A DNA stretch of 64,000 nt, from the NCBI RefSeq assembly GCF_030373225.1, contig NZ_JAUCZG010000003.1:124001-188000 (forward strand). Reading direction: 5' to 3'. Numbering within the stretch: position 1 is the first letter of the stretch; each line of letters opens with the position of its first letter. The notes beneath the pieces were generated by a model. The model saw only the letters and a program-made list of their open reading frames with translations, made no database searches and was not told the origin of the DNA. Of this stretch, positions 1-64,000 are shown piece after piece. The DNA is from Hydrogenophaga sp. (lineage in GTDB: Bacteria; Pseudomonadota; Gammaproteobacteria; Burkholderiales; Burkholderiaceae_C). The position numbers and the translations under genes were made by a program.

Positions 1-93
1 ACTGATTCGACCGCCCGACGGGCCCGGTATTCTTTGTACCGCCTTCGCGCATTCTCCCCCTCGCCAACCTGCCCACCAGCCCACGAGCCGCCC

Positions 94-1530
94 ATGAGCA
101 TCACACCCGTCATTCTTTGCGGAGGCTCCGGCACCCGCCTGTGGCCGCTGAGCCGCCAGAGTTTTCCCAAGCAATTCGTGCCCCTGGTGGGCGACCAGAG
201 CCTGTTGCAGCTGACGCTGGAGCGTCTGGCCTGGTGCGGGAACACGCCCATTTGCGTGGCCGCGGAAGACCACCGATTCCTGGTGGCCGACGCGATGGAA
301 TCGCGCGGCTCTTCGGGGCAGGTGCTGCTGGAGCCGGCCGCTCGCAACACGGCGGCGGCCATGGCACTGGCCGCCCTGCTCGCCACCAGTCCGCCCGATG
401 CCGATCCGCTGCTGCTGTTCTGCCCTTCCGACCACCACATTCCCGATGCCGAGGCTTTTGCGCACACCATACAGCTCGGCGTCGCGGCGGCAGAGGCCGG
501 TGCCATCGTCACCTTCGGCGTGATGCCCAGCTTTCCCAGCACCGCGTATGGCTACATCGAGCAGGGAGAGGCCCGGTCCGACGGCAGCCGCCGCGTCGCA
601 CGCTTCATTGAAAAACCCGCACCCGCGGCTGCGCAGGCCTTGCTGCTGCAAGGCAACGTGCTGTGGAATGCCGGCATCTTCCTGGCGCGCGCCAGCACAC
701 TGCTGACAGCCCTCGGCCAGCATGCCGACGACATCCTTCAAGCCTGCCGCCAGGCGATGGCGCGCCCGAAACAGGACACCGTGGGCCTGATTGACTTCGT
801 GCGGCCCGACGCGGCGTCGTTCCTCGCCTGCCGCTCGCAAAGCATCGACTACGCAGTGATGGAACGCCATGCCGACGTGGCCGTGGTGCCCTTTCAGGGC
901 CAGTGGAGCGACGTCGGGAGCTGGAACGCCGTGGCCGATCTCAGCCCGGCCGACGACGATGGCAACCGGATCACCGGCCAGGGCCACACCCTGCACGCCA
1001 GCAACACCTTCATTCACGCGCCGGGCCGCACCGTGGTGGCGCTGGGCACGCGAGACCTGCTGATCATCGACACGCCCGACGCCCTGCTGGTGGCCCAGCG
1101 CGACCACGCCGAACAGGTCAAGGATGTGGTGGCCCACCTCTCGCGCCTGAAAGTACCGCAGGCTGCGCTGCACCGCCGGGTGGCCCGCCCCTGGGGCTGG
1201 TACGACAGCGTCGACATGGGCGAACGCTTCCAGGTCAAGCGCATCGGCGTCAAGCCCGGCGCCAGCCTCAGCCTGCAGAAACATCACCACCGCGCTGAAC
1301 ACTGGATCGTGGTCCAGGGCACGGCCGAAGTCACTCGGGGCAGCGAAACCTATCTGTTGTCGGAAAACCAGTCGACCTACATCCCCATCGGCGAGGTGCA
1401 CCGGCTGCACAACCCCGGCAAGCTGGCACTGGAAATGATCGAGGTGCAGTCGGGCAGTTACCTGGGTGAAGACGACATCGTGCGGCTGGAGGACAAATAC
1501 GGCCGTCAACCCGATGCCGCCAAATCCTGA
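94..1530 (+). CDS. manC: Mannose-1-phosphate guanylyltransferase / mannose-6-phosphate isomerase
   Basis: Bifunctional type II PMI/GMP of 478 residues, the usual length for the AlgA/ManC/CpsB family. It makes GDP-mannose from mannose-1-phosphate and GTP, and the C-terminal part can isomerise fructose-6-phosphate. The N-terminus has the nucleotidyltransferase signature CGGSGTRLWPLSRQSFPKQF (residues about 9-28), then FIEKP in the middle. The last 130 residues form the cupin isomerase domain, seen as RPWGWYDS and QKHHHRAEHWIVVQG. The ATG at 94 is chosen because the signature begins a few residues later; the upstream in-frame TTG at 34 would add unrelated residues. galE follows after 10 bases, so the two are probably co-transcribed. 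The phosphomannomutase at 43663-45045 would supply mannose-1-phosphate. No clear ribosome binding site is visible. Confidence 0.93.
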   Translation: MSITPVILCGGSGTRLWPLSRQSFPKQFVPLVGDQSLLQLTLERLAWCGNTPICVAAEDHRFLVADAMESRGSSGQVLLEPAARNTAAAMALAALLATSPPDADPLLLFCPSDHHIPDAEAFAHTIQLGVAAAEAGAIVTFGVMPSFPSTAYGYIEQGEARSDGSRRVARFIEKPAPAAAQALLLQGNVLWNAGIFLARASTLLTALGQHADDILQACRQAMARPKQDTVGLIDFVRPDAASFLACRSQSIDYAVMERHADVAVVPFQGQWSDVGSWNAVADLSPADDDGNRITGQGHTLHASNTFIHAPGRTVVALGTRDLLIIDTPDALLVAQRDHAEQVKDVVAHLSRLKVPQAALHRRVARPWGWYDSVDMGERFQVKRIGVKPGASLSLQKHHHRAEHWIVVQGTAEVTRGSETYLLSENQSTYIPIGEVHRLHNPGKLALEMIEVQSGSYLGEDDIVRLEDKYGRQPDAAKS

Positions 1531-1540
1531 GGCAACCCGC

Positions 1541-2572
1541 ATGAAGATCCTGCTCACCGGCGGCGCCGGCTACATCGGCAGCCACACCGTGGTGGCCCTG
1601 GTCGAAGCGGGCTTCGACCCCGTCGTGCTGGACAACTTTGCCAACAGCCACCCGGTGGTGATGGAGCGCCTGGCCACCATCACCGGGCGCCCCGTGGCGC
1701 TGGAGCGTGGCGACGTGCTCGACACGCCCTGGGTGGAAGACGTGTTGCGCCGCCACCAGCCGGCCGGCGTGGTGCATTTTGCGGGCGACAAGGCGGTGGG
1801 CGAGAGCGTGGCGTTGCCGCTCAAGTACTTTCACAACAACATCGGTGGTGCGGTGAGCCTGCTGAGGGCCATGCAGGCCGTGCACGCGCAAGACCCCGCC
1901 ATCGCGCCCACACTGGTGTTTTCCAGCAGCGCCACGGTGTACGGGGACCCGGTCACGGTGCCGATCACCGAAGACTTTGCGCGCAGCCACACCAACCCGT
2001 ATGGCCACAGCAAGCTGGTGATCGAAGACATGCTGGCGGCGCTGCGCACCGCCGACCCGCACTGGCGTGTGGGCGTGCTGCGTTATTTCAATCCGGTCGG
2101 CGCACACCCCAGCGGACTCATCGGCGAAGACCCGGCCGGCATCCCGAACAACCTCATGCCCTTCGTGGCGCAAGTGGCCGTGGGCCAGCGCGAGCACCTC
2201 AACGTCTACGGCAACGACTACCCCACGCCCGATGGCACCGGGGTGCGCGACTACATCCATGTGCAGGACCTCGCCGCCGGCCATGTGGCCGCGATCAAAT
2301 CGCTGCTCGGACGCAGCGAGAGCTTCACGGTGAACCTGGGCACGGGCCGCGGCCACAGCGTGCTGGATGTGGTGAAGGCATTCGAGGCCGCCAGCGGGCG
2401 GCCGGTGCCGTTCCGGGTGGCGCCACGCCGTCCCGGAGACGTGGCGCAATGCTGGGCCGACCCCGCACTGGCTCTGCGACTGCTGGGCTGGCGGGCCCTG
2501 CACACGCTGGACGACATGTGCGCCGACGCCTGGCGCTGGCAAAGCGCCAACCCGAAGGGTTATCGCAGCTGA
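1541..2572 (+). CDS. galE: UDP-glucose 4-epimerase
   Basis: Short-chain dehydrogenase-type epimerase of 343 residues that interconverts UDP-glucose and UDP-galactose (or the N-acetyl forms). The NAD-binding motif TGGAGYIGSH is at residues 7-16, the SSSATVYG serine motif is about residue 128, and the YGHSK catalytic Tyr/Lys pair about residue 153. The chosen ATG at 1541 puts the Rossmann glycine loop right at the N-terminus as in E. coli GalE; the longer reading frame from 1466 overlaps manC and adds nothing recognisable. It sits 10 bases after manC, in a small nucleotide-sugar operon. Its last 13 bases overlap the 3' end of the convergent sppA gene (2560-2572). Confidence 0.93.
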   Translation: MKILLTGGAGYIGSHTVVALVEAGFDPVVLDNFANSHPVVMERLATITGRPVALERGDVLDTPWVEDVLRRHQPAGVVHFAGDKAVGESVALPLKYFHNNIGGAVSLLRAMQAVHAQDPAIAPTLVFSSSATVYGDPVTVPITEDFARSHTNPYGHSKLVIEDMLAALRTADPHWRVGVLRYFNPVGAHPSGLIGEDPAGIPNNLMPFVAQVAVGQREHLNVYGNDYPTPDGTGVRDYIHVQDLAAGHVAAIKSLLGRSESFTVNLGTGRGHSVLDVVKAFEAASGRPVPFRVAPRRPGDVAQCWADPALALRLLGWRALHTLDDMCADAWRWQSANPKGYRS

Positions 2573-3543
2573 ACACCCGCGGCGCGGGCGGCCAGGAACA
2601 TGCCTTCGCCCACGCTCGCACCGAAGCGTTTGGCCAGACGCAGGCCGACGTTTTCGCGACGGGTGTAGTCCACCAGTTCCTCGGCCTTGACGATCTCGCG
2701 CGCCACATAGTCGAGGTTGCCCAGCCCGTCGGCCAGGCCCAGCGTCACGGCCTGCTGGCCGTTCCAGACCAGGCCACTGAAAGTCTCGGGGGTCTCCTTC
2801 AGACGGTCCCCGCGGCCTTTCTTGACCACCTCGATGAACTGGGTGTGGATCTCGCCCAGCAGGTTCTGCATGAACTGGCGCTGCGACTCGTCCTGCGGGC
2901 TGAACGGATCCAGCAGACCCTTGTTGTCGCCCGCGGTCATGAGACGTCGCTCGATGCCGAGCTTGTCCATCAGGCCTGTGAAGCCGAAGCCGTCCATGAG
3001 CACACCGATGCTGCCCACCAGGCTGGCCTTGTCCACATAGATGTCGTCTGCGGCCGCCGCGATGTAGTACGCCGCCGATGCGCAGGTCTCTTCGACCACC
3101 GCATACACCTTCTTGTTGTGGATGCCCTTGAGCCGGGTGATCTCGTCGTTGATGATGCCGGCCTGCACCGGACTGCCGCCCGGGGAGTTGATCAGCAACA
3201 CCACCGCCTGGGCGCCCGCGTCCTCGAACGCCGATCGCAGGGCGGCCACGATGTTCTCGGCGCTCGCCTCCGAATCGGAATCGATGGCTCCCTTGATTTC
3301 CACCACGGCCGTGTGAGGCGTGCTGATGGACGATGTCACGTTGCTGCTGGCAAAAACAAACCAGACGATCGCGCCCAGAATGGCCAGCCACATGAAGCGG
3401 GTGAACATCTTCCAGCGGCGGGCCGCCTGCTGCTCGCGGATGGTGGCGAACACCAGCTTTTCGAGCGTGGCACGCTCCCACGCCACGCCTGTGGTGCGGT
3501 CACCGCCAGCGGGGGTCGTCGAGCCGATGTTGTCGTCGTTCAT
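2560..3543 (-). CDS. sppA: S49 family peptidase (signal peptide peptidase SppA, short form)
   Basis: Membrane-anchored serine/lysine protease of 327 residues, the single-domain form of SppA that degrades cleaved signal peptides. One transmembrane segment lies at about residues 50-68, after a basic cytoplasmic N-terminus. In the catalytic part, Ser146 (ETCASAAYY) and Lys198 (GDNKGL) lie 52 residues apart, the spacing expected for the short Ser/Lys dyad enzymes. The NSPGGSP oxyanion-region motif is at about 109-115. The start at 3543 (MNDDN) is preferred over the frame-opening start at 3576, which overlaps the upstream Rieske gene. It is the last gene of a run gph, Rieske, sppA with 7- and 22-base gaps, a grouping I recall as common in Comamonadaceae, often behind rluC, which is absent here. 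The stop overlaps galE by 13 bases. Confidence 0.9.
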   Translation of the reverse strand: MNDDNIGSTTPAGGDRTTGVAWERATLEKLVFATIREQQAARRWKMFTRFMWLAILGAIVWFVFASSNVTSSISTPHTAVVEIKGAIDSDSEASAENIVAALRSAFEDAGAQAVVLLINSPGGSPVQAGIINDEITRLKGIHNKKVYAVVEETCASAAYYIAAAADDIYVDKASLVGSIGVLMDGFGFTGLMDKLGIERRLMTAGDNKGLLDPFSPQDESQRQFMQNLLGEIHTQFIEVVKKGRGDRLKETPETFSGLVWNGQQAVTLGLADGLGNLDYVAREIVKAEELVDYTRRENVGLRLAKRFGASVGEGMFLAARAAGVQLR

Positions 3544-3565
3544 GGTGGGTTTTCCCGGGTGTTTC

Positions 3566-3946
3566 TCAGAATTCAACAGGTTTGAGGTGGTATTGTGACC
3601 GCCAGTGGATCACCCCATCGAGCTCGAGCAGTTCGATCTTGAACAGCCCGCCACGGCAGGGACCGCCCCGGCATTCACCGGTGGCGGGTTCGTACACCGC
3701 TCCGTGGGTGGCGCACATCAACCAGCGCCCCGTGTCGTCGAAAAAGCGATCGGGCTGCCAGTCCAGCTCCATGGCCACATGGGCACAGCGGTTCAGATAG
3801 GCGTGCGGGCGGCCCTGAAAACGCACCGCAAACGCGCGGCAGGTCTGTCCCGCGTAGTTGACATCGAAGGACACCGCCCTGCCCCCCTCCACCAGATCGA
3901 GGCTGTTGCACAGCGGGTGGATCGGGTCGTCTCCTGCTGGGGTCAT
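3566..3946 (-). CDS. Rieske 2Fe-2S domain protein
   Basis: A stand-alone Rieske-type ferredoxin-like protein of 126 residues. The cluster ligands are C54-x-H56 (NRCAHV) and C78-x2-H81 (MCATHGAVY), which is the complete Rieske pair. There is no signal peptide or membrane segment, so it is probably a soluble cytoplasmic electron carrier or a regulatory domain protein; its partner is unknown. It lies between gph (7-base gap) and sppA (22-base gap), in the same orientation. Confidence 0.88.
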   Translation of the reverse strand: MTPAGDDPIHPLCNSLDLVEGGRAVSFDVNYAGQTCRAFAVRFQGRPHAYLNRCAHVAMELDWQPDRFFDDTGRWLMCATHGAVYEPATGECRGGPCRGGLFKIELLELDGVIHWRSQYHLKPVEF

Positions 3947-3953
3947 GATGCTT

Positions 3954-4613
3954 TCAGGCGTGGGTGACGAGCCAGTCGTGCAGCTCGCGCACCGAGTGCG
4001 CCACGTGCCGGGGCTTGAGTTCGTGAAAGGCCTCGGGCTCGTGCGCGCCGTAGCTCACGCCCACACTCGCGCAGCCGGCGTTGAGTGCCATCTGCAGATC
4101 GTGGGTGGTGTCGCCGATCATCAGCGTGCGCTCGGGCGGCACACCGAACTCGCTCATGAGCTGATGCAGCATCAGCGGGTGCGGCTTGCCCGCCGTCTCG
4201 TCCGCGGTGCGTGAGCCGTCGAACACGCCGGCGAGCTCGACCGTGCGCAGCACGTCGTTGAGCCCCCGGCGGCTCTTGCCCGTGGCCACGGTCAGCCAGT
4301 GCTGGCGCTCCTTGAGCTCGGCCAGCAAGGGCAACACACCCTCGAACAGGCTCAGGTCGTGCTGGTGCGCCATGTAGTGGTGGCGGTAGCGCTGACCCAG
4401 CTTGGCGTATTTGCGGGGCGACACATCGGGCGCGGCATGGGCCAGCGCCTGCGTCAGGCCCAGGCCGATCACATAGCTGGCCGCCTCGGTGGTCGGCGGC
4501 GTACCGCCGACGTCGGCCACGGCTCGCTGGATGCTGCGGGCAATCAGCGCGGTGGAGTCGAACAGGGTGCCATCCCAGTCGAAGGCGATGAGGTCGAATT
4601 GGCGAGGACGCAT
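3954..4613 (-). CDS. gph: HAD-family hydrolase, phosphoglycolate phosphatase-like
   Basis: Haloacid dehalogenase superfamily phosphatase of 219 residues. All four HAD motifs are present: FDWDGT with nucleophile D12 and D14, motif II TVATGKS near 108-114, the lysine of AGKPHP at K143, and IGDTTHD with D158 and D162. The helical cap between motifs I and II matches the Gph/PGP subgroup. Substrate cannot be proved from sequence; phosphoglycolate is the family default. The ATG at 4613 is preferred to the in-frame TTG at 4631. It is first in the gph-Rieske-sppA run and follows frmB, which ends 44 bases upstream. Confidence 0.85.
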   Translation of the reverse strand: MRPRQFDLIAFDWDGTLFDSTALIARSIQRAVADVGGTPPTTEAASYVIGLGLTQALAHAAPDVSPRKYAKLGQRYRHHYMAHQHDLSLFEGVLPLLAELKERQHWLTVATGKSRRGLNDVLRTVELAGVFDGSRTADETAGKPHPLMLHQLMSEFGVPPERTLMIGDTTHDLQMALNAGCASVGVSYGAHEPEAFHELKPRHVAHSVRELHDWLVTHA

Positions 4614-4657
4614 GGGGTTGGGGTTTCGCAATCAGGGCAGGGTCTGCAGCCTTGCGG

Positions 4658-5487
4658 TCAAGCCGCGTGGTGGCGCAAGTGGTCTTCGATGCAGCCAGCG
4701 ATGAAGTAATACCCATGGTCGTAGCCCTCGTGCCGGCGCAGCGTCAGTGGCTGACCAGCCTCCTGGCAGGCTGCCTCGAACCGGTGGGGGTGGAGCTGCT
4801 CGGCCAGAAACGGGTCGGCCAGGCCCTGATCGATCAGCACCGGCGGCAAACGCCGCCCGTGCTTGACCAATTCGGTGGCGTCATGCTCTGCCCAGGCCGC
4901 CCGGTCCGGCCCGAGGTAGGCGCCAAACGCCTTCTCGCCCCACGGACACTGGGTGGGCGCAGCGATCGGAGCGATGGCGGAGACGCTCTGGTACAGATCG
5001 GGATGCCGCAAAGCCAAAGTCAAAGCGCCGTGACCACCCATGGAGTGGCCGCAAATGCCCACCTTCTGCTGCTGCGCCGGAAAGTCCGACAGCACCGTTT
5101 CATGGAGTTCGCGGGCGATCCAGCTTTCCATGCGGAAGTGTCCGGACCAAGGCGCCTGGGTCGCATCCAGGTAAAAGCCAGCGCCGTGGCCCAGGTCCCA
5201 GGCCGCGTCGGCACCCTCGATGCCGGTGTTGCGCGGGCTGGTGTCGGGAGTGACGATCATCAGGCCGAGCTCGGCGGCGATGCGCTGGGCGCCGGCCTTG
5301 ATGGCAAAGGTCTCTTCGGTGCAGGTCAACCCGGCCAGGAAGAACAGCACCGGCACCGGGCCCTGCTGCGCCTGCGGCGGCACGAACACGCCGAACTTCA
5401 TCGGCAGGCCGGTCTCGGTGGAGGCGTGGCGGTAGAAGCCCTGCACGCCACCGAAGCAGCGGTGTTCGCTGATCGTCTCGATGGTCA

Positions 5488-5488
<1 letters not shown>
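4658..5488 (-). CDS. frmB: S-formylglutathione hydrolase
   Basis: Esterase D/FghA family alpha/beta hydrolase of 276 residues that splits S-formylglutathione into formate and glutathione, the second step of glutathione-dependent formaldehyde oxidation. The catalytic triad is visible as S149 in GHSMGG, D225 in QGLADP and H258 in GYDHGYY. Its ATG shares one base with the TGA of frmA (TGATG), so translation is coupled and the start at 5488 is firm. No formaldehyde regulator gene (frmR) is next to the pair. Confidence 0.94.
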
Positions 5489-6594
<1,106 letters not shown>

Positions 6595-6671
6595 GGTGGG
6601 GCGATGGGTTGGTGTGATCGGCATCGAGGGTACCGCAGAAGCCATTCCCCCCGACGCTCCTCGCCCATGCG

Positions 6672-7868
6672 TCAGTCCACCCTCGACCCCCCCTTGAACC
6701 ACTGCGCGAACAGGGCTCGCTCTTCTTCCGTGAGTCCGGTGGCATTGTTCATGGGCATCAATTTCGAGACCACCACCTGCTGGTAGACCGCCAGCGCATG
6801 CTGCTGGACCGCTGGCGCGGAATCGAGCCGCACGTTTTTCGACTGCAAGGCCTCGCCGTGGCACATCACGCAGCGCTGCTCGATCACCGGCTTGAGCTGT
6901 GCATAGCTCACGCTCTCGGGCACCGACACCGCCTGCACCGGGGCGGGCCTGAGCCAGACGATCAGCGCGAGCAGCACCACCGCGCCGGCTGCCGCGTAGG
7001 GCCAGGGGTGTGCGTTGCGGCCCAGCTTGAAGCCATGGCGCATCACGAAAAACTGCCGGATCGCCGCGCCCGCGAACATCATGCCGATCAGGATCAACCA
7101 GTTCTGCGGGTGGTTGTAGGTGAAGCTGTAGTGGTTGCTCAGCATGGCAAACAGCACCGGCAGGGTGAAATAGGTGTTGTGCACGCTGCGCTGCTTGCCG
7201 CGCTTGCCGTGGATCGGGTCGACCGGGCGGCCGGCCTTCAGGTCGGCCACCACCGTGCGCTGGCCGGGGATGATCCAGAAGAACACGTTGGCGCTCATGG
7301 CGGTGGCGATCATCGCGCCCATGAGCAGAAAGGCGGCACGACCCGCGAACAACTGTGTGGCCAGCCACGCCGCCACGCACACCAGCACGAGAACCAGCGC
7401 GCCCACCTTGGCGTCGCCGTTCTCACGCTGGCCCAGCGTGCGGCAGATCGCGTCGTACAGCAACCAGAACACCACCAGGAAAGCCAGCGCACCGGCAATC
7501 GCGGCGGGCGGACTCCAGGCGAACACATTGGGGTCGATCAGATAGACGCTCGGGCTCCAGAGGTAGGAGATGAGGAACAGCGCAAAGCCCGACAGCCAGG
7601 TGGAATAACTCTCCCAGTAGAACCAGTGCAGGTGCTCGGGCAGTCTGGGCGGTGAGACCGCGAACTTCACCGGGTGATAGAAGCCACCGCCGTGCACGGC
7701 CCAGAGTTCGCCGCTCACACCGTCTTTCTTGAGTTGTTCGTCTTGCGGCGGCGTGAGGCTGCTGTCGAGGAACACGAAATAGAAGGAGGAGCCGATCCAG
7801 GCAATCGCCACGATCACATGGAGCCAGCGCAGCAGCAGGTTGGCCCAATCGAGCAGGTAGGTTTCCAT
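6672..7868 (-). CDS. puuD: Membrane-bound urate hydroxylase (cytochrome c-linked)
   Basis: PuuD-type urate oxidase of 398 residues. This family oxidises urate to 5-hydroxyisourate without cofactor-free uricase chemistry, passing electrons to the respiratory chain through a C-terminal cytochrome c domain. The N-terminal part is strongly hydrophobic with about eight membrane segments (first at LLRWLHVIVAIAWIGSS), and a final helix at about residues 291-306 leads to the haem domain. The haem c motif CVMCH is at residues 333-337, and a probable axial methionine lies in KLMPMNN near 372. Candidate GntR operator TGTATACA lies 118 bases before the start codon. It starts the urate-to-allantoate pathway completed by uraH, the uraD domain and puuE. 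Confidence 0.92.
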   Translation of the reverse strand: METYLLDWANLLLRWLHVIVAIAWIGSSFYFVFLDSSLTPPQDEQLKKDGVSGELWAVHGGGFYHPVKFAVSPPRLPEHLHWFYWESYSTWLSGFALFLISYLWSPSVYLIDPNVFAWSPPAAIAGALAFLVVFWLLYDAICRTLGQRENGDAKVGALVLVLVCVAAWLATQLFAGRAAFLLMGAMIATAMSANVFFWIIPGQRTVVADLKAGRPVDPIHGKRGKQRSVHNTYFTLPVLFAMLSNHYSFTYNHPQNWLILIGMMFAGAAIRQFFVMRHGFKLGRNAHPWPYAAAGAVVLLALIVWLRPAPVQAVSVPESVSYAQLKPVIEQRCVMCHGEALQSKNVRLDSAPAVQQHALAVYQQVVVSKLMPMNNATGLTEEERALFAQWFKGGSRVD

Positions 7869-7985
7869 GGCACCTCAAGGCAAGGACATCACTTGCGACT
7901 CACCACCGCGGGCGCTCTGAGTCGTCTGAGGGCCGCGACAGGCTGGGCTCACGCCCACCCGCTCCGCTGCGACCGGATCGGCAAA

Positions 7986-7995
7986 GTGTATACAG
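7986..7995 (-). promoter_or_regulatory. Candidate GntR operator upstream of puuD
   Basis: The core TGTATACA is at 7987-7994, between xdhC and puuD. Read toward puuD it is CTGTATACACTTTGC, which matches the sites before the NCS2 permease and ABC genes in sequence and orientation. It lies 118 bases from the puuD start. Assignment to the GntR protein at 10168-10833 is inference. Confidence 0.65.
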
Positions 7996-8008
7996 ATTTT
8001 GAAGACAA

Positions 8009-8869
8009 TCAAGCCGGCCTGGCGGCCTTTGCACCGGCTTCCACGACAAGCAACAACTGCGCCACCACCGAGGCGGCGATCACCGCCGGCTCCTTGCCGT
8101 CGATGCCCGGCAGCCCGATCGGACAGGTCACGCCCTGCAACTCTTCCGCGGTGAAACCACGCTCGACCAGCCGACGGGCAAAGGTGGCCCACTTGCTCCG
8201 GCTGCCGATCAGGCCGATGAAGGCCAGGTCCCTGCTCGAACGCTGACGCTGGAGGCAGGCCGCCACGACATCGAGGTCCTCTGCATGCGAGAAGCTCATG
8301 ATCAGCACGCAGGCACCAGCGGGCACGTCGCGCACGGCGGCTTGCACCGGGTCGGACTGTTCGGTGAACACCTGCGGCGGCAGGTCTGGTGCAAACACAC
8401 CATCGCGACTGTCGATCCAGCGCACGTCGAACGGCAGAGGCCCCAGCGCCTGCACGATCGCCCGTCCCACATGGCCCCCCCCGAACAGTGCCAGCGGCGT
8501 GTGCGCGGGCTGCAGTCGAACCCGCAGCGAGGCCGCCTGGGCAGCATCCACCGGTTCGAAATGCAGCACCAGGTCGCCGCCGCAACACTGGCCCAGGCTC
8601 GGCCCGAGTGCGACGCGTTCCCGCCACGCCTGTGGCGGATCGTGGGGCGGCAGGGACCATCGATCCAGCGCTGCGCGCGCCTGTTGTGTTGCTTTCCACT
8701 CCAGATGACCGCCGCCGATCGTGCCCACTTCACCACACGTCGCGTCGGCAAAGACCGCCATCCAGGCACCGGCTTCGCGAGGAACGGAGCCGCGCGATTG
8801 CTCAACGGTGATGAGAACGGCCGGGCCCTGCGCCAGATGCAGCAGAAAGGTTTCAAGCTCGCGGGGCAT
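8009..8869 (-). CDS. xdhC: Xanthine dehydrogenase accessory protein XdhC
   Basis: Accessory factor of 286 residues that loads sulfurated molybdenum cofactor into xanthine dehydrogenase. The N-terminal XdhC/CoxI domain shows the typical VEQSRGSVPREAG and GTIGGGHLEW stretches (about residues 20-58) and a GQCCGGD cysteine pair near 100. The C-terminal half is a Rossmann-like domain with LFGGGHVGRAI and ending in GLPGIDGKEPAVIAASVVAQ. The ATG at 8869 is chosen: the open frame further upstream to 9298 is antisense to the lipoprotein gene and encodes low-complexity glycine. No xdhA/xdhB genes are in the window, so the enzyme it serves must lie elsewhere. A variant operator TGTATGCA lies 24 bases upstream. 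Confidence 0.88.
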   Translation of the reverse strand: MPRELETFLLHLAQGPAVLITVEQSRGSVPREAGAWMAVFADATCGEVGTIGGGHLEWKATQQARAALDRWSLPPHDPPQAWRERVALGPSLGQCCGGDLVLHFEPVDAAQAASLRVRLQPAHTPLALFGGGHVGRAIVQALGPLPFDVRWIDSRDGVFAPDLPPQVFTEQSDPVQAAVRDVPAGACVLIMSFSHAEDLDVVAACLQRQRSSRDLAFIGLIGSRSKWATFARRLVERGFTAEELQGVTCPIGLPGIDGKEPAVIAASVVAQLLLVVEAGAKAARPA

Positions 8870-8891
8870 GTGTGGCGTCGACGTCAAAGAA

Positions 8892-8902
8892 TGTGTATGC
8901 AG
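8892..8902 (-). promoter_or_regulatory. Candidate GntR operator upstream of xdhC
   Basis: The core is TGTATGCA on the plus strand at 8894-8901. Read toward xdhC it is CTGCATACACATTCT, one base off the permease and ABC sites (CTGTATACACATTTT and CTGTATACACATTCT) over the first ten. It lies 24 bases before the xdhC start, a position suited to repression. Confidence 0.55.
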
Positions 8903-9041
8903 AAGTAAGGAGGCTGCGGCACAGCAGTATCGACCGTACTGTGCGAAACGCCACAGCCGATCCACAATACCCGCCATCCACCCGTTCGTATGCGCCCACA
9001 TGGCCGGAACGGGATCCGATCCGTTCAAACAGGCCCACCCC

Positions 9042-9623
9042 ATGAGAGACATCGAACCCGCACCGCAACCGGCTTCCCGCCCCGATGCCGCTGTTTCCAC
9101 CACCCGCGCCGGCCGCGCGTCCTGGGCCTGGATCGGCGTCCTGAGTGCGGCCCTGCTCGCCTCCTGTGCCGCCCCTCCACCCCCACCCCCCCCGCCACCA
9201 CCGCCAGCTCCGGCACCGGCACCCGCTCCTGCTCCTGCTCCCCCACCTGTTTCCGAATTGCCCCCGCCAGCCTTCATTTCCCATGCGGTGTCGCCCATGG
9301 ATTACCGCAAGGACGGTGCGCGCCACATCTATGAGCGCAACAGCCATCGCATCTACAAGGGCCAGATGCCGCCGCTGATGCATGCGGTCGGCGTGCTGCA
9401 GGTGGAAGTGGATCACCGCGGCCATGTGCGCAACGTGAGCTGGATGCGTGCGCCGAGCCACGTGCCCGACGTGATGCGCGAGATCGAGCGCACGGTGCGC
9501 GCCGCCGCGCCGTTTCCGGCGCCGGTGCGCCTGGGAAGCGTCACCTACACCGATGTCTGGCTGTGGGACAAGAGCGGCAATTTCCAGCTCGACACGCTGA
9601 CTGAAGGGCAACGAAGCAAATAG
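9042..9623 (+). CDS. Proline-rich lipoprotein with TonB C-terminal-like domain
   Basis: Protein of 193 residues with a basic N-terminus, a hydrophobic stretch (WIGVLSAALLASC) that ends in a lipobox-like LASC, and therefore a probable lipid-anchored cysteine at residue 42. Directly after comes a run of eleven prolines and an Ala-Pro repeat, a rigid spacer like that of TonB. The last 100 residues (GVLQVEVDHRGHVRNV, then a hydrophobic end) resemble the TonB C-terminal fold, which contacts outer-membrane receptors. No ExbB/ExbD genes are nearby. It sits between xdhC and uraH; any link with purine use is only positional. Function unknown beyond a periplasm-spanning or cell-envelope role. Confidence 0.7.
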   Translation: MRDIEPAPQPASRPDAAVSTTRAGRASWAWIGVLSAALLASCAAPPPPPPPPPPPAPAPAPAPAPAPPPVSELPPPAFISHAVSPMDYRKDGARHIYERNSHRIYKGQMPPLMHAVGVLQVEVDHRGHVRNVSWMRAPSHVPDVMREIERTVRAAAPFPAPVRLGSVTYTDVWLWDKSGNFQLDTLTEGQRSK

Positions 9624-9648
9624 CACCCCCGTGCCGACTGAGGCGTCA

Positions 9649-9690
9649 CCCCCTCAAGGGGGCAACGCGGTGCGGCCCGGCAAAGCCGGT
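9649..9690. repeat. Dispersed intergenic GC-rich repeat, copy 1
   Basis: The 14-base palindrome CCCCCTCAAGGGGG (9649-9662) is followed by TGCGGCCCGGCAAAGCCGGT (9671-9690). The second half recurs, with one change in its first 18 bases, at 10892-10911. Such blocks are familiar as multicopy intergenic elements in Comamonadaceae. It lies between two converging genes and may act as a weak bidirectional terminator, but it has no T-run. Confidence 0.5.
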
Positions 9691-9740
9691 TCCGCCGCAT
9701 TCCGGGTTCGGGCACGCTCTTTGGCTGCAGCGATGCCGGG

Positions 9741-10094
9741 TCAACTGCCCCGGTACGTGGAATAGCTCCACGGGCTCACCAGCAGTGGCACGTGGTAGTG
9801 CTGATCGGTGTGCGCCACACCGAAGTCCAGCGACACCCGGTTGAGAAAATTCGGCTCGGGCAAGCTCACGCCCCTGGCCGCGAAGTAACCCTTCACATCG
9901 AACACCAGCCGGTAGGTGCCGACCTTCAGGCCCGCGTTGTCGTACAGGGGTCCGTCGGGATTGCGTCCGTCCTGGTTCAGCACAAAGCGTTTGACCAGGG
10001 TGGCCTGGTCGCCTTGTGTGGTGTGCAACTCCACCTGCATGCCCGCGGCGGGGCAACCGTGCATGGTGTCCAGAACGTGTGTACTCAGGCCCAT
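9741..10094 (-). CDS. uraH: 5-Hydroxyisourate hydrolase (transthyretin-like)
   Basis: Transthyretin-related hydrolase of 117 residues that opens 5-hydroxyisourate, the PuuD product, to OHCU. The N-terminal signature LSTHVLDT, the central GRNPDGP region and the C-terminal YRGS tetrapeptide are all present; YRGS distinguishes the enzyme from true transthyretin. The ATG at 10094 is preferred because AAGG lies six bases upstream; an in-frame ATG at 10100 sits directly on that AAGG. The gene diverges from gntR over a shared operator, so both are probably controlled by the GntR protein. Confidence 0.93.
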   Translation of the reverse strand: MGLSTHVLDTMHGCPAAGMQVELHTTQGDQATLVKRFVLNQDGRNPDGPLYDNAGLKVGTYRLVFDVKGYFAARGVSLPEPNFLNRVSLDFGVAHTDQHYHVPLLVSPWSYSTYRGS

Positions 10095-10126
10095 CGTCAT
10101 CCTTGAAGTGGTTGGCAGTCGACTGA

Positions 10127-10140
10127 AAGTGTATACACTT
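10127..10140. promoter_or_regulatory. Perfect 14-bp palindromic operator between uraH and gntR
   Basis: AAGTGTATACACTT is a perfect 14-base palindrome and fits the GT-rich/AC-rich half-site pattern known for FadR-type GntR regulators. It lies 32 bases from the uraH start and 27 from the gntR start. A possible gntR promoter, TTGGCA at 10112-10117 and TACACT at 10134-10139 with 16-base spacing, would be covered by it, which suggests autorepression. Confidence 0.75.
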
Positions 10141-10167
10141 TTTGCCTTTTTTGGATATGATGCGGCG

Positions 10168-10833
10168 ATGGAAACCTCCAGCACCCTTCACATCGTCGAG
10201 TCGCTCACGCGGGCCATCGTCGAACACCGGCTGCACCCGGGCACCAAACTGGCCGAGCAGAAACTCGCCGACCATTTCGGGGTGTCGCGCACCCTGGTGC
10301 GCCAGGCGCTGTTCCAGTTGTCGCAGAACCGGCTGATCCGCCTGGAGCCCGCGCGCGGCGCTTTCGTGGCGGCGCCATCGGTGGAAGAGGCGCAGCAGGT
10401 GTTCGCCGTGCGGCGCATGCTGGAAGCAGAAATGACGCGCGCATTCGTGAAGAACGTGACCCACGCCAAGATCAAGGCGCTGCGCGAACATGTGGCGCAG
10501 GAAAAGCTCGCGGTGCACAACGAAGACGTGGCCGGGCGCACCGAGCTGCTGGGCGACTTCCACGTTCGCATGGCCGAACTCATGGGCAACCAGGTGCTGG
10601 CCGACCTGCTGCGCGACCTGATCTCGCGCTGCGCCCTGATCACGCTGATGTACCAGACGAACCAGGCCGCAGAGCACTCCAACGACGAGCACGCCGACAT
10701 CGTGAAGGCGCTGGCCGCACGGGACGAAGAGCTGGCAGTGCGCCTGATGAACGAGCACCTGCTGCATGTCGAGGAAAACCTGACCTTCGACCGCAAGCTG
10801 CCCACGAACGACATCTCGATGGCACTTTCATGA
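10168..10833 (+). CDS. GntR family transcriptional regulator (FadR subfamily, FCD domain)
   Basis: Regulator of 221 residues. Residues about 8-72 are the winged helix-turn-helix (HPGTKLAEQKLADHFGVSRT and following), and about 78-205 are an all-helical FCD ligand domain. The FCD domain carries polar residues placed for metal or ligand binding (DFHVRMAEL, HADIVKAL). The ATG at 10168 starts the HTH with a short lead; the longer frame from 9916 runs antisense through uraH. It diverges from uraH and is followed by puuE after 117 bases. The TGTATACA palindromes beside purine genes make it the probable local regulator of purine degradation. Ligand (urate, allantoin or another intermediate) cannot be told from sequence. 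Confidence 0.88.
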   Translation: METSSTLHIVESLTRAIVEHRLHPGTKLAEQKLADHFGVSRTLVRQALFQLSQNRLIRLEPARGAFVAAPSVEEAQQVFAVRRMLEAEMTRAFVKNVTHAKIKALREHVAQEKLAVHNEDVAGRTELLGDFHVRMAELMGNQVLADLLRDLISRCALITLMYQTNQAAEHSNDEHADIVKALAARDEELAVRLMNEHLLHVEENLTFDRKLPTNDISMALS

Positions 10834-10891
10834 TTCTTCCCCGTTGCCTGCGCACCGCGTGTTGCCGCATCACTCCGCCAGGAGCAATGCC

Positions 10892-10911
10892 TGCGGCCCG
10901 GCAGAGCCGGC
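10892..10911. repeat. Dispersed intergenic GC-rich repeat, copy 2
   Basis: TGCGGCCCGGCAGAGCCGGC matches copy 1 at 9671-9690 at all but one position over its first 18 bases. It lies in the 117-base gap between gntR and puuE, where no TGTATACA site is seen, consistent with read-through from gntR into puuE. Confidence 0.45.
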
Positions 10912-10950
10912 AGCACTGCATTTCCGGTTGATTCCATCTCGCTCCATCTC

Positions 10951-11901
10951 ATGTCTCTTTACGATTCCACCGCTTCCTACCCCCGCGACCTGGCCGGCCA
11001 TGGCCGCGATGTGCCGCATGCCCGCTGGCCCGACGGTGCGCGCATTGCGGTGCAGTTCGTGCTGAACTTCGAAGAAGGCGGCGAGAACAGCGTGCTGCAC
11101 GGCGACGACGGGTCCGAGCAGTTCCTCTCCGAGATGTTCAATCCGCCGGCCTACCCGGCGCGGCACATGAGCATGGAAGGCATCTACGAGTACGGGTCGC
11201 GCGCCGGTGTGTGGCGCATCCTGCGCGAATTCGAGCAGCGGGGCCTGCCGCTCACCGTCTTCGGCGTGGCCACCGCATTGCAGCGCTGCCCCGATGTGAC
11301 GGCGGCCTTTCAGGCACTCGGCCACGAGATCGCGTGCCACGGCCTCAAGTGGATCAGCTACCAGAGCGTTGATGAGTCCACCGAGCGCGATCACCTCGCA
11401 CAGGCCATGAAGCTCATTGAAGCGCTGACGGGCAGCCGTCCGCTGGGCTGGTACACCGGGCGCGACAGCCCCAACACGCGCCGGCTGGTGGCCGACCACG
11501 GCGGCTTTGAATACGACAGCGACTACTACGGCGACGACCTGCCCTTCTGGATGAAGGTGCGCAAGACCGACGGCAGCGACCAGCAGCAATTGATCGTGCC
11601 CTACACCATGGACTGCAACGACATGCGCTTTGCACTGCCCCAGGGGTTTTCGCACGCCGATCCGTTCTTCGAATACCTCAGGGACAGCTTCGACGCGCTC
11701 TATGCCGAGGGTGACCCCGCCGGCCTGGACCGGCCGAAGATGATGAGCATCGGCATGCACTGCCGCCTGCTGGGCCGGCCCGGCCGCATCACCGCGCTGC
11801 AGCGTTTCCTGGACCACATCGCACAACACGATCGGGTGTGGGTGGCGCGGCGCGTCGACATCGCACGCCATTGGCGCCAACACCACCCGGCCCCTGCCTG
11901 A
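10951..11901 (+). CDS. puuE: Allantoinase PuuE (polysaccharide deacetylase-like)
   Basis: Metal-independent allantoinase of the NodB/CE4 fold, 316 residues, hydrolysing allantoin to allantoate. Family hallmarks are the N-terminal YPRDLAGHGR, FVLNFEEGGENSVLHGD, the EYGSRAGVWRIL stretch, GHEIACHGLKW, and the C-terminal SIGMHCRLLGRPGR. The length matches other PuuE proteins. It starts 117 bases after gntR and its stop is followed three bases later by the ATG of the uraD/allantoate amidohydrolase fusion, so the two are a translational pair covering OHCU to allantoate hydrolysis. Confidence 0.93.
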   Translation: MSLYDSTASYPRDLAGHGRDVPHARWPDGARIAVQFVLNFEEGGENSVLHGDDGSEQFLSEMFNPPAYPARHMSMEGIYEYGSRAGVWRILREFEQRGLPLTVFGVATALQRCPDVTAAFQALGHEIACHGLKWISYQSVDESTERDHLAQAMKLIEALTGSRPLGWYTGRDSPNTRRLVADHGGFEYDSDYYGDDLPFWMKVRKTDGSDQQQLIVPYTMDCNDMRFALPQGFSHADPFFEYLRDSFDALYAEGDPAGLDRPKMMSIGMHCRLLGRPGRITALQRFLDHIAQHDRVWVARRVDIARHWRQHHPAPA

Positions 11902-11904
11902 CCC

Positions 11905-13713
11905 ATGACCCTCACCCTGCAACAACTCAACACCGCCGCGCCCGAGGAGGCACTGCGCCTGCTGGACGGCCTGTACGAACATTCCCCGTGGATCGCCGAG
12001 CAGGCGCTTGCACAGCGCCCCTTTGTCTCGCTGTCCGCGCTCAAGCACGCCATGGTGACGGTGCTGGCCAACGCCGGTGTGGACGCCCAGCTGGCCCTCA
12101 TCCGCGCCCACCCGGAGCTCGCCGGCAAGGCCATGGTGAGCCGGTCGCTGACCGCCGAGTCCACCCACGAACAGACCCGGGCCGGCCTCACCGACTGCAC
12201 CCCTGCGGAGTTCGACCACATCCAGCACCTCAACGCGCAGTACAACGCGAAGTTCGGCTTTCCTTTCATTCTGGCCGTGCGCGGTCCGCGCGGCACCGGC
12301 CTGTCCAAGCGGGAGATCATTGCCACCTTCGAGCGGCGCCTCGGCAACCCGAGCGACTTCGAACGAAACGAGTGCCTGCGCAACATCCACCGCATTGCCG
12401 AGATCCGCCTGAACGACAAGTTCGGCTTCGAGCCACGGCTGGGCAACGCGGTGTGGGACTGGCACGAAGACCTGGCGCGTCACAGCGATCCCGGATTCGC
12501 GGAACGCGGTGAACTCACCGTGACCTACCTCACCGATGCGCACCGGGCGTGTGCGGCCGATCTGGTGGAACGCATGAAGGCATGCGGGTTTGATGAGGTG
12601 AAGATCGATGCTGTCGGGAACGTGGTGGGTGTCTACGGCGCCAGCCCTTTCCCCAGCCCTCTTCCGCAAGCGGCAGGAGGAGTCAGGACGCTGCTCACCG
12701 GCAGCCACTTCGACACCGTGCGCAACGGCGGCAAGTACGACGGACGCCTGGGCATCTTCGTGCCCATGGCCTGCGTGAAGCGACTGCACGAAGCGGGCCG
12801 GCGCCTGCCGTTTGCGATCGAAGTCGTGGGTTTTTCCGAAGAGGAAGGCCAGCGTTACAAGGCCACCTTCCTCGGCTCGGGTGCGCTCACCGGCCACTTC
12901 AACCCGGCCTGGCTCGACCAGCAGGACGCCGAGGGCGTGACCATGCGCGAGGCCATGCAGCACGCCGGTCTGCCCGCCACACTGAGCGCGATCAACGCCC
13001 TTCAGCGCGACCCGTCGCGCTACCTCGGCTTCGTCGAGGTCCACATCGAGCAGGGACCGGTGCTCAACGAAATGGACCTGCCGCTGGGCGTGGTCACATC
13101 CATCAACGCCAGCGTGCGTTACCAGTGCGAAGCCATCGGCATGGCCAGCCACGCCGGCACCACCCCGATGAACCGCCGCCGCGATGCGGCCAGCGCCGTG
13201 GCCGAGCTCGCGCTCTTTGCCGAACAGCGGGCCGGCGCCGACGGCGACTCGGTGGCCACCATCGGCATGCTGCAGGTGCCGGGCGGATCGATCAACGTGG
13301 TGCCCGGACGCTGCCGTTTTTCGCTGGACCTGCGCGCACCCTCCGATGCACAGCGCGACGCGCTCGAGCGCGACATCCTGGCGCAGCTGCGTGCCATCTG
13401 CGAGCGCCGGGGCATCGGCCTGAGCCTGGAGGAAACCATGCGTGCGTCCGCTGCCCCCAGTGCGCCTGCGTGGCAGCTGCGCTGGGAACGCGCCGTGGCG
13501 GCACTCGGTGTGCCGCTGCACCGCATGCCCAGCGGCGCCGGCCATGACGCGATGAAGCTGCACGAACGGATGCCCCAGGCCATGCTGTTTGTGCGCGGCC
13601 TCAACAGCGGCATCAGCCACAACCCGCTCGAGTCCACCACCAGCGACGACATCGAGCTGTGTGTGGACGCCTTCTCGCACCTGCTCGACCAACTCGCCAC
13701 CGAACACCGCTGA
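11905..13713 (+). CDS. Fusion: OHCU decarboxylase (UraD) + allantoate amidohydrolase
   Basis: One reading frame of 602 residues with two enzymes of the same pathway. Residues 1-165 are OHCU decarboxylase, with the HPELAGK motif (catalytic-type H69) and FGFPFILAVRG; it makes S-allantoin. Residues about 180-602 are an M20-type allantoate amidohydrolase/N-carbamoylase. Motifs in order are GSHFDTVRNGGKYDGRLG (metal site, near 266-283), FSEEEGQRY, HIEQGPVL, SHAGTTPMNRR, NVVPGRC, and PSGAGHDA. Between the domains, residues 246-259 are a Pro/Ala/Gly-rich insertion that looks like a captured intergenic repeat. PuuE, three bases upstream, catalyses the step between the two domains. Fusion proteins of this type exist in related genomes; I know of no structural study. 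Confidence 0.92.
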   Translation: MTLTLQQLNTAAPEEALRLLDGLYEHSPWIAEQALAQRPFVSLSALKHAMVTVLANAGVDAQLALIRAHPELAGKAMVSRSLTAESTHEQTRAGLTDCTPAEFDHIQHLNAQYNAKFGFPFILAVRGPRGTGLSKREIIATFERRLGNPSDFERNECLRNIHRIAEIRLNDKFGFEPRLGNAVWDWHEDLARHSDPGFAERGELTVTYLTDAHRACAADLVERMKACGFDEVKIDAVGNVVGVYGASPFPSPLPQAAGGVRTLLTGSHFDTVRNGGKYDGRLGIFVPMACVKRLHEAGRRLPFAIEVVGFSEEEGQRYKATFLGSGALTGHFNPAWLDQQDAEGVTMREAMQHAGLPATLSAINALQRDPSRYLGFVEVHIEQGPVLNEMDLPLGVVTSINASVRYQCEAIGMASHAGTTPMNRRRDAASAVAELALFAEQRAGADGDSVATIGMLQVPGGSINVVPGRCRFSLDLRAPSDAQRDALERDILAQLRAICERRGIGLSLEETMRASAAPSAPAWQLRWERAVAALGVPLHRMPSGAGHDAMKLHERMPQAMLFVRGLNSGISHNPLESTTSDDIELCVDAFSHLLDQLATEHR

Positions 13714-13730
13714 AACACCACCGTCGCAGT

Positions 13731-13813
13731 GAGCCCTTCGACAGGCTCAGGGCGAACGGCCACCACCCTCCATTGCAACCTCCTCCGTTCGGGCCGAGCT
13801 TGTCGAAGCCCTC
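13731..13813. repeat. Inverted dispersed repeat pair
   Basis: Two 29-base arms, 13731-13759 and 13785-13813, are inverted copies matching at 23 of 29 positions around a 25-base loop. The arm carries CCTTCGACAGGCTCAGG, a motif seen as a multicopy intergenic element in many betaproteobacteria. The right arm ends 7 bases before the next start codon, so the folded RNA could affect translation or stability of the M20 gene. Confidence 0.7.
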
Positions 13814-13820
13814 ACCAATC

Positions 13821-15068
13821 ATGACCCTTGATTCCCAACTCGATGCCTGGATCGACGCCCACTTCGATGAGGAGGTTCGCTTCCTGCAGGAGCTCGTGCG
13901 CGTGCCCACCGACACACCGCCCGGCAACAACGCGCCGCATGCCGAGCGCACGGCCGAGCTGCTGGCCGCGATGGGCCTGAACGCCGAGAAGCACGCCGTG
14001 CCGGCGAACGAGGTGCAGGCCGCCGGCCTGCAAAGCATCACCAACCTGATCGTGCGCCGTCCGTACGGCCCGGGCAAGACGATCGCGCTCAACGCCCACG
14101 GCGATGTGGTGCCACCCGGCGAGGGCTGGACGCACGACCCCTACGGCGGCGAGATCGTCGACGGCAAGATCTACGGCCGCGCCACCGCGGTGAGCAAGTG
14201 CGACATCGCCAGCTTCACCTTCGCCATCCGGGCCCTCGAATCGCTGAACGCGAAGCTCGCCGGTGGCGTCGAACTGCATGTGACCTACGACGAGGAATAC
14301 GGCGGCGAGGTCGGCCCGGACTGGCTGCTCAACAAGGGCATCACCCGGCCCGACCTGATGATCGCCGCCGGCTTCAGCTACCAGGTCGTGGTGGCGCACA
14401 ACGGCTGCCTGCAGCTCGAGGTGACGGTGCACGGCGACATGGCGCACGCGGCGATTCCCGACAGCGGCACCGACGCGCTGCAGGGCGCCACACACATCCT
14501 CAATGCACTCTATGCGCTCAACCGCGATTACCTCCAGGTGTCCTCCAGCGTCGAGGGCATCACCCACCCGTACCTCAACGTGGGCCAGATCAGCGGCGGC
14601 ACCAACACCAACGTGATTCCCGGCAAGGTGGTGCTCAAGATCGACCGGCGCATGATCCCGGAGGAAGACCCGGCCGAGGTCGAAGCCTCGCTGCGCCAGA
14701 CCATCGCAACGGCTGCCGCCAGCTTCGAGCCGCCCCGCGGCGGCCGGGCACTGAAGGTGGACGTGCGCCGCCTGCTGCTGGCCCGCGCCATGAAACCGCT
14801 GCCGGGCAACCGCCCGCTGGTGCAGGCGATCCAGCGCCACGGGCAAGCCGTCTTCGGCGAGCCCATCCCGGCGATCGGCACACCGCTCTACACCGATGTG
14901 CGCCTGTATGTGGAGCGCGGCATCCCCGGCGTGATCTATGGCGCAGGCCCGCGAACCGTGCGCGAATCGAACGCCAAGCGCGCCGACGAACACCTGGTGC
15001 TCGAAGACCTTCGCGGGGCGACCAAGGTGATCGCACGCACCTTGCACGAGCTGCTTCAACCCGGCTGA
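13821..15068 (+). CDS. M20 family metallopeptidase / deacylase (ArgE/DapE-like)
   Basis: Zinc-dependent amidohydrolase of 415 residues. Metal-site motifs are NAHGDVVPPGEGW (near 92-104) and YDEEYGGEVG (near 156-165), and the lid domain starts around NGCLQLEVTVHGDMAHAA. It belongs to the ArgE/DapE/acetylornithine-deacetylase-like side of M20, not to the carbamoylase side seen in the preceding fusion protein. The ATG at 13821 begins the domain directly. It lies inside the purine block, so a ureide such as ureidoglycolate or ureidoglycine is a possible substrate, but this is only context; a dipeptide or N-acyl amino acid is equally possible. Confidence 0.8.
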   Translation: MTLDSQLDAWIDAHFDEEVRFLQELVRVPTDTPPGNNAPHAERTAELLAAMGLNAEKHAVPANEVQAAGLQSITNLIVRRPYGPGKTIALNAHGDVVPPGEGWTHDPYGGEIVDGKIYGRATAVSKCDIASFTFAIRALESLNAKLAGGVELHVTYDEEYGGEVGPDWLLNKGITRPDLMIAAGFSYQVVVAHNGCLQLEVTVHGDMAHAAIPDSGTDALQGATHILNALYALNRDYLQVSSSVEGITHPYLNVGQISGGTNTNVIPGKVVLKIDRRMIPEEDPAEVEASLRQTIATAAASFEPPRGGRALKVDVRRLLLARAMKPLPGNRPLVQAIQRHGQAVFGEPIPAIGTPLYTDVRLYVERGIPGVIYGAGPRTVRESNAKRADEHLVLEDLRGATKVIARTLHELLQPG

Positions 15069-15071
15069 ACC

Positions 15072-15097
15072 CCGATGGGCAAAGCCCGGGCCATCGG
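15072..15097 (+). other. Hairpin after the M20 gene
   Basis: CCGATGG (15072-15078) and CCATCGG (15091-15097) form a 7-base stem, with an inner GGGC/GCCC pairing. It follows the M20 stop by four bases, has no T-run, and lies 39 bases before maeB. It could be a processing or weak termination site. Confidence 0.35.
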
Positions 15098-15135
15098 CAC
15101 AATGACATCCACAACAACGGCCACCGGAGACAGCC

Positions 15136-17424
<2,289 letters not shown>

Positions 17425-17442
17425 AGTCGCAGGCCGGCCATC

Positions 17443-17468
17443 AAGGGACGCTGCGGCGTCCCTTTTTT
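17443..17468 (+). terminator. Intrinsic terminator of maeB
   Basis: A 9-base stem AAGGGACGC / GCGTCCCTT with a four-base TGCG loop, whose 3' arm runs into a T-run at 17463-17468. It lies 19 bases after the maeB stop and separates maeB from the permease. Confidence 0.88.
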
Positions 17469-17587
17469 CTTGTCCCGGGCTCGCGTGGCGCCGGGTCGTG
17501 CGGGGCTGTCGTGCATGGCCCGATGACCGCACCACCGGTCAGAAAGCGGGTTTCCCCTAGCTGCTCTTCATCCCATCGTACACATAA

Positions 17588-17600
17588 ACTGTATACACAT
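17588..17600 (+). promoter_or_regulatory. Candidate GntR operator upstream of the NCS2 permease
   Basis: The core TGTATACA is at 17590-17597 within CTGTATACACATTTTG. It lies 28 bases before the ATG, close enough to overlap the promoter. It matches the sites before puuD, xdhC and the ABC importer in orientation. Confidence 0.7.
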
Positions 17601-17625
17601 TTTGCATGCATTGAAGGAGCATTCC

Positions 17626-19107
17626 ATGTCCAACCCTGTTCACCCGGTCGATGAAGTCCTGCCCGCAGGCCGGCTCACGGCACTCGGCCTGCAGCACGTG
17701 CTGGTGATGTACGCCGGCGCCGTCGCGGTGCCGCTCATCGTGGGCCGCGCGCTCAAGCTCAGCCCGGAGCAGGTGGCCATGCTGATCTCGGCCGACCTGT
17801 TCTGCTGCGGCCTGGTCACGCTGATCCAGTCGCTGGGCGCCACCCAGTGGTTCGGCATCAAGCTGCCGGTGATGATGGGCGTGACCTTCGCGTCGGTCGC
17901 CCCCATGGTGGCCATGGCCAACAACAACCCCGGCGTGCAGGGCGCGGGGCTGATCTTCGGCGCCATCATCGGCGCGGGTGTGGTGTCGATCGCGATCGCG
18001 CCCGTCGTCAGCCGCATGCTGCGGTTCTTTCCGCCGGTGGTCACCGGCACCATCATCGCGGTCATCGGCATCAGCCTCATGCGCATCGGCATCAACTGGA
18101 TCTTCGGCAACCCCTTCGGTCCCACCGCACCCAGCGTTCCCAGCCCCGAGCACCTGCAGTGGCTCGATGCGGTCAAGCAGGCATCTGCCAGTGGCGCGGT
18201 GCCCGACATGCCCAAGGGCGTGGCCCTGGTCGGCAGCGTGCCCAACCCGGCCTATGCGCAGCTGCCGCACATCGCCATTGCCGCCGTCGTGCTGGTGTCC
18301 ATCCTGCTGATCGCCAAGTTCGCTCGCGGCTTCATTGCCAACATCTCGGTGCTGCTGGGCATCGTCATCGGCGGCGTGATCGCCACCGCCGCCGGCCTGA
18401 TGAACTTCGACAAGGTCGGCAAGGCGCACTGGTTCGACCTGGTGCTGCCGTTCGAAATCGCCACGCCGGTCTTCGACCCCATCCTGATCCTCACCATGAG
18501 CCTGGTGATGATCGTGGTGATGATCGAATCCACCGGCATGTTCCTGGCGCTGGGCGACATGACCGAGCGCAAGATCGACCAGAAAGCGCTCACTGCCGGC
18601 CTGCGCACCGACGGCCTGGGCACGCTCATTGGCGGCATCTTCAACACCTTCCCGTACACCAGCTTCTCGCAGAACGTGGGGCTGGTGGGCGTCACCGGCG
18701 TGAAGAGCCGATTCGTCTGCGTGGCCGGCGGGGTGATCCTCATCGTGCTCGGTCTGCTGCCCAAGATGGCGGCGCTGGTCGAGTCGCTGCCCACCTTCGT
18801 GCTGGGCGGTGCCGGCCTTGTCATGTTCGGCATGGTCGCCGCCACCGGGATCCGCATCCTCGCGGGTGTGGACTACAAGGGCAACCGCAACAACCTGTTC
18901 GTTGTGGCGGTGTCGATCGGTTTCGGCATGATTCCGCTGGTGGCACCCAACTTCAAACAATGGATGCCGCACGCGATCCATCCGCTGATCGAATCGGGCA
19001 TCCTGCTGGCGTCCATCAGCGCGGTGGCGCTCAACCTGTTCTTCAACGGCAGCCAGGGCGACACCGCGGGCGCGGTCCATGCTGCCCGACAGGCCGAGGC
19101 GCATTGA
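17626..19107 (+). CDS. NCS2 family purine permease (xanthine/urate type)
   Basis: Nucleobase:cation symporter-2 of 493 residues with about 12-14 membrane segments. The family signature QNVGLVGVTG, just after TSFS, is present in the second half; this region sets substrate selectivity in xanthine and urate carriers. The early LTALGLQHVLVMYAGAVAVPL is also typical. The ATG at 17626 has AAGGAG seven bases upstream, so the ATG at 17602 is rejected. A TGTATACA operator 28 bases before the start ties it to the purine genes. Xanthine or urate uptake is most likely; uracil cannot be excluded. It ends in its own terminator. Confidence 0.9.
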   Translation: MSNPVHPVDEVLPAGRLTALGLQHVLVMYAGAVAVPLIVGRALKLSPEQVAMLISADLFCCGLVTLIQSLGATQWFGIKLPVMMGVTFASVAPMVAMANNNPGVQGAGLIFGAIIGAGVVSIAIAPVVSRMLRFFPPVVTGTIIAVIGISLMRIGINWIFGNPFGPTAPSVPSPEHLQWLDAVKQASASGAVPDMPKGVALVGSVPNPAYAQLPHIAIAAVVLVSILLIAKFARGFIANISVLLGIVIGGVIATAAGLMNFDKVGKAHWFDLVLPFEIATPVFDPILILTMSLVMIVVMIESTGMFLALGDMTERKIDQKALTAGLRTDGLGTLIGGIFNTFPYTSFSQNVGLVGVTGVKSRFVCVAGGVILIVLGLLPKMAALVESLPTFVLGGAGLVMFGMVAATGIRILAGVDYKGNRNNLFVVAVSIGFGMIPLVAPNFKQWMPHAIHPLIESGILLASISAVALNLFFNGSQGDTAGAVHAARQAEAH

Positions 19108-19126
19108 AGCGCGTCAGCGCCACCCG

Positions 19127-19150
19127 AAAGGCCCCTTCCGGGGCCTTTTT
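19127..19150 (+). terminator. Intrinsic terminator after the NCS2 permease
   Basis: Stem AAAGGCCCC / GGGGCCTTT with a TTCC loop and a terminal T-run to 19150. It lies 20 bases after the permease stop. The rest of the 281-base gap to the next gene holds the operator at 19246 and no credible reading frame. Confidence 0.9.
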
Positions 19151-19243
19151 CGCGGACCCGGTGGCCTCATGCTGGTGCGCCCCAGTTTGGTGCACTGAAT
19201 TCAGGGTAAGCCATGTAGACGCACCGATCGCGGGAAATCAGAA

Positions 19244-19258
19244 TCTGTATACACATTC
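19244..19258 (+). promoter_or_regulatory. Candidate GntR operator upstream of the ABC importer
   Basis: CTGTATACACATTCTG, core TGTATACA at 19246-19253. It is nearly identical to the permease site over 16 bases (one mismatch). It lies 135 bases before the substrate-binding protein start, so a longer leader is implied. Confidence 0.65.
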
Positions 19259-19388
19259 TGTGTTCAAAACGATCCCCTGCGCCCGTTTCCAAGGGTAAGC
19301 ACGGCTGGCACCCTTATTGCTGATGAAGAAACATGCCGGAGCGCGCCCGAAACGCCCATTTGCAAACCCTCACACCAACGGAGAACCC

Positions 19389-20420
19389 ATGAACAAACGC
19401 CACTTCCTCCAGACCGCCGCAGCCATCGCCACCCTGGCCACCATGGGCACTGCCGCGGCCCAGACACCCATCAAGTTCCAGCTCGACTGGCGCTTCGAGG
19501 GCCCGGCTGCGCTGTTCCTGCAGCCGGCGGCCAAGGGTTACTTCAAGCAGGCAGGGCTCGACGTCACCATCGACTCGGGCAACGGTTCGGGCGGCACGGT
19601 GACCCGTGTGGCCTCGGGCACCTACGACATGGGCTTTGCCGACATGGCGGCACTGATGGAGTTCCACGCCAACAACCCGGACGCACCCAACAAGCCGGTG
19701 GCCGTGATGATGGTCTACAACAACACGCCGGCGGCCGTGCTCGCCCTCAAGAAGAGCGGCATCACCAAGCCGGCCGACCTCAACGGCAAGAAACTCGGCG
19801 CTCCGGTGTTCGACGCTGGCCGCAAGGGCTTCCCGATCTTCCAGAAAGCCAACAACATCGGCAACGTGGCCTGGACCTCGATGGACCCACCGCTGCGCGA
19901 GACCATGCTGGTGCGCGGCGACATCGACGCCATCACCGGTTTCTCGTTCACCTCGCTGCTCAACCTGGAAGCGCGCGGCGTGAAAGCCGAAGACGTGGTC
20001 ATCATGAATTACGCCGACAACGGCGTGAAGCTCTATGGCAACGCCATCATCGCCTCGCCCAAGCTGATTGCCGAGAACCCGGCCGCCATCAAGGCCTTCC
20101 TCACCGCCTTCGCCAAGGGTGCCAAAGACGCCATGGCAAACCCCACTGCGGCCATCGAAACCGTGAAGGCGCGCGACGGCATCATCAACGTGCCGCTGGA
20201 AACGCGCCGCCTGCAGCTGGCGATCGACGCGGTGGTGGCCAGCCCCGACGCGCGCAAGGAAGGCTTCGGTCAGGTGGTTCCCGGGCGCCTGGCGCTGATG
20301 GCCTCGCAAGTCTCCGACGCCTACGGCACCAAGACCCGCGTCGACGCGGGCAAGGTCTGGAACGGCTCCATGCTGCCTGCCGCTGCCGACCTCAACGTGC
20401 TGCCGCCCGCGAAGAAATAA
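19389..20420 (+). CDS. ABC transporter substrate-binding protein (NMT1/THI5-like)
   Basis: Periplasmic binding protein of 343 residues. A cleavable signal peptide covers residues 1 to about 24 (LQTAAAIATLATMGTAAAQ). The mature part begins IKFQLDWRFEGPAALF, which is the NMT1/SsuA-like start used for pyrimidine precursors, riboflavin, sulfonates and other heterocycles. The ATG at 19389 has GGAG six bases upstream. It heads a three-gene importer; an intrinsic terminator separates it from the ATPase gene, which would give excess binding protein. The operator upstream and the deaminase downstream suggest a purine or ureide ligand, by inference. Confidence 0.88.
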   Translation: MNKRHFLQTAAAIATLATMGTAAAQTPIKFQLDWRFEGPAALFLQPAAKGYFKQAGLDVTIDSGNGSGGTVTRVASGTYDMGFADMAALMEFHANNPDAPNKPVAVMMVYNNTPAAVLALKKSGITKPADLNGKKLGAPVFDAGRKGFPIFQKANNIGNVAWTSMDPPLRETMLVRGDIDAITGFSFTSLLNLEARGVKAEDVVIMNYADNGVKLYGNAIIASPKLIAENPAAIKAFLTAFAKGAKDAMANPTAAIETVKARDGIINVPLETRRLQLAIDAVVASPDARKEGFGQVVPGRLALMASQVSDAYGTKTRVDAGKVWNGSMLPAAADLNVLPPAKK

Positions 20421-20443
20421 GGCCCGAGCCCGGCCACTGGCCC

Positions 20444-20477
20444 AGGCCAGCCACCCTGCGGCGGCTGGCCTTTTTTT
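20444..20477 (+). terminator. Intra-operon terminator between binding protein and ATPase
   Basis: Stem AGGCCAGCC (20444-20452) / GGCTGGCCT (20463-20471) with a ten-base loop and a T-run at 20471-20477. It lies within the importer operon, 24 bases after the binding protein stop and 22 before the ATPase start, so only part of the transcription should read through. Confidence 0.85.
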
Positions 20478-20498
20478 CAGGATTTTCAGGACAAGCCC

Positions 20499-21320
20499 AT
20501 GCAAGACACTCCCGGCGCTCCGCCCTTCGTCGACTTCGATCAGGTCTGGCTGGCCTACAACGACGATCTGCTGGCACAGAACACCTTTGCCGTCGAAGAC
20601 ATCAACCTCAAGGTCAGGCAGGGTGAGTTCATCGCCATCGTCGGTCCCTCGGGGTGTGGCAAGTCCACCTTCATGAAGCTCACCACCGGGCTGAAGATGC
20701 CCAGCATGGGCAAGATCCGCATCGACGGCCAGCCCGTCACCGGACCGCTGAAGATTTCGGGCATGGCCTTCCAGGCACCCTCGCTGCTGCCCTGGCGCAC
20801 CACGCTGGACAACGTGCTGCTGCCGCTGGAGATCGTCGAGCCGTTCCGCAGCCAGTTCAAGGACCGCAAGCGCGAGTTCGAGGAGCGCGCGAAAAAACTG
20901 CTGGCCAGCGTGGGCCTGGGCGGCATGGAGAAGAAATTTCCGTGGGAACTCTCGGGCGGCATGCAGCAACGCGCCAGCATCTGCCGCGCACTGGTGCACG
21001 AGCCCAAGATGCTGCTGCTCGACGAGCCCTTCGGCGCGCTCGACGCCTTCACCCGCGAAGAGCTCTGGTGCACGCTGCGCGATCTCTGGGAGGCGCAACG
21101 CTTCAACGTCATCCTGGTCACGCACGACCTGCGCGAATCGGTGTTTCTCGCCGACACCGTGTACTGCATGAGCAAGAGCCCGGGTCGCTTCGTGGTGCAG
21201 CGCGAGATCCCGATCCCGCGCACGCGCGACCTGGAAGTGACCTACACCAAGGAGTTCTCCGACATCGTGCTCGAGCTGCGTGGCCACATCGGCGCCATGC
21301 GAACCCCGGTCAACCAGTGA
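20499..21320 (+). CDS. ABC transporter ATP-binding protein
   Basis: ATPase of 273 residues of the nitrate/sulfonate/taurine/pyrimidine importer group. Walker A GPSGCGKST is near residues 49-57, the signature LSGGMQQRASICRAL near 150, Walker B LLLDEPFGALDA follows, and the switch histidine is in VTHDLRES. It partners the binding protein before it and the permease after it; the permease ATG is 13 bases downstream. Confidence 0.92.
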   Translation: MQDTPGAPPFVDFDQVWLAYNDDLLAQNTFAVEDINLKVRQGEFIAIVGPSGCGKSTFMKLTTGLKMPSMGKIRIDGQPVTGPLKISGMAFQAPSLLPWRTTLDNVLLPLEIVEPFRSQFKDRKREFEERAKKLLASVGLGGMEKKFPWELSGGMQQRASICRALVHEPKMLLLDEPFGALDAFTREELWCTLRDLWEAQRFNVILVTHDLRESVFLADTVYCMSKSPGRFVVQREIPIPRTRDLEVTYTKEFSDIVLELRGHIGAMRTPVNQ

Positions 21321-21333
21321 ACGGAACCTCACC

Positions 21334-22104
21334 ATGAACCTGAACAAAAAACAGATGGAGCGCTGGTCGCCCTTCCTGCTCCTGCTGGCCATCATCGTCG
21401 TCTGGGAAGTCATCACCAGCGGCTTCGGCGTCTCCGAATTCATCTTCCCCAGCCCTTCGCGCATCTGGGAACAGACGCTGGAGCACAAGACCACCATCCT
21501 CGGCCACGCCTGGCGCACCTACTGGGTGACCATGGCCGGCTTCGGCATCGCCATCGTGGTCGGGGTGCTGCTGGGCTTTCTCATCGGCAGCTCGCGCCTG
21601 GCGTATGCGGCGGTCTACCCGCTCATGACCGCCTTCAACGCGCTGCCCAAGGCGGCCTTCGTGCCCATCCTCGTGGTGTGGTTCGGCATCGGCGTGGGCC
21701 CGGCCATCCTCACCGCCTTCCTCATCAGCTTCTTTCCCATCATGGTCAACATCGCCACCGGGCTGGCCACGCTGGAGCCGGAGCTCGAAGACGTTCTGCG
21801 GGTGCTCGGTGCCAAGCGCTGGGACGTGCTGACCAAGGTCGGCCTGCCGCGCTCCATGCCCTACTTCTTCGGCTCGCTCAAGGTGGCGATCACGCTGGCC
21901 TTCGTGGGCACCACGGTGTCGGAGATGACGGCCTCCAACGAGGGCATCGGCTACCTGCTGATCTCGGCGGGTTCCTCGATGCAGATGGGCCTGGCCTTCA
22001 GCGGTCTGCTGGTGGTCGGCGCGATGGCGATGGTGATGTACGAACTGTTCAGCTGGATCGAGAAGCACACCACGGGCTGGGCACACCGCGGGTCGCAGAA
22101 CTGA
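21334..22104 (+). CDS. ABC transporter permease
   Basis: Inner-membrane permease of 256 residues with about six transmembrane segments, starting LLLLAIIVVWEVI. The cytoplasmic EAA loop is visible as LEDVLRVLGAKRWDVLTKVG and couples to the ATPase. It belongs to the SsuC/TauC/ThiX-like group, matching the other two components. The ATG at 21334 (MNLNKKQME) is preferred to the ATG at 21280, which overlaps the ATPase gene. Confidence 0.92.
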   Translation: MNLNKKQMERWSPFLLLLAIIVVWEVITSGFGVSEFIFPSPSRIWEQTLEHKTTILGHAWRTYWVTMAGFGIAIVVGVLLGFLIGSSRLAYAAVYPLMTAFNALPKAAFVPILVVWFGIGVGPAILTAFLISFFPIMVNIATGLATLEPELEDVLRVLGAKRWDVLTKVGLPRSMPYFFGSLKVAITLAFVGTTVSEMTASNEGIGYLLISAGSSMQMGLAFSGLLVVGAMAMVMYELFSWIEKHTTGWAHRGSQN

Positions 22105-22166
22105 CCTTCCGCGCGCCTGACCATGCTCCTCGATCAGGCCCCACCAGGCCTCTGTCTGCGCTCTGA

Positions 22167-22643
22167 ATGAACCACGATCAAGTCACCCGGCACCTGCGAC
22201 ACGCCAACGACGTCGCGCGGCGAGCGGCCAGCATGGGCCGTCACCCGTTTGGCGCCTTGCTGGTCGCACCCGACGGCGAGACGGTGCTGGCCGAGCAGGG
22301 CAACATCGACACGGTGAACCACGCGGAGTCCACGCTGGCGCGCACGGCGGCGGACAACTGGCCAGGCGAGTACCTGGCACGCTGCACCCTGGTGACCACC
22401 TTCGAGCCGTGTGCCATGTGCACCGGCACGATCTACTGGGCCAACATCGGGCGGGTGGTCTACGGGGCGAGTGAAGAGGCCTTGCTCGCACTCACCGGCA
22501 GCCATGAAGAGAACCCCACGCTGTCCCTGCCTTGTCGCGAGGTGTTGGCCCGGGGTCAGAAGTCCGTGGAGGTGGTGGGACCGGTGGCTTCCATGGAGGC
22601 CGAGATGCTGGAGCCGCATCTCGGGTTCTGGGCGGCCCGTTAG
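22167..22643 (+). CDS. Cytidine deaminase-fold nucleobase deaminase, probably guanine deaminase
   Basis: Zinc deaminase of 158 residues. The ligands are H52 and E54 of NHAES and C82/C85 of EPCAMC. The single-domain size, NHAE and PCAMC fit the bacterial guanine deaminase and small nucleoside-deaminase group. Guanine deamination would give xanthine, which feeds XDH, PuuD and the rest of this block. It follows the ABC permease by 62 bases. Its last four bases overlap the convergent msrA gene. tRNA-adenosine deaminase is less likely because no dedicated C-terminal helix or tRNA-binding basic patch is seen. Confidence 0.75.
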   Translation: MNHDQVTRHLRHANDVARRAASMGRHPFGALLVAPDGETVLAEQGNIDTVNHAESTLARTAADNWPGEYLARCTLVTTFEPCAMCTGTIYWANIGRVVYGASEEALLALTGSHEENPTLSLPCREVLARGQKSVEVVGPVASMEAEMLEPHLGFWAAR

Positions 22644-23179
22644 GTCTTGGCCAACCGGGCAAAGGTCTTGCGGAACTTCGCCACCTTGGGTGCAGCGACC
22701 ATCATGCAGTAGCCCTGGTTCGGGTTGCGTGCAAAGAAATCCTGGTGGTAATCCTCGGCTGGCCAGTAGTTGTCCAGCGGCTTCACCTCGGTCACGATCG
22801 GCCGGCCAAAAGCCTTGTCGCGCGTGAGCTCCTCGATCAGGTCCTGCGCCACGGCCTGCTGCTCGGGCGTGGTGAAGTAGATCCCGCTGCGGTATTGCGT
22901 GCCCACGTCATTGCCCTGGCGGTTCAGCGTGGTCGGGTCGTGGATCACGAAGAAGATCTCAAGAATTTCGCGCGTGCTGATTTGCGCCGGGTCGTACTCC
23001 AGCCGCACCACCTCGTTGTGCCCGGTCGTGCCGCTGCACACCGCCTCGTAGCCCGGCTGCTGGACATGGCCGTTGCTGTAGCCCGACTCCACGTCGCTCA
23101 CGCCCTTGACTCCCACGTACACCGACTCGGTGCACCAGAAGCAGCCACCACCCAACACCAACACCTGTTTGTCGCTCAT
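22640..23179 (-). CDS. msrA: Peptide methionine sulfoxide reductase MsrA
   Basis: Reductase of 179 residues that repairs methionine-S-sulfoxide. The catalytic motif GGCFWC is at the N-terminus (C13), with GYSNGHVQQPGYEAVCSGTT-type recognition and the EDYHQDF motif following. The ATG at 23179 gives the standard short N-terminus; the longer frame runs into the LysR gene. It converges with the deaminase gene, overlapping by four bases. Confidence 0.95.
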   Translation of the reverse strand: MSDKQVLVLGGGCFWCTESVYVGVKGVSDVESGYSNGHVQQPGYEAVCSGTTGHNEVVRLEYDPAQISTREILEIFFVIHDPTTLNRQGNDVGTQYRSGIYFTTPEQQAVAQDLIEELTRDKAFGRPIVTEVKPLDNYWPAEDYHQDFFARNPNQGYCMMVAAPKVAKFRKTFARLAKT

Positions 23180-23237
23180 GCCTTCATCCTTCCGATCGAC
23201 ACATCCACCGTCCGGGAACGGATGGCTGGAAACCGCT

Positions 23238-24128
23238 TCACTGTACCGATTGCGCGGCATCGCGCACCGCGCCCAGGAATGCCCCCAGCGCGGCCTGGTC
23301 TCTGTCGGTCTTCCACAGGCAGTGCGTTTCATAGGCCGGCGTCTGGACATCCAGCGGCACGAACACCGCGCCGGGCAGGCCGGCCTGCTGCAGCGCGGCC
23401 GGCACCAGGGCGCAGCCCAGGCCCTGGGACACGATGGAGACCACACTGAGCCAGTGGCGCAGCTCGAAGCGGATCTCGGGCGAGAAGCCCGCGTCGGCAC
23501 ACAGGCCAAGGATGCGTTCGTGGTAATCGGGCGAGACAGCGCGCGACACCACCGCGAACGGCTCGCCCTGCAGCCGCGCCAGCGACAGCTTCCTGCGTCG
23601 CGCCAGCGCATGCCCCTGCGGCAGGCAGGCCACAAAAGGCTGGCTGGACACCAGGATCTGCGAGAAGCCCGCCGGCACGCGCGTGGTGTGCACGAAGCCG
23701 ATGTCCAGCCGCTCGTGCATGAGGTCGATCAGCTGGTCGCTCGAACTCAGTTCGCGCAACACCAGCCGCAGTTTGGGGTGCCCGGCCGAAAACCGCTTCA
23801 GGATCTGCGGCAGGCCGCGGTAGAGCACGGTGCCGGCGAAACCGATCTGCAGGCTGCCCACCATGCCCTGCGACACCTCGCGGGCCTCGCGTGCGGCCAG
23901 CCCGGCCTGGTCCAGCAGCGATCGCGCCGCCGGCACGAAGGCCTGGCCGGCCGCCGTGAGCTGAACGCCCCGGCTGTTGCGGGTGAAGAGCTGCGCCCCG
24001 ACCGAAGCCTCGAGCTGCTGGATATTGAGCGAGAGCGGCGGCTGCGTGATGGCCAGGCGCTGGGCTGCGCGGCCAAAGTGCAACTCCTCGGCCAGCACCA
24101 GGAAGTAACGCAGGTGGCGGAATTCCAT
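23238..24128 (-). CDS. LysR family transcriptional regulator
   Basis: Regulator of 296 residues. The HTH is in residues 1-60 (MEFRHLRYFLVLAEELHFGRAAQRL and ITQPPLSLNIQQLE, written here in parts), followed by a periplasmic-binding-fold effector domain. It diverges from the glutaryl-CoA dehydrogenase gene across a 102-base gap containing an ATACCT/AGGTAT dyad. The arrangement is that of a pathway regulator for lysine/glutarate or aromatic degradation; the effector is unknown. Confidence 0.9.
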   Translation of the reverse strand: MEFRHLRYFLVLAEELHFGRAAQRLAITQPPLSLNIQQLEASVGAQLFTRNSRGVQLTAAGQAFVPAARSLLDQAGLAAREAREVSQGMVGSLQIGFAGTVLYRGLPQILKRFSAGHPKLRLVLRELSSSDQLIDLMHERLDIGFVHTTRVPAGFSQILVSSQPFVACLPQGHALARRRKLSLARLQGEPFAVVSRAVSPDYHERILGLCADAGFSPEIRFELRHWLSVVSIVSQGLGCALVPAALQQAGLPGAVFVPLDVQTPAYETHCLWKTDRDQAALGAFLGAVRDAAQSVQ

Positions 24129-24150
24129 GAATAGCTTTCCTGTATGGACG

Positions 24151-24178
24151 GATACCTATTCGATATTAGACAGGTATT
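24151..24178. promoter_or_regulatory. Candidate LysR binding dyad
   Basis: ATACCT (24152-24157) and AGGTAT (24172-24177) are inverted with a 14-base AT-rich spacer, in the gap between the LysR gene and gcdH. The flanking bases extend the match to 8 of 10. LysR regulators commonly bind such interrupted dyads between divergent genes. Confidence 0.5.
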
Positions 24179-24230
24179 CATGGCGGGCAGACAATGCATG
24201 CATTGCCACCCACAAACGGAGACACCGACC

Positions 24231-25424
24231 ATGCTTTCACCCACCAAGGCCAAAGCCAGCTTCAGCTGGGAAGATCCCTTCCACCTTGACGCGCAGCTCA
24301 CCGACGACGAGCGCCAGGTGCGCGAGGCGGCCCATGCCTATTGCCAGGAAAAGCTGCTGCCACGGGTGACCGAGGCCTTCCGCCATGAGAAGACCGACCC
24401 GGCCATCTTTCGCGAGATGGGCGAACTCGGCCTGCTCGGCCCCACCATTCCCGAGGCCTATGGCGGCAGCGGGCTGAACCATGTCTGTTATGGCCTGGTG
24501 GCGCGCGAGGTCGAACGGGTGGATTCGGGTTACCGCTCCATGATGAGCGTGCAGAGCTCGCTGGTGATGGTGCCGATCAACGAGTTCGGCACCGAGGAAC
24601 AGAAACAGAAATACCTGCCCAAGCTGGCCAGCGGCCACTGGATCGGCTGTTTCGGCCTGACCGAGCCCAACCACGGCTCCGACCCCGGCAGCATGGTCAC
24701 GCGCGCCAGAAAGGTCGCCGGCGGCTACAGCATTTCCGGCTCCAAGATGTGGATCAGCAACAGCCCGATCGCCGACGTGTTCGTGGTCTGGGCCAAAGAC
24801 GACGAAGGCTCGATCCGTGGCTTCATCCTCGACAAGGGCATGAAAGGCCTGTCGGCCCCGGCGATCCACAGCAAGGTCGGCCTGCGCGCCTCCATCACCG
24901 GCGAGATCGTGATGGACGGCGTCTTCTGCCCCGAAGAAAACGCCTTCCCCGAGGTGCGTGGCCTCAAGGGCCCGTTCACCTGCCTCAACAGCGCGCGCTA
25001 CGGCATCGCCTGGGGCGCGCTCGGTGCGGCCGAAGACTGCTACTTCCGCGCCCGCCAGTATGTGATGGACCGCCACCAGTTCGGCCGTCCGCTGGCGGCC
25101 AACCAGCTGATCCAGAAGAAGCTGGCCGACATGCTCACCGAGATCAGCCTGGGCCTGCAGGGCTGCCTGCGCCTGGGCCGCATGAAGGACGAAGGCACGG
25201 CAGCGGTGGAGATCACCAGCATCCTCAAGCGCAACAGCTGCGGCAAGTCGCTCGACATCGCCCGCATGGCGCGCGACATGATGGGTGGCAACGGCATCAG
25301 CGACGAATTCGGCGTGGCCCGCCACCTGGTGAACCTGGAGGTGGTCAACACCTACGAAGGCACGCACGACATCCACGCGCTCATCCTGGGCCGTGCCATC
25401 ACCGGGATCCAGGCGTTTTCCTGA
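24231..25424 (+). CDS. gcdH: Glutaryl-CoA dehydrogenase
   Basis: Acyl-CoA dehydrogenase family flavoenzyme of 397 residues that oxidises and decarboxylates glutaryl-CoA to crotonyl-CoA. The stretch [16 protein letters not shown] near the start, [18 protein letters not shown], and the C-terminal catalytic-base region [20 protein letters not shown] are diagnostic of GcdH rather than short-chain ACADs. The ATG at 24231 gives the conserved N-terminus; the frame from 24144 is not supported. It diverges from the LysR gene, its probable regulator. No CoA-transferase partner is adjacent; the class III enzyme at 58031 is in another cluster. Confidence 0.92.
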
Positions 25425-25440
25425 TGCCTTGAGGCGCCAT

Positions 25441-25463
25441 CCGTGCCACGGGCGCTGGCACGG
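25441..25463 (+). terminator. Possible terminator hairpin after gcdH
   Basis: A perfect 8-base stem CCGTGCCA / TGGCACGG with a seven-base loop, 16 bases after the gcdH stop and 19 before the next ATG. Only a loose T-rich stretch follows, so termination is uncertain. Confidence 0.5.
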
Positions 25464-25482
25464 ATTCTGTTAGCTTCAAGGC

Positions 25483-26961
25483 ATGTTCCTGTCGCTCGAC
25501 TTCCTCACGCTTCCCCTGCTCGGCGCCGCGGCGCTGGTGTTCCTGAGCGTGCTCGCCGGCGTGGTGTCGGCACGCGCCGGCTTCTCCTTCCTGCTGGTGT
25601 TTCTCACCGTCGGCATCCTTGCGGGTGAAGACGGTCCGGGCGGCTTTGTCTTCAACGATTTCCGCCTGAGCTTCTGGGTCGGCAACGTCGCGCTGGCGGT
25701 CATCCTGCTCGACGGCGGGCTGCGCACCGACCTCACCACCTTCCGCACCGGCCTCAAGCCCTCGCTGCTGCTGGCCACCCTGGGCGTGGTGGTGTGCACC
25801 GGCATCACGGCCACGGCGGCCTGGGCGCTGCTCGACCTCTCCTGGCCACTGGCCCTGCTGGTGGGCTCCATCGTCGGCTCCACCGACGCGGCGGCGGTGT
25901 TCTCGCTGCTCAAGTCTTCCGGGGTGAAGCTCAACGAGCGGGTCGCCGCCACGCTGGAGATCGAATCCGGCATGAACGACCCGATGGCGGTCTATCTCAC
26001 GCTCACCTTCATCGCGGTGGCGCTGTCGGTCATGGCGGGCGAGGCAACGAGCATCGGCGCGCCGGAGGTGCTGCGCTCGCTGTTCGAGCAGTTCGGCTAC
26101 GGCACGCTGGCGGGCCTGGCCAGCGGCGTCGGGCTGGCCGGCCTGCTCAAGCGCCTGGGCCGCGGCACCGACGGTGGCGGCGGCATCCGGGCGCTGCTCA
26201 TCGTCTCGGGTGGACTGGCCGTGTTTGCCGGCACCACCTGGCTCGGCGGCTCGGGCTTTCTTGCGGTCTACCTCATGGGCATGATCACCGGCAACCGAGC
26301 ACGGCGCCAGGTGCGCCCCTCGCTCTCGGCCATGGACGGCTACGCCTGGCTCGCGCAGGCCGGCATGTTCCTGTTGCTCGGCCTGCTGGTCAACCCGACC
26401 GAGCTGCTGCGCACCATCTGGCCCGCGCTGGGCGTGTCGGCGGTGCTGATGCTGGTGGCCCGGCCGATCTCGGTCTGGCTGTGCCTGGCGCCCTTTCGCT
26501 TCAACCGGCAGGAGATCACCTTCATTTCCTGGGTGGGCCTGCGCGGCGCGGTGCCCATCGTGCTGGCCGTCTTCCCGGTGATGGCCGGCGTGCAGGGTGC
26601 GCAGACCTTCTTCAATGTGGCCTTCGTGGTGGTGCTCACCTCGCTGCTGCTGCAGGGCTCGACCATCGCCTGGGCGGCCCGGCGAACCCACGTGGTCCTG
26701 CCCGACCTCGATGACACCGAGCACGCCAGGCTGGTGTTCGGCGACTTCGTGATGGACGCCAGCACACCGCTGGAGGACCTGTGCGGCTTCTACGGTCTGC
26801 CGGTGCCTGCCGAGTCCAACCTTTCGGTTGGCCAGTGGCTGCGCAACGAACTGCACCGGCCGCCGGTGGTGGGCGATGCGGCCCAGTTGGGCAAGGCCGA
26901 GGTGAGCGTGCGCGAAATGAACGCCAGCCGCATCACACGGGTGGGCATCAAGCTGGGCTGA
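25483..26961 (+). CDS. cvrA: Potassium/proton antiporter (CvrA/NhaP2 type)
   Basis: CPA1-family cation antiporter of 492 residues with about 12-13 membrane segments. The ion-pathway region shows [16 protein letters not shown] and the [13 protein letters not shown] motif with the conserved ND pair. The last 90 residues are a soluble domain ([16 protein letters not shown] onward) like the C-terminal domain of NhaP2/CvrA, though shorter than in E. coli. Expected role: K+ or Na+ extrusion and pH or osmotic balance. It stands alone between gcdH and the efflux locus. Confidence 0.87.
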
Positions 26962-27035
26962 GCCGCGGCCGCCCACCCCCGGTTTGCCGGGGCTTTACCC
27001 CCGCGACACAGCCGGCGAGGGAGCGGTGGAGTACA

Positions 27036-27057
27036 TTAATAACCCATCGGTCATTAA
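27036..27057. promoter_or_regulatory. TetR operator before the efflux operon
   Basis: TTAATAACC (27036-27044) and GGTCATTAA (27049-27057) are inverted with a four-base spacer and match at eight of nine positions. It lies ten bases before the TetR gene start, as expected for an autorepressed TetR-efflux operon. Confidence 0.78.
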
Positions 27058-27067
27058 CATCCATCGC

Positions 27068-27769
27068 ATGCCTGTGTCCCCCGCCACCGACCTGTCAGAC
27101 GCCAGCACGTCCCATGACGAAGCCGCGCCGCAGCGCCGCTCACGGCGCAAGCAGGCGCGCCCCGGCGAGTTGCTGGACGCCGCGCTCACGCTGTTTGTCG
27201 AAAAGGGCTTTGCCGCCACCCGGGTGGAAGAAGTCGCCGCCCTGGCCGGCGTCTCCAAAGGCACCCTCTTTTTGTACTTTCCCAGCAAGGAAGAGCTGTT
27301 CAAGGCGGTCGTGCGCGAAACCATCGCCGGGCGCTTCACCGAGTGGAACGAAGAGTTCGAGCGCTTCAGCGGCGACAGCGCCGAGCTGGTCCGCTACTGC
27401 ATGCACTCCTGGTGGGAACGCATCGGCATGACGCCCGCCTCGGGCATCACCAAGCTGGTGATGAGCGAAGCCGGCATGTTTCCCGAGATCGCCACCTTCT
27501 ACCAGCAGGAAGTGATCGAGCCCGGGCACGACCTGATCCGCCGCATCCTTCAGCGCGGCGTCGACCGCGGTGATTTCCGACCCCTGCCCATGGAATACGC
27601 GGTCTACAGCCTGATCGCACCGATGATCTTCCTGCTGATGTGGAAGCACGCCATGGCGCCGTGCTGCCCGACCTCCGCGCAGATCGATCCCATCGGCTTC
27701 ATCGATGCCCAGGTCGACCTGCTGCTGGCCGGCATGCAGCTTCCCAAGCCCCCGCGCCAGAACGCCTGA
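27068..27769 (+). CDS. TetR family transcriptional regulator of the RND efflux operon
   Basis: Repressor of 233 residues. After a polar, charged N-terminal lead, the HTH is in residues about 45-90 ([20 protein letters not shown], then FPSKEELF); the C-terminal helical domain would bind the inducer. The ATG at 27068 follows a clear inverted repeat; the TTG at 26984 in the same frame is not likely. It is followed 16 bases later by the membrane fusion protein gene, so it is probably the first gene of the efflux operon and controls it. Confidence 0.9.
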
Positions 27770-27785
27770 CCCGACCGCCACCACC

Positions 27786-28943
27786 ATGACCACACGCCGT
27801 TCGTTCTCCTACTGGGTCAAGTGGCTGTTGCTCGCGGCGCTGGTGCTCGGCATCGCCCTGGGCGTCACCCGCGCACTGGGCAAACGCAAGGCGACCAGCG
27901 AAGCGGCCCGGGCCGCGGCCGAGTCGCTGCAGAAAACGCCCACCTACACGCTCTCACCCAGCGATGTGGTCGCGGTGCAAAGCCTGGAGCTCACTCAGAC
28001 CGTGGCCCTCTCGGGCTCCGTGGACGCGCTGCAGACCGCCGCCATCAAGGCCAGGACAGCGGGAGAGATCCAGGGCCTGACCAAACGCGAGGGTGACCCG
28101 GTGAAAGCCGGCGAAGTGGTGGCACGCATCGACAGCACCGAAGCGCAGGCGCGCGTGCGCCAGGCGGCGCGCCAGGCCGAATCGGCCCAGGCGCAGGTCG
28201 CCATTGCGCGACGCACCTTCGACAACAACCAGGCCCTGGTGCGCCAGGGCTTCATCTCGAACACCGCGCTCGACACCGCCAACGCCAACCTCGCCAGCGC
28301 CGAAGCCACGCACCAGGCGGCGCTGGCCGCACTCGACATCGCCCGCAAGGCGCTGGCCGACACGACGCTGCGCTCACCGCTGACCGGCCAGGTGTCGGCC
28401 CGGATGGTGCAGAACGGCGAACGGGTGGGCATCGACGCCCGGGTGCTCGACGTGGTGGACCTCTCAAGCTTCGAGATGGAAGCGGCCATCGCACCGGCCG
28501 ACGCGGCGGCGGTGGTGGTCGGCCAAACGGCGCTGCTCACGGTGGAAGGCCAGAGCGAGCCCGTGAAGGCCACCGTGGCGCGCATCAATCCCAGCGTGCA
28601 GGCAGCCAGCCGCAGCGTGCTGGTGTACCTGCGCGTGCCGGCACTGCCCGGCATGCGCCAGGGCCTGTTTGCGCAGGGCCACATCGTGACCGGCTCGGTG
28701 TCGACGCTGGCCGTGCCGGCGTCCACCGTGCGCAACGACAAGCCGCAGCCCTACGTGCAGGTGGTGCGCGAAGGCACGGTGGTGCATGTGCCGGTGCAGG
28801 CCGGTGCCACCGGTCTGGCGGGCACCGAGCCCATGCGGGCGGTTCAGGGCCTGCCGGCGGGCACCCAGCTGCTGCGCGCCCAGGCCGGCCTGATCCGCGA
28901 AGGCACGGCGGTTCGCCTGGCCTCTGCCGCCAGCGGCAACTGA
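27786..28943 (+). CDS. RND efflux periplasmic adaptor (membrane fusion protein)
   Basis: Adaptor of 385 residues linking the inner-membrane pump to TolC. The N-terminal hydrophobic segment (WVKWLLLAALVLGIALGV) is an anchor or signal; it lacks a lipobox cysteine. Next come the lipoyl half-motif (AGEIQGLTKREGDPVKAGE), an alpha-hairpin rich in Ala/Gln (residues about 118-190), the second lipoyl half and the beta-barrel. The AcrA/MexA-like order is complete. It lies 10 bases before the pump gene. Confidence 0.92.
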   Translation: MTTRRSFSYWVKWLLLAALVLGIALGVTRALGKRKATSEAARAAAESLQKTPTYTLSPSDVVAVQSLELTQTVALSGSVDALQTAAIKARTAGEIQGLTKREGDPVKAGEVVARIDSTEAQARVRQAARQAESAQAQVAIARRTFDNNQALVRQGFISNTALDTANANLASAEATHQAALAALDIARKALADTTLRSPLTGQVSARMVQNGERVGIDARVLDVVDLSSFEMEAAIAPADAAAVVVGQTALLTVEGQSEPVKATVARINPSVQAASRSVLVYLRVPALPGMRQGLFAQGHIVTGSVSTLAVPASTVRNDKPQPYVQVVREGTVVHVPVQAGATGLAGTEPMRAVQGLPAGTQLLRAQAGLIREGTAVRLASAASGN

Positions 28944-28953
28944 GCAGCACGGC

Positions 28954-31900
28954 ATGTGGTTCACCCAGGTCTCGCTGCGCAATCCGGTCTTCGCCACCAT
29001 GGTGATGGTGGCCTTCGTGGTGCTCGGCATCTTCTCGTTCCAGCGCCTGCAGGTCGACCAGTTTCCCAACATCGACTTTCCGGTGGTGGTCGTCACCACC
29101 GCCTACCCGGGTGCTTCGCCCGAGATCGTTGAATCCGAGGTCACCCGCAAGGTGGAAGAAGCGGTCAACGCCGTGGCCGGCGTCAACACCCTGACCTCGC
29201 GCAGCTACGAAGGCTCCTCGATCGTCATCATCGAATTCCAGCTCACAGTGGACGGGCGCAAGGCGGCTGAAGACGTGCGCGAGAAGATGGGCATCCTGCG
29301 ACCGGTGCTGCGCGACGAGGTGGAGGAGCCGCGCGTGCTGCGCTTCGACCCGGCGGCGCGCTCGATCTGGTCGGTCGCCGTCATTCCGGTGGCCGTGAAC
29401 GGCCAGGCCCCCAGCGCGGTGGAGCTCACCACCTGGGCCGAACAAACGTTCAAGAAGCGGCTGGAGAACGTGCGCGGCGTGGGCTCGGTCACGCTGGTGG
29501 GCGGCACCAAGCGCGCCATCAACATCGAGCTCGACCCCTCGGCGATGGAAGCACTCGGTGTGACCACCGAGCAGGTCACCAGCGCCGTGCGCAACGAAAA
29601 CCAGGACCTGCCGGTGGGCACGCTCAAGACCGGCGAGAGCGAACGTGTGGTGCAGGTGCTCTCGCGCCTGCAGAACCCGCAGGACTTCGGCGACATCATC
29701 GTCGCGCGCCGCGCCGGCCAGGCGGTGCGCCTGTCGCAGGTGGCCACGGTGAACGACGGCACCGAAGAAGTGCAGAGCCTGGCGCTCTACAACGGCCAGC
29801 GCACGCTGCTGCTGCAGGTGCAGAAGGCGCAGGACGAAAACACCATCGCCGTGACCGATGGCCTGAAGGCGGCCGTGGAGACGCTGCGCGCCGAGCTCCC
29901 GCCCGGCGTACGGCTCGAGCAGATCGCCGACGGATCGCGGCCGATCCGGGTGTCGGTGGACAACGTGCGCCGCACGCTGATCGAAGGCGCACTGCTCACC
30001 GTGCTGATCGTGTTCCTGTTCCTGAACTCCTGGCGCTCCACCGTCATCACCGGCCTCACGCTGCCGATCGCGCTGATCGGCACCTTCTTCTTCATGAACC
30101 TGTTCGGCTTCACCATCAACATGATCACGCTGATGGCGCTCACGCTCTCGGTGGGTCTGCTGATCGACGACGCCATCGTGGTGCGCGAGAACATCGTGCG
30201 CCACGTGCAGATGGGCAAGACGCCGTACAACGCAGCCATGGAGGGCACGCAGGAGATCGGCCTGGCCGTGCTGGCCACCACGCTGTCCATCGTCGCGGTG
30301 TTCCTGCCCATCGGCTTCATGGGCGGCATCATCGGCAAGTTCTTCCACGAGTTCGGCATCACCATGGTGGCCGCGGTGCTCATCTCGATGTTCGTGAGCT
30401 TCACGCTCGACCCGATGCTGTCGTCGGTGTGGCACGACCCCGAGATTGAAAAACACGGCAAGGGCGGTGCCCCGCGCACCCTGTATGACAAGACCATCGG
30501 TCGCGTCACCGGCTGGTTCGACCGTTTCCAGGACGACCTGGCCGACACCTACCAGACCACGCTGCGCTGGTCGCTCAAACACAAGCTGGCCACGCTCGGT
30601 GTGGCGCTGGCCACCTTTGTGGGCAGCCTGTTCGTGCTGCCGCTGCTGGGCACCGAGTTCGTGCCCAAGGCCGACTTCTCGGAAACCTCGCTGAGCTTTC
30701 ACACACCGGTGGGCTCCTCGCTGCAGGCCACCGAAGCCAAGACGCGCGAGGTCGAAGGCATCCTGCGCCAGTTCCCGCAAGTGCAGTACACCCTGTCCAC
30801 CCTCAACACCGGCAACGCCCAGGGCACCATGTACGCCAGCGTCTATGTGCGCCTGGTCGACCGAAAGGACCGCACGCTGAGCGCCGACGCGATGTCGGCC
30901 CAGCTGCGCGAGCGCCTGCGCAGCGTGCCCGGCATCACCGTCACCCACGTGGGCCTGCTCGACGCGGTGGGCGGCAACAAGCAGGTGGAGTTTTCCCTGC
31001 AAGGCGACGACCTGGCCGAGCTGGAGCGCCTGAGCGCTGCGGTGATGGAACGCATCCGGCCCATCGTCGGCCTGGTGGATCTGGACGCCAGCGTGAAGCC
31101 CAACAAGCCCACGGTGGACGTGAAGATGCGCCGCGAGCTGGCGTCGGACGCCGGCATGAACGTGGCTGCGGTCGGCGCCGCGCTGCGCACGCTGGTGGCC
31201 GGCACCACGGTCGGGAACTGGCGCGCGCAGAACGGCGAGAGCTACGACGTGAACGTGCAACTGGCCGCCAGCGGTCGCGAGCGCGCCAGCGACCTGGAGC
31301 AGTTGCCGTTCATGGTGGGCACCGCCGCAGACGGCACCGCGCGCGTGGTGCGCCTGGGCCAGGTGGCCGAGGTGGTGGCGAGCACCGGCCCGAACCAGAT
31401 CAACCGACGCAACCTCAACCGGGAGGTCTCGATCAACGCCAACGTGTTCGGCCGCTCGGCCGGCGAGGTGTCGGCCGAGATCCGGCAGGTGCTCGACAGC
31501 ACCCCGTTCCCGCCCGGCTACCGCTACGAGTTCGGCGGCTCCACCAAAAACATGCAGGAGTCCTTCGGCTACGCCCTCTCGGCGCTGGCCCTGGCCATCA
31601 TCTTCATCTACATGATCCTGGCCAGCCAGTTCCAGAGTTTCCTGCAGCCGCTGGCGCTCATGACGGCACTGCCACTCACGCTGATCGGGGTGGCGCTGGC
31701 GCTGCTCATGTTCGGCTCCACCATGAGCATGTTCTCGGTCATCGGCATCGTGCTGCTCATGGGCCTGGTGACCAAGAACGCCATCCTGCTGGTCGACTTC
31801 GCGATCCGGGCCCGCAACGGTCTGGCCGGCGAGGCACCGATGGACCGCGAGTCGGCCCTGCTGATGGCGGCCCGTGTGCGGCTGCGCCCCATCCTCATGA

Positions 31901-32133
31901 CCACGCTGGCCATGGTCTTCGGCATGGTGCCGCTGGCGTTCGCGCTCACCGAAGGCTCCGAGCAGCGTGCGCCCATGGGCCAGGCCGTGATCGGCGGGGT
32001 CATCACCTCCTCGCTGCTGACCCTGGTGGTGGTGCCGGTGATGTACTGCTACATGGACGATCTGGCGCAGTGGTTCCGGCGCAAGCTCGGCATGGGCACG
32101 GCAGCGGCAGAGCCCGCGGTGTCCGCTCCGTAA
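28954..32133 (+). CDS. RND efflux transporter permease (HAE-1 type)
   Basis: Inner-membrane pump of 1059 residues, the usual size for AcrB/MdtB-like proteins. It has TM1 at the N-terminus (NPVFATMVMVAFVVLGIFSF), a first large periplasmic loop, six TMs, a second loop and the last six TMs. The proton-relay pair is seen in VGLLIDDAIVVREN of TM4. The second half repeats the pattern with GIVLLMGLVTKNAILLVDF. It exports hydrophobic compounds, drugs or solvents; the spectrum cannot be predicted. The sequence is closer to the MdtB/MexW-like subgroup than to AcrB by my reading. Confidence 0.94.
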   Translation: MWFTQVSLRNPVFATMVMVAFVVLGIFSFQRLQVDQFPNIDFPVVVVTTAYPGASPEIVESEVTRKVEEAVNAVAGVNTLTSRSYEGSSIVIIEFQLTVDGRKAAEDVREKMGILRPVLRDEVEEPRVLRFDPAARSIWSVAVIPVAVNGQAPSAVELTTWAEQTFKKRLENVRGVGSVTLVGGTKRAINIELDPSAMEALGVTTEQVTSAVRNENQDLPVGTLKTGESERVVQVLSRLQNPQDFGDIIVARRAGQAVRLSQVATVNDGTEEVQSLALYNGQRTLLLQVQKAQDENTIAVTDGLKAAVETLRAELPPGVRLEQIADGSRPIRVSVDNVRRTLIEGALLTVLIVFLFLNSWRSTVITGLTLPIALIGTFFFMNLFGFTINMITLMALTLSVGLLIDDAIVVRENIVRHVQMGKTPYNAAMEGTQEIGLAVLATTLSIVAVFLPIGFMGGIIGKFFHEFGITMVAAVLISMFVSFTLDPMLSSVWHDPEIEKHGKGGAPRTLYDKTIGRVTGWFDRFQDDLADTYQTTLRWSLKHKLATLGVALATFVGSLFVLPLLGTEFVPKADFSETSLSFHTPVGSSLQATEAKTREVEGILRQFPQVQYTLSTLNTGNAQGTMYASVYVRLVDRKDRTLSADAMSAQLRERLRSVPGITVTHVGLLDAVGGNKQVEFSLQGDDLAELERLSAAVMERIRPIVGLVDLDASVKPNKPTVDVKMRRELASDAGMNVAAVGAALRTLVAGTTVGNWRAQNGESYDVNVQLAASGRERASDLEQLPFMVGTAADGTARVVRLGQVAEVVASTGPNQINRRNLNREVSINANVFGRSAGEVSAEIRQVLDSTPFPPGYRYEFGGSTKNMQESFGYALSALALAIIFIYMILASQFQSFLQPLALMTALPLTLIGVALALLMFGSTMSMFSVIGIVLLMGLVTKNAILLVDFAIRARNGLAGEAPMDRESALLMAARVRLRPILMTTLAMVFGMVPLAFALTEGSEQRAPMGQAVIGGVITSSLLTLVVVPVMYCYMDDLAQWFRRKLGMGTAAAEPAVSAP

Positions 32134-32184
32134 AATCCAGCCATCTGCTTCATCTCCCAGACGTCCCTCCCAGGAGCACCTTCC

Positions 32185-32892
32185 ATGACGACCACAACCG
32201 ATACCGCCATCCAGAACGGCTTTGACCACGCCCGCTTCAACATGATCGAGCAGCAGATCCGCCCCTGGGAAGTGCTGTCCCCGCAGGTGCTGGACCTGCT
32301 CTCGCGCATCCGCCGCGAGGACTTCGTCCCGGCCGCGCACCGCTCGCTCGCCTTCGCCGACATGGAACTGCCGCTGACCCATCCCGCGGTCGAGGGCCAG
32401 TGCATGCTCGCGCCCAAGGTGGAGGCCCGCCTGCTGCAGGACCTGGACCTCAGGCCCTCCGACAAGGTGCTGGAAATCGGCAGCGGCAGTGGCTACATGG
32501 CCGCCTTGCTGGCCAGCCTCTCGCGCAGCGTGGTGTCCGTCGAGATCGACCCGGTGCTGGCCGCCACCGCCCGTGACAACCTGCGCAACGCCGGCATCGG
32601 CAACGCCGAGGTCAGGCATGCCGACGCTGCTGCGCAGGACTTTGCCGCCTGCAGCGTGAACGGCCCGTTCGACGCCATCCTGCTCAGCGGCTCGGTGGCC
32701 GAGCTGCCGCCAGCCTTGCTTGCCCTGCTGGCCCCCGGTGGCCGGCTGGCCGCCATCGTCGGCTTTGAACCCATGATGCGTGCCACCATCGTCACCCGCA
32801 CGGGCGACGCCTCGTTCCAGACCGCGCAGCCCTGGGACACGGTGGCGCCGCGCCTGCTGAATTTTCCGGAGCCGTCCCGGTTCCGCTTTTGA
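32185..32892 (+). CDS. pcm: Protein-L-isoaspartate O-methyltransferase-like protein
   Basis: SAM-dependent methyltransferase of 235 residues. The SAM-binding motif KVLEIGSGSGYMAALLA is clear, followed by an acidic ribose-binding VVSVEID. It belongs to the PIMT family, but the region that normally reads like TISQPYIVA appears as GQCMLAPKVEA, so the substrate may not be isoaspartyl protein. AGGAG precedes the ATG. It opens a pcm-rhodanese-tolC run, 51 bases after the pump gene. Confidence 0.8.
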   Translation: MTTTTDTAIQNGFDHARFNMIEQQIRPWEVLSPQVLDLLSRIRREDFVPAAHRSLAFADMELPLTHPAVEGQCMLAPKVEARLLQDLDLRPSDKVLEIGSGSGYMAALLASLSRSVVSVEIDPVLAATARDNLRNAGIGNAEVRHADAAAQDFAACSVNGPFDAILLSGSVAELPPALLALLAPGGRLAAIVGFEPMMRATIVTRTGDASFQTAQPWDTVAPRLLNFPEPSRFRF

Positions 32893-32923
32893 CACCCGCT
32901 GCAGGCACCCGCCAAGGACCCCC

Positions 32924-33274
32924 ATGAAAGCGATTGCACCCGCACAACTCGACGAGTGGCTGGCCCAGGTGGCCGCCGGGGCACCGGCCGGCGGCTTGCC
33001 GGTTGTGCTCGACGTGCGCGAGCCCTGGGAGCTGCAGACCGCCAGCGTCAAGGGTGACAACTTCGAGTTGCGACACATCCCCATGCGCGGCGTGCCGCAG
33101 CGACTCGCCGAGCTCGACCGCGATCTGCCCATCGCCTGCCTGTGCCACCACGGCGTGCGCAGTGCCCAGGTGGCGAACTTCCTGATCCAGCAGGGGTTCA
33201 CACAGGTCGTGAACATCCACGGTGGCATCCACGCCTGGTCGCAGGAACGCGACCCGGGTGTCCCGGTCTACTGA
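32924..33274 (+). CDS. Rhodanese-like domain protein
   Basis: Single-domain sulfurtransferase-like protein of 116 residues. The active-site loop is CLCHHGVRSAQV, with the catalytic cysteine in the C-x5-R/S arrangement; DVREPWE at the start and GGIHAW at the end are also typical. It probably acts in sulfur or redox handling in the cytoplasm. It lies between pcm and tolC, an order conserved in related bacteria as I recall. Confidence 0.9.
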   Translation: MKAIAPAQLDEWLAQVAAGAPAGGLPVVLDVREPWELQTASVKGDNFELRHIPMRGVPQRLAELDRDLPIACLCHHGVRSAQVANFLIQQGFTQVVNIHGGIHAWSQERDPGVPVY

Positions 33275-33326
33275 CGCCACACCACACTCCCTGCATCCCA
33301 TTGGCCCAGACGCCCAAAGGAATTTC

Positions 33327-34685
33327 ATGAACGCCCCGCAAGCAACCCACCTCTCGCCGGCCCGATCCCATGCGCTGGGCCGACTGGCCGTGGCCGCCTG
33401 GCTGGCCCTGGGCGTGACCTCGGGCGCCAACGCCCAGAACCTGGTCGAGCTCTACGAAGCGGCGCGCCTCTACGACGCGACCTTCCTGTCGGCGCGTTCC
33501 CAATACGAGGCCAATCTCTTTCGCGCCGACCAGGCCAGGGCCGGCCTGCTGCCCGAGGTCGGCCTGGGGGCCGCTGCCAGCTGGGCGCGCCGCGACATCA
33601 ACAACGGGCCGGGCAGCACCAGCAACAGCCAGAGCGCCACGCTCGCGGCCAGCCAGCCGCTGTACCGCCCGGCCAACAGGATCGCCAACGACCAGGCCCT
33701 GCTGTCGGTGGACGTCGCCAAGGCTGCGCTCACGCTGGCCGAACAAGACCTGATCGTGCGCACCACGCAGGCCTATTTCGACGTGCTGGCCGCCACCGAC
33801 ACGCTCGCTTTTGTGCGGGCCCAGAAAACCGCCGTGGGTGAACAGCTGGCTGCTGCCAAACGCAACTTCGAGGTCGGCACGACCACCGTGACCGACTCGC
33901 GCGAAGCACAGGCCGGTTTCGACCTCGTCGTGGCACAGGAAATCGCCGCCGAAAACGACCTGCGGGTGAAGCAGCTCGCGCTGAACCAGCTGGTGGGCAT
34001 GGCCTCGGTGGTTCCCAAGCCCCTGGCCGCACCGGTCGTGCTGCCGCCGCTGCTGCCGGCCGACCCACAGGCGTGGGTGGCACTCAACGACGAGACGCAC
34101 CCGACCATCCTGCAGGCCACGCGCGGGCTGGAAATCGCCGAGTTCGAGACCCGCAAGGCCGAAGCGGGCCACAAGCCCACGCTGGATCTGGTGGCGCAGT
34201 ACCAGGTGGCCCGCGCGCCCTCCACCACCACCCTGACGCAGAACACTGTGCGCAGCAACAACGCCAGTGTCGGCGTGCAGTTCAACATGCCGCTGTTCGC
34301 CGGTTACGCCATCCAGAACCGGGTGATGGAAACCCTGTCGCTGCAGGACAAGGCCCGCACCGACCTCGAAGCGGCCCGGCGCGGTGTCGACCTGGCCACG
34401 CGCAGCGCGTTCCTCGGCGTGCTGTCGGGCCAGGGCCAGGTGAAGGCACTGGAAGCCGCAGAAGCCTCCAGCCAGAGCGCGCTGGACGCCAACCGCCTGG
34501 GCTACCAGGTGGGCGTGCGCATCAACATCGACGTGCTCAACGCACAAAGCCAGCTGTTCCAGACCAAACGCGACCTGGCCCAGGCACGCTACAACGTGTT
34601 GCTCGGCGGCCTGCGCCTGAAGCAGGCCAGCGGCAAACTCGTGCCGGAAGACCTGCTGCCGATCAATTCGCTGCTGGCGAAATAA
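33327..34685 (+). CDS. tolC: TolC family outer membrane efflux protein
   Basis: Outer-membrane channel of 452 residues. A signal peptide ends near residue 35 (WLALGVTSGANAQ), and the mature protein starts NLVELYEAARLYDATF, as in E. coli TolC. Two internally similar halves with long coiled helices and a conserved RIQYQVGVRINIDVLN-like second repeat (here LGYQVGVRINIDVLNAQS) are seen. The ATG at 33327 has AAGG seven bases upstream; the frame from 33222 overlaps rhodanese. It would serve the RND pump upstream and possibly other exporters. It converges tail to tail with the glycan genes, four bases apart, with no terminator visible. Confidence 0.94.
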   Translation: MNAPQATHLSPARSHALGRLAVAAWLALGVTSGANAQNLVELYEAARLYDATFLSARSQYEANLFRADQARAGLLPEVGLGAAASWARRDINNGPGSTSNSQSATLAASQPLYRPANRIANDQALLSVDVAKAALTLAEQDLIVRTTQAYFDVLAATDTLAFVRAQKTAVGEQLAAAKRNFEVGTTTVTDSREAQAGFDLVVAQEIAAENDLRVKQLALNQLVGMASVVPKPLAAPVVLPPLLPADPQAWVALNDETHPTILQATRGLEIAEFETRKAEAGHKPTLDLVAQYQVARAPSTTTLTQNTVRSNNASVGVQFNMPLFAGYAIQNRVMETLSLQDKARTDLEAARRGVDLATRSAFLGVLSGQGQVKALEAAEASSQSALDANRLGYQVGVRINIDVLNAQSQLFQTKRDLAQARYNVLLGGLRLKQASGKLVPEDLLPINSLLAK

Positions 34686-34689
34686 GGCG

Positions 34690-35781
34690 TCAGCGCACGC
34701 TGGCCGCGATCTCGGCCAGCACCGCTGGTTCGGGCGCGGGCAGGTCGCCGGCCTGCACGGCTCGCAGGTACTGGCGGCGCATCCGCACCTGCAGCTCTCC
34801 CCGGTTCTTTTTCAGCAGGGGAATGCCCAGCAAACGGATGCTGGCAAAGCAGAACGACGAATGGAAGTTGCGCTTGTTCACCACCGCTCGAATGTGGGCG
34901 ATGGCCTGGGCACGCCACGCCTGCGACCCGCCCTCGGCCTGCAGCAGGGCCTCGCCCTGCGACGCCAGGTCGGGGTCGGTGTAGGCGCCGTAGGTCAGCG
35001 TCTGGCGCAGGAAGTCTGCAGGCTGCTGCTCGACCGCCGCCATGAAGCGGTCCCGGGAGTACAAGCCCTCGCTGGACACACCGGCGGCAAACAGCGCGCG
35101 GGAAAAACCGCGTTCGCCACGTCGCACCGTGAGGTATTTGTTGCTGGTGGAGACGTAGTTGTTCCAGTAATTGATGAACACCTCCGAGGTCAGCACCGGC
35201 CGCTTGATCAGGAAAAAATACGACAGAAAGATGCCGGCGTGCTCGGTGTCCGACCCGGGCAGATCGACATGCCTGAGCGCACCGAGAAAGTCAGCCCGTG
35301 ACGACTCCATCGTGCCCAGCATCGTCTCGTTGTGGTCGAGCGGAAACCACACGCTGTCGTTCAACACGATGAGGCACTCGGGCGACACCGACCAGTGCCA
35401 GAGCAAACGGATGCCGTCGCGGTATCCCCCGAAGTCGTAACCGAAATTCGGGCGTTCGACGAAACGCCAGACCCAGCGGCCCACGGTCTGTTCATCGACG
35501 GCGGAAAGGGGCGAGTTGGCCACCAGCACCACCGAATAGCCACGTTCGCTGAGATGGCGGCAGGTGGCCACCGCCGAAGCCGACAGGCCACGCGGCTGGT
35601 ACACGAGGAAGATGGCGACCTTGCTGCGCAGCGGCGCCACGCCGTTGACGACACGAAAGTCGCCGGGAAACCGGCTGTCGAGTCGCCGCTGCCGGGCGGG
35701 GCCGATCAGTCGCTCGGGAATCGCCTGCAGCTGCTGTCGCGCGGTCTCGAGCTCGCGCCGGATCTTCCAGCCCGGGATCAT
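34690..35781 (-). CDS. Rhamnan synthesis F (RgpF)-like glycan protein
   Basis: Protein of 363 residues with RgpF-type motifs: VAIFLVYQPRG, NFGYDFGGYRDGI and VLNDSVWFPL. RgpF-domain proteins take part in rhamnose-containing or other O-polysaccharide assembly and are probably glycosyltransferases. The ATG at 35781 overlaps the end of the preceding ligase gene by four bases (ATGA). It is the last gene of the minus-strand glycan operon that starts with neuA. Confidence 0.8.
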   Translation of the reverse strand: MIPGWKIRRELETARQQLQAIPERLIGPARQRRLDSRFPGDFRVVNGVAPLRSKVAIFLVYQPRGLSASAVATCRHLSERGYSVVLVANSPLSAVDEQTVGRWVWRFVERPNFGYDFGGYRDGIRLLWHWSVSPECLIVLNDSVWFPLDHNETMLGTMESSRADFLGALRHVDLPGSDTEHAGIFLSYFFLIKRPVLTSEVFINYWNNYVSTSNKYLTVRRGERGFSRALFAAGVSSEGLYSRDRFMAAVEQQPADFLRQTLTYGAYTDPDLASQGEALLQAEGGSQAWRAQAIAHIRAVVNKRNFHSSFCFASIRLLGIPLLKKNRGELQVRMRRQYLRAVQAGDLPAPEPAVLAEIAASVR

Positions 35782-37046
35782 GCGGCGGGCTCCGGCACCA
35801 AGGGTTGATGGCCGGGCAGACCGGGTGGGCGCCATCCGGCCATGAGCAAGGGCAGCACCGAGGCGAACAGGTGGCGCTCGGTCGTCACCCAGAAGGGCCC
35901 GTTGATGAAGCTGTCCACGAACAGGATGGCCAGAAACGCCACCAGCAGGTTGCGGTAGCGTGGACCCAGCTTGAAGGCGGCCGCCAGCGCCCGCTGCATG
36001 AGCATCACGTAGAACACGAGTCCGAACACGCCGAATTCGACCGCCAGAAAAAGAAACTGGTTGTGCGGATGGAAACACGAGACCGAACACACACCCGGAT
36101 CGGTGTAGATGAGTTCGCTCAGCACCCGGTAGCTCGCGGTGCCATGGCCCCACAGAGGGCTGAGCAGAAACATCTCCATCGCGTTTTTCCACATCTCCAG
36201 ACGAAAGCCGGTGGAGGTGGTGAGCACGCCGGCCTCGGTGTATTGCGCAAGGTCGGTCAGTACCTCGGCGACCCGCTCACGCAGCAGGGGCGACGACAGG
36301 AACAGAACCCCCATCGCGAGCACGACCAGCGCCAGCACGCGCACGCGCCATCGCGCCGGTGGCGCCACCCACGCCAGGGCACAGAACATCGCCAGCAACA
36401 CCACCTGCCCCGTGCGACCCTGCAGCAGGTGCGTGATGCTGAAGACGGTGAGGGCCGCCACCAGTGCCCATGCCCAACGCAGCGAAGGCCTGCGGGCATC
36501 CAGAGCGATCACCACCGCCAGCGCGGTGAAGAACGACATCGCCAGGCCCTGCGCGATGTAGTCGTTGAACACGTGGTGGCTGACCCCGAAGCCCTGGTTG
36601 TTGCTGTCGGACCAGGGAACGGTGAACCAGATGTTGGCGTAGGTGCTGGCGACCGTGATCACCGACCCCGCCACAAACGCCAGCAAGCCGCGACGTTGCC
36701 AGCGTGGATCATGGAACAGGGTCAGCAGCATGAGCATCAGCGGCAGCTTGCTGTAGACGTACAGGTGGTGCCCCAGGTAGGCCCGGGGGGCATCGGTGTA
36801 GGTGATGCCGATCAGCACCAGGGCCGACAGCAGCACCGCCGGCAGCGTGATCGGATTGCGACGGATCACGTCGAACTTCCAGCGCCAGCGTCCGGACAGG
36901 AACCAGCCGATCAGGACCAGCAGGATGCCGATGTTGACCAGCGCAATCGAGGTGGGAACGCCGAGCAGCAGGGCCACGGCACCGCCCTTGGCGGTGTTGT
37001 CCATGGCGGACTCGAAACGCGCGCGCGCGACCTGCAGGTCAATCAC
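35778..37046 (-). CDS. O-antigen ligase / polymerase family membrane protein (Wzy/WaaL)
   Basis: Polytopic protein of about 422 residues with ten or more membrane segments. The Wzy_C-type periplasmic loop lies between residues about 235 and 330 and carries LWGHGTASYR and FHPHNQFLFLAVEFGVFGL, where the HNQFL motif is typical of O-antigen ligases. The start is unsure: a GTG at 37046 overlaps the neuC stop and has AGAAGG upstream; an ATG at 37004 (MDNTAKGG) would give 408 residues. Ligase and polymerase cannot be separated by sequence alone. No Wzx flippase is in the window. Confidence 0.82.
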   Translation of the reverse strand: MIDLQVARARFESAMDNTAKGGAVALLLGVPTSIALVNIGILLVLIGWFLSGRWRWKFDVIRRNPITLPAVLLSALVLIGITYTDAPRAYLGHHLYVYSKLPLMLMLLTLFHDPRWQRRGLLAFVAGSVITVASTYANIWFTVPWSDSNNQGFGVSHHVFNDYIAQGLAMSFFTALAVVIALDARRPSLRWAWALVAALTVFSITHLLQGRTGQVVLLAMFCALAWVAPPARWRVRVLALVVLAMGVLFLSSPLLRERVAEVLTDLAQYTEAGVLTTSTGFRLEMWKNAMEMFLLSPLWGHGTASYRVLSELIYTDPGVCSVSCFHPHNQFLFLAVEFGVFGLVFYVMLMQRALAAAFKLGPRYRNLLVAFLAILFVDSFINGPFWVTTERHLFASVLPLLMAGWRPPGLPGHQPLVPEPAA

Positions 37047-38160
37047 CGGCAAAGGCCTTCTGCAGCGGCTTGAGCCAGAAGTCGGGCCGGTTGAGCACCT
37101 CCACGAAGCCGGCGGCGGCATGCCCCGCCCCGAACAGGGTGTCCGCCTGGAAGCGCTGGCCCCAGCGCTCGCCGAGGAAAGCATCGATCAGCTCGCGGTC
37201 CATCGCCGAGCAGGAGGTGATGGATGCCCCGCTGGCCCGCCGGTGCTGGCGCGTGCCCACGTCCAGGCTCGGCACGCCGAGAAACGGCGCTTCGCGCACG
37301 CCTGCGCTGCTGTTGCCCACCATCGCCGAGGCGTTCTTCATGAGCTCGGAAAAATAGTTGAAGCGCATCGACGGAATCTGCCGAAAACGATCCGCCGGCA
37401 GACGCTCCAGCACCGCGAAGATGTCTTCGGTACCGGGGTCGTTGTTGGGGGCGATGACCACAAAATGGCGGCCGCTGGCTTGTAGCCGGTCGAACAGGGC
37501 TTGCGCCTGCGCGCCGATGGTCCCGGCCTCCGAGGTGACCGGATGGAAGATCGCGATGCCGTAGTCGTCGAACGGGATGGCGTAGCGCTCCTTCACCTGC
37601 GCCAGCGTCACACCCGACGGCCTGGCGTGGGTGTCGAGTTCGGGTGAGCCGATGTTGTAGACGCTCTCGGGCGATTCACCGAGCGCCAGCACACGCTGTT
37701 TCGCCCCCTCGGAGCTCACGAAGTGCGCGGCGCAGAGTTTGGTGTTGCAGTGGCGGATGCTCTCGTCGATGGTGCCCGAGACCTCGCCCCCTTCAATGTG
37801 GGCCGAGGGGATGTACTTCATGGCGCAGACGATGGACGCAGCAAGTGCCTCGACACGGTCGCCATGGATCACCACAAGGTCGGGCCGGTGCTCGTGCACG
37901 AAGTCGGAAAAACCCAGGATGGTCTTGGAGAGGATGAAATCCTGCGCGTCGCCTTCGCGCTGGTTCACAAACTCGAAAAAATCGGCGCCGGGGAAACGCT
38001 TGACCTCCAGCCGGGTCTCGCCATAGCGCCGCATCATGTGCATGCCGGTGATGAAGAAGCCCACCGCGAAGCCGGCGTGCTGGGCGGCCAGCGCGAGCGG
38101 TTCGAGCTTGCCGAAATCGGCCCGCGTTCCGGTGACGAAGAGCAGGCGCTGGCGGCTCAT
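37039..38160 (-). CDS. neuC: UDP-N-acetylglucosamine 2-epimerase (hydrolysing)
   Basis: NeuC-type enzyme of 373 residues releasing ManNAc (or an analogue) from a UDP-HexNAc. Motifs include VTGTRADFGKLEPL at the N-terminus, VVIHGDRVEALAAS, HIEGGEVSGTIDES and the late GNSSAGVREAPFLGVP. The hydrolysing subgroup is suggested by TRADFGK and by the neuB neighbour. The ATG shares one base with the neuB stop (TGATG). A LegG-like role toward legionaminic acid is possible if a bacillosamine pathway exists elsewhere. Confidence 0.9.
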   Translation of the reverse strand: MSRQRLLFVTGTRADFGKLEPLALAAQHAGFAVGFFITGMHMMRRYGETRLEVKRFPGADFFEFVNQREGDAQDFILSKTILGFSDFVHEHRPDLVVIHGDRVEALAASIVCAMKYIPSAHIEGGEVSGTIDESIRHCNTKLCAAHFVSSEGAKQRVLALGESPESVYNIGSPELDTHARPSGVTLAQVKERYAIPFDDYGIAIFHPVTSEAGTIGAQAQALFDRLQASGRHFVVIAPNNDPGTEDIFAVLERLPADRFRQIPSMRFNYFSELMKNASAMVGNSSAGVREAPFLGVPSLDVGTRQHRRASGASITSCSAMDRELIDAFLGERWGQRFQADTLFGAGHAAAGFVEVLNRPDFWLKPLQKAFAGD

Positions 38161-39212
38161 CACGAATTCACTTGCGGTTTCACGCCGTCGAGATCGCTCC
38201 ACAGCAATTGCTGGTTGCGCTTGACGGCGCGCGTGAGCCGGGCGCCCACGAGACGGTCGAAATGCTGCACCGAAATCTCCCCCGAGCCCGGTCGCCGCGC
38301 CCAGATGTCGGCAGGCGTGACCACATGCCCGGCGGGCAGGTCGCGGTCGGCCACCATGGAGCCGCGTGCGAAACGGTACACATCTTCTTCGGGTGCCGTG
38401 CGCACCTTGGGGTTGTGCAGCGCGGTGTGGATCTCGCGCGATCGGTCGATCAGGAACTTGAGCTCGGCCGGGTCCATCGAGCAGGAGATGTCCGGGCCCT
38501 TGCGGTAGCGGGTGTCGGTGAAGTGACGCTCCAGGATGCAGGCGCCCAGGGCCACCGCCGAGAGCGCCATCTCGGGGCCGATGCTGTGGTCGGAGAAGCC
38601 GATCACCGCCCGCGGGAAGGCGTTCTTCAGTTCGGTGATGCCCTGCAGGCTCACGATCTCGGGTGGCGAGGGATAGAGGTTGGTGCACTCCAGCAGCGCA
38701 TAGTCCACCCCGGCATCGTCCAGCGCCTGCACCGAGGGCCGCATGCCGTCGATGGTCTGCATGCCGGTGCTCATGATGATGGGCCGCCCGAAGCTGGCGA
38801 TGTGGCGGATCAGCGGCACGTGGTTGCATTCGCCCGAGCCGATCTTGAACGCGGACACACCGATGTCGTTGAGGAAGTCGGCCGCGGCGCGCGAGAACGG
38901 GGTGGAGATGTAGATCATGCCGAGCGACTCGGCATGTTTCTTGAGCGCGATTTCGTCGTCTTTCGAGAGCGCGCATTCTTCCATCACGTCCCAGATCGAT
39001 TTGTCGGCATTGGGCGGAAAGATCTGTTTCGCCTCGTCGGTCATCTCGTCGTCGACGAAGTGCGTCTGGTGCTTGACCATTTCGCAGCCGGCGCGGTGGG
39101 CTGCAAGCACCATGCCTTTGGCCACCTCCAGGCTGCCGCCATGGTTGATGCCGATTTCGGCCACGACCAGCGGGGGGTGTGCGGGAGAGATGTCGCGGTG
39201 GGCGATTTTCAT
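38160..39212 (-). CDS. neuB: N-acetylneuraminate (sialic/nonulosonic acid) synthase
   Basis: Enzyme of 350 residues condensing ManNAc (or analogue) with PEP. The TIM barrel shows VVAEIGINHGG, MVKHQTHFVDDEM, STGMQTI, LLECTNLYPSP, and ERHFTDTRYRKGPDISCSMD; the C-terminal SAF antifreeze-like domain starts around GSMVADRDLPAGHV. The GPDISCSMDP stretch is close to what I remember of the meningococcal NeuB group, favouring Neu5Ac over legionaminate, but this is judged by eye. Its ATG overlaps the upstream glycosyltransferase gene by four bases. Confidence 0.9.
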   Translation of the reverse strand: MKIAHRDISPAHPPLVVAEIGINHGGSLEVAKGMVLAAHRAGCEMVKHQTHFVDDEMTDEAKQIFPPNADKSIWDVMEECALSKDDEIALKKHAESLGMIYISTPFSRAAADFLNDIGVSAFKIGSGECNHVPLIRHIASFGRPIIMSTGMQTIDGMRPSVQALDDAGVDYALLECTNLYPSPPEIVSLQGITELKNAFPRAVIGFSDHSIGPEMALSAVALGACILERHFTDTRYRKGPDISCSMDPAELKFLIDRSREIHTALHNPKVRTAPEEDVYRFARGSMVADRDLPAGHVVTPADIWARRPGSGEISVQHFDRLVGARLTRAVKRNQQLLWSDLDGVKPQVNS

Positions 39213-40144
39213 GAAGGCCTCTTGCCAATGGCGTCGGGGGATTGCAGGGAACCGGCGTAGAACGCCTGGATTCTGGAGCGCATGAAACCCAGCGTCTTTT
39301 CACTCCAGATCAGCTTGCGCGATTTTTCGTCAACGATCACATCGCCCTCTTTCAGCGAGAGCAGTTTCTCGGGCTTGATCATCAGCCCGTTGAGCGTGAC
39401 GGCCACCAGTGCGCTGCGCCGGCGCTGCACCCAGGGCAGGCGCGCCTTGATGTAGAGCCAGAAGCCCCAATGGAACATGTACTCGCCGGGAAACTTGACC
39501 GCGAAGGTGCCGGGAATGCGCACCATGTGCTCCTGCGCCACCCAACTGATGAAACGTTCGTCGGCCGCCATGGGGCGAAACTCCAGGCGCGGGTACTGCT
39601 CCAGCAGCGCCTTGAACCGCTCGGCAATGAAATGGCATTCGGCCGGGTGATAGATCACGAAAGACGAGTTGCCGCGCGCGTATCGGCGGCGATTGGTCCA
39701 GCGGTAGAGGGTGCGTCCGATCCAGCCGAACGGGATGATGGCGCTGTGCAGGATCGCCACGGTCTGCCGGTTCTCCATCAAGGCCAGGCCGGTGCCCAGG
39801 TCCCCCAGCACGATGGTGTCCAGATCGACATAGATCGCGGGCAGGTCGGTGGGCACGATGCCGTGCTCGAACATCACCAGCTTGGCCTGGCAGCCCGAGG
39901 TCTTGAGCCTGTCCTGCAGCCAGTAGTCGGGAAACCGGACCAGCCCGATGGCATCGGCCAGGCCGGCGTGTTCGCGGTCCGAGATCAGGATGAAGCGCGG
40001 TGGCGACGAGGCCTTGTCGGCGATGCTGCGCGCGAGGTTGTTGATGAGCGAGGTGGGGTACTTCGTGCCCCAGCAGATCATCACGCACTGCCAGGTGGGC
40101 GCGGCGTACAGGTCCAGGTGATCGGTGTTCGGCTCACTCGCCAT
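39209..40144 (-). CDS. Putative glycosyltransferase (GT-A-like)
   Basis: Protein of 311 residues. MICWGTKYPTSLINNLARSI near the start and the acidic YVDLDTIVLGDL (a DxD motif, near 105-116) suggest a metal-dependent GT-A transferase. No sialyltransferase motif is seen. No membrane segment. It overlaps neuA by 11 bases upstream and neuB by four downstream, so it is surely part of the glycan operon. Donor and acceptor are unknown. Confidence 0.7.
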   Translation of the reverse strand: MASEPNTDHLDLYAAPTWQCVMICWGTKYPTSLINNLARSIADKASSPPRFILISDREHAGLADAIGLVRFPDYWLQDRLKTSGCQAKLVMFEHGIVPTDLPAIYVDLDTIVLGDLGTGLALMENRQTVAILHSAIIPFGWIGRTLYRWTNRRRYARGNSSFVIYHPAECHFIAERFKALLEQYPRLEFRPMAADERFISWVAQEHMVRIPGTFAVKFPGEYMFHWGFWLYIKARLPWVQRRRSALVAVTLNGLMIKPEKLLSLKEGDVIVDEKSRKLIWSEKTLGFMRSRIQAFYAGSLQSPDAIGKRPS

Positions 40145-40823
40145 GCGCGGCCCCCAGCGCGGCTTCGCAGCGTTCGAAGTCCTCCAGCGAGTCGATGTCC
40201 TGGCTGCGTTCCACCGGCATCTCCACCACCCCGATGCGCTCGGAGACGAAGCTGCCGCTGGCCACGAAACGTTCGGCGTTCAACACATAGAGCGCACCGT
40301 TGGGACGCACCACCGGCGGCAGGCTCTGACGATTGGCGAAGCAATAGGCCGGATCCGACAGCGGCTGGAATCGGTTGCCGCGCAGCGTGCCCCACTTGAG
40401 CACACCCCGATCGGCGCTCGTGACCGACATCACCAGTTCGAAATAGCCACCGGCAAACACCGCCAGCGCGGCGTCGATGTCGCTGCACCGGCGCAGTGGC
40501 GAAGTGGCCTGCAGCAACACCACCGTGCCGTGGCAGTCGGCGGCGTGCAGCGCGTGTTGCAGCACCGGGGCCATGGGCACGCTGTCGCCCGAGAGTTCGG
40601 ACGGGCGCTCCACCAGCGTCACCTCGGCAGGCAGTTCGGCCCACAGCACCTCGGGGATGTCGGTCGTGATCACCACGCGCGAAGCGCCGGCCTGCAGCGC
40701 CTGGTCCACCGCATGGCGGTACAGGGGCTTGCCGGCCAGCGGGCGGATGTTTTTGGAGGGCAGGCCCTTGGATCCGGCGCGCAGTGGAATGACTGCGGTC
40801 CAGGCCGGCGTGGGAAGGGGCAT
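40134..40823 (-). CDS. neuA: Acylneuraminate (CMP-nonulosonate) cytidylyltransferase
   Basis: Cytidylyltransferase of 229 residues that activates the NeuB product with CTP. The signature IPLRAGSKGLPSKNI is at residues 12-26, followed by PLYRHAVDQAL and LQATSPLR. The ATG at 40823 (MPLPTPAW) is chosen; the longer frame runs antisense into the GT30 gene. It is the first gene of the minus-strand glycan operon. With neuB and neuC it completes a CMP-sialic-acid-type pathway. Confidence 0.9.
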   Translation of the reverse strand: MPLPTPAWTAVIPLRAGSKGLPSKNIRPLAGKPLYRHAVDQALQAGASRVVITTDIPEVLWAELPAEVTLVERPSELSGDSVPMAPVLQHALHAADCHGTVVLLQATSPLRRCSDIDAALAVFAGGYFELVMSVTSADRGVLKWGTLRGNRFQPLSDPAYCFANRQSLPPVVRPNGALYVLNAERFVASGSFVSERIGVVEMPVERSQDIDSLEDFERCEAALGAAHGE

Positions 40824-40877
40824 CGGTGGGGTTCCTGTGTGGAAGGCGGCCCGCTGGGAGGGCCTGCCTGAGGGCGT

Positions 40878-40888
40878 AACTATACTGA
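40878..40888. promoter_or_regulatory. Possible bidirectional promoter core between neuA and the GT30 pair
   Basis: AACTATACTGA reads TATACT on the plus strand (40881-40886) and TATAGT on the minus strand, the most AT-rich part of the 133-base divergent gap. No convincing -35 element is seen on either side. Confidence 0.3.
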
Positions 40889-40956
40889 ATGGCCTTCGTC
40901 CGGAGCCCCTGGCGCGACGCGCAGGCACCCCCGCCCGTACCGTATCGTCCCCACTG

Positions 40957-42354
40957 ATGGCATCCCCCTCCTCCACGTCCACCGCCGCCCGCCCGTTTCC
41001 GCCCAGCTGGCGGCTGTCGTTGCTGATCGGCGTGTACGAGGCGCTGTGGCACCTGCTGCTGCCGGTGTTCCTGCTGTTCTTGTGGCAACGCGGCCGGCGC
41101 GAGCCGCTGTACAGGGCGCACTGGAGCGAGCGTTTCGGTGCGGCGCCCACCGGGCCGGACCGCCCGGTCTGGGTCCACTCGGCCTCCATGGGCGAGCTGC
41201 GCGGCGCCGCACCGCTGGTGCATGCCCTGCTGGCGGCGGGGTATCCGGTCTTCATCACCACGCTCACGCCGGCGGGCCGCACGGCGGCCCACACATTGTT
41301 TGCCGAAGCGATGGCGCAGCAGCGCCTGCGGGTGAGCTACGTGCCGTTCGAGCTCGGCTGGGCGGTGCGCCGGCTGATCCGGCGGGTGCACCCGCGCGCG
41401 GCACTCATGACCGAGATCGACACCTGGCCGGTGTTGCTCGCCACCATCCGCCGCCAGGGCGTGCCGCTGGCCATGGCGAACGCCCAGTACCCGAAGAAGA
41501 GCATCGTGCGCGACCGGAAATGGGGCGGCTTTCGCGCCGGCATCTTCCAGGCCTACGAGCTGGTGCTGTGCAAGTCCGAAACCCACGCCCGGCGCTTTCG
41601 CGACGTGGGTTGCGCGCAGGTGGTGATCGCGGGCGAGACCCGCTTCGACCTCCCGGTGTCGCCGCAGCAGATCGCTGCCGCGCGGGCCCTGCTCGAACCC
41701 TGGCAGCTCGCCACGGCCTCCTGCGGGCAGCGGCCGGTGCTGTGTTTCGCCAGCGCCATCGTGGGCGAAGACGAGCCGTTCATCGACGCGATCCGGCAGG
41801 TGCAGGCGGGTCTGCAGGCCGCGGGCCTGCCGCCACCGCTGGTGGTCTACGTGCCGCGCAGCCCGCAGCGTTTTGATGCGGTGGTGCAGCTGTTTGAGGC
41901 GGCGGGCCTGCGCGTGGCGCGCCGCAGCCGCATGCTCGACGCCGCGCTGCAGCCCACACCCGATGCGCCCGACATGGCCGCCGTGGACGTGCTCATGGGC
42001 GACTCGCTGGGCGAGATGTATTTCTACCTCGCGCTCGCGCAGGTGGTGGTGGTGGGCGCGTCTTTCGTGCCGATGGGCGCGCACAACGTGATCGAACCGC
42101 TGGCGCTGAAGAAGCCGGTGATGGTCGGACCCAGCATCTGGGGCATCGAATACCCGGGCGTCGAAGCGCTGGCCGCGGGGGTGCTGCAACAGCACCTGAC
42201 GATCGCCAGCCTCGCGGCCGCGCTGGTGCAACTGCTCACCTCACCCGCTGACTACGCACGCGCCATGGCGGGCGCCGATGCGTTTTACGCCGAACACGGC
42301 GGCGCCACCGCCAGGCACATGGCCACCCTCGTGCCCTGGCTGGAAACCCGATGA
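40957..42354 (+). CDS. waaA: Kdo transferase family (GT30) protein, first of two
   Basis: GT30 glycosyltransferase of 465 residues, of the family that adds Kdo from CMP-Kdo to lipid A. The N-terminal membrane helix LLLPVFLLFLWQRGR precedes VWVHSASMGELRGAAPL, which carries the catalytic-type Glu. MTEIDTWPVLL, NAQYPKKS, GETRFDLPV, and VVGASFVPMGAHNVIEPL match the KdtA order. The residues differ from the classic ETELWPN and GGHNPLE, so it is a diverged member. The ATG at 40957 is chosen because the helix and family start follow. It overlaps the second GT30 gene by four bases (ATGA). Confidence 0.8.
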   Translation: MASPSSTSTAARPFPPSWRLSLLIGVYEALWHLLLPVFLLFLWQRGRREPLYRAHWSERFGAAPTGPDRPVWVHSASMGELRGAAPLVHALLAAGYPVFITTLTPAGRTAAHTLFAEAMAQQRLRVSYVPFELGWAVRRLIRRVHPRAALMTEIDTWPVLLATIRRQGVPLAMANAQYPKKSIVRDRKWGGFRAGIFQAYELVLCKSETHARRFRDVGCAQVVIAGETRFDLPVSPQQIAAARALLEPWQLATASCGQRPVLCFASAIVGEDEPFIDAIRQVQAGLQAAGLPPPLVVYVPRSPQRFDAVVQLFEAAGLRVARRSRMLDAALQPTPDAPDMAAVDVLMGDSLGEMYFYLALAQVVVVGASFVPMGAHNVIEPLALKKPVMVGPSIWGIEYPGVEALAAGVLQQHLTIASLAAALVQLLTSPADYARAMAGADAFYAEHGGATARHMATLVPWLETR

Positions 42355-43631
42355 CACCGGTGCGCCAGCCCCGGGCCCTGCAGGCCTACCTGGTGGTGGC
42401 CCGGCTGCTCGCGCCGGTCTGGCACAAGGGCTTGCAGCGGCGTTTGCTGCGCGGCAAGGAAACGCCACGCAGCGTGCGACAGAAACTGGGCAGCGAATAC
42501 GCCGACCGTCCCGGCGGCACCCTGGTCTGGGGCCACGCGGTGGGGGTGGGCGAATCGATGGCGCTGGCCGGCCTGTTCGCCCGGCTCGGCGAGCAGCGCC
42601 CTGACTGCAGCTTCCTCATCACCACCACCGCGCGCACCTCGGGTGATGCGCTGCGCACCACCGGCCTGCCGGCGCGTTGCCAGCACCAGTTCGCCCCGGT
42701 CGACACGCCCGAGGCCGTCGCGCGTTTCCTCGATCACTGGCGGCCGTCGCTGGCCTTGTGGTGCGAGATGGACCTGTGGCCCGCGCTGATCGCCGAAACC
42801 GACGCGCGTGCGATCCCGCGCGTGCTGGTCAACGCGCGCCTGTCGCCCGAATCGCTGGCCAGGCGCCGCTGGGGCCGCTGGTTGTACCAGGCCCTGTTGC
42901 CCGGTTTTCGCGACCTGTTTGCACAGAACGAGGCCACCGCCGACGCGCTGCTGGCGCTGGGCGCACCGCGCGAACGGATCACGGTGAGCGGCACGATCAA
43001 GGCGCTGGTGCCCCCGCTGGGCTGCGATGCGGAGGACCTGCAGACCTGGCAGCAAGCCCTGACGGGCCGTCCTGTGTGGTTGCTCGCGTCCAGCCACCCG
43101 GGCGAGGAAGCCTTGGCCCTCGCGGCGCATGCGCGGCTGCGCGAACAGCGGCCCGATGCGCTGCTGGTGATCGCACCGCGCGCTCCCGCGCGCGGGCTGG
43201 AAGTGGCCACGCTCGCCGCCACAGCGGGTCTGCAGGACGTCCCGTTGCGCAGCACCGGTGCCCACGTCGCCACCCGCTGCCCGGTCTACATCGCCGACAC
43301 CATCGGCGAGATGGGGTTGTGGTACCGGCTCGCGCCGGTGGCCCTGGTGGGCGGCTCGTTCGCCAGCGTGGGCGGCCACAACCCGCACGAACCTCTGGCG
43401 CTGGGCTGCGCCGTGCTGCATGGGCCCAACGTGTGGAACTTTGCCGAAAGCTATGAGCGCCTGGACAGCCTGCGCCAGGCCCGGCGGGTGGGCAGCGAGG
43501 CCGAGGTGGCGCAGGAAGTGGCTGCGGTGTGGGGAAGCAACCGGCCGGTGAACACCGCGGCCCTGGTGGACGCACAGGCCGAAGCGGTGATCGAGCGCGT
43601 TCTGGGCCACCTGCCCGATCCGGCGGTTTGA
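42351..43631 (+). CDS. Kdo transferase family (GT30) protein, second of two
   Basis: GT30 protein of 426 residues, paralogous to the gene just before it. Motifs: LVWGHAVGVGESMALA (catalytic-type Glu), LALWCEMDLWPALIA, VNARLSPES, AQNEATADALLALGA, SSHPGEEALALAAH, and DTIGEMGLWYRLAPVALVGG with GGHNPHEPLALG. These are closer to the classic KdtA C-terminal motifs than those of the first copy. It has no strong N-terminal membrane helix. Either gene could be the true lipid A Kdo transferase; the other may add a second Kdo or another ulosonic acid. Confidence 0.78.
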   Translation: MTPVRQPRALQAYLVVARLLAPVWHKGLQRRLLRGKETPRSVRQKLGSEYADRPGGTLVWGHAVGVGESMALAGLFARLGEQRPDCSFLITTTARTSGDALRTTGLPARCQHQFAPVDTPEAVARFLDHWRPSLALWCEMDLWPALIAETDARAIPRVLVNARLSPESLARRRWGRWLYQALLPGFRDLFAQNEATADALLALGAPRERITVSGTIKALVPPLGCDAEDLQTWQQALTGRPVWLLASSHPGEEALALAAHARLREQRPDALLVIAPRAPARGLEVATLAATAGLQDVPLRSTGAHVATRCPVYIADTIGEMGLWYRLAPVALVGGSFASVGGHNPHEPLALGCAVLHGPNVWNFAESYERLDSLRQARRVGSEAEVAQEVAAVWGSNRPVNTAALVDAQAEAVIERVLGHLPDPAV

Positions 43632-43662
43632 GGGAACCCGCCAGCGGCGGGGGTGAACCCGC

Positions 43663-45045
43663 TCAGTGCGCGCTGGCGCCCACCACAGCGTCGGGCTTGG
43701 CCTGCTTGAGCAAGGCCAGCATCACCGCTTCGATGCGGTGCAGCGCTTCGGTGGTCTGCCCCTCGAAGCGCAACACCAGCACCGGCGTGGTGTTGGAGGC
43801 GCGGATCAGGCCGAAACCATCGGGCCAGTCCACCCGCACACCGTCGATGGTGGACAGCTTCGCCGGCGCGTCGAACTTCGCCAGGGCCACCAGCTTCTCC
43901 ACCACCGCGTGCGGCTCGCCTTCGGCGCAGGCCACGTTGAGTTCGGGCGTGCTGAAGCTGGTGGGCAAGGCATTGAGCACGTCGCTGGCGTCCGGGCTGC
44001 GGCTCACGATCTCGAGCAGGCGCGCGCCGGCGTAGGTGCCGTCGTCGAAGCCATACCAGCGCTCCTTGAAAAAGATGTGGCCGCTCATCTCGCCGCCCAG
44101 CGGGCTGTCGAGTTCCTTCATGCGGGCCTTGATCAGCGAATGACCGGTCTTGTAGATGTGGGCCACGCCGCCGGCCGCTTCAATGGCCGGGGCCAGCCGC
44201 TGCGAGCACTTGACGTCGAACACGATGTCGCCACCGGGCACGCGCGAGAGCACGTCCTGGGAGAACAGGATCATCTGGCGGTCGGGGTAGATGTTGGAGC
44301 CGTCCTTGGTGACGATGCCCAGGCGGTCACCGTCGCCATCGAAGGCCAGGCCGAGTTCGGCATCGGTTTCGCGCAGCGCGCGCATCACGTCCTGCAGGTT
44401 TTCCGGCTTGCTCGGATCCGGGTGGTGGTTGGGGAAGTTGCCGTCCACCTCGCTGAACAGCTCGACCACCTCGCAGCCGAGCGCGCGAAAGATCGCGGGC
44501 GCCGAGGCGCCGGCCACACCGTTGCCACAGTCCACCACGATCTTCATCGGGCGCGAGAGTTTGATGTCACCGACGATGCGCGCCTGGTAGGCCGCCTGCA
44601 CATTGATCAGGCGCACCCGCCCGCCATCGGCACGCCGGTGTGTCTCGGCTTCCATGGTCTTGCGCAAGGCCTGGATGTCGTCACCGTAGATGGCGCGCCC
44701 GGCCAGCACCATCTTGAAACCGTTGTAGTCCCTGGGGTTGTGGCTGCCCGTGACCTGGATGCCGCTGTTGCACAGCGTGGCGGCAGCGAAATACAGCATG
44801 GGCGTGGTCGCCAGACCGATGTCGATCACGTCCACCCCGGCGGCGACCAGTCCACGGATCAGCGCTGCCGACAGGGCCGGCCCACTCAGGCGCCCGTCGC
44901 GCCCCACCGCCACGGACGTTTCGCCCAGGCTCATGGCCTGGGTGCCGAAAGCCAGCCCCAGCGCCTCGGCCACGTCTTCGTTGAGCGCGGTCGGGGTCAC
45001 GCCGCGGATGTCGTAGGCCTTGAAGATCGAGGGGGTGACTTGCAT
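43663..45045 (-). CDS. manB: Phosphomannomutase / phosphoglucomutase
   Basis: Alpha-D-phosphohexomutase of 460 residues (AlgC type) that interconverts hexose-6- and hexose-1-phosphates. The four domains are complete: the phosphoserine loop VTGSHNPRDYNG (S101), the metal loop AFDGDGDRLG, the sugar-specificity loop GGEMSGH, and the phosphate-binding RASNTTPVLVLRFE. It is convergent with the GT30 pair. It would supply mannose-1-phosphate for ManC at 94-1530, and possibly glucose-1-phosphate. Confidence 0.94.
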   Translation of the reverse strand: MQVTPSIFKAYDIRGVTPTALNEDVAEALGLAFGTQAMSLGETSVAVGRDGRLSGPALSAALIRGLVAAGVDVIDIGLATTPMLYFAAATLCNSGIQVTGSHNPRDYNGFKMVLAGRAIYGDDIQALRKTMEAETHRRADGGRVRLINVQAAYQARIVGDIKLSRPMKIVVDCGNGVAGASAPAIFRALGCEVVELFSEVDGNFPNHHPDPSKPENLQDVMRALRETDAELGLAFDGDGDRLGIVTKDGSNIYPDRQMILFSQDVLSRVPGGDIVFDVKCSQRLAPAIEAAGGVAHIYKTGHSLIKARMKELDSPLGGEMSGHIFFKERWYGFDDGTYAGARLLEIVSRSPDASDVLNALPTSFSTPELNVACAEGEPHAVVEKLVALAKFDAPAKLSTIDGVRVDWPDGFGLIRASNTTPVLVLRFEGQTTEALHRIEAVMLALLKQAKPDAVVGASAH

Positions 45046-45159
45046 GAGGGTGTCCTGGGTTCGGGGGGTTGCCCATTGTAGGAGTGAGCTTTGCGGCGAA
45101 TGGAGTCACAGGTCCGGAAACGACCAGTCACGAAGCCCCGGTGCGCCTACCATTCACCC

Positions 45160-46674
45160 ATGGACGCCACCCGGACTCACCACGCCGACGCCCGCTATCT
45201 CGCGATGTGCTCACGCGACGCCCGCTTTGACGGCCGCTTCTTCACCGGCGTGACCTCCACCGGCATTTACTGCCGGCCAGTGTGCTCGGTGCGCACGCCC
45301 AAACGCGAGAACTGCCGTTTTTTTGACCACGCTGCACAGGCCGAACGCGCCGGCTTTCGCCCCTGTCTGCGCTGCCGACCGGAACTCGCCCCGCTGGACC
45401 GGGCCTGGTCGGCGCAGGACGCCGGCGACATCCTCATGGGCCAGGCCACCCGGCTGCTGGACGACCCGCAGCGCTGGCACCTGTCCACGGACACCGGCCC
45501 GTCGGTGGCCGAACTGGCCGCGCGCCTGGGCGTGAGCGACCGCCACCTGCGCCGGCTGTTTGAAACGCGCCTGGGCGTCTCGCCGTTGCAGTACCTGCTG
45601 ACCCGCAAGCTGCTGAGCGCCAAACAGCTGCTGGCCGACACGGCCTTGCCGGTCTCCGGGGTGGCACAGGCCAGCGGCTTTGCCAGCGTGCGCCGTTTCA
45701 ACGCGGCGTTTCGCGCCCACTATGGGCTCAAGCCCACCGAGTTGCGCCGCAGCGCGCCATCACCGGGCCTGGGCAGTGCGGTGCGCCTGGGCTGGCGTCC
45801 GCCGTTCGATGCACGGGCCCTGCTGGGCTTCATGGCCACGCGGCAGATGCCGGGCGCCGAACATGTCGATCTCGACCGTTTGACGCTGGCACGCACGGTG
45901 CGGCTGGAATCGGCGGGTCGCATCCACACCGGCTGGTTGTCCGCCACGCTGGAGCCCGAGGCGCACCGGCTGTTGCTGCGCACCAGCGACAGCCTGCATG
46001 CGGTGCTGCCGGCGGTCATCTGGCGCGTGCGCGCGCTGTTCGATCTCGACGCCGACCCCCAGGCGATCAACGCCGCGTTGCAGGCCGACTTTCCTGGCGC
46101 CGACGGCCTGCGGGTGCCGGGGTGCTTCGATGGCTTCGAACTGGCCGTGCGGGCGGTGCTGGGCCAGCAGATCACGGTGGCCGCCGCACGCACACTGGCC
46201 ACCCGGCTGCTGGCGCGCTTCGGTGAGCCGCTGCGCACGGACCACCCCGACCTGCACCGCCTGTTTCCCGGCGCCGGCGTGCTGGCAGCGGCCGCGCCCG
46301 ACACACTGGGTGAACTCGGCATCGTGCGCCAGCGCCAGGCCGCCATCCAGGCGCTGGCCCGGGCGGTGGCCAGTGGTGCACTCGACCTGAGCCCGCATGC
46401 CGACCCGGCCAGCACCACGCAGGCGCTGGTGGCCCTGCCCGGCATCGGTGCCTGGACCGCCCAATACATTGCCATGCGCGCGCTGCGCTGGCCCGACGCC
46501 TGGCCGCAGGGCGACGTGGCACTGATCCAGTCGCTGGGCATCACCGGCAAGGGCCGGGCCGCGAGCGCCGAAGCCGACCACCTCGCTCTCGCGTGGCAGC
46601 CCTGGCGCAGCTACGCGGTCATCCGAACCTGGGCCGGCCTGTACCGCGCCCGACACGCCGAAACCCCAGCATGA
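45160..46674 (+). CDS. alkA: Ada/AlkA fusion: methylphosphotriester sensor + DNA-3-methyladenine glycosylase II
   Basis: Protein of 504 residues joining three parts. Residues 1-80 are the Ada N-terminal zinc domain, with C38, C42, C69 and C72 at the same numbers as in E. coli Ada; C38 is the methyl acceptor. Residues about 95-190 are an AraC-type HTH (AELAARLGVSDRHLRRLFET and QASGFASVRRFNAAF). Residues about 205-495 are AlkA: its N-terminal domain, then the HhH-GPD motif LPGIGAWTAQYIAMRALRWP with the catalytic Asp in PQGD. It both excises alkylated bases and probably activates the adaptive response. The stop overlaps ogt by four bases. Confidence 0.93.
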   Translation: MDATRTHHADARYLAMCSRDARFDGRFFTGVTSTGIYCRPVCSVRTPKRENCRFFDHAAQAERAGFRPCLRCRPELAPLDRAWSAQDAGDILMGQATRLLDDPQRWHLSTDTGPSVAELAARLGVSDRHLRRLFETRLGVSPLQYLLTRKLLSAKQLLADTALPVSGVAQASGFASVRRFNAAFRAHYGLKPTELRRSAPSPGLGSAVRLGWRPPFDARALLGFMATRQMPGAEHVDLDRLTLARTVRLESAGRIHTGWLSATLEPEAHRLLLRTSDSLHAVLPAVIWRVRALFDLDADPQAINAALQADFPGADGLRVPGCFDGFELAVRAVLGQQITVAAARTLATRLLARFGEPLRTDHPDLHRLFPGAGVLAAAAPDTLGELGIVRQRQAAIQALARAVASGALDLSPHADPASTTQALVALPGIGAWTAQYIAMRALRWPDAWPQGDVALIQSLGITGKGRAASAEADHLALAWQPWRSYAVIRTWAGLYRARHAETPA

Positions 46675-47186
46675 AACACGAAGCCCAGGCCGTTCAAGCC
46701 ACCATTGCGTCACCTCTGGGCGACATCCTCATCGCCGCCAGCGCACAAGGGCTGGTGGGCGTGTGGTTTCACGACCAGAAACACCTGCCCCTGGCCGAGG
46801 AACGGGCCCGCTGGCCGCAGCAGCCCGGGCACGCCGTGCTGCAGGCGGCCGCCAACCAGCTCGCGGGCTACTTCGCTGGCCGGCGAAGCACGTTCGACCT
46901 GCCGCTCGACCTGGGCCGCGGCACGGCGTTTCAGCAAAGCGTGTGGCAAGCCTTGCTCGAGATCCGGTGTGGAGACACGGCCAGCTACAGCGAGCTGGCA
47001 CAACGCATCGGCAAACCCCGGGCGGTGCGCGCGGTGGGCGCGGCGGTGGGGCGCAACCCGGTGAGCGTGATCGTGCCTTGCCACCGGGTGGTGGGCGCCG
47101 GTGGCGCACTCACCGGCTATGCTGGCGGCCTCCCCCGCAAGAGCGCCCTGCTCGAACTCGAGGCCAGCGGCCGGTCGCTGCCCTGA
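46671..47186 (+). CDS. ogt: Methylated-DNA-protein cysteine methyltransferase
   Basis: O6-alkylguanine repair protein of 171 residues. The active-site PCHRV carries C137, and the preceding GRNP and following GYAGG are typical. A short N-terminal Ogt domain is present. The ATG at 46671 overlaps the alkA stop (ATGA), so the two are translated together; separate Ogt replaces the C-terminal domain of classic Ada. Co-induction by the Ada-type domain is likely. Confidence 0.95.
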   Translation: MKHEAQAVQATIASPLGDILIAASAQGLVGVWFHDQKHLPLAEERARWPQQPGHAVLQAAANQLAGYFAGRRSTFDLPLDLGRGTAFQQSVWQALLEIRCGDTASYSELAQRIGKPRAVRAVGAAVGRNPVSVIVPCHRVVGAGGALTGYAGGLPRKSALLELEASGRSLP

Positions 47187-47198
47187 ACACCTGCTCCC

Positions 47199-48110
47199 AT
47201 GCCTGTCACGTTGATTGCCGAATTCTTCCTTCTGGCTGCCCTGTGGGGCTCGTCTTTCCTCTTCATGCGACTGGGAGCGGCCGAATTCGGCATCGTGCCT
47301 ACCGCGGGGCTGAGGGTGTTGCTGGCCGCGCTCTTCCTGCTGCCGGTGTTTCTGGTCAAGGGGGTCTGGGCCGATTTCCGCCGGCGCGCCCGGGCCATCC
47401 TGTTCGTCGGCCTGCTCAATTCGGGCATTCCGTTCATGTTGTTCGCGTTTGCCGTGATGCACATCACCACCGGGCTGACCTCCATCCTGAACGCCACCGT
47501 GCCGCTCACCGGCGCCGTGGTGGCCTGGCTGTGGCTCAAGGACCGTCCGGGTGGCTCGCGACTGCTGGGGCTGGCCATCGGCTTTGCCGGGGTCACGCTG
47601 CTGGTCATCGGCAAATCGGGCTTCAGCGCCACCGGTGTGGCCGGCGCCGGCTCCGCCGGCATCACCCTGCTGGCCATGGGCGCCTGTCTGCTGGCCACGC
47701 TGTGTTATGGCCTGGCGGCCAGCTTCACCAAACGCCACCTCACCGGCGCCCACCCCCTGGCCACCGCCACCGGCAGCCAGATCGGCGCCGCGCTTGGCCT
47801 GGCGGTGCCCATGTTGTGGTTCTGGCCCAGCCAGCCGGTGAGCATCACCGCCTGGGCCGCCGTCGCAGCGGTCGCGCTGCTGTGCACGTCCATCGCCTAC
47901 ATCCTGTTTTTCCACATCATCGAACAGGCAGGCCCGAGCAAGGCACTGACCGTCACCTTTCTGGTGCCGGTGTTTGCGCTGGGCTACGGCGCGCTGTTCC
48001 TGGGCGAGACGATCACGCCGTGGATGGTGGGTTGCGGTCTGGTGATCGTCTGCGGCACGGCCTTGTCCACCGGGCTGGTGCGCCTGCGCTGGCTGGAGCG
48101 GGCCGCCTGA
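47199..48110 (+). CDS. DMT superfamily (EamA) transporter
   Basis: Membrane protein of 303 residues with ten predicted TM segments in two EamA repeats, starting LIAEFFLLAALWGSSFLFMR. The second repeat starts around GSAGITLLAMGACLLATLCYGLAASF. Substrate unknown; family members export amino acids, metabolites or drugs. It follows ogt by 12 bases and may be co-transcribed with the alkylation repair genes. Confidence 0.9.
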   Translation: MPVTLIAEFFLLAALWGSSFLFMRLGAAEFGIVPTAGLRVLLAALFLLPVFLVKGVWADFRRRARAILFVGLLNSGIPFMLFAFAVMHITTGLTSILNATVPLTGAVVAWLWLKDRPGGSRLLGLAIGFAGVTLLVIGKSGFSATGVAGAGSAGITLLAMGACLLATLCYGLAASFTKRHLTGAHPLATATGSQIGAALGLAVPMLWFWPSQPVSITAWAAVAAVALLCTSIAYILFFHIIEQAGPSKALTVTFLVPVFALGYGALFLGETITPWMVGCGLVIVCGTALSTGLVRLRWLERAA

Positions 48111-48160
48111 GGCGGGGAGCGCCGGCGCAGTGCCGCAAGCGGCCTGGCTCCGATGACATC

Positions 48161-48178
48161 GCGGGCTGCTCAGCCCGC
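48161..48178. terminator. Possible bidirectional hairpin between converging genes
   Basis: GCGGGCTG and CAGCCCGC form a perfect inverted repeat in the 171-base gap between the DMT gene and the regulator gene. It lacks a T-run on both sides, so termination is uncertain. Confidence 0.4.
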
Positions 48179-48210
48179 CTTCAAGGTGAACAACCGGGGA
48201 GAAGCGGAAC

Positions 48211-48221
48211 CAGACTGTCGT
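48211..48221. repeat. 11-bp direct repeat, left copy
   Basis: CAGACTGTCGT lies 60 bases outside the regulator end of the transport/catabolism cluster. The same 11 bases occur at 59369-59379, beyond the other end. See the matching finding. Confidence 0.4.
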
Positions 48222-48281
48222 CCCCCGGCATGTGCCCAAGCCGCTGAGCAGGAGAAGCGCCACCCGCGCAAGCGCGCAGCT

Positions 48282-50225
48282 TCAGCCCAGGTTCGACGAC
48301 GGTGAGCGCAGCGCGTGCAGCTGCAGTGCCAGGTGCAGCGCCAGGCGGCGCCCCGGCAGATCCCATGGACCGAGCAAGGCGTCAGCTGCGGCCAGGCGGT
48401 TGCGCAGCGTGTTGATGTGCAGCCCAAGGCGGCTGGCTGCCGCCTTGGCGCTGCAGCCCAGGTCGAGATAGGTCAAAAGGCTCGTTGCCAGCTTCGTGCC
48501 GCGTGTCCGGTCATGCGCCAACAATGCGCCGACGGTTGCGTCGATGAAGGTCTGAGGAGCTGGTCCGCCGACGGCCGCATTGTTGCCAAAAGCTGCGACA
48601 AATGGCGCGAGTTCGTCGACCAGACGAATGCAGGCTTTGGCGGTGAGGTCCTCCGACGCCAGCATGCGCAACAGCACCAGGCCTTTGTGCAGCCCCGCGA
48701 AGCTGTCCGGCAGCACCGCCAGCGTGTCGCAACGCGCCGAAACCAGTCCCACGGCGGTCAGCCTGGGCTTCTCGTCCAACGCCTTCAGCATCGTCTGGCG
48801 CAGCGCCGCGGGATCGCGATCGGCACACAACACGACAACCCGGCCGTCCATTTCGCAGACGCGAGCGCGAGGGTCGTCGAGCCGGGCCTGCAGCCGCCGT
48901 TGCACAGCCGTCGTGGTGGCGCCGGCGGCGCTTCCCATCGCGGTGACCTCGAGCAGCGCCAGCACCGTCGCGGTGCCGGACGTCAGCCCTCGCGCCGCGG
49001 CCCGGCCGGCAAGCGCCGCACTGCCGAGGCGCATCGGGTTCAGCAGGTCCGCCAGCAAGTGCTCCGAGTCGGCGGCCTGGGAGTCGACCGTCAGTCGCGG
49101 CGCCAGCAACATCAGCGCCACAACAAGTGCGCTGCGTTCCAGGGTGCGCACTGCGACGTCAGAAAGCGGTTCCGCGCTCAAGACCAGCAGGCCACCGAGC
49201 AGGCGGCTGCCGCCCACGATCGCCGCCAGACGGCCCATGCGTCCCGGCGGCGCAGCCATGGCCACGGAGCGACCACTGAGGCGGCTGTCGTCGAGTGCGG
49301 CGTGCAGTTGCAACCCCTGCAACCACCGGGCCAGACTGCCGCCGGCCCCGCTGACACCCACGCCGTCGGATCCGGCCATGCACAGGACCGTGTCGGCGTC
49401 ATCGACCACCACCACCTCGGCGCCAAGAAGGCTGGCAACGGTGCGGCACACATCGAGTTGCGTGCCCCCCCGGGCCACCAGTCGCGTCAGCCGTTCATGA
49501 GCGTCGGCCGCCATTTCCAAAGCTTCGGTCTGCTGTTGCAACCGCTGGTTGCTGAATTCGGCCTGCGCCAGCGCCCTGCGCGTCTGCGCATGGGCTTGCG
49601 CATTGCGCACCGCCACCACGGCTTGCGCGGCAAGCATCCCGAGGGTGGCGATGTCGGGATGCGTGTACTCGCGCACCACCCGGTCGGCGAGCACCAGCAC
49701 GCCGATGAAGTCGGTTCCTGACAACATCGGCACCGCCACCATGGACAGCAAGCCTTCGCCGCGCAAGGTCGCGTCGATCTGCGCGTCGTGAATGACCCGC
49801 TCATCGGCGAAATAGTCGGCCGTTGCGAAAGGTGAGCGGGTGCGCCTGACATAACCGGCGGCGCCGCGGCCGTGCGCGACGCGCATCAACTGCGCCCATT
49901 CAGCGGTGACACCGTCGATTGCCAACACCACAAGGTCGTCCTCGCTTGCGACGTCGGGCCCCGCAATCCAGCCGATGTGACTGCCAAGCAATGCGCGGCT
50001 GCGCTCGACGATGGCCTGCAGCACACCCGCTGGCTCTCGCAGCACGGTCAGGTCGCGGGCTGTATCGGCCACGGCCCGCCAGGCCCGCTCGCGGTCGCGC
50101 GACTGCGCCACCTGCAACCGCAGCGACGCCAGTTCGACGGGGTCGGCACTGCGCGTCAGTGCTGCACCGACGACCGCCGGATCGGGATCGTCCAGATCGT
50201 CGGGGTCGTAGGAGGGTCGGTGCAT
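48282..50225 (-). CDS. GAF-domain transcriptional regulator with PucR/CdaR-type HTH
   Basis: Regulator of 647 residues. A GAF-type sensor lies at about residues 45-195 (TARDLTVLREPAGVLQAIVE, GYVRRTRSPF and following). It is followed by a short coiled linker (AQAEFSNQRLQQQTEAL), a long PucR-like middle region, and a C-terminal HTH of the PucR family (LTYLDLGCSAKAAASRLGLH, then INTLRNRL). The ATG at 50225 lies behind GGAG and a run of eight C; an in-frame ATG at 50252 is the alternative. It diverges from the ABC importer genes over a 144-base gap with a TCCTGTG/CACAGGA dyad. Likely role: ligand-responsive control of the neighbouring cluster. Confidence 0.87.
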   Translation of the reverse strand: MHRPSYDPDDLDDPDPAVVGAALTRSADPVELASLRLQVAQSRDRERAWRAVADTARDLTVLREPAGVLQAIVERSRALLGSHIGWIAGPDVASEDDLVVLAIDGVTAEWAQLMRVAHGRGAAGYVRRTRSPFATADYFADERVIHDAQIDATLRGEGLLSMVAVPMLSGTDFIGVLVLADRVVREYTHPDIATLGMLAAQAVVAVRNAQAHAQTRRALAQAEFSNQRLQQQTEALEMAADAHERLTRLVARGGTQLDVCRTVASLLGAEVVVVDDADTVLCMAGSDGVGVSGAGGSLARWLQGLQLHAALDDSRLSGRSVAMAAPPGRMGRLAAIVGGSRLLGGLLVLSAEPLSDVAVRTLERSALVVALMLLAPRLTVDSQAADSEHLLADLLNPMRLGSAALAGRAAARGLTSGTATVLALLEVTAMGSAAGATTTAVQRRLQARLDDPRARVCEMDGRVVVLCADRDPAALRQTMLKALDEKPRLTAVGLVSARCDTLAVLPDSFAGLHKGLVLLRMLASEDLTAKACIRLVDELAPFVAAFGNNAAVGGPAPQTFIDATVGALLAHDRTRGTKLATSLLTYLDLGCSAKAAASRLGLHINTLRNRLAAADALLGPWDLPGRRLALHLALQLHALRSPSSNLG

Positions 50226-50257
50226 GGGGGGGGTTCTCCAAGGAGTTTTCAACCGAA

Positions 50258-50278
50258 TCCTGTGATTAACACACAGGA
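50258..50278. promoter_or_regulatory. Candidate operator of the GAF/PucR regulator
   Basis: TCCTGTG (50258-50264) and CACAGGA (50272-50278) form a perfect 7-base inverted repeat with a seven-base spacer ATTAACA. It is the only strong dyad in the divergent gap, 32 bases from the regulator start and 91 from the permease start. Confidence 0.62.
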
Positions 50279-50369
50279 AACCGATCGAAGGCTGTGCATC
50301 TCACACATTGCCACATTGCCGAGCTGCACCGACGATCGACGCTGGTTCAAAAAAAGATGGAGACGCAAC

Positions 50370-51341
50370 ATGAGGCTGCCCCGCCTGTCCCAGCAAACAA
50401 TTGTCTTTGCGATCTTCACCCTGATGTTCGCCGGCTTCTCGGTTTTGCTGCCCGGATTCCTCAACACCGGCAACATGCTGGGACTGCTGCAAAACGTTGC
50501 CATCCTCGGCATCCTGGGTTTGGGCATGGCGATCATCGTCATCGGCCGGGGAATCGACATTTCCATGGTGGCTGTGCTGGCCGTGCCAGCCGGATTGATC
50601 CTGCAGATGGTGCAGGACGGTCATTCGGTGCCCGTGGCCTTCGCCGCAGCGCTGGCGCTGGCACTGGTCTTCGGTCTGATCAACGGCTGGCTCACGGCCT
50701 ATGCCGAGGTGCCATCGCTGTTCACGACGCTGGCTTCGGGTCTGTTCCTGGCCGGGCTCGGACAGGTGGCGTTCTTTCGCCTCGACGTGGTGCAGTGGAG
50801 CCCGAAGCTCGACGGCCTTGCCTGGGTCGGCCGCGGCACGCTGGCCGGTATCCCGATGCCTGTGGTGATGTTTGGTCTGGTTGCTGTGGCAGTGGCCTTC
50901 TTCCTGCGCCGCACCCGGCTGGGCAGTTATGTCTACGCCATCGGCGACAACCCCTTCGGTGCGCGCACCACCGGCATCCCGACACGGCCGGTGATCGTGT
51001 TGCAGTACGTGCTGGCGGCGTTGATCGGGGCCTTTGCCGGCATGGTGATGGCGGCCTCGGTGAACAGCATGCCCACGCGCATTTACAACTCCACGCTGAT
51101 CTACGACGTCATCCTGGTCGTGGTGCTCGGCGGCATCGGCCTGGCAGGCGGGCGTGGCGGCGTGATCAACGTGATCATCGGAACCTTGCTGATCGGAACC
51201 TTGCTCAACGGCATGACGATCATGGACGTGTCCTATTCAGCCCAGAACCTGGTCAAGGGGGTGGTGCTGCTGGCGGCCATCCTGATCGATTCGTTCGTCA
51301 ATCCGCGCAACGAAGAAACCGCCCAACAGGGTGATATATGA
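50370..51341 (+). CDS. ABC transporter permease (ribose/RbsC type)
   Basis: Permease of 323 residues with about ten membrane segments. MAIIVIGRGIDISMVAVLAVPAGL is the RbsC-like region with the conserved Gly-x-Asp-x-Ser motif, and the C-terminal LVVVLGGIGLAGGRGGVINVIIG is also typical. The ATG at 50370 has GGAG seven bases upstream; the longer frame from 49872 is antisense to the regulator. It has no extra domain, unlike the second permease at 52524. The binding protein gene follows 61 bases downstream. Confidence 0.92.
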   Translation: MRLPRLSQQTIVFAIFTLMFAGFSVLLPGFLNTGNMLGLLQNVAILGILGLGMAIIVIGRGIDISMVAVLAVPAGLILQMVQDGHSVPVAFAAALALALVFGLINGWLTAYAEVPSLFTTLASGLFLAGLGQVAFFRLDVVQWSPKLDGLAWVGRGTLAGIPMPVVMFGLVAVAVAFFLRRTRLGSYVYAIGDNPFGARTTGIPTRPVIVLQYVLAALIGAFAGMVMAASVNSMPTRIYNSTLIYDVILVVVLGGIGLAGGRGGVINVIIGTLLIGTLLNGMTIMDVSYSAQNLVKGVVLLAAILIDSFVNPRNEETAQQGDI

Positions 51342-51402
51342 AGCGGCACCCCGTTCCTTCCGTCCCTTGCGGACACCCACCAAGAACCATCCGGAGACAC
51401 GC

Positions 51403-52413
51403 ATGACGAAACAACTCGGCATTCTCAAAAGCATCACCATCGCGGCCGCGCTGGGAGCCAGCATGGGCGCTTTCGCTCAGGGAAAGGGCCTTGAAGAGCC
51501 ATTTCGCGACAGCTATAGAAAAACCATGTCGGGCAAGGTCGTGGCCTATGTGCCGGTTGCGCTGGGTTTCGACCTCGCACAGGGCTGGCTCGAAGGCCTC
51601 AAGCGGGAACTCGAGCCGCTGGGCGTGAAGATCGTCGCCCGCGACCCGAACTGGAGCACCAACGCCGGCGCGCAGGCGGTGACCGCGCTGATCGGGGAAA
51701 AGCCCGATGTGCTGGTGGTGCACAACCCCGACGTGCAGACCTACGCCAAGTTGCTGCGCAAGGCCGAGGCCGATGGCATCCAGGTCATCCAGATCAACAT
51801 GCGCTCGTCTTACTCGTCGGTCGCCTATGTCGGCGCGGATTGGGTTGAAATCGGCGAAGGCGCGGCGACGGCTGTGGTCGAGGCCTGCAAAGGCAAATCG
51901 AACAAGATCGCGATTGTGCAGGGCGCGTTGTCTGCCGCAGCCAGCGCCTACACGCTCAAGGGCGTGGAAAACGTGCTGGCAAAAAACCCGCAGATCAAGG
52001 TCGTGTCCAGCCAGGCTGCCGATTGGGATGCCGCCAAGGCCAAGGGCATCACCCAGACCGTGCTCAAGCAACACCCCGACCTGTGCGGCATCGTCGGTTT
52101 CTGGGACGGCATGGATTCAGGCACGGCAGCGGCCATCAAGGAAGCGGGCCTGACCGGCAAGGTCTTCCTCGCCACGTCGGGCGGAGGCGAGCAAAAGGGC
52201 GCCTGTGATCAGGTCAAAAGCGGTGCTTTCGACCTGAACTTGAGCTACGACGTACCCACGCAGGCCACCACGATGGCTGCCCAGATCAAGTGGCTGTTGC
52301 AGAACCCGGGCAAGACGACTGGCCTGAAGGGTTCGATCTACACCACCCTGATCCCGATCACCAAGGCCAACGCCAACATCGAGGGCACGTGCTGGAAGTT
52401 GGGCAAATCCTGA
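51403..52413 (+). CDS. Sugar-type ABC transporter substrate-binding protein
   Basis: Periplasmic binding protein of 336 residues in the RbsB/Peripla_BP_4 group. A signal peptide ends near residue 25 (AAALGASMGAFAQ). The mature part shows VAYVPVALGFDLAQGWLEGLK, VLVVHNPDVQTYAKLLRKAE, and GIVGFWDGMDSGTAAAIKEAG. CGGAG precedes the ATG. The family binds sugars but also autoinducer-2, polyols and aromatic or lactone-like compounds, so the ligand is open. It is encoded between the two permeases. Confidence 0.9.
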   Translation: MTKQLGILKSITIAAALGASMGAFAQGKGLEEPFRDSYRKTMSGKVVAYVPVALGFDLAQGWLEGLKRELEPLGVKIVARDPNWSTNAGAQAVTALIGEKPDVLVVHNPDVQTYAKLLRKAEADGIQVIQINMRSSYSSVAYVGADWVEIGEGAATAVVEACKGKSNKIAIVQGALSAAASAYTLKGVENVLAKNPQIKVVSSQAADWDAAKAKGITQTVLKQHPDLCGIVGFWDGMDSGTAAAIKEAGLTGKVFLATSGGGEQKGACDQVKSGAFDLNLSYDVPTQATTMAAQIKWLLQNPGKTTGLKGSIYTTLIPITKANANIEGTCWKLGKS

Positions 52414-52523
52414 TCCGCATGGCCCGGCTGGCCGGGCGTGCCCGACACGTCGCGGCCTCGCCAACCCGCAATGCCGTCGCACGCCGGCAAGCCGTCTGAC
52501 GCCCACAACCTGACCGCAAGAAC

Positions 52524-54710
52524 ATGGAAAACACCTTGAACCGAGGAGGCAATTTGCCGCCCAGCGCCCCCGCGGCGTCGGCTGAAGAGTCGCTGCGCGA
52601 CCGGCTGACCCGCTGGCGCTATCGCTATTGGCCGGATCATCTGCTTGGCGAAATTCTGGCCAAGCGCTGGATGGAGACGGCCATTCCGGTGGTGGTGCTG
52701 TTGTTGGTGGTCATTGGCCTCTCGCAGCTGTTGCCGAACTTCTTTTCGCCGTACAGCCTGGCCAATACCGGGCGCCAAGCGGGAGAAATCGGTTTCATCG
52801 TGTTTGGCATGGCACTGGTGATGATCGTCGGCGGCATCGACCTGTCGGTGGGGTCGACGTTCGCGCTGACCAATTTCACCGCACTTTTCCTGATGCATGT
52901 GCTCGGTTGGCCGGTGGTCGGCGCAGTGGCCGTGACGCTGCTCGTCGGAGCGCTGCTCGGCGCGGTCAATGGTGTGCTGATCGGCTATTTCCGCTTGCGC
53001 GCCTTCCTGACCACCCTGATCACGCTGATCATCTATCGCGCGATATACGACCTGGCGATCGCCGACTACTCCACCGCCATCGCTGGCGGCTTTCCCGAGT
53101 CCCTGTTCTGGGAGGCGATTGGCAGTGGCGGGTGGCTTGGTGTGCCCACCGTGATCTGGTGTTATGCGGCGGTCGCCGTGTTCGGCCACATCTTCCTGAC
53201 TCGGCTGCGGCCTGGATGGCACATCACGGCCATCGGTGGCTCTCGCCGTTCGGCCTACAACACCGGAATCGCCGTGCGCCGCACGGTGGCGCTGACCTAC
53301 GTGGCCAGCGGCGTTCTCACCGCCATCGGCGGCATCTTCTTCGCGTCACGTCTGGCCACCGCCGGCGGCGACATCGGCGTGGGACTGGAAGTCACGGTGC
53401 TGACCGCGGCCGTGATCGGTGGCATCAGCCTGGGTGGCGGCAAGGGCTCGGTCATGAAGGCGATGGTCGGCACCTTGATCGTGCTGCTGGTCATCAACGG
53501 GATGACGTCGCTTTCCCTGCATGGCGGCTTCAACCGCATGGTGCTGGCCAGCATCCTGATCCTGGCGGCGGTGATCGACATCCGATGGCTCAAGAACCGC
53601 CACCGCATCGTCAGCAAGGTCTATGTCAGCCCGACCTACCACGCACTTCCGCCCTTGCCGTCGACCGCACCCGATTGCGGAACCGCTTGGGCACAAAACG
53701 ACAAACTGCGCTCCGTCAAGGTCATTGGCCTGGGCCTTATCGAAGGCCCGGAGGACGTGATCCTCGATCGTCACGACAACCTGTATGCCGGCTCGCGCCA
53801 CGGCGACATCATCCGGTTCTTCCCGCCGGAATACGAACGCATGGAGGTCTATGCGCACATCGGCGGCACACCACTTGGCATGGCGTTCGACCGTCTGGAC
53901 AACCTGTATGTCTGCGTCGGTGGCATGGGCCTGTACCGAGTGACTCCGCAGCGCGTGGTGGAGAAGGTGACGGACGAGACGAATCGCAATTACATGTCGG
54001 TGAACGACGACAGCCGGTTGCGCCTCGCCGACGACTTGGACATCACTGACGACGGCCGCATTTTCTTCTCCGAGGCCACGGTGCGCTACGAGATGCATGA
54101 GTGGGCCACAGACGGGCTGGAGGCCCGCGGCAACGGCCGCATCATTTGTTACGACACGCGCAGCGGCAAGACGCACACGGTGATCCGCGACCTGCAGTTC
54201 CCCAACGGGGTGTGCATCGCCAGCGACGGCCAATCCTTCCTGTTCGCCGAGACCTGGGGCTGCAGCGTCAAGCGCCACTGGTTCGACGGGCCAAAGGCGG
54301 GCACCACCGAGACCGTACTGGAAAATCTGCCTGGTTTCCCGGACAACATCAACAACGCGTCGGACGGCAACTACTGGATGTCATTGGTGGGCATGCGCTG
54401 CCCGGCGTTGGATCTGGCCTGGCGCATGCCGGGGTTCCGCCAACGCATGGCAAAGCAGGTACCGCGCGACGAATGGCTGTTCCCGAACATCAACACCGGC
54501 TGCGTACTGAAATTCAACGAGCAGGGCGAAGTGCTCGAAACGCTCTGGGACCTGGGCGGCGAGAACCACCCGATGATCACCTCGATGCGCGAACACCGCG
54601 GTCATCTCTATCTGGGCGGCATCATGAACAACCGCATCGGCCGCTACACCCTGTCTGACGCCGATCCGGACTTCGTGCAATACGACCGGCGCTGGGGAAA
54701 AGCCGCATGA
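52524..54710 (+). CDS. Fusion: RbsC-type ABC permease + strictosidine-synthase/SMP-30-like beta-propeller
   Basis: A single frame of 728 residues. Residues about 50-355 are a second RbsC-type permease, with VMIVGGIDLSVGSTFALTNF and GGISLGGGKGSVMKAMVGT. Residues about 395-728 are a six-bladed propeller of the strictosidine synthase/SMP-30 type: GLIEGPEDVILD, LYAGSRHGDIIRF, FPNGVCIASDG, FAETWGCSVKRHWFDG, and LPGFPDNINNASDGNYW. The Glu of EGPEDV and Asn of PDNI are candidate metal ligands. Because both permease termini are normally cytoplasmic, the propeller should be cytoplasmic. The ATG at 52524 has only a weak ribosome site; a TTG at 52554 lies four bases after AGGAGG and could be the real start. 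The next gene overlaps by four bases. Confidence 0.88.
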   Translation: MENTLNRGGNLPPSAPAASAEESLRDRLTRWRYRYWPDHLLGEILAKRWMETAIPVVVLLLVVIGLSQLLPNFFSPYSLANTGRQAGEIGFIVFGMALVMIVGGIDLSVGSTFALTNFTALFLMHVLGWPVVGAVAVTLLVGALLGAVNGVLIGYFRLRAFLTTLITLIIYRAIYDLAIADYSTAIAGGFPESLFWEAIGSGGWLGVPTVIWCYAAVAVFGHIFLTRLRPGWHITAIGGSRRSAYNTGIAVRRTVALTYVASGVLTAIGGIFFASRLATAGGDIGVGLEVTVLTAAVIGGISLGGGKGSVMKAMVGTLIVLLVINGMTSLSLHGGFNRMVLASILILAAVIDIRWLKNRHRIVSKVYVSPTYHALPPLPSTAPDCGTAWAQNDKLRSVKVIGLGLIEGPEDVILDRHDNLYAGSRHGDIIRFFPPEYERMEVYAHIGGTPLGMAFDRLDNLYVCVGGMGLYRVTPQRVVEKVTDETNRNYMSVNDDSRLRLADDLDITDDGRIFFSEATVRYEMHEWATDGLEARGNGRIICYDTRSGKTHTVIRDLQFPNGVCIASDGQSFLFAETWGCSVKRHWFDGPKAGTTETVLENLPGFPDNINNASDGNYWMSLVGMRCPALDLAWRMPGFRQRMAKQVPRDEWLFPNINTGCVLKFNEQGEVLETLWDLGGENHPMITSMREHRGHLYLGGIMNNRIGRYTLSDADPDFVQYDRRWGKAA

Positions 54711-55819
54711 TCACCGCCATCAAACAATGGAGCGACCGCCTGCTCGGGCGCGGCGCGGCGTCGATCACCGTGCCGGTATTCGACGGCGCATTGAAGTCGA
54801 ACACATGGCTGGAAGATGCGGCCGTGCTGAGCCAACTCGATGCACCGGTTGACCTCGCGAGCGACGGCGTGTCGGTGTTCGTCGCCGACGGCAACACGGT
54901 GTGGCAACACGAGGGCATCAGCACGCAATGGGCACCGCGTGCGGTGGCATGCGTCGACGCCGCCATCTCCGCCATCGCATGTGTGCCCGGCGGCGGTCTG
55001 GCGCTGGCCGTGGGTGGCAGGGAAGTGCGCATTGTTGGCGGCGCGCATGATGGCCTCGTCTTCACACAGGCCGAAGGGCGTGCGCTCAACTGCGTCAATG
55101 CGCTGGCGTTCGGTTCCGACGGCAGGCTGCTGGCAAGCGATGGTTCGGCCACACAGCCACCCGAACGCTGGAAGCACGACCTGATGGAGATCGGCCACAG
55201 CGGCAGGTTGATCGCGTTCGATCTGGCCAGGAACCAGGGTCACGAGCGAGCCAGCGGCCTGAGTTATGCGTTCGGCACCAGCGCCGCCGGCAATGGTGCG
55301 CTGGTGTGCGAGAGCTGGCGTCATCGAGTGCTGCGGGTCGACGCGAATGGCGGTATGCCGGTGCCGCTGGTCGACAACCTGCCGGGGTACCCGTCACGCA
55401 TCACGCAGGCTCGCGGCGGTGGCTACTGGCTGACGTGCTTTGCGCTGCGCACGCAGCTGGTCGAGTTCGTGTTGCGCGAACCCGTGTTTCGCAAGCGCAT
55501 GCTGCTGGAAGTTGATCCGGCCTATTGGATCGCACCCGCGCTGAACTCCGGCAACACCTACCTCGAGCCGATGCAGGGCGCGCATCTGAAAATGATGGGC
55601 GTGGTCAAACCCTGGGCACCGCCGCGGTCCTATGGGCTGGTGATCCGCCTCGATGACAAAGGTTTGATCCGCTATTCGCTGCACAGCCGCTTCGACGGGC
55701 AGAACCACGGCGTCGCCGCCGCAGTGGAGTGTGCGGGTCAGCTGTACCTGTTGGCCCAGGGCAGCAAGCGTTTGCTGCGCCTGTCAATCACCGATACCGA
55801 AAGGAACCTTGCCGTATGA
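54707..55819 (+). CDS. Strictosidine-synthase/SMP-30-like beta-propeller protein, probably not catalytic
   Basis: Soluble protein of 370 residues, paralogous to the propeller half of the upstream fusion. Shared positions include LPGYPSRITQARGGGYWLT against LPGFPDNINNASDGNYWMS, and REPVFRKRM against RMPGFRQRM. The Asp-Asn pair of PDNI is replaced by Ser-Arg, and the first acidic ligand position (EGPEDV) reads LDAPVDL, so metal-dependent lactonase-type activity is probably lost. No signal peptide. It overlaps the fusion gene and the ATPase gene by four bases each (ATGA). Confidence 0.75.
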   Translation: MITAIKQWSDRLLGRGAASITVPVFDGALKSNTWLEDAAVLSQLDAPVDLASDGVSVFVADGNTVWQHEGISTQWAPRAVACVDAAISAIACVPGGGLALAVGGREVRIVGGAHDGLVFTQAEGRALNCVNALAFGSDGRLLASDGSATQPPERWKHDLMEIGHSGRLIAFDLARNQGHERASGLSYAFGTSAAGNGALVCESWRHRVLRVDANGGMPVPLVDNLPGYPSRITQARGGGYWLTCFALRTQLVEFVLREPVFRKRMLLEVDPAYWIAPALNSGNTYLEPMQGAHLKMMGVVKPWAPPRSYGLVIRLDDKGLIRYSLHSRFDGQNHGVAAAVECAGQLYLLAQGSKRLLRLSITDTERNLAV

Positions 55820-57330
55820 GCACCGCGTCTGTCTCCGTTGTGCCCATGCTGGAGTTGCGCAAGGCCACGAAAAAATACGCCGGCATACCGGCCATCGATG
55901 AGGTCGACTTCGCGCTGCTGCCGGGCGAGGTGCATGCCATCGTCGGCGAGAACGGTGCCGGCAAATCGACCTTGACCAAGGTGATGGCCGGAGTGGTCAC
56001 GCTCAGTTCGGGCGAGATGCGGGTCGAGGGCCGCATCGTCAACCCGCAGACGCCGAACGAGGCGCGCGAGCTGGGCATTGCGATGGTGTTCCAGGAGACC
56101 AGTCTGGTGCCGACCATGACCGTGGCGCAGAATCTGTTTCTTGGCCAGGAGCATTTCTTCAACCGGCTGCGCGGCATCTATATCGCCGCGCAGCAGTTCA
56201 TGCAGTCGCTGCAATTCGACGTCGACCCGACAGTGCAGGTGAGCCTGCTCGGAGCAGCAAAGAAGCAGATGGTCGAGATCGCTCGCGCAGTGCTGCACAA
56301 GGCGCGCGTCATCATCTTCGATGAACCCACTGCGAGCCTGACGCCGGAGGAGAAGAAATATTTCTTCGATCTGATCGCCAACCTCAAGACCCGTGGCGTG
56401 TCGGTCATCTTCATCTCGCACGCTCTCGAAGAAGCCCTGCACATCTCGGACCGAATCACCATCCTGCGCGACGGCCGACACGTGGTCACCGACGATACGA
56501 ACAAGTTCGACCGCGCCCGCATCGTGCAGGCGATGGTAGGACGTGACTTGTCGCAGACGCTCTACGGTCAACGCAAGACACACGTTCGGCCGCAGGGAAA
56601 GCGCGTTTTGTCGGTGCAGAACCTGCGCATGGCGGCCATGGTGAAAAACAATTCCTTGTCGGTGTTTGCCGGCCAGATCACCGGCGTGTTCGGTCTTGTC
56701 GGCTCGGGCCGAACCGAGACCTTCAAGGTGGTGGCGGGTGTCATCAAGCGCGATTTCATGCACGGTGGCGACGTTTTCCTCAACGGTCGGGCGGTGCGTT
56801 ATTTCGTACCCGCTGAGGCGGTACGCGACGGCATTGCCTATGTCACCGAGGATCGCAAGATCGAAGGCTTCTTCGAGACCAGGTCGATCGCCGACAACAT
56901 CTACCTGGGATTGCTGGCCAAGTTGCGCGGGCGGCGAACATTGGTGTCCCGAGCCGAGGCGGGCGAGATCGGCGAAGCGTGGATCAAGCGGCTGAACATC
57001 CGCGCCATCAATCGCGACGTCAAGGCCATCGAACTGTCCGGGGGCAACCAGCAGAAGGTGGTGATTGCCAAATCGCTGATTCAGGATCCCGAACTGATCA
57101 TCTTCGACGAGCCGACGCGCGGCGTCGACGTCGGCGCCATCAGCGAGATCCATGAACTGATCAACCGACTGGCCGATGAAGGCAAGGCGGTGGTGGTGAT
57201 CTCCTCGTACCTGCCCGAGATCATGGCGTTGTCCGATCGCATCCTGGTACAGCGCATGGGCAAGGTGGTCGAGGAGTACTCGGCGACCGAAGCCACCGAG
57301 GAGAAGATCATGTACGCAGCGATCCACTGA
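55816..57330 (+). CDS. Sugar-type ABC transporter ATP-binding protein (RbsA type)
   Basis: Double ATPase of 504 residues. The first half has Walker A GENGAGKST at residues 44-52 and a Walker B IIFDEPTASLT. The second half shows the degenerate VFGLVGSGRTET, the intact signature LSGGNQQKVVIAKSL and LIIFDEPTRGVDVG, the usual RbsA asymmetry. The ATG at 55816 overlaps the propeller stop. It powers both permeases at 50370 and 52524. Its TGA shares one base with the next ATG. Confidence 0.93.
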   Translation: MSTASVSVVPMLELRKATKKYAGIPAIDEVDFALLPGEVHAIVGENGAGKSTLTKVMAGVVTLSSGEMRVEGRIVNPQTPNEARELGIAMVFQETSLVPTMTVAQNLFLGQEHFFNRLRGIYIAAQQFMQSLQFDVDPTVQVSLLGAAKKQMVEIARAVLHKARVIIFDEPTASLTPEEKKYFFDLIANLKTRGVSVIFISHALEEALHISDRITILRDGRHVVTDDTNKFDRARIVQAMVGRDLSQTLYGQRKTHVRPQGKRVLSVQNLRMAAMVKNNSLSVFAGQITGVFGLVGSGRTETFKVVAGVIKRDFMHGGDVFLNGRAVRYFVPAEAVRDGIAYVTEDRKIEGFFETRSIADNIYLGLLAKLRGRRTLVSRAEAGEIGEAWIKRLNIRAINRDVKAIELSGGNQQKVVIAKSLIQDPELIIFDEPTRGVDVGAISEIHELINRLADEGKAVVVISSYLPEIMALSDRILVQRMGKVVEEYSATEATEEKIMYAAIH

Positions 57331-57995
57331 TGGACCATGTCATGAACCAGCCTCCCTCATCAGGCACGAGCGCCGGCAAACGTGCGCCGATCGACTTCTA
57401 CTTCGACTTCATTTCCAGCTATGGCTACTTTGCCAGTTTGCGGATCGAGGACATCGCCGCGCGCCATGGCTGCACGGTGCGATGGCACAGCATGCTTTTG
57501 GGTGTTTCGGTGATGAAGGTGATGGGCCTGAAGCCGTTGCTGGAAACGCCACTGAAAGGGGACTATGTGCAGCATGATGCCGCGCGCTACATGCGTCGGC
57601 ACGGCCTGATGCTGGCGCGCAAGATCAGCGATCCGATGATGGACCCCCGGCCAGCAGCACGTGCGTTCTACTGGGTACGGCGTCACCATCCGAACTCCGA
57701 GGCGGCCTTTGCGCGCGCTGTGTACGACCGCTACTGGCGACTGGGCAAGGACTTGTCGCTGCCGCAGGAGATCGCCGCAGTTGCCGCACAGGAGCCGACA
57801 CTCGGCATCGACCCTGAAGCGCTGCGCGCGGGCGAGGCCAGCGACGAAGCACGCCAAGACCTGCGCGAAGCGGTGGCCGCAAGTATTGAATGCGGCGTCT
57901 TTGGCTCCCCCTTCGTTCTGGTGGACGGCGAGCCTTTCTGGGGCTCGGACCGCCTCGATGTGCTTGACGAATGGTTGGCCTGCGGCGGCTGGTGA
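57330..57995 (+). CDS. GST-kappa / 2-hydroxychromene-2-carboxylate isomerase-like protein
   Basis: DsbA-fold protein of 221 residues. FYFDFISSYGYFASLR near the start and GVFGSPFVLVDGEPFWGSDRLDVLDEWL near the end are typical of HCCA isomerases (named NahD in naphthalene degradation), written here as two separate motifs. The usual Ser-Pro of the glutathione-contact motif is Ser-Ser here. The family isomerises aromatic pathway intermediates using glutathione. Start at 57330 (TGATG with the ATPase stop) or at the ATG at 57342. Its substrate in this cluster is unknown. Confidence 0.82.
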   Translation: MDHVMNQPPSSGTSAGKRAPIDFYFDFISSYGYFASLRIEDIAARHGCTVRWHSMLLGVSVMKVMGLKPLLETPLKGDYVQHDAARYMRRHGLMLARKISDPMMDPRPAARAFYWVRRHHPNSEAAFARAVYDRYWRLGKDLSLPQEIAAVAAQEPTLGIDPEALRAGEASDEARQDLREAVAASIECGVFGSPFVLVDGEPFWGSDRLDVLDEWLACGGW

Positions 57996-58030
57996 GTCGC
58001 TGAGCCCCCCCAAATGAAACGGAAATCTCC

Positions 58031-59260
58031 ATGTCCACCTCGCCTCAAGCTGTTGAACGCGTTGCGTCACTGAGCGGCATCACCGTTCTCGACGTCACAC
58101 GGGTTGTCGCCGGGCCCTACTGCACGATGATGTTGGCCGACCTGGGCGCCATGGTGATCAAGGTCGAACACCCCACCGACCCTGATTTCGTGCGCGGCTT
58201 TCCTCCTTTTGCCGACGGCATCGAGGGCCAGGGCAGTGGGTACTTCGCGCAGTACAACCGCCACAAACTGGGCATCAGCCTGGATCTCAAGCGCCCCGAA
58301 GGCCGCGCGCTTTTCCTGGAGATGGCGACCAAGGCCGACATACTGATGGAAAACTTCCGCCCCGGCACAATGGAGAAGCTTGGCTTGGGTTACGAGACGT
58401 TGCGGCCACTGTGTCCGAGGCTGATCTACACCTCGATCAGCGGTTTTGGCCAAAGCGGGCCGCATTCGCGCCGCCCGGCCTTCGACAGCACCGCGCAGGC
58501 CGCCGGCGGACTCTGGTCGATGAACGGCGAGGCCGACGCGCCGCCGGTGCGCGTGGGCAGCATCATCGGTGACCTTGCCGCATCGTTTTATGCCACCATC
58601 GCCACGCTTGCCGCGCTGCGCGAGCGTGAACACAGCGGCCTTGGCCAGCGCGTCGACGTCGCCCAGCAGGATTCGGTGGTGACGCTCACCGAAAACGCCA
58701 TCGTCAATTACACGATGGCGGGTATCGTCGCCAGCCCAATGGGCAACGAACACCCATTCGCCAAGCCCTACGGTCAATATGCGTGCAAGGACGGGCACGT
58801 GTTCTTCGGCAGCTACAGCGACAAGCTGTGGCGAGAGGCTTGCCTTGTCTTCGGGATGCCCGGGCTGGCCGATGATCCGGAGATCGACACGATGGGCAAG
58901 CGCTTCGATCCGGCCACCTACGAGCGCCGGTTGCGCCCGGTCATCGAGGGCTGGTTCGCGCCGCGCACCAAGGCCGAACTGGAGGCCATGGCTGGCGACC
59001 GCATTGCGCTGACACCGGTGAAAAGCATGGACGAGGTGGTGGCCGACCCGCACCTGGCGGCGCGCGACATGTTCGTGCCCGTTCAGCTCCATGGCAAGTC
59101 GGTGACCGTGTTCGGCTCACCCATGCATTTGTCCGCCACGCCAGTGCAGACCCGTGGCGCGGCACCCGAACTGGGTCAGCACAACAGGGCGGTCTATCTC
59201 GACTGGCTCGGCATGGACCCCCAACGCTTCCACGCACTGCGGGCCGACGGAACGATTTGA
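58031..59260 (+). CDS. Class III CoA-transferase (CaiB/BaiF family)
   Basis: CoA-transferase of 409 residues, moving CoA between carboxylic acids. VLDVTRVVAGPYCTMMLADLGA at the start, ADILMENFRPGTMEKLG, and FDSTAQAAGG with the likely catalytic Asp are characteristic. It would activate a carboxylate for further degradation. GGAAA precedes the ATG. It is the last gene of the cluster, 35 bases after the isomerase-like gene, and no terminator is visible just behind it. Confidence 0.92.
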   Translation: MSTSPQAVERVASLSGITVLDVTRVVAGPYCTMMLADLGAMVIKVEHPTDPDFVRGFPPFADGIEGQGSGYFAQYNRHKLGISLDLKRPEGRALFLEMATKADILMENFRPGTMEKLGLGYETLRPLCPRLIYTSISGFGQSGPHSRRPAFDSTAQAAGGLWSMNGEADAPPVRVGSIIGDLAASFYATIATLAALREREHSGLGQRVDVAQQDSVVTLTENAIVNYTMAGIVASPMGNEHPFAKPYGQYACKDGHVFFGSYSDKLWREACLVFGMPGLADDPEIDTMGKRFDPATYERRLRPVIEGWFAPRTKAELEAMAGDRIALTPVKSMDEVVADPHLAARDMFVPVQLHGKSVTVFGSPMHLSATPVQTRGAAPELGQHNRAVYLDWLGMDPQRFHALRADGTI

Positions 59261-59368
59261 AGGCAGCACACCGGAGGCTGGCTGCGGTGACCGGCAGACC
59301 CTTGCCGCGCAAGCCACGAGTGTCCGCGACAGACCGCATCGGACGTCTCGATAGGGCTCGGTAAACAA

Positions 59369-59379
59369 CAGACTGTCGT
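59369..59379. repeat. 11-bp direct repeat, right copy
   Basis: CAGACTGTCGT, identical to 48211-48221. It lies in the 282-base gap between the CoA-transferase gene and tRNA-Asp. Apart from this and the tRNA terminator, the gap shows only short reading frames without family resemblance. Confidence 0.4.
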
Positions 59380-59482
59380 ATTTTTCAGTCCGGTGCATCC
59401 CGTTTGTGCCGATTTTGTCGCGCCAGCAGGCGGGCGATCGCATGGCGCGTCTGCACTGGCACCGCAACGAGACGATCACAAG

Positions 59483-59513
59483 AAAAAAGCCCGCTGCTTT
59501 CGCATCGGGCTTT
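59483..59513 (-). terminator. Intrinsic terminator of the tRNA transcript
   Basis: On the minus strand, AAAGCCCG and CGGGCTTT pair in an 8-base stem, with an inner TGC/GCA pairing over a four-base loop, and a T-run follows. It lies 30 bases beyond the 3' end of tRNA-Asp and ends the tRNA transcript. Confidence 0.85.
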
Positions 59514-59542
59514 ATCCAAGAAGTTGGTTTACAACGACATTT

Positions 59543-59619
59543 TGGCGGAGTGGACGGGGCTCGAACCCGCGACCCCCGGCGTGACAGGCCGGTATTCTAA
59601 CCAACTGAACTACCACTCC
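59543..59619 (-). tRNA. tRNA-Asp (GTC)
   Basis: 77 bases with encoded CCA. The acceptor stem is GGAGTGG paired with CCACTCC, and the anticodon loop CCTGTCACG carries GTC. The TTCGAGC T-loop and GGTTAGAA D-arm are normal. It is the last of three minus-strand tRNAs. Confidence 0.97.
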
Positions 59620-59689
59620 TGGTAGGTGGCTTCTGTTCTTGCGAACCAAGTGCCAACCACTTGTGCCTGAGCAGCCTTGCGGCCAATTC

Positions 59690-59765
59690 TGGCGACCCTA
59701 CGGGGATTCGAACCCCGGTACTCACCGTGAAAGGGTGATGTCCTAGGCCTCTAGACGATAGGGTC
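59690..59765 (-). tRNA. tRNA-Glu (TTC)
   Basis: 76 bases with encoded CCA. The acceptor stem is GACCCTA with TAGGGTC, and the anticodon loop CTTTCAC carries TTC. It lies 70 bases before tRNA-Asp on the same strand. gltX, the cognate synthetase gene, is close by upstream. Confidence 0.97.
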
Positions 59766-59784
59766 AAAACCTTGGGACTTGCCG

Positions 59785-59809
59785 AAACGTGGTTCTCTTC
59801 ACCACGTTT
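59785..59809. other. 9-bp hairpin between tRNA-Ala and tRNA-Glu
   Basis: AAACGTGGT and ACCACGTTT form a perfect 9-base stem with a seven-base loop. On the plus strand it ends in a T-run like a terminator, but nothing plus-stranded is transcribed toward it except across tRNA antisense. On the minus strand it would be an RNA hairpin 20 bases before tRNA-Glu, possibly a processing signal. Confidence 0.5.
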
Positions 59810-59822
59810 TTCGAAGCCTCGA

Positions 59823-59828
59823 ATTGTA
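59823..59828 (-). promoter_or_regulatory. Possible -10 element for tRNA-Glu/tRNA-Asp
   Basis: On the minus strand TACAATTCGAGGCTT lies about 60 bases before tRNA-Glu. The downstream AATTCGAGGCTT is shared with the element before tRNA-Ala, suggesting a duplicated promoter. No clear -35 box is seen. Confidence 0.4.
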
Positions 59829-59880
59829 GCATCGGAAAGTGTTGTTTCTTCCTTTGCTGCGCCTCGCGGCTTCTGATTTC

Positions 59881-59956
<76 letters not shown>

Positions 59957-60016
59957 ACAGGGTTTGCCGATTTGCTTCGCTGGCTTGAACCAGCGCTGCG
60001 TTTCAGCAAGCCTCGA

Positions 60017-60047
60017 ATTATAGGTGATTTTTTCAGGCGTTCTGCAA
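60017..60047 (-). promoter_or_regulatory. Promoter of the tRNA array
   Basis: On the minus strand, a consensus TATAAT (60017-60022) lies about 60 bases before tRNA-Ala, with TTGCAG about 19 bases further upstream inside the gltX 3' end. AATTCGAGGCTT follows the -10, as before tRNA-Glu. Confidence 0.6.
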
Positions 60048-61421
60048 ACGGTCCATCACCGTTTGACGTTTCTGCAGTTCCAGCACGGCATCGAGCGAGG
60101 GCGTCTGCGCGGTTCCCATCACCAGCACGCGCACCGGCATGGCGATCTGCGGCATCTTCAGGCCGTGTGCGCCGAGCACCTCCTTGATGGCCGCCGAGAT
60201 GGCGGCCTTGTCCCAGGCGATGTCGGCCAGCCTGCTTGCCAGCGCGGCCAGTGCCGGTCGCACCGCGTCGGTGACGTGCTGCGCGCGCTCGTCGGCGTTG
60301 GGCGTGATGTCGGCATAAAACGCCTTTGCCCACTGGGCCAGTGCCACCGTCGTGTCGCAGCGGTCCTTGAACAGGCCGCAGATCCGGGGCAGGCGTTCAT
60401 CCGCCTCGATGCCTTGCCACTGGAGCTGCTCGGCCACCAGGGCTGCCAGGGCGACGTCGTCCATGGCCTTGAGGTGCTGGGCATTGACCCAGCGCAGCTT
60501 GGCCTCGTCGAATTGCGCAGCGCTGCGGCCGAGGTGGTCGAGGTTGAACCACTCAAGGAACTGCGCGCGGCTGAAGATCTCATCGTCACCGTGGCTCCAG
60601 CCCAGGCGCGCGAGGTAGTTCACCATGGCGTCGGGCAGGTAGCCTTCGTCGCGGTACTGCGTGACGGGCTTGGCGCCGTTGCGCTTGCTCATCTTCTCGC
60701 CCTGCTCGTTGAGCACGGTGGGCAGGTGGGCGTACACCGGCGGCTCCTTGCCGAGTGCGCGAAAGATGTTGATCTGGCGCGGCGTGTTGTTCACATGGTC
60801 GTCGCCACGAATGACGTGGGTGATGGTCATGTCGATGTCGTCGACCACCACGCAGAAGTTGTAGGTGGGCGTGCCGTCGGGACGCGCGATCACGAGGTCG
60901 TCGAGCTCGTCGTTGCTGATCTCGATGCGGCCCTTGACCTTGTCGTCCCAGGCCACCACGCCGCCTTGCGGGTTCTTGAAGCGCAGCACGGGCTTCACGT
61001 CTGCGGGCACCGGCGGCAGCACCTTGCCGGGCTCGGGCCGCCAGGTGCCGTCGTAGCGCGGCTTCTCTTTGGCCGCCATCTGCGCCTCGCGCAGCGCGTC
61101 GAGCTCGGCCACGCTCATGTAGCACGGGTACACCAGGCCGGCGCTGACCATGTCGGCCAGCACGGCCTTGTAGCGGTCCATGCGCTGCATTTGATAGAAC
61201 GGGCCTTCATCGTGGTCCAGGCCCAGCCACTTCATGCCTTCGATGATGACGTCCACCGCGGCCTGCGACGAACGCTCCAGGTCGGTGTCTTCGATGCGCA
61301 GGATGAAGATGCCGCCAGTGGAGCGCGCAAACGCCCACGGGTAGAGCGCCGAGCGGATGTTGCCAAGGTGGATGAAGCCGGTGGGCGACGGGGCGAAACG
61401 GGTGCGGACGGTGGTGGTCAT
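60033..61421 (-). CDS. gltX: Glutamyl-tRNA synthetase
   Basis: Class I synthetase of 462 residues. The HIGH-type motif is in [12 protein letters not shown] near the N-terminus, and KMSKR in GEKMSKRNG in the middle. The anticodon-binding helical domain fills the C-terminal third. The ATG at 61421 ([11 protein letters not shown]) is preferred; the TTG at 61448 lies inside metZ. metZ ends two bases upstream, so the two are likely co-transcribed. Confidence 0.96.
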
Positions 61422-61422
61422 G

Positions 61423-62628
61423 TCAGGGCGTGAGGAGTCCGCGGTCAAGGTCGGTCTGGATGTCGTCGAGGTGTTCGAGGCCCACCGCCACGCGGATCAG
61501 GCCCTGGACCACACCGGCCGACTGGCGCTGTGCTTCGGTCAGGCGGCCGTGTGAGGTGCTGGCAGGGTGCGCGACCAGGGTTTTGGTGTCGCCGAGGTTG
61601 GTGGAGAGCGACATCACCTGCAGCGAGTCGAGCACATGGAAGGCGCGCGCGCGGGCCTCGTCACCAGCAGCTGCCTTGACCTCGAAAGACAGCACCGCGC
61701 CGCCGCTTCCCGACTGCTGGGCCATGGCCAGGGCGTGTTGCGGGTGGCTGGCCAGGCCGGGGTAGTGCACGCGCGCCACGGCCGGGTGGTCTTGCAGCCA
61801 CTGCGCGAGTTGAAGCGCGCGCGCCGACTGTGCCTGCATGCGGATGTCCAGCGTCTCCAGCCCCTTGAGCACGACCCAGGCGTTGAAGGGCGCCAGCGTC
61901 ATGCCGGCGCTCTTGAGCACCGGCAAAAAAGTCTTGGTCACCAGCTCCTGGCTGGCGCACAGGGCGCCGGCCATCACACGGCCCTGCCCGTCGAGGTATT
62001 TGGTGCCCGAGTGCATGACGATGTCCGCGCCCAGCGCGATGGGCAACTGCAGGGCCGGTGTGGCAAAGCAGTTGTCCACGCAGAGCAGCGCGCCGGCGTT
62101 GTGCGCGATGTCGGCCAGCGCGCGGATGTCGCACACCTCGGTGAGCGGGTTGGTGGGTGTTTCGGCGAACAGCAGCCGGGTGGTCGGCTGGATCGCGGCC
62201 TGCCACGCCGCCACGTCGGTCTGTGAAACGAAGGTCGACTCGACGCCGAACTTCGCCAGGTCGGTGCCGATGAGCTTGATGGTGGAGCCGAACATGGAGT
62301 GCGAACACACCACATGGTCGCCGGCCTTGAGCAGGCCCATGCACATCATGAGGATGGCCGACATGCCCGAGGCGGTGGAGATGCAGGCTTCGGCACCCTC
62401 GAGGGCCGCCAGGCGCTGCTCGAAGCTGGCCACGGTGGGATTGCCGTAACGGCCGTAGGTGAAGCCCTCTTCGTCACCGGCAAAGCGGCGCGCAGCCGAT
62501 TCGGCGCTCGGCTGCACGTAGCCGCTCGTGAGGTACAGGGCTTCCGAATTTTCGCCGTACTGGCTGCGTTCAACGGCTTCGCGCACGGCCAGCGTGTCGC
62601 GGTGAAGGTCGGTTTTCTTCGGCTTCAT
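61423..62628 (-). CDS. metZ: O-succinylhomoserine sulfhydrylase
   Basis: PLP enzyme of 401 residues in the Cys/Met metabolism family, making homocysteine directly from an O-acylhomoserine and sulfide. The PLP lysine is K210 in [30 protein letters not shown] and [11 protein letters not shown] are also present. The motif set favours MetZ over cystathionine gamma-synthase. The ATG at 62628 is chosen over the TTG at 62634. It lies 12 bases after purF, an order (purF-metZ) known in many proteobacteria. Confidence 0.93.
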
Positions 62629-62640
62629 GGGCAAAGACCT

Positions 62641-64000
<1,360 letters not shown>

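Follow-up and report, generated by a model that had tools for sequence, protein, structure and literature searches.

A permease–propeller fusion within a conserved five-gene ABC importer core in Hydrogenophaga sp.: a candidate transport-coupled hydrolase

Background

Importers of the CUT2 class (ribose, xylose or allose type) are composed of BPD_transp_2 permeases, a two-domain ATPase and a Peripla_BP_4 binding protein. The metal-dependent hydrolases SMP-30, DFPase, Drp35 and paraoxonase share a propeller fold, to which strictosidine synthase is similar; the latter, to our knowledge, is not known as a hydrolase. TGW6 has been described as a hydrolase of IAA-glucose and, according to the same report, has only one acidic residue at its site and binds no calcium (PMC10958001). 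A table in PMC11925935 lists a strictosidine synthase family protein from Mycobacterium abscessus (342 aa), which is unrelated. Neither a permease–propeller fusion nor a five-gene cassette such as the one reported here was described among the literature matches listed in a search of papers accessible without subscription, and no described pathway was met there either, in line with the remark of an earlier note on this DNA that the combination fits no pathway that it could name.

Gene content and insertion of the cluster

The window, i.e., the whole stretch of DNA that was analyzed, comprises 64,000 nt of Hydrogenophaga sp. (GCF_030373225.1, NZ_JAUCZG010000003.1, positions 124,001 to 188,000). 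The earlier note had described a module of nine genes, but the actual count is eight (Table 1), as the second permease and the first propeller form a single open reading frame. As for the families that it named, Pfam confirmed the GAF and PucR HTH_30 regulator, the two BPD_transp_2 permeases, the Peripla_BP_4 protein, the Str_synth/SSL_N/SGL propeller, the two-domain ABC ATPase, the DSBA fold and the CoA_transf_3 protein. Only the first of the two propellers is recognized in this way: at E 0.001, neither Pfam nor NCBIfam yields a match for the second, and its fold is suggested by a weak match to the first (27%, E 6.7e-19) and by its AlphaFold model (pLDDT 86.9), for which Foldseek retrieved strictosidine synthase (8.9e-15). 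The joints from the fusion to the isomerase do overlap by 1 to 4 bases, as had been noticed, namely, by 4 bases between fusion and second propeller (54707-54710), by 4 bases between second propeller and ATPase (55816-55819) and by 1 base between ATPase and isomerase (57330); the CoA-transferase follows the isomerase after 35 bases. The regulator may start at ATG 50225 in place of TTG 50252.

Table 1. Features of the cluster and its surroundings, in positions of the window
Feature	Coordinates	Strand	Details
GAF + PucR C-terminal helix-turn-helix regulator	48282..50225	-	647 aa from ATG; Pfam HTH_30 1.3e-11, GAF 5.9e-11; outside conserved core
Permease 1, ribose type (BPD_transp_2)	50370..51341	+	323 aa; Pfam 9.7e-30; core; order kept
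Periplasmic binding protein (Peripla_BP_4)	51403..52413	+	336 aa; Pfam 4.3e-40; core
Permease::propeller fusion	52524..54710	+	728 aa; Pfam BPD_transp_2 9.8e-26, Str_synth 1.9e-16, SGL 6.7e-11; core
Second propeller	54707..55819	+	370 aa; AlphaFold/Foldseek; core
Two-domain ABC ATPase	55816..57330	+	504 aa; Pfam ABC_tran 2.9e-48, two stretches; core
DsbA-fold HCCA-isomerase/GST-kappa-like protein	57330..57995	+	221 aa; Pfam DSBA 4e-30; cargo
Class III CoA-transferase	58031..59260	+	409 aa; Pfam 3.1e-120; cargo
Inserted segment, EamA gene to tRNA-Asp	48111..59542	.	11.4 kb; homology breaks in same-genus regions
tRNA-Asp, 3' end adjoining insertion	59543..59619	-	ARAGORN

The whole segment, 11.4 kb in length, is inserted at the 3' end of the tRNA-Asp gene. 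Homology to 11 same-genus regions is lost at 48082-48112 and regained at 59540-59543, with breakpoints at 48110 and 59543 in the closest regions (L130 and L131), and the gap between EamA and gltX, which is 11,928 bp here, is less than 800 bp in 20 of 36 cases. The G+C content of the regulator is 0.690, compared to 0.631 for the operon, and in the order sample (E 1e-25) the regulator was found only in the genome under study and in G172 (2 of 200). The earlier note had mentioned neither this insertion beside tRNA-Asp nor the fact that the core, with its permease-linked propeller, recurs in more than one phylum.

A conserved core and an exchangeable cargo

Two parts of the cluster are to be told apart, a five-gene core and an exchangeable cargo. 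The core consists of permease, binding protein, permease::propeller fusion, second propeller and ATPase. Of 80 GTDB loci, 75 have these genes in that order, and in the remaining five contig ends cut the core; because the same order recurs in this way, the cluster is more than a chance assembly. The order is likewise kept in 8 of 8 plasmid loci (13 regions were read from 17 plasmid records, H8, H15, H16 and H17 being left out) and in all 13 fetched loci of a Pseudomonadota sample, which includes the genome under study and may share species with the first locus set. The carriers belong to the Proteobacteria and Actinobacteria, with many rhizobia among them.

In 85 of 89 loci, the fusion has an open frame (stop to stop) no shorter than 690 codons; of the four exceptions, two (L030 and L099) are truncated at contig ends, one (L116) is a fragment and one (L098) is broken. 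The second propeller adjoins the fusion in all 88 loci compared. In 79 of 89, its frame has a start that overlaps the fusion stop by 4 bases, the candidate nearest to that stop being the one chosen. L102 and L119, which lie on the minus strand, are absent from the site and alignment counts. The pairwise identities of five core parts correlate (r 0.74-0.94 for pairs below 85% identity), in a comparison that leaves the permease half of the fusion outside and to which relatedness alone contributes. For permease 1, r is 0.88-0.91 with matches tied to position and 0.12-0.71 with untied matches (below 85% identity), the low values arising because those matches are not tied to position. Among loci, the propeller half of the fusion has the highest median identity (76% versus 47-69%); against the window, however, the ATPase is better conserved (65% versus 54-55% in most Mesorhizobium), so that conservation does not single out the propeller.

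Judged by the refuting condition of the earlier note, namely, neighbors that shuffle freely in relatives, the five-gene core passes and the regulator, isomerase and CoA-transferase fail; as these three are not conserved with the core, the nine-gene unit was rejected. A homologue of the regulator was found in 0 of 91 loci (tblastn, E 1e-10) and the isomerase in 3 of 91 (L021, L022 and L024), and close relatives carry other regulators, namely, a TetR gene in L021 and a GntR gene in L024. Among the 80 GTDB loci, flanks of at least 2 kb were available upstream of the core in 68 and downstream in 73. What stands of the earlier interpretation is the importer, the lactonase-type propeller and the CoA chemistry, and not a single module of nine genes.

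Importer parts and propellers

The CUT2-type parts lie in a single cluster, and none of them reached an NCBIfam equivalog cut-off (ribose, xylose, allose, AI-2 and others), the best scores being 149.7 bits against 398 for permease 1, 155.4 against 398 for the fusion, 68.3 against 335 for the binding protein and 458 against 699 for the ATPase. The best solved match of the binding protein is 2ioy (6.7e-21), allose- and ribose-binding proteins ranking below it, and its N terminus resembles, by eye, a signal peptide.

The fusion is made up of a permease (approximately residues 48 to 355), a linker and a propeller (approximately residues 390 to 728). Its AlphaFold model (pLDDT 80.2) has a pTM of 0.55, so that the relative placement of the two halves is unreliable; Foldseek matches include strictosidine synthase, TGW6, DFPase (1pjx, 3.9e-11) and a lactonase (7ris, 4e-10). 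By sequence, the propeller passes the Str_synth Pfam cut-off (60.4 bits versus 25), its nearest solved relative is TGW6 (8kg3, 1.1e-22, phmmer), and a profile search also recovers DFPase (1.7e-5) and gluconolactonase (2.9e-4). Ligand positions were assigned from Glu59, Asn167, Asn226 and Asn272 of TGW6, as given in the accessible part of PMC10958001, through the phmmer alignment and a worked-out residue-number offset of 28. The fused propeller appears to keep the central metal-ligand set of the DFPase/SMP-30 type (E, N, N, D/N), a predicted metal site: E410, N561, D607 and N608 occur in 88 of 88 loci, and position 503 is N in 64 and D in 24, L116 being left out of these counts. The match of E410 to Glu59 has a local alignment score of -2.6 bits, not significant alone, and that end is covered only by the longer profile stretch. 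A like picture is given by a 29-row alignment of the fusion (one row per group of about 92% identity, without the short frames L030, L090, L098, L099, L116 and L123). E690, also invariant (88/88), sits at the position that is catalytic in plant strictosidine synthase, which by itself is no proof of a Pictet-Spengler reaction on tryptamine and secologanin.

The fused propeller is predicted to lie on the cytoplasmic side, on the basis of the positive-inside rule and the model. The mean number of K+R is 6.1 in the C-terminal stretch (45 residues, with 4.3 D+E as well), compared to 0.1-0.2 in the five outer loops; loop 2, which is inner by this topology scheme, contains no K or R, which counts against the scheme.

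As judged from its residues, the second propeller has lost most of the metal-ligand set and does not carry that of the SMP-30/DFPase type. With site equivalents read from motif context, the first site is acidic in 88 of 88 loci, the second is Asn in 9, the third is Asn in 3, and the fourth is Arg231 in all 88, preceded by A, S, G or C. L095 was left out of the alignments A2 and A4, its start being misjudged. By eye, no signal peptide was seen.

Cargo enzymes

The DsbA-fold protein has 3fz5 as its best solved match (1.2e-46; 2imd, 1.7e-16), and, its nearest solved relative being an HCCA isomerase, it is a predicted glutathione-type isomerase. Stand-alone copies (10 proteins, six regions) neighbor AMP-ligases, aminotransferases, a Rieske oxygenase, Meth_synt_2 proteins and an SDR, which do not fix the substrate. 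For the CoA-transferase, the best NCBIfam model is succinyl-CoA:mesaconate CoA-transferase, an assignment rejected at 314 bits against a cut-off of 700. A defence function was likewise set aside, with no PADLOC match at E 1e-5 for four proteins.

Elsewhere, zinc-alcohol and aldehyde dehydrogenase genes lie downstream of the core in L124, L174 and L097, a degradative HMG-CoA reductase abuts it in L125, and in L024 an ACAD11-type kinase (E 4.4e-69) follows the CoA-transferase, as does the same kinase family in L022, which is 98% alike to L024 over the available part. The L021 kinase is less ACAD11-like (best solved matches 9o56 and 9fsg; 3dxp only at 7.9e-5) and that of L122 is 28% identical to the L024 kinase over 208 residues; hence, as an argument for 4-hydroxy acids, the ACAD11-type kinase is confined to one lineage. 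No such kinase is among the eight genes, and a search of the window's genome with the L024 kinase, run without a positive control, gave no match; a route for 4-hydroxy acids of this kind was thus not found in this genome, for which the Lva-type route was not adopted. Mevalonolactone was also rejected as substrate, since it rests on one locus, L125, with no supporting report among the literature matches listed.

Interpretation and alternatives

The explanation that we favor, to which we give slightly less than an even chance, is that a hydrolase, probably a lactonase, is tethered to an ABC importer and supplies CoA-dependent catabolism with a hydroxy acid. In the periplasm, the binding protein would catch a small compound; the two unlike permeases, together with one two-domain ATPase, would bring it in, and the propeller at the cytoplasmic end of the second permease would hydrolyze it as it emerges, opening a lactone ring or a comparable ester; hydrolysis at the exit would, we propose, trap the product acid inside. 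The second propeller could be a partner of the first, in substrate handling or assembly, rather than a second enzyme copy. The released hydroxy acid would pass to whichever cargo enzymes adjoin the core, here a class III CoA-transferase, which would make the CoA ester, and the isomerase, which would rearrange an intermediate. Cells with such an arrangement may take up a compound and cleave it right at the membrane. In favor of this explanation are the kept core order and fusion frame, the correlated identities, the ligand positions, the DFPase and gluconolactonase matches, the loop charges and the predicted action of some of the cargo on hydroxy acids or their CoA esters. Against it, TGW6, the nearest solved propeller, binds no calcium, and strictosidine synthase is not known as a hydrolase; the weak E410 match and the low pTM of the fusion model weigh on the same side. 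The variety of the cargo is also too great for a single substrate, the genes that adjoin the core in L026 (cytochrome b561 and YceI) are not catabolic, and the commonest neighbor, which is a CMD-family gene found in 62 of 93 loci (most of them from one genus), gives no indication of lactones and counts against the lactonase reading. A stronger version seems to us somewhat unlikely: a widespread, undescribed importer class in which a metal-dependent, permease-built propeller couples hydrolysis obligatorily to import beside a catalytically dead partner, that is, group-translocation-like lactone uptake by a mobile cassette of five genes, which would connect to local pathways of hydroxy-acid catabolism.

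It is also possible to hypothesize that the propellers are not enzymes, the fused one being a ligand sensor or a cytoplasmic docking or gating scaffold to which cargo enzymes or the second propeller would be recruited, next to ordinary sugar-type import. A scaffold would fit a second propeller that still adjoins the fusion despite its lost ligand residues, its conserved KPW loop (residues 283-306) of low model confidence, as an interface might be, and a cargo varying between lineages. However, the ligand positions of the fused propeller are invariant or vary between N and D only, which a scaffold would not need, although a structural metal could account for it; we hold this alternative to be unlikely. 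Quite improbable, in our judgment, is a transport-coupled hydrolase of sugar conjugates, in which a glycosyl ester of an acid would be bound and split, as reported for TGW6 on IAA-glucose, and the acid handed to the CoA-transferase. The kinship to TGW6 and the allose/ribose type of the binding protein are consistent with it, but sugar genes occur near the core only in some annotated plasmid flanks (pentose-phosphate type upstream in L127, xylose isomerase in L172, amino-sugar genes in L171, sugar ABC and kinase genes in L129), with no family common to the 12 read. The DFPase- and paraoxonase-like fold matches could suggest a unit for export or detoxification, which would open a toxic lactone or organophosphate without supplying catabolism; yet the periplasmic binding protein and the CUT2-type parts mark an importer, and CoA-forming cargo adjoins the core in several lineages, which makes such a unit very improbable.

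Comparison with known systems

If the propeller acts on the transported compound, the cluster would have an enzyme placed directly at the exit of an ABC importer, and would offer a single-polypeptide test case for transport-coupled hydrolysis and a possible marker of lactone or hydroxy-acid use. Annotations in plasmid records call the fusion "SMP-30/gluconolactonase/LRE family protein", "ABC transporter permease" or "Ribose transport system permease protein RbsC", each name hiding one half.

With the SMP-30/DFPase/Drp35/paraoxonase hydrolases, the fused propeller shares the fold and equivalent ligand residues; different from them, it is joined to a membrane permease and is nearer in sequence to strictosidine synthase and TGW6, its best sequence and fold matches, neither of which is joined to a permease. 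The LvaABCDE/ACAD10-ACAD11 pathway for 4-hydroxy acids resembles the sister clusters L022 and L024 in the same-family kinase, which is absent from the window. YbbAP-TesA of E. coli likewise combines an ABC transporter with a hydrolase; according to PMC12646458, the transporter there is of Type VII and the enzyme is a separate protein of the periplasm, whereas here importer parts carry the domain covalently on a predicted cytoplasmic end. Finally, compared to CUT2 importers, whose parts it shares, this cluster has two different permeases, one of them with a fused propeller, and a second propeller gene between the fusion and the ATPase.

Gene content and conservation of the core

Although the families named in the earlier note were confirmed with Pfam and its module does include a recurrent transporter design, the boundaries had been drawn wrongly, and the region contains eight genes rather than nine, with the first propeller joined to the second permease in one open reading frame of 728 codons, here called the fusion. 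The overlaps of one to four bases reported from the fusion to the isomerase were correct, namely, 4 bases between fusion and propeller 2, 4 between propeller 2 and the ATPase, and 1 between the ATPase and the isomerase. For the second propeller, no Pfam or NCBIfam match was found at E 0.001.

Coordinates of the features discussed, in the window and in comparison loci
Feature	Sequence	Positions	Strand
Cluster of eight genes	window	48282-59260	
Fusion (permease::propeller)	window	52524-54710	
Insert between EamA gene and tRNA-Asp	window	48111-59542	
End of left DNA homology	window	48082-48112	
Restart of DNA homology	window	59540-59543	
tRNA-Asp	window	59543-59619	-
Direct repeat CAGACTGTCGT, left copy	window	48211-48221	
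Direct repeat CAGACTGTCGT, right copy	window	59369-59379	
Genes upstream of core (example)	L039	3547-7614	
Split permease half of fusion	L098	about 10000-11000	
HMG-CoA reductase gene abutting permease 1	L125	10582-12923	
Partial copy of tRNA-Asp end	L140	about 999-1034	
Second isomerase-like gene	L190 (G000:C5:14000-30000)	7566-8156	

When GTDB genomes were scanned with the fusion as query, 89 confirmed stretches were obtained, and 80 of them were kept. The core order permease 1, binding protein, fusion, second propeller, ATPase is complete in 75 of these 80 loci, and the remaining five (L025, L030, L036, L090, and L099) lack upstream core genes because the contig ends there. The 80 loci, which are not independent since most are from Mesorhizobium, also include Burkholderiales metagenome-assembled genomes (MAGs) (72 to 84% identity), other rhizobia and alphaproteobacteria, one enterobacterial MAG, and three loci of Actinobacteria (L095 to L097, 41 to 43% identity). 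The core is also present in 8/8 plasmid loci (L122 to L129); among five further plasmid regions, the order is identical in the four with annotation, the fifth having none.

Searched at E 1e-20, propeller 2 matched in 28 of 398 Pseudomonadota genomes, 11 of them with strong full-length matches (E < 1e-90, 17 copies) and the others with weaker ones. In all 13 strong-match loci fetched, own genome included, the permease half, propeller half, second propeller, and ATPase are consecutive. Within the order, 15/399 genomes matched propeller 2 at E 0.001, strongly only the window's own genome and G187 (1.3e-84; next, 8.7e-13). The fusion matched in 34 of 60 relatives and, among the matches listed, all but that of the own genome span one half only. 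In one Mesorhizobium huakuii record (L098), the permease half is split over two matches, and the open frame of the fusion has only 580 codons.

The two propellers

By sequence, the nearest solved relatives of the fused propeller are TGW6 and the strictosidine synthases, followed by DFPase and a gluconolactonase, in agreement with the Foldseek search carried out with the AlphaFold model of the fusion. In the TGW6 study (PMC10958001), Glu59, Asn167, Asn226, and Asn272 are described as partly conserved calcium-site residues, with calcium absent, and calcium-binding relatives are said to carry two or more acidic residues there. Sequence alignment places these four residues at E410, D503, N561, and N608 of the fusion, D607 adjoining N608, the chain and paper numberings differing by 28 consistently for all four; the segment of the alignment bearing E410 has a score of -2.6 bits, which by itself is not significant, and a separate profile search aligns through that end. 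E410, N561, D607, and N608 are invariant in 88/88 loci, and position 503 is N in 64/88 and D in 24/88. Thus, different from TGW6, which is reported to have one acidic site residue, the bacterial domain has two (E410 and D607), and from its sequence it is predicted to bind a metal there.

With helix ends taken from the AlphaFold model, the K+R count, averaged over 22 fusion sequences, is 3.5 at the N terminus and 6.1 in the 45-residue C-terminal linker (alongside 4.3 D+E). Loops 4, 6, and 8 average 2.0, 3.8, and 1.1, respectively, versus 0.1 to 0.2 in loops 1, 3, 5, 7, and 9; loop 2, with 0.0, is uninformative. On the basis of this distribution and the modeled helix ends, the propeller is predicted to lie on the cytoplasmic side.

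AlphaFold predicts the second protein to be a confident propeller (pLDDT 86.9), with strictosidine synthase as best fold match. Where the first propeller has PDN, motif context places P-x-R in the second, the Arg being present in 88/88 loci; by the same reading, the third-site Asn is kept in 3/88 and the second-site Asn in 9/88, while the first site is acidic in 88/88 (V-D in the window). The protein is conserved at other positions, most of all in a KPW(A/S)P loop, which the model gives at low confidence. Taking the start nearest the fusion stop, the start codon falls at a 4-base overlap with that stop in 79/89 loci.

Insertion beside tRNA-Asp

Searches for gltX and the EamA gene covered 60 genomes of the genus. 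In the 36 genomes, own included and among the matches listed, with both best matches on one contig, the gap between the two is <800 bp in 20, 2 to 30 kb in 12, and >30 kb in 4; it is 11,928 bp in the own genome. Compared with 11 fetched regions (L139 and L140 containing tRNA-Asp only partly), DNA homology to the window breaks off and restarts at the edges of the insert, the restart being the 3' end of tRNA-Asp. The insert has a G+C content of 0.639, compared with 0.667 for the remainder of the window. No integrase is encoded among the eight cluster genes, and a search of the left side of the insert revealed no copy of the tRNA-Asp end. An 11-base direct repeat, CAGACTGTCGT, lies near either end, has no further copy in the window (0.05 occurrences expected), and is possibly linked to the insertion event. 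In a further member of the genus (G023, locus L140), the gap at this position measures 24.3 kb, and next to the EamA gene lies a 36-base stretch that partly repeats the tRNA-Asp end. Since 12/36 genomes have gaps of 2 to 30 kb, this position may be a hotspot for insertions.

Exchangeable neighbors and possible substrate

No homologue of the regulator was found in 91 loci (tblastn, E 1e-10), and the isomerase is restricted to L021, L022, and L024 among them, each with the CoA-transferase after it; among close relatives, L021 has a TetR gene and L024 a GntR gene immediately upstream. A second isomerase-like gene in the own genome, 59% identical to the first, lies near genes for a Rieske-type oxygenase, AMP-ligases, and a Meth_synt_2 protein.

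The neighbors of the core in 93 loci were counted by tblastn anywhere in the stretch compared for each locus (E 1e-12), with queries of our choice, a search that misses more distant homologues. A CMD-family gene occurs in 62/93 loci, and the first gene downstream is CMD-like in 54 of the 57 loci in that gene's cluster. The other counts are aldehyde dehydrogenase 11, CoA-transferase 9, AMP-ligase 7, zinc alcohol dehydrogenase 6, acyl-CoA dehydrogenase 6, APH-type kinase 4, and degradative HMG-CoA reductase 1. Genes of three clusters, represented by an aromatic amino acid lyase, an ornithine cyclodeaminase-family protein, and an MFS transporter, flank the core upstream in 42 to 45 of 80 loci (L039, for example).

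In L024, the CoA-transferase is followed by a kinase that is closest, among solved structures, to 3dxp (1e-94) and ACAD11 (4.4e-69); the L022 kinase is the same gene (98% over the part compared), and the L021 kinase is less like the ACAD11 type. ACAD11 is also the second-best distinct solved match of the L021 acyl-CoA dehydrogenase. In studies on ACAD10/11 and bacterial LvaA/LvaC, 4-hydroxyacyl-CoA is reported to be phosphorylated by these enzymes and the phosphate then eliminated (PMC11342911, PMC12440821; lva operon, PMC6692424), the 4-hydroxy acids coming from gamma-lactone opening (PMC11342911, PMC12440821). Furthermore, an alcohol and aldehyde dehydrogenase pair adjoins the core in L124, L174, and L097, and the gene for degradative HMG-CoA reductase lies directly against permease 1 in Shinella sp. 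HZN7 (L125), a hint of mevalonate or mevalonolactone in that strain. We infer that kinase, dehydrogenase pair, and reductase, small sets picked by eye, would all be routes for lactone-forming hydroxy acids. The commonest neighbor, CMD, gives no support to this thread, and no counterpart of the L024 kinase was found in the window's genome by a search run without a positive control.

Relation to known importers

The cluster contains a recurrent transporter design for which we found no counterpart in the literature searched. Because all importer parts are present, we class the core as a variant of the CUT2 importers; it shares these parts with them, and the fused propeller and its partner propeller are its own addition and the new element.
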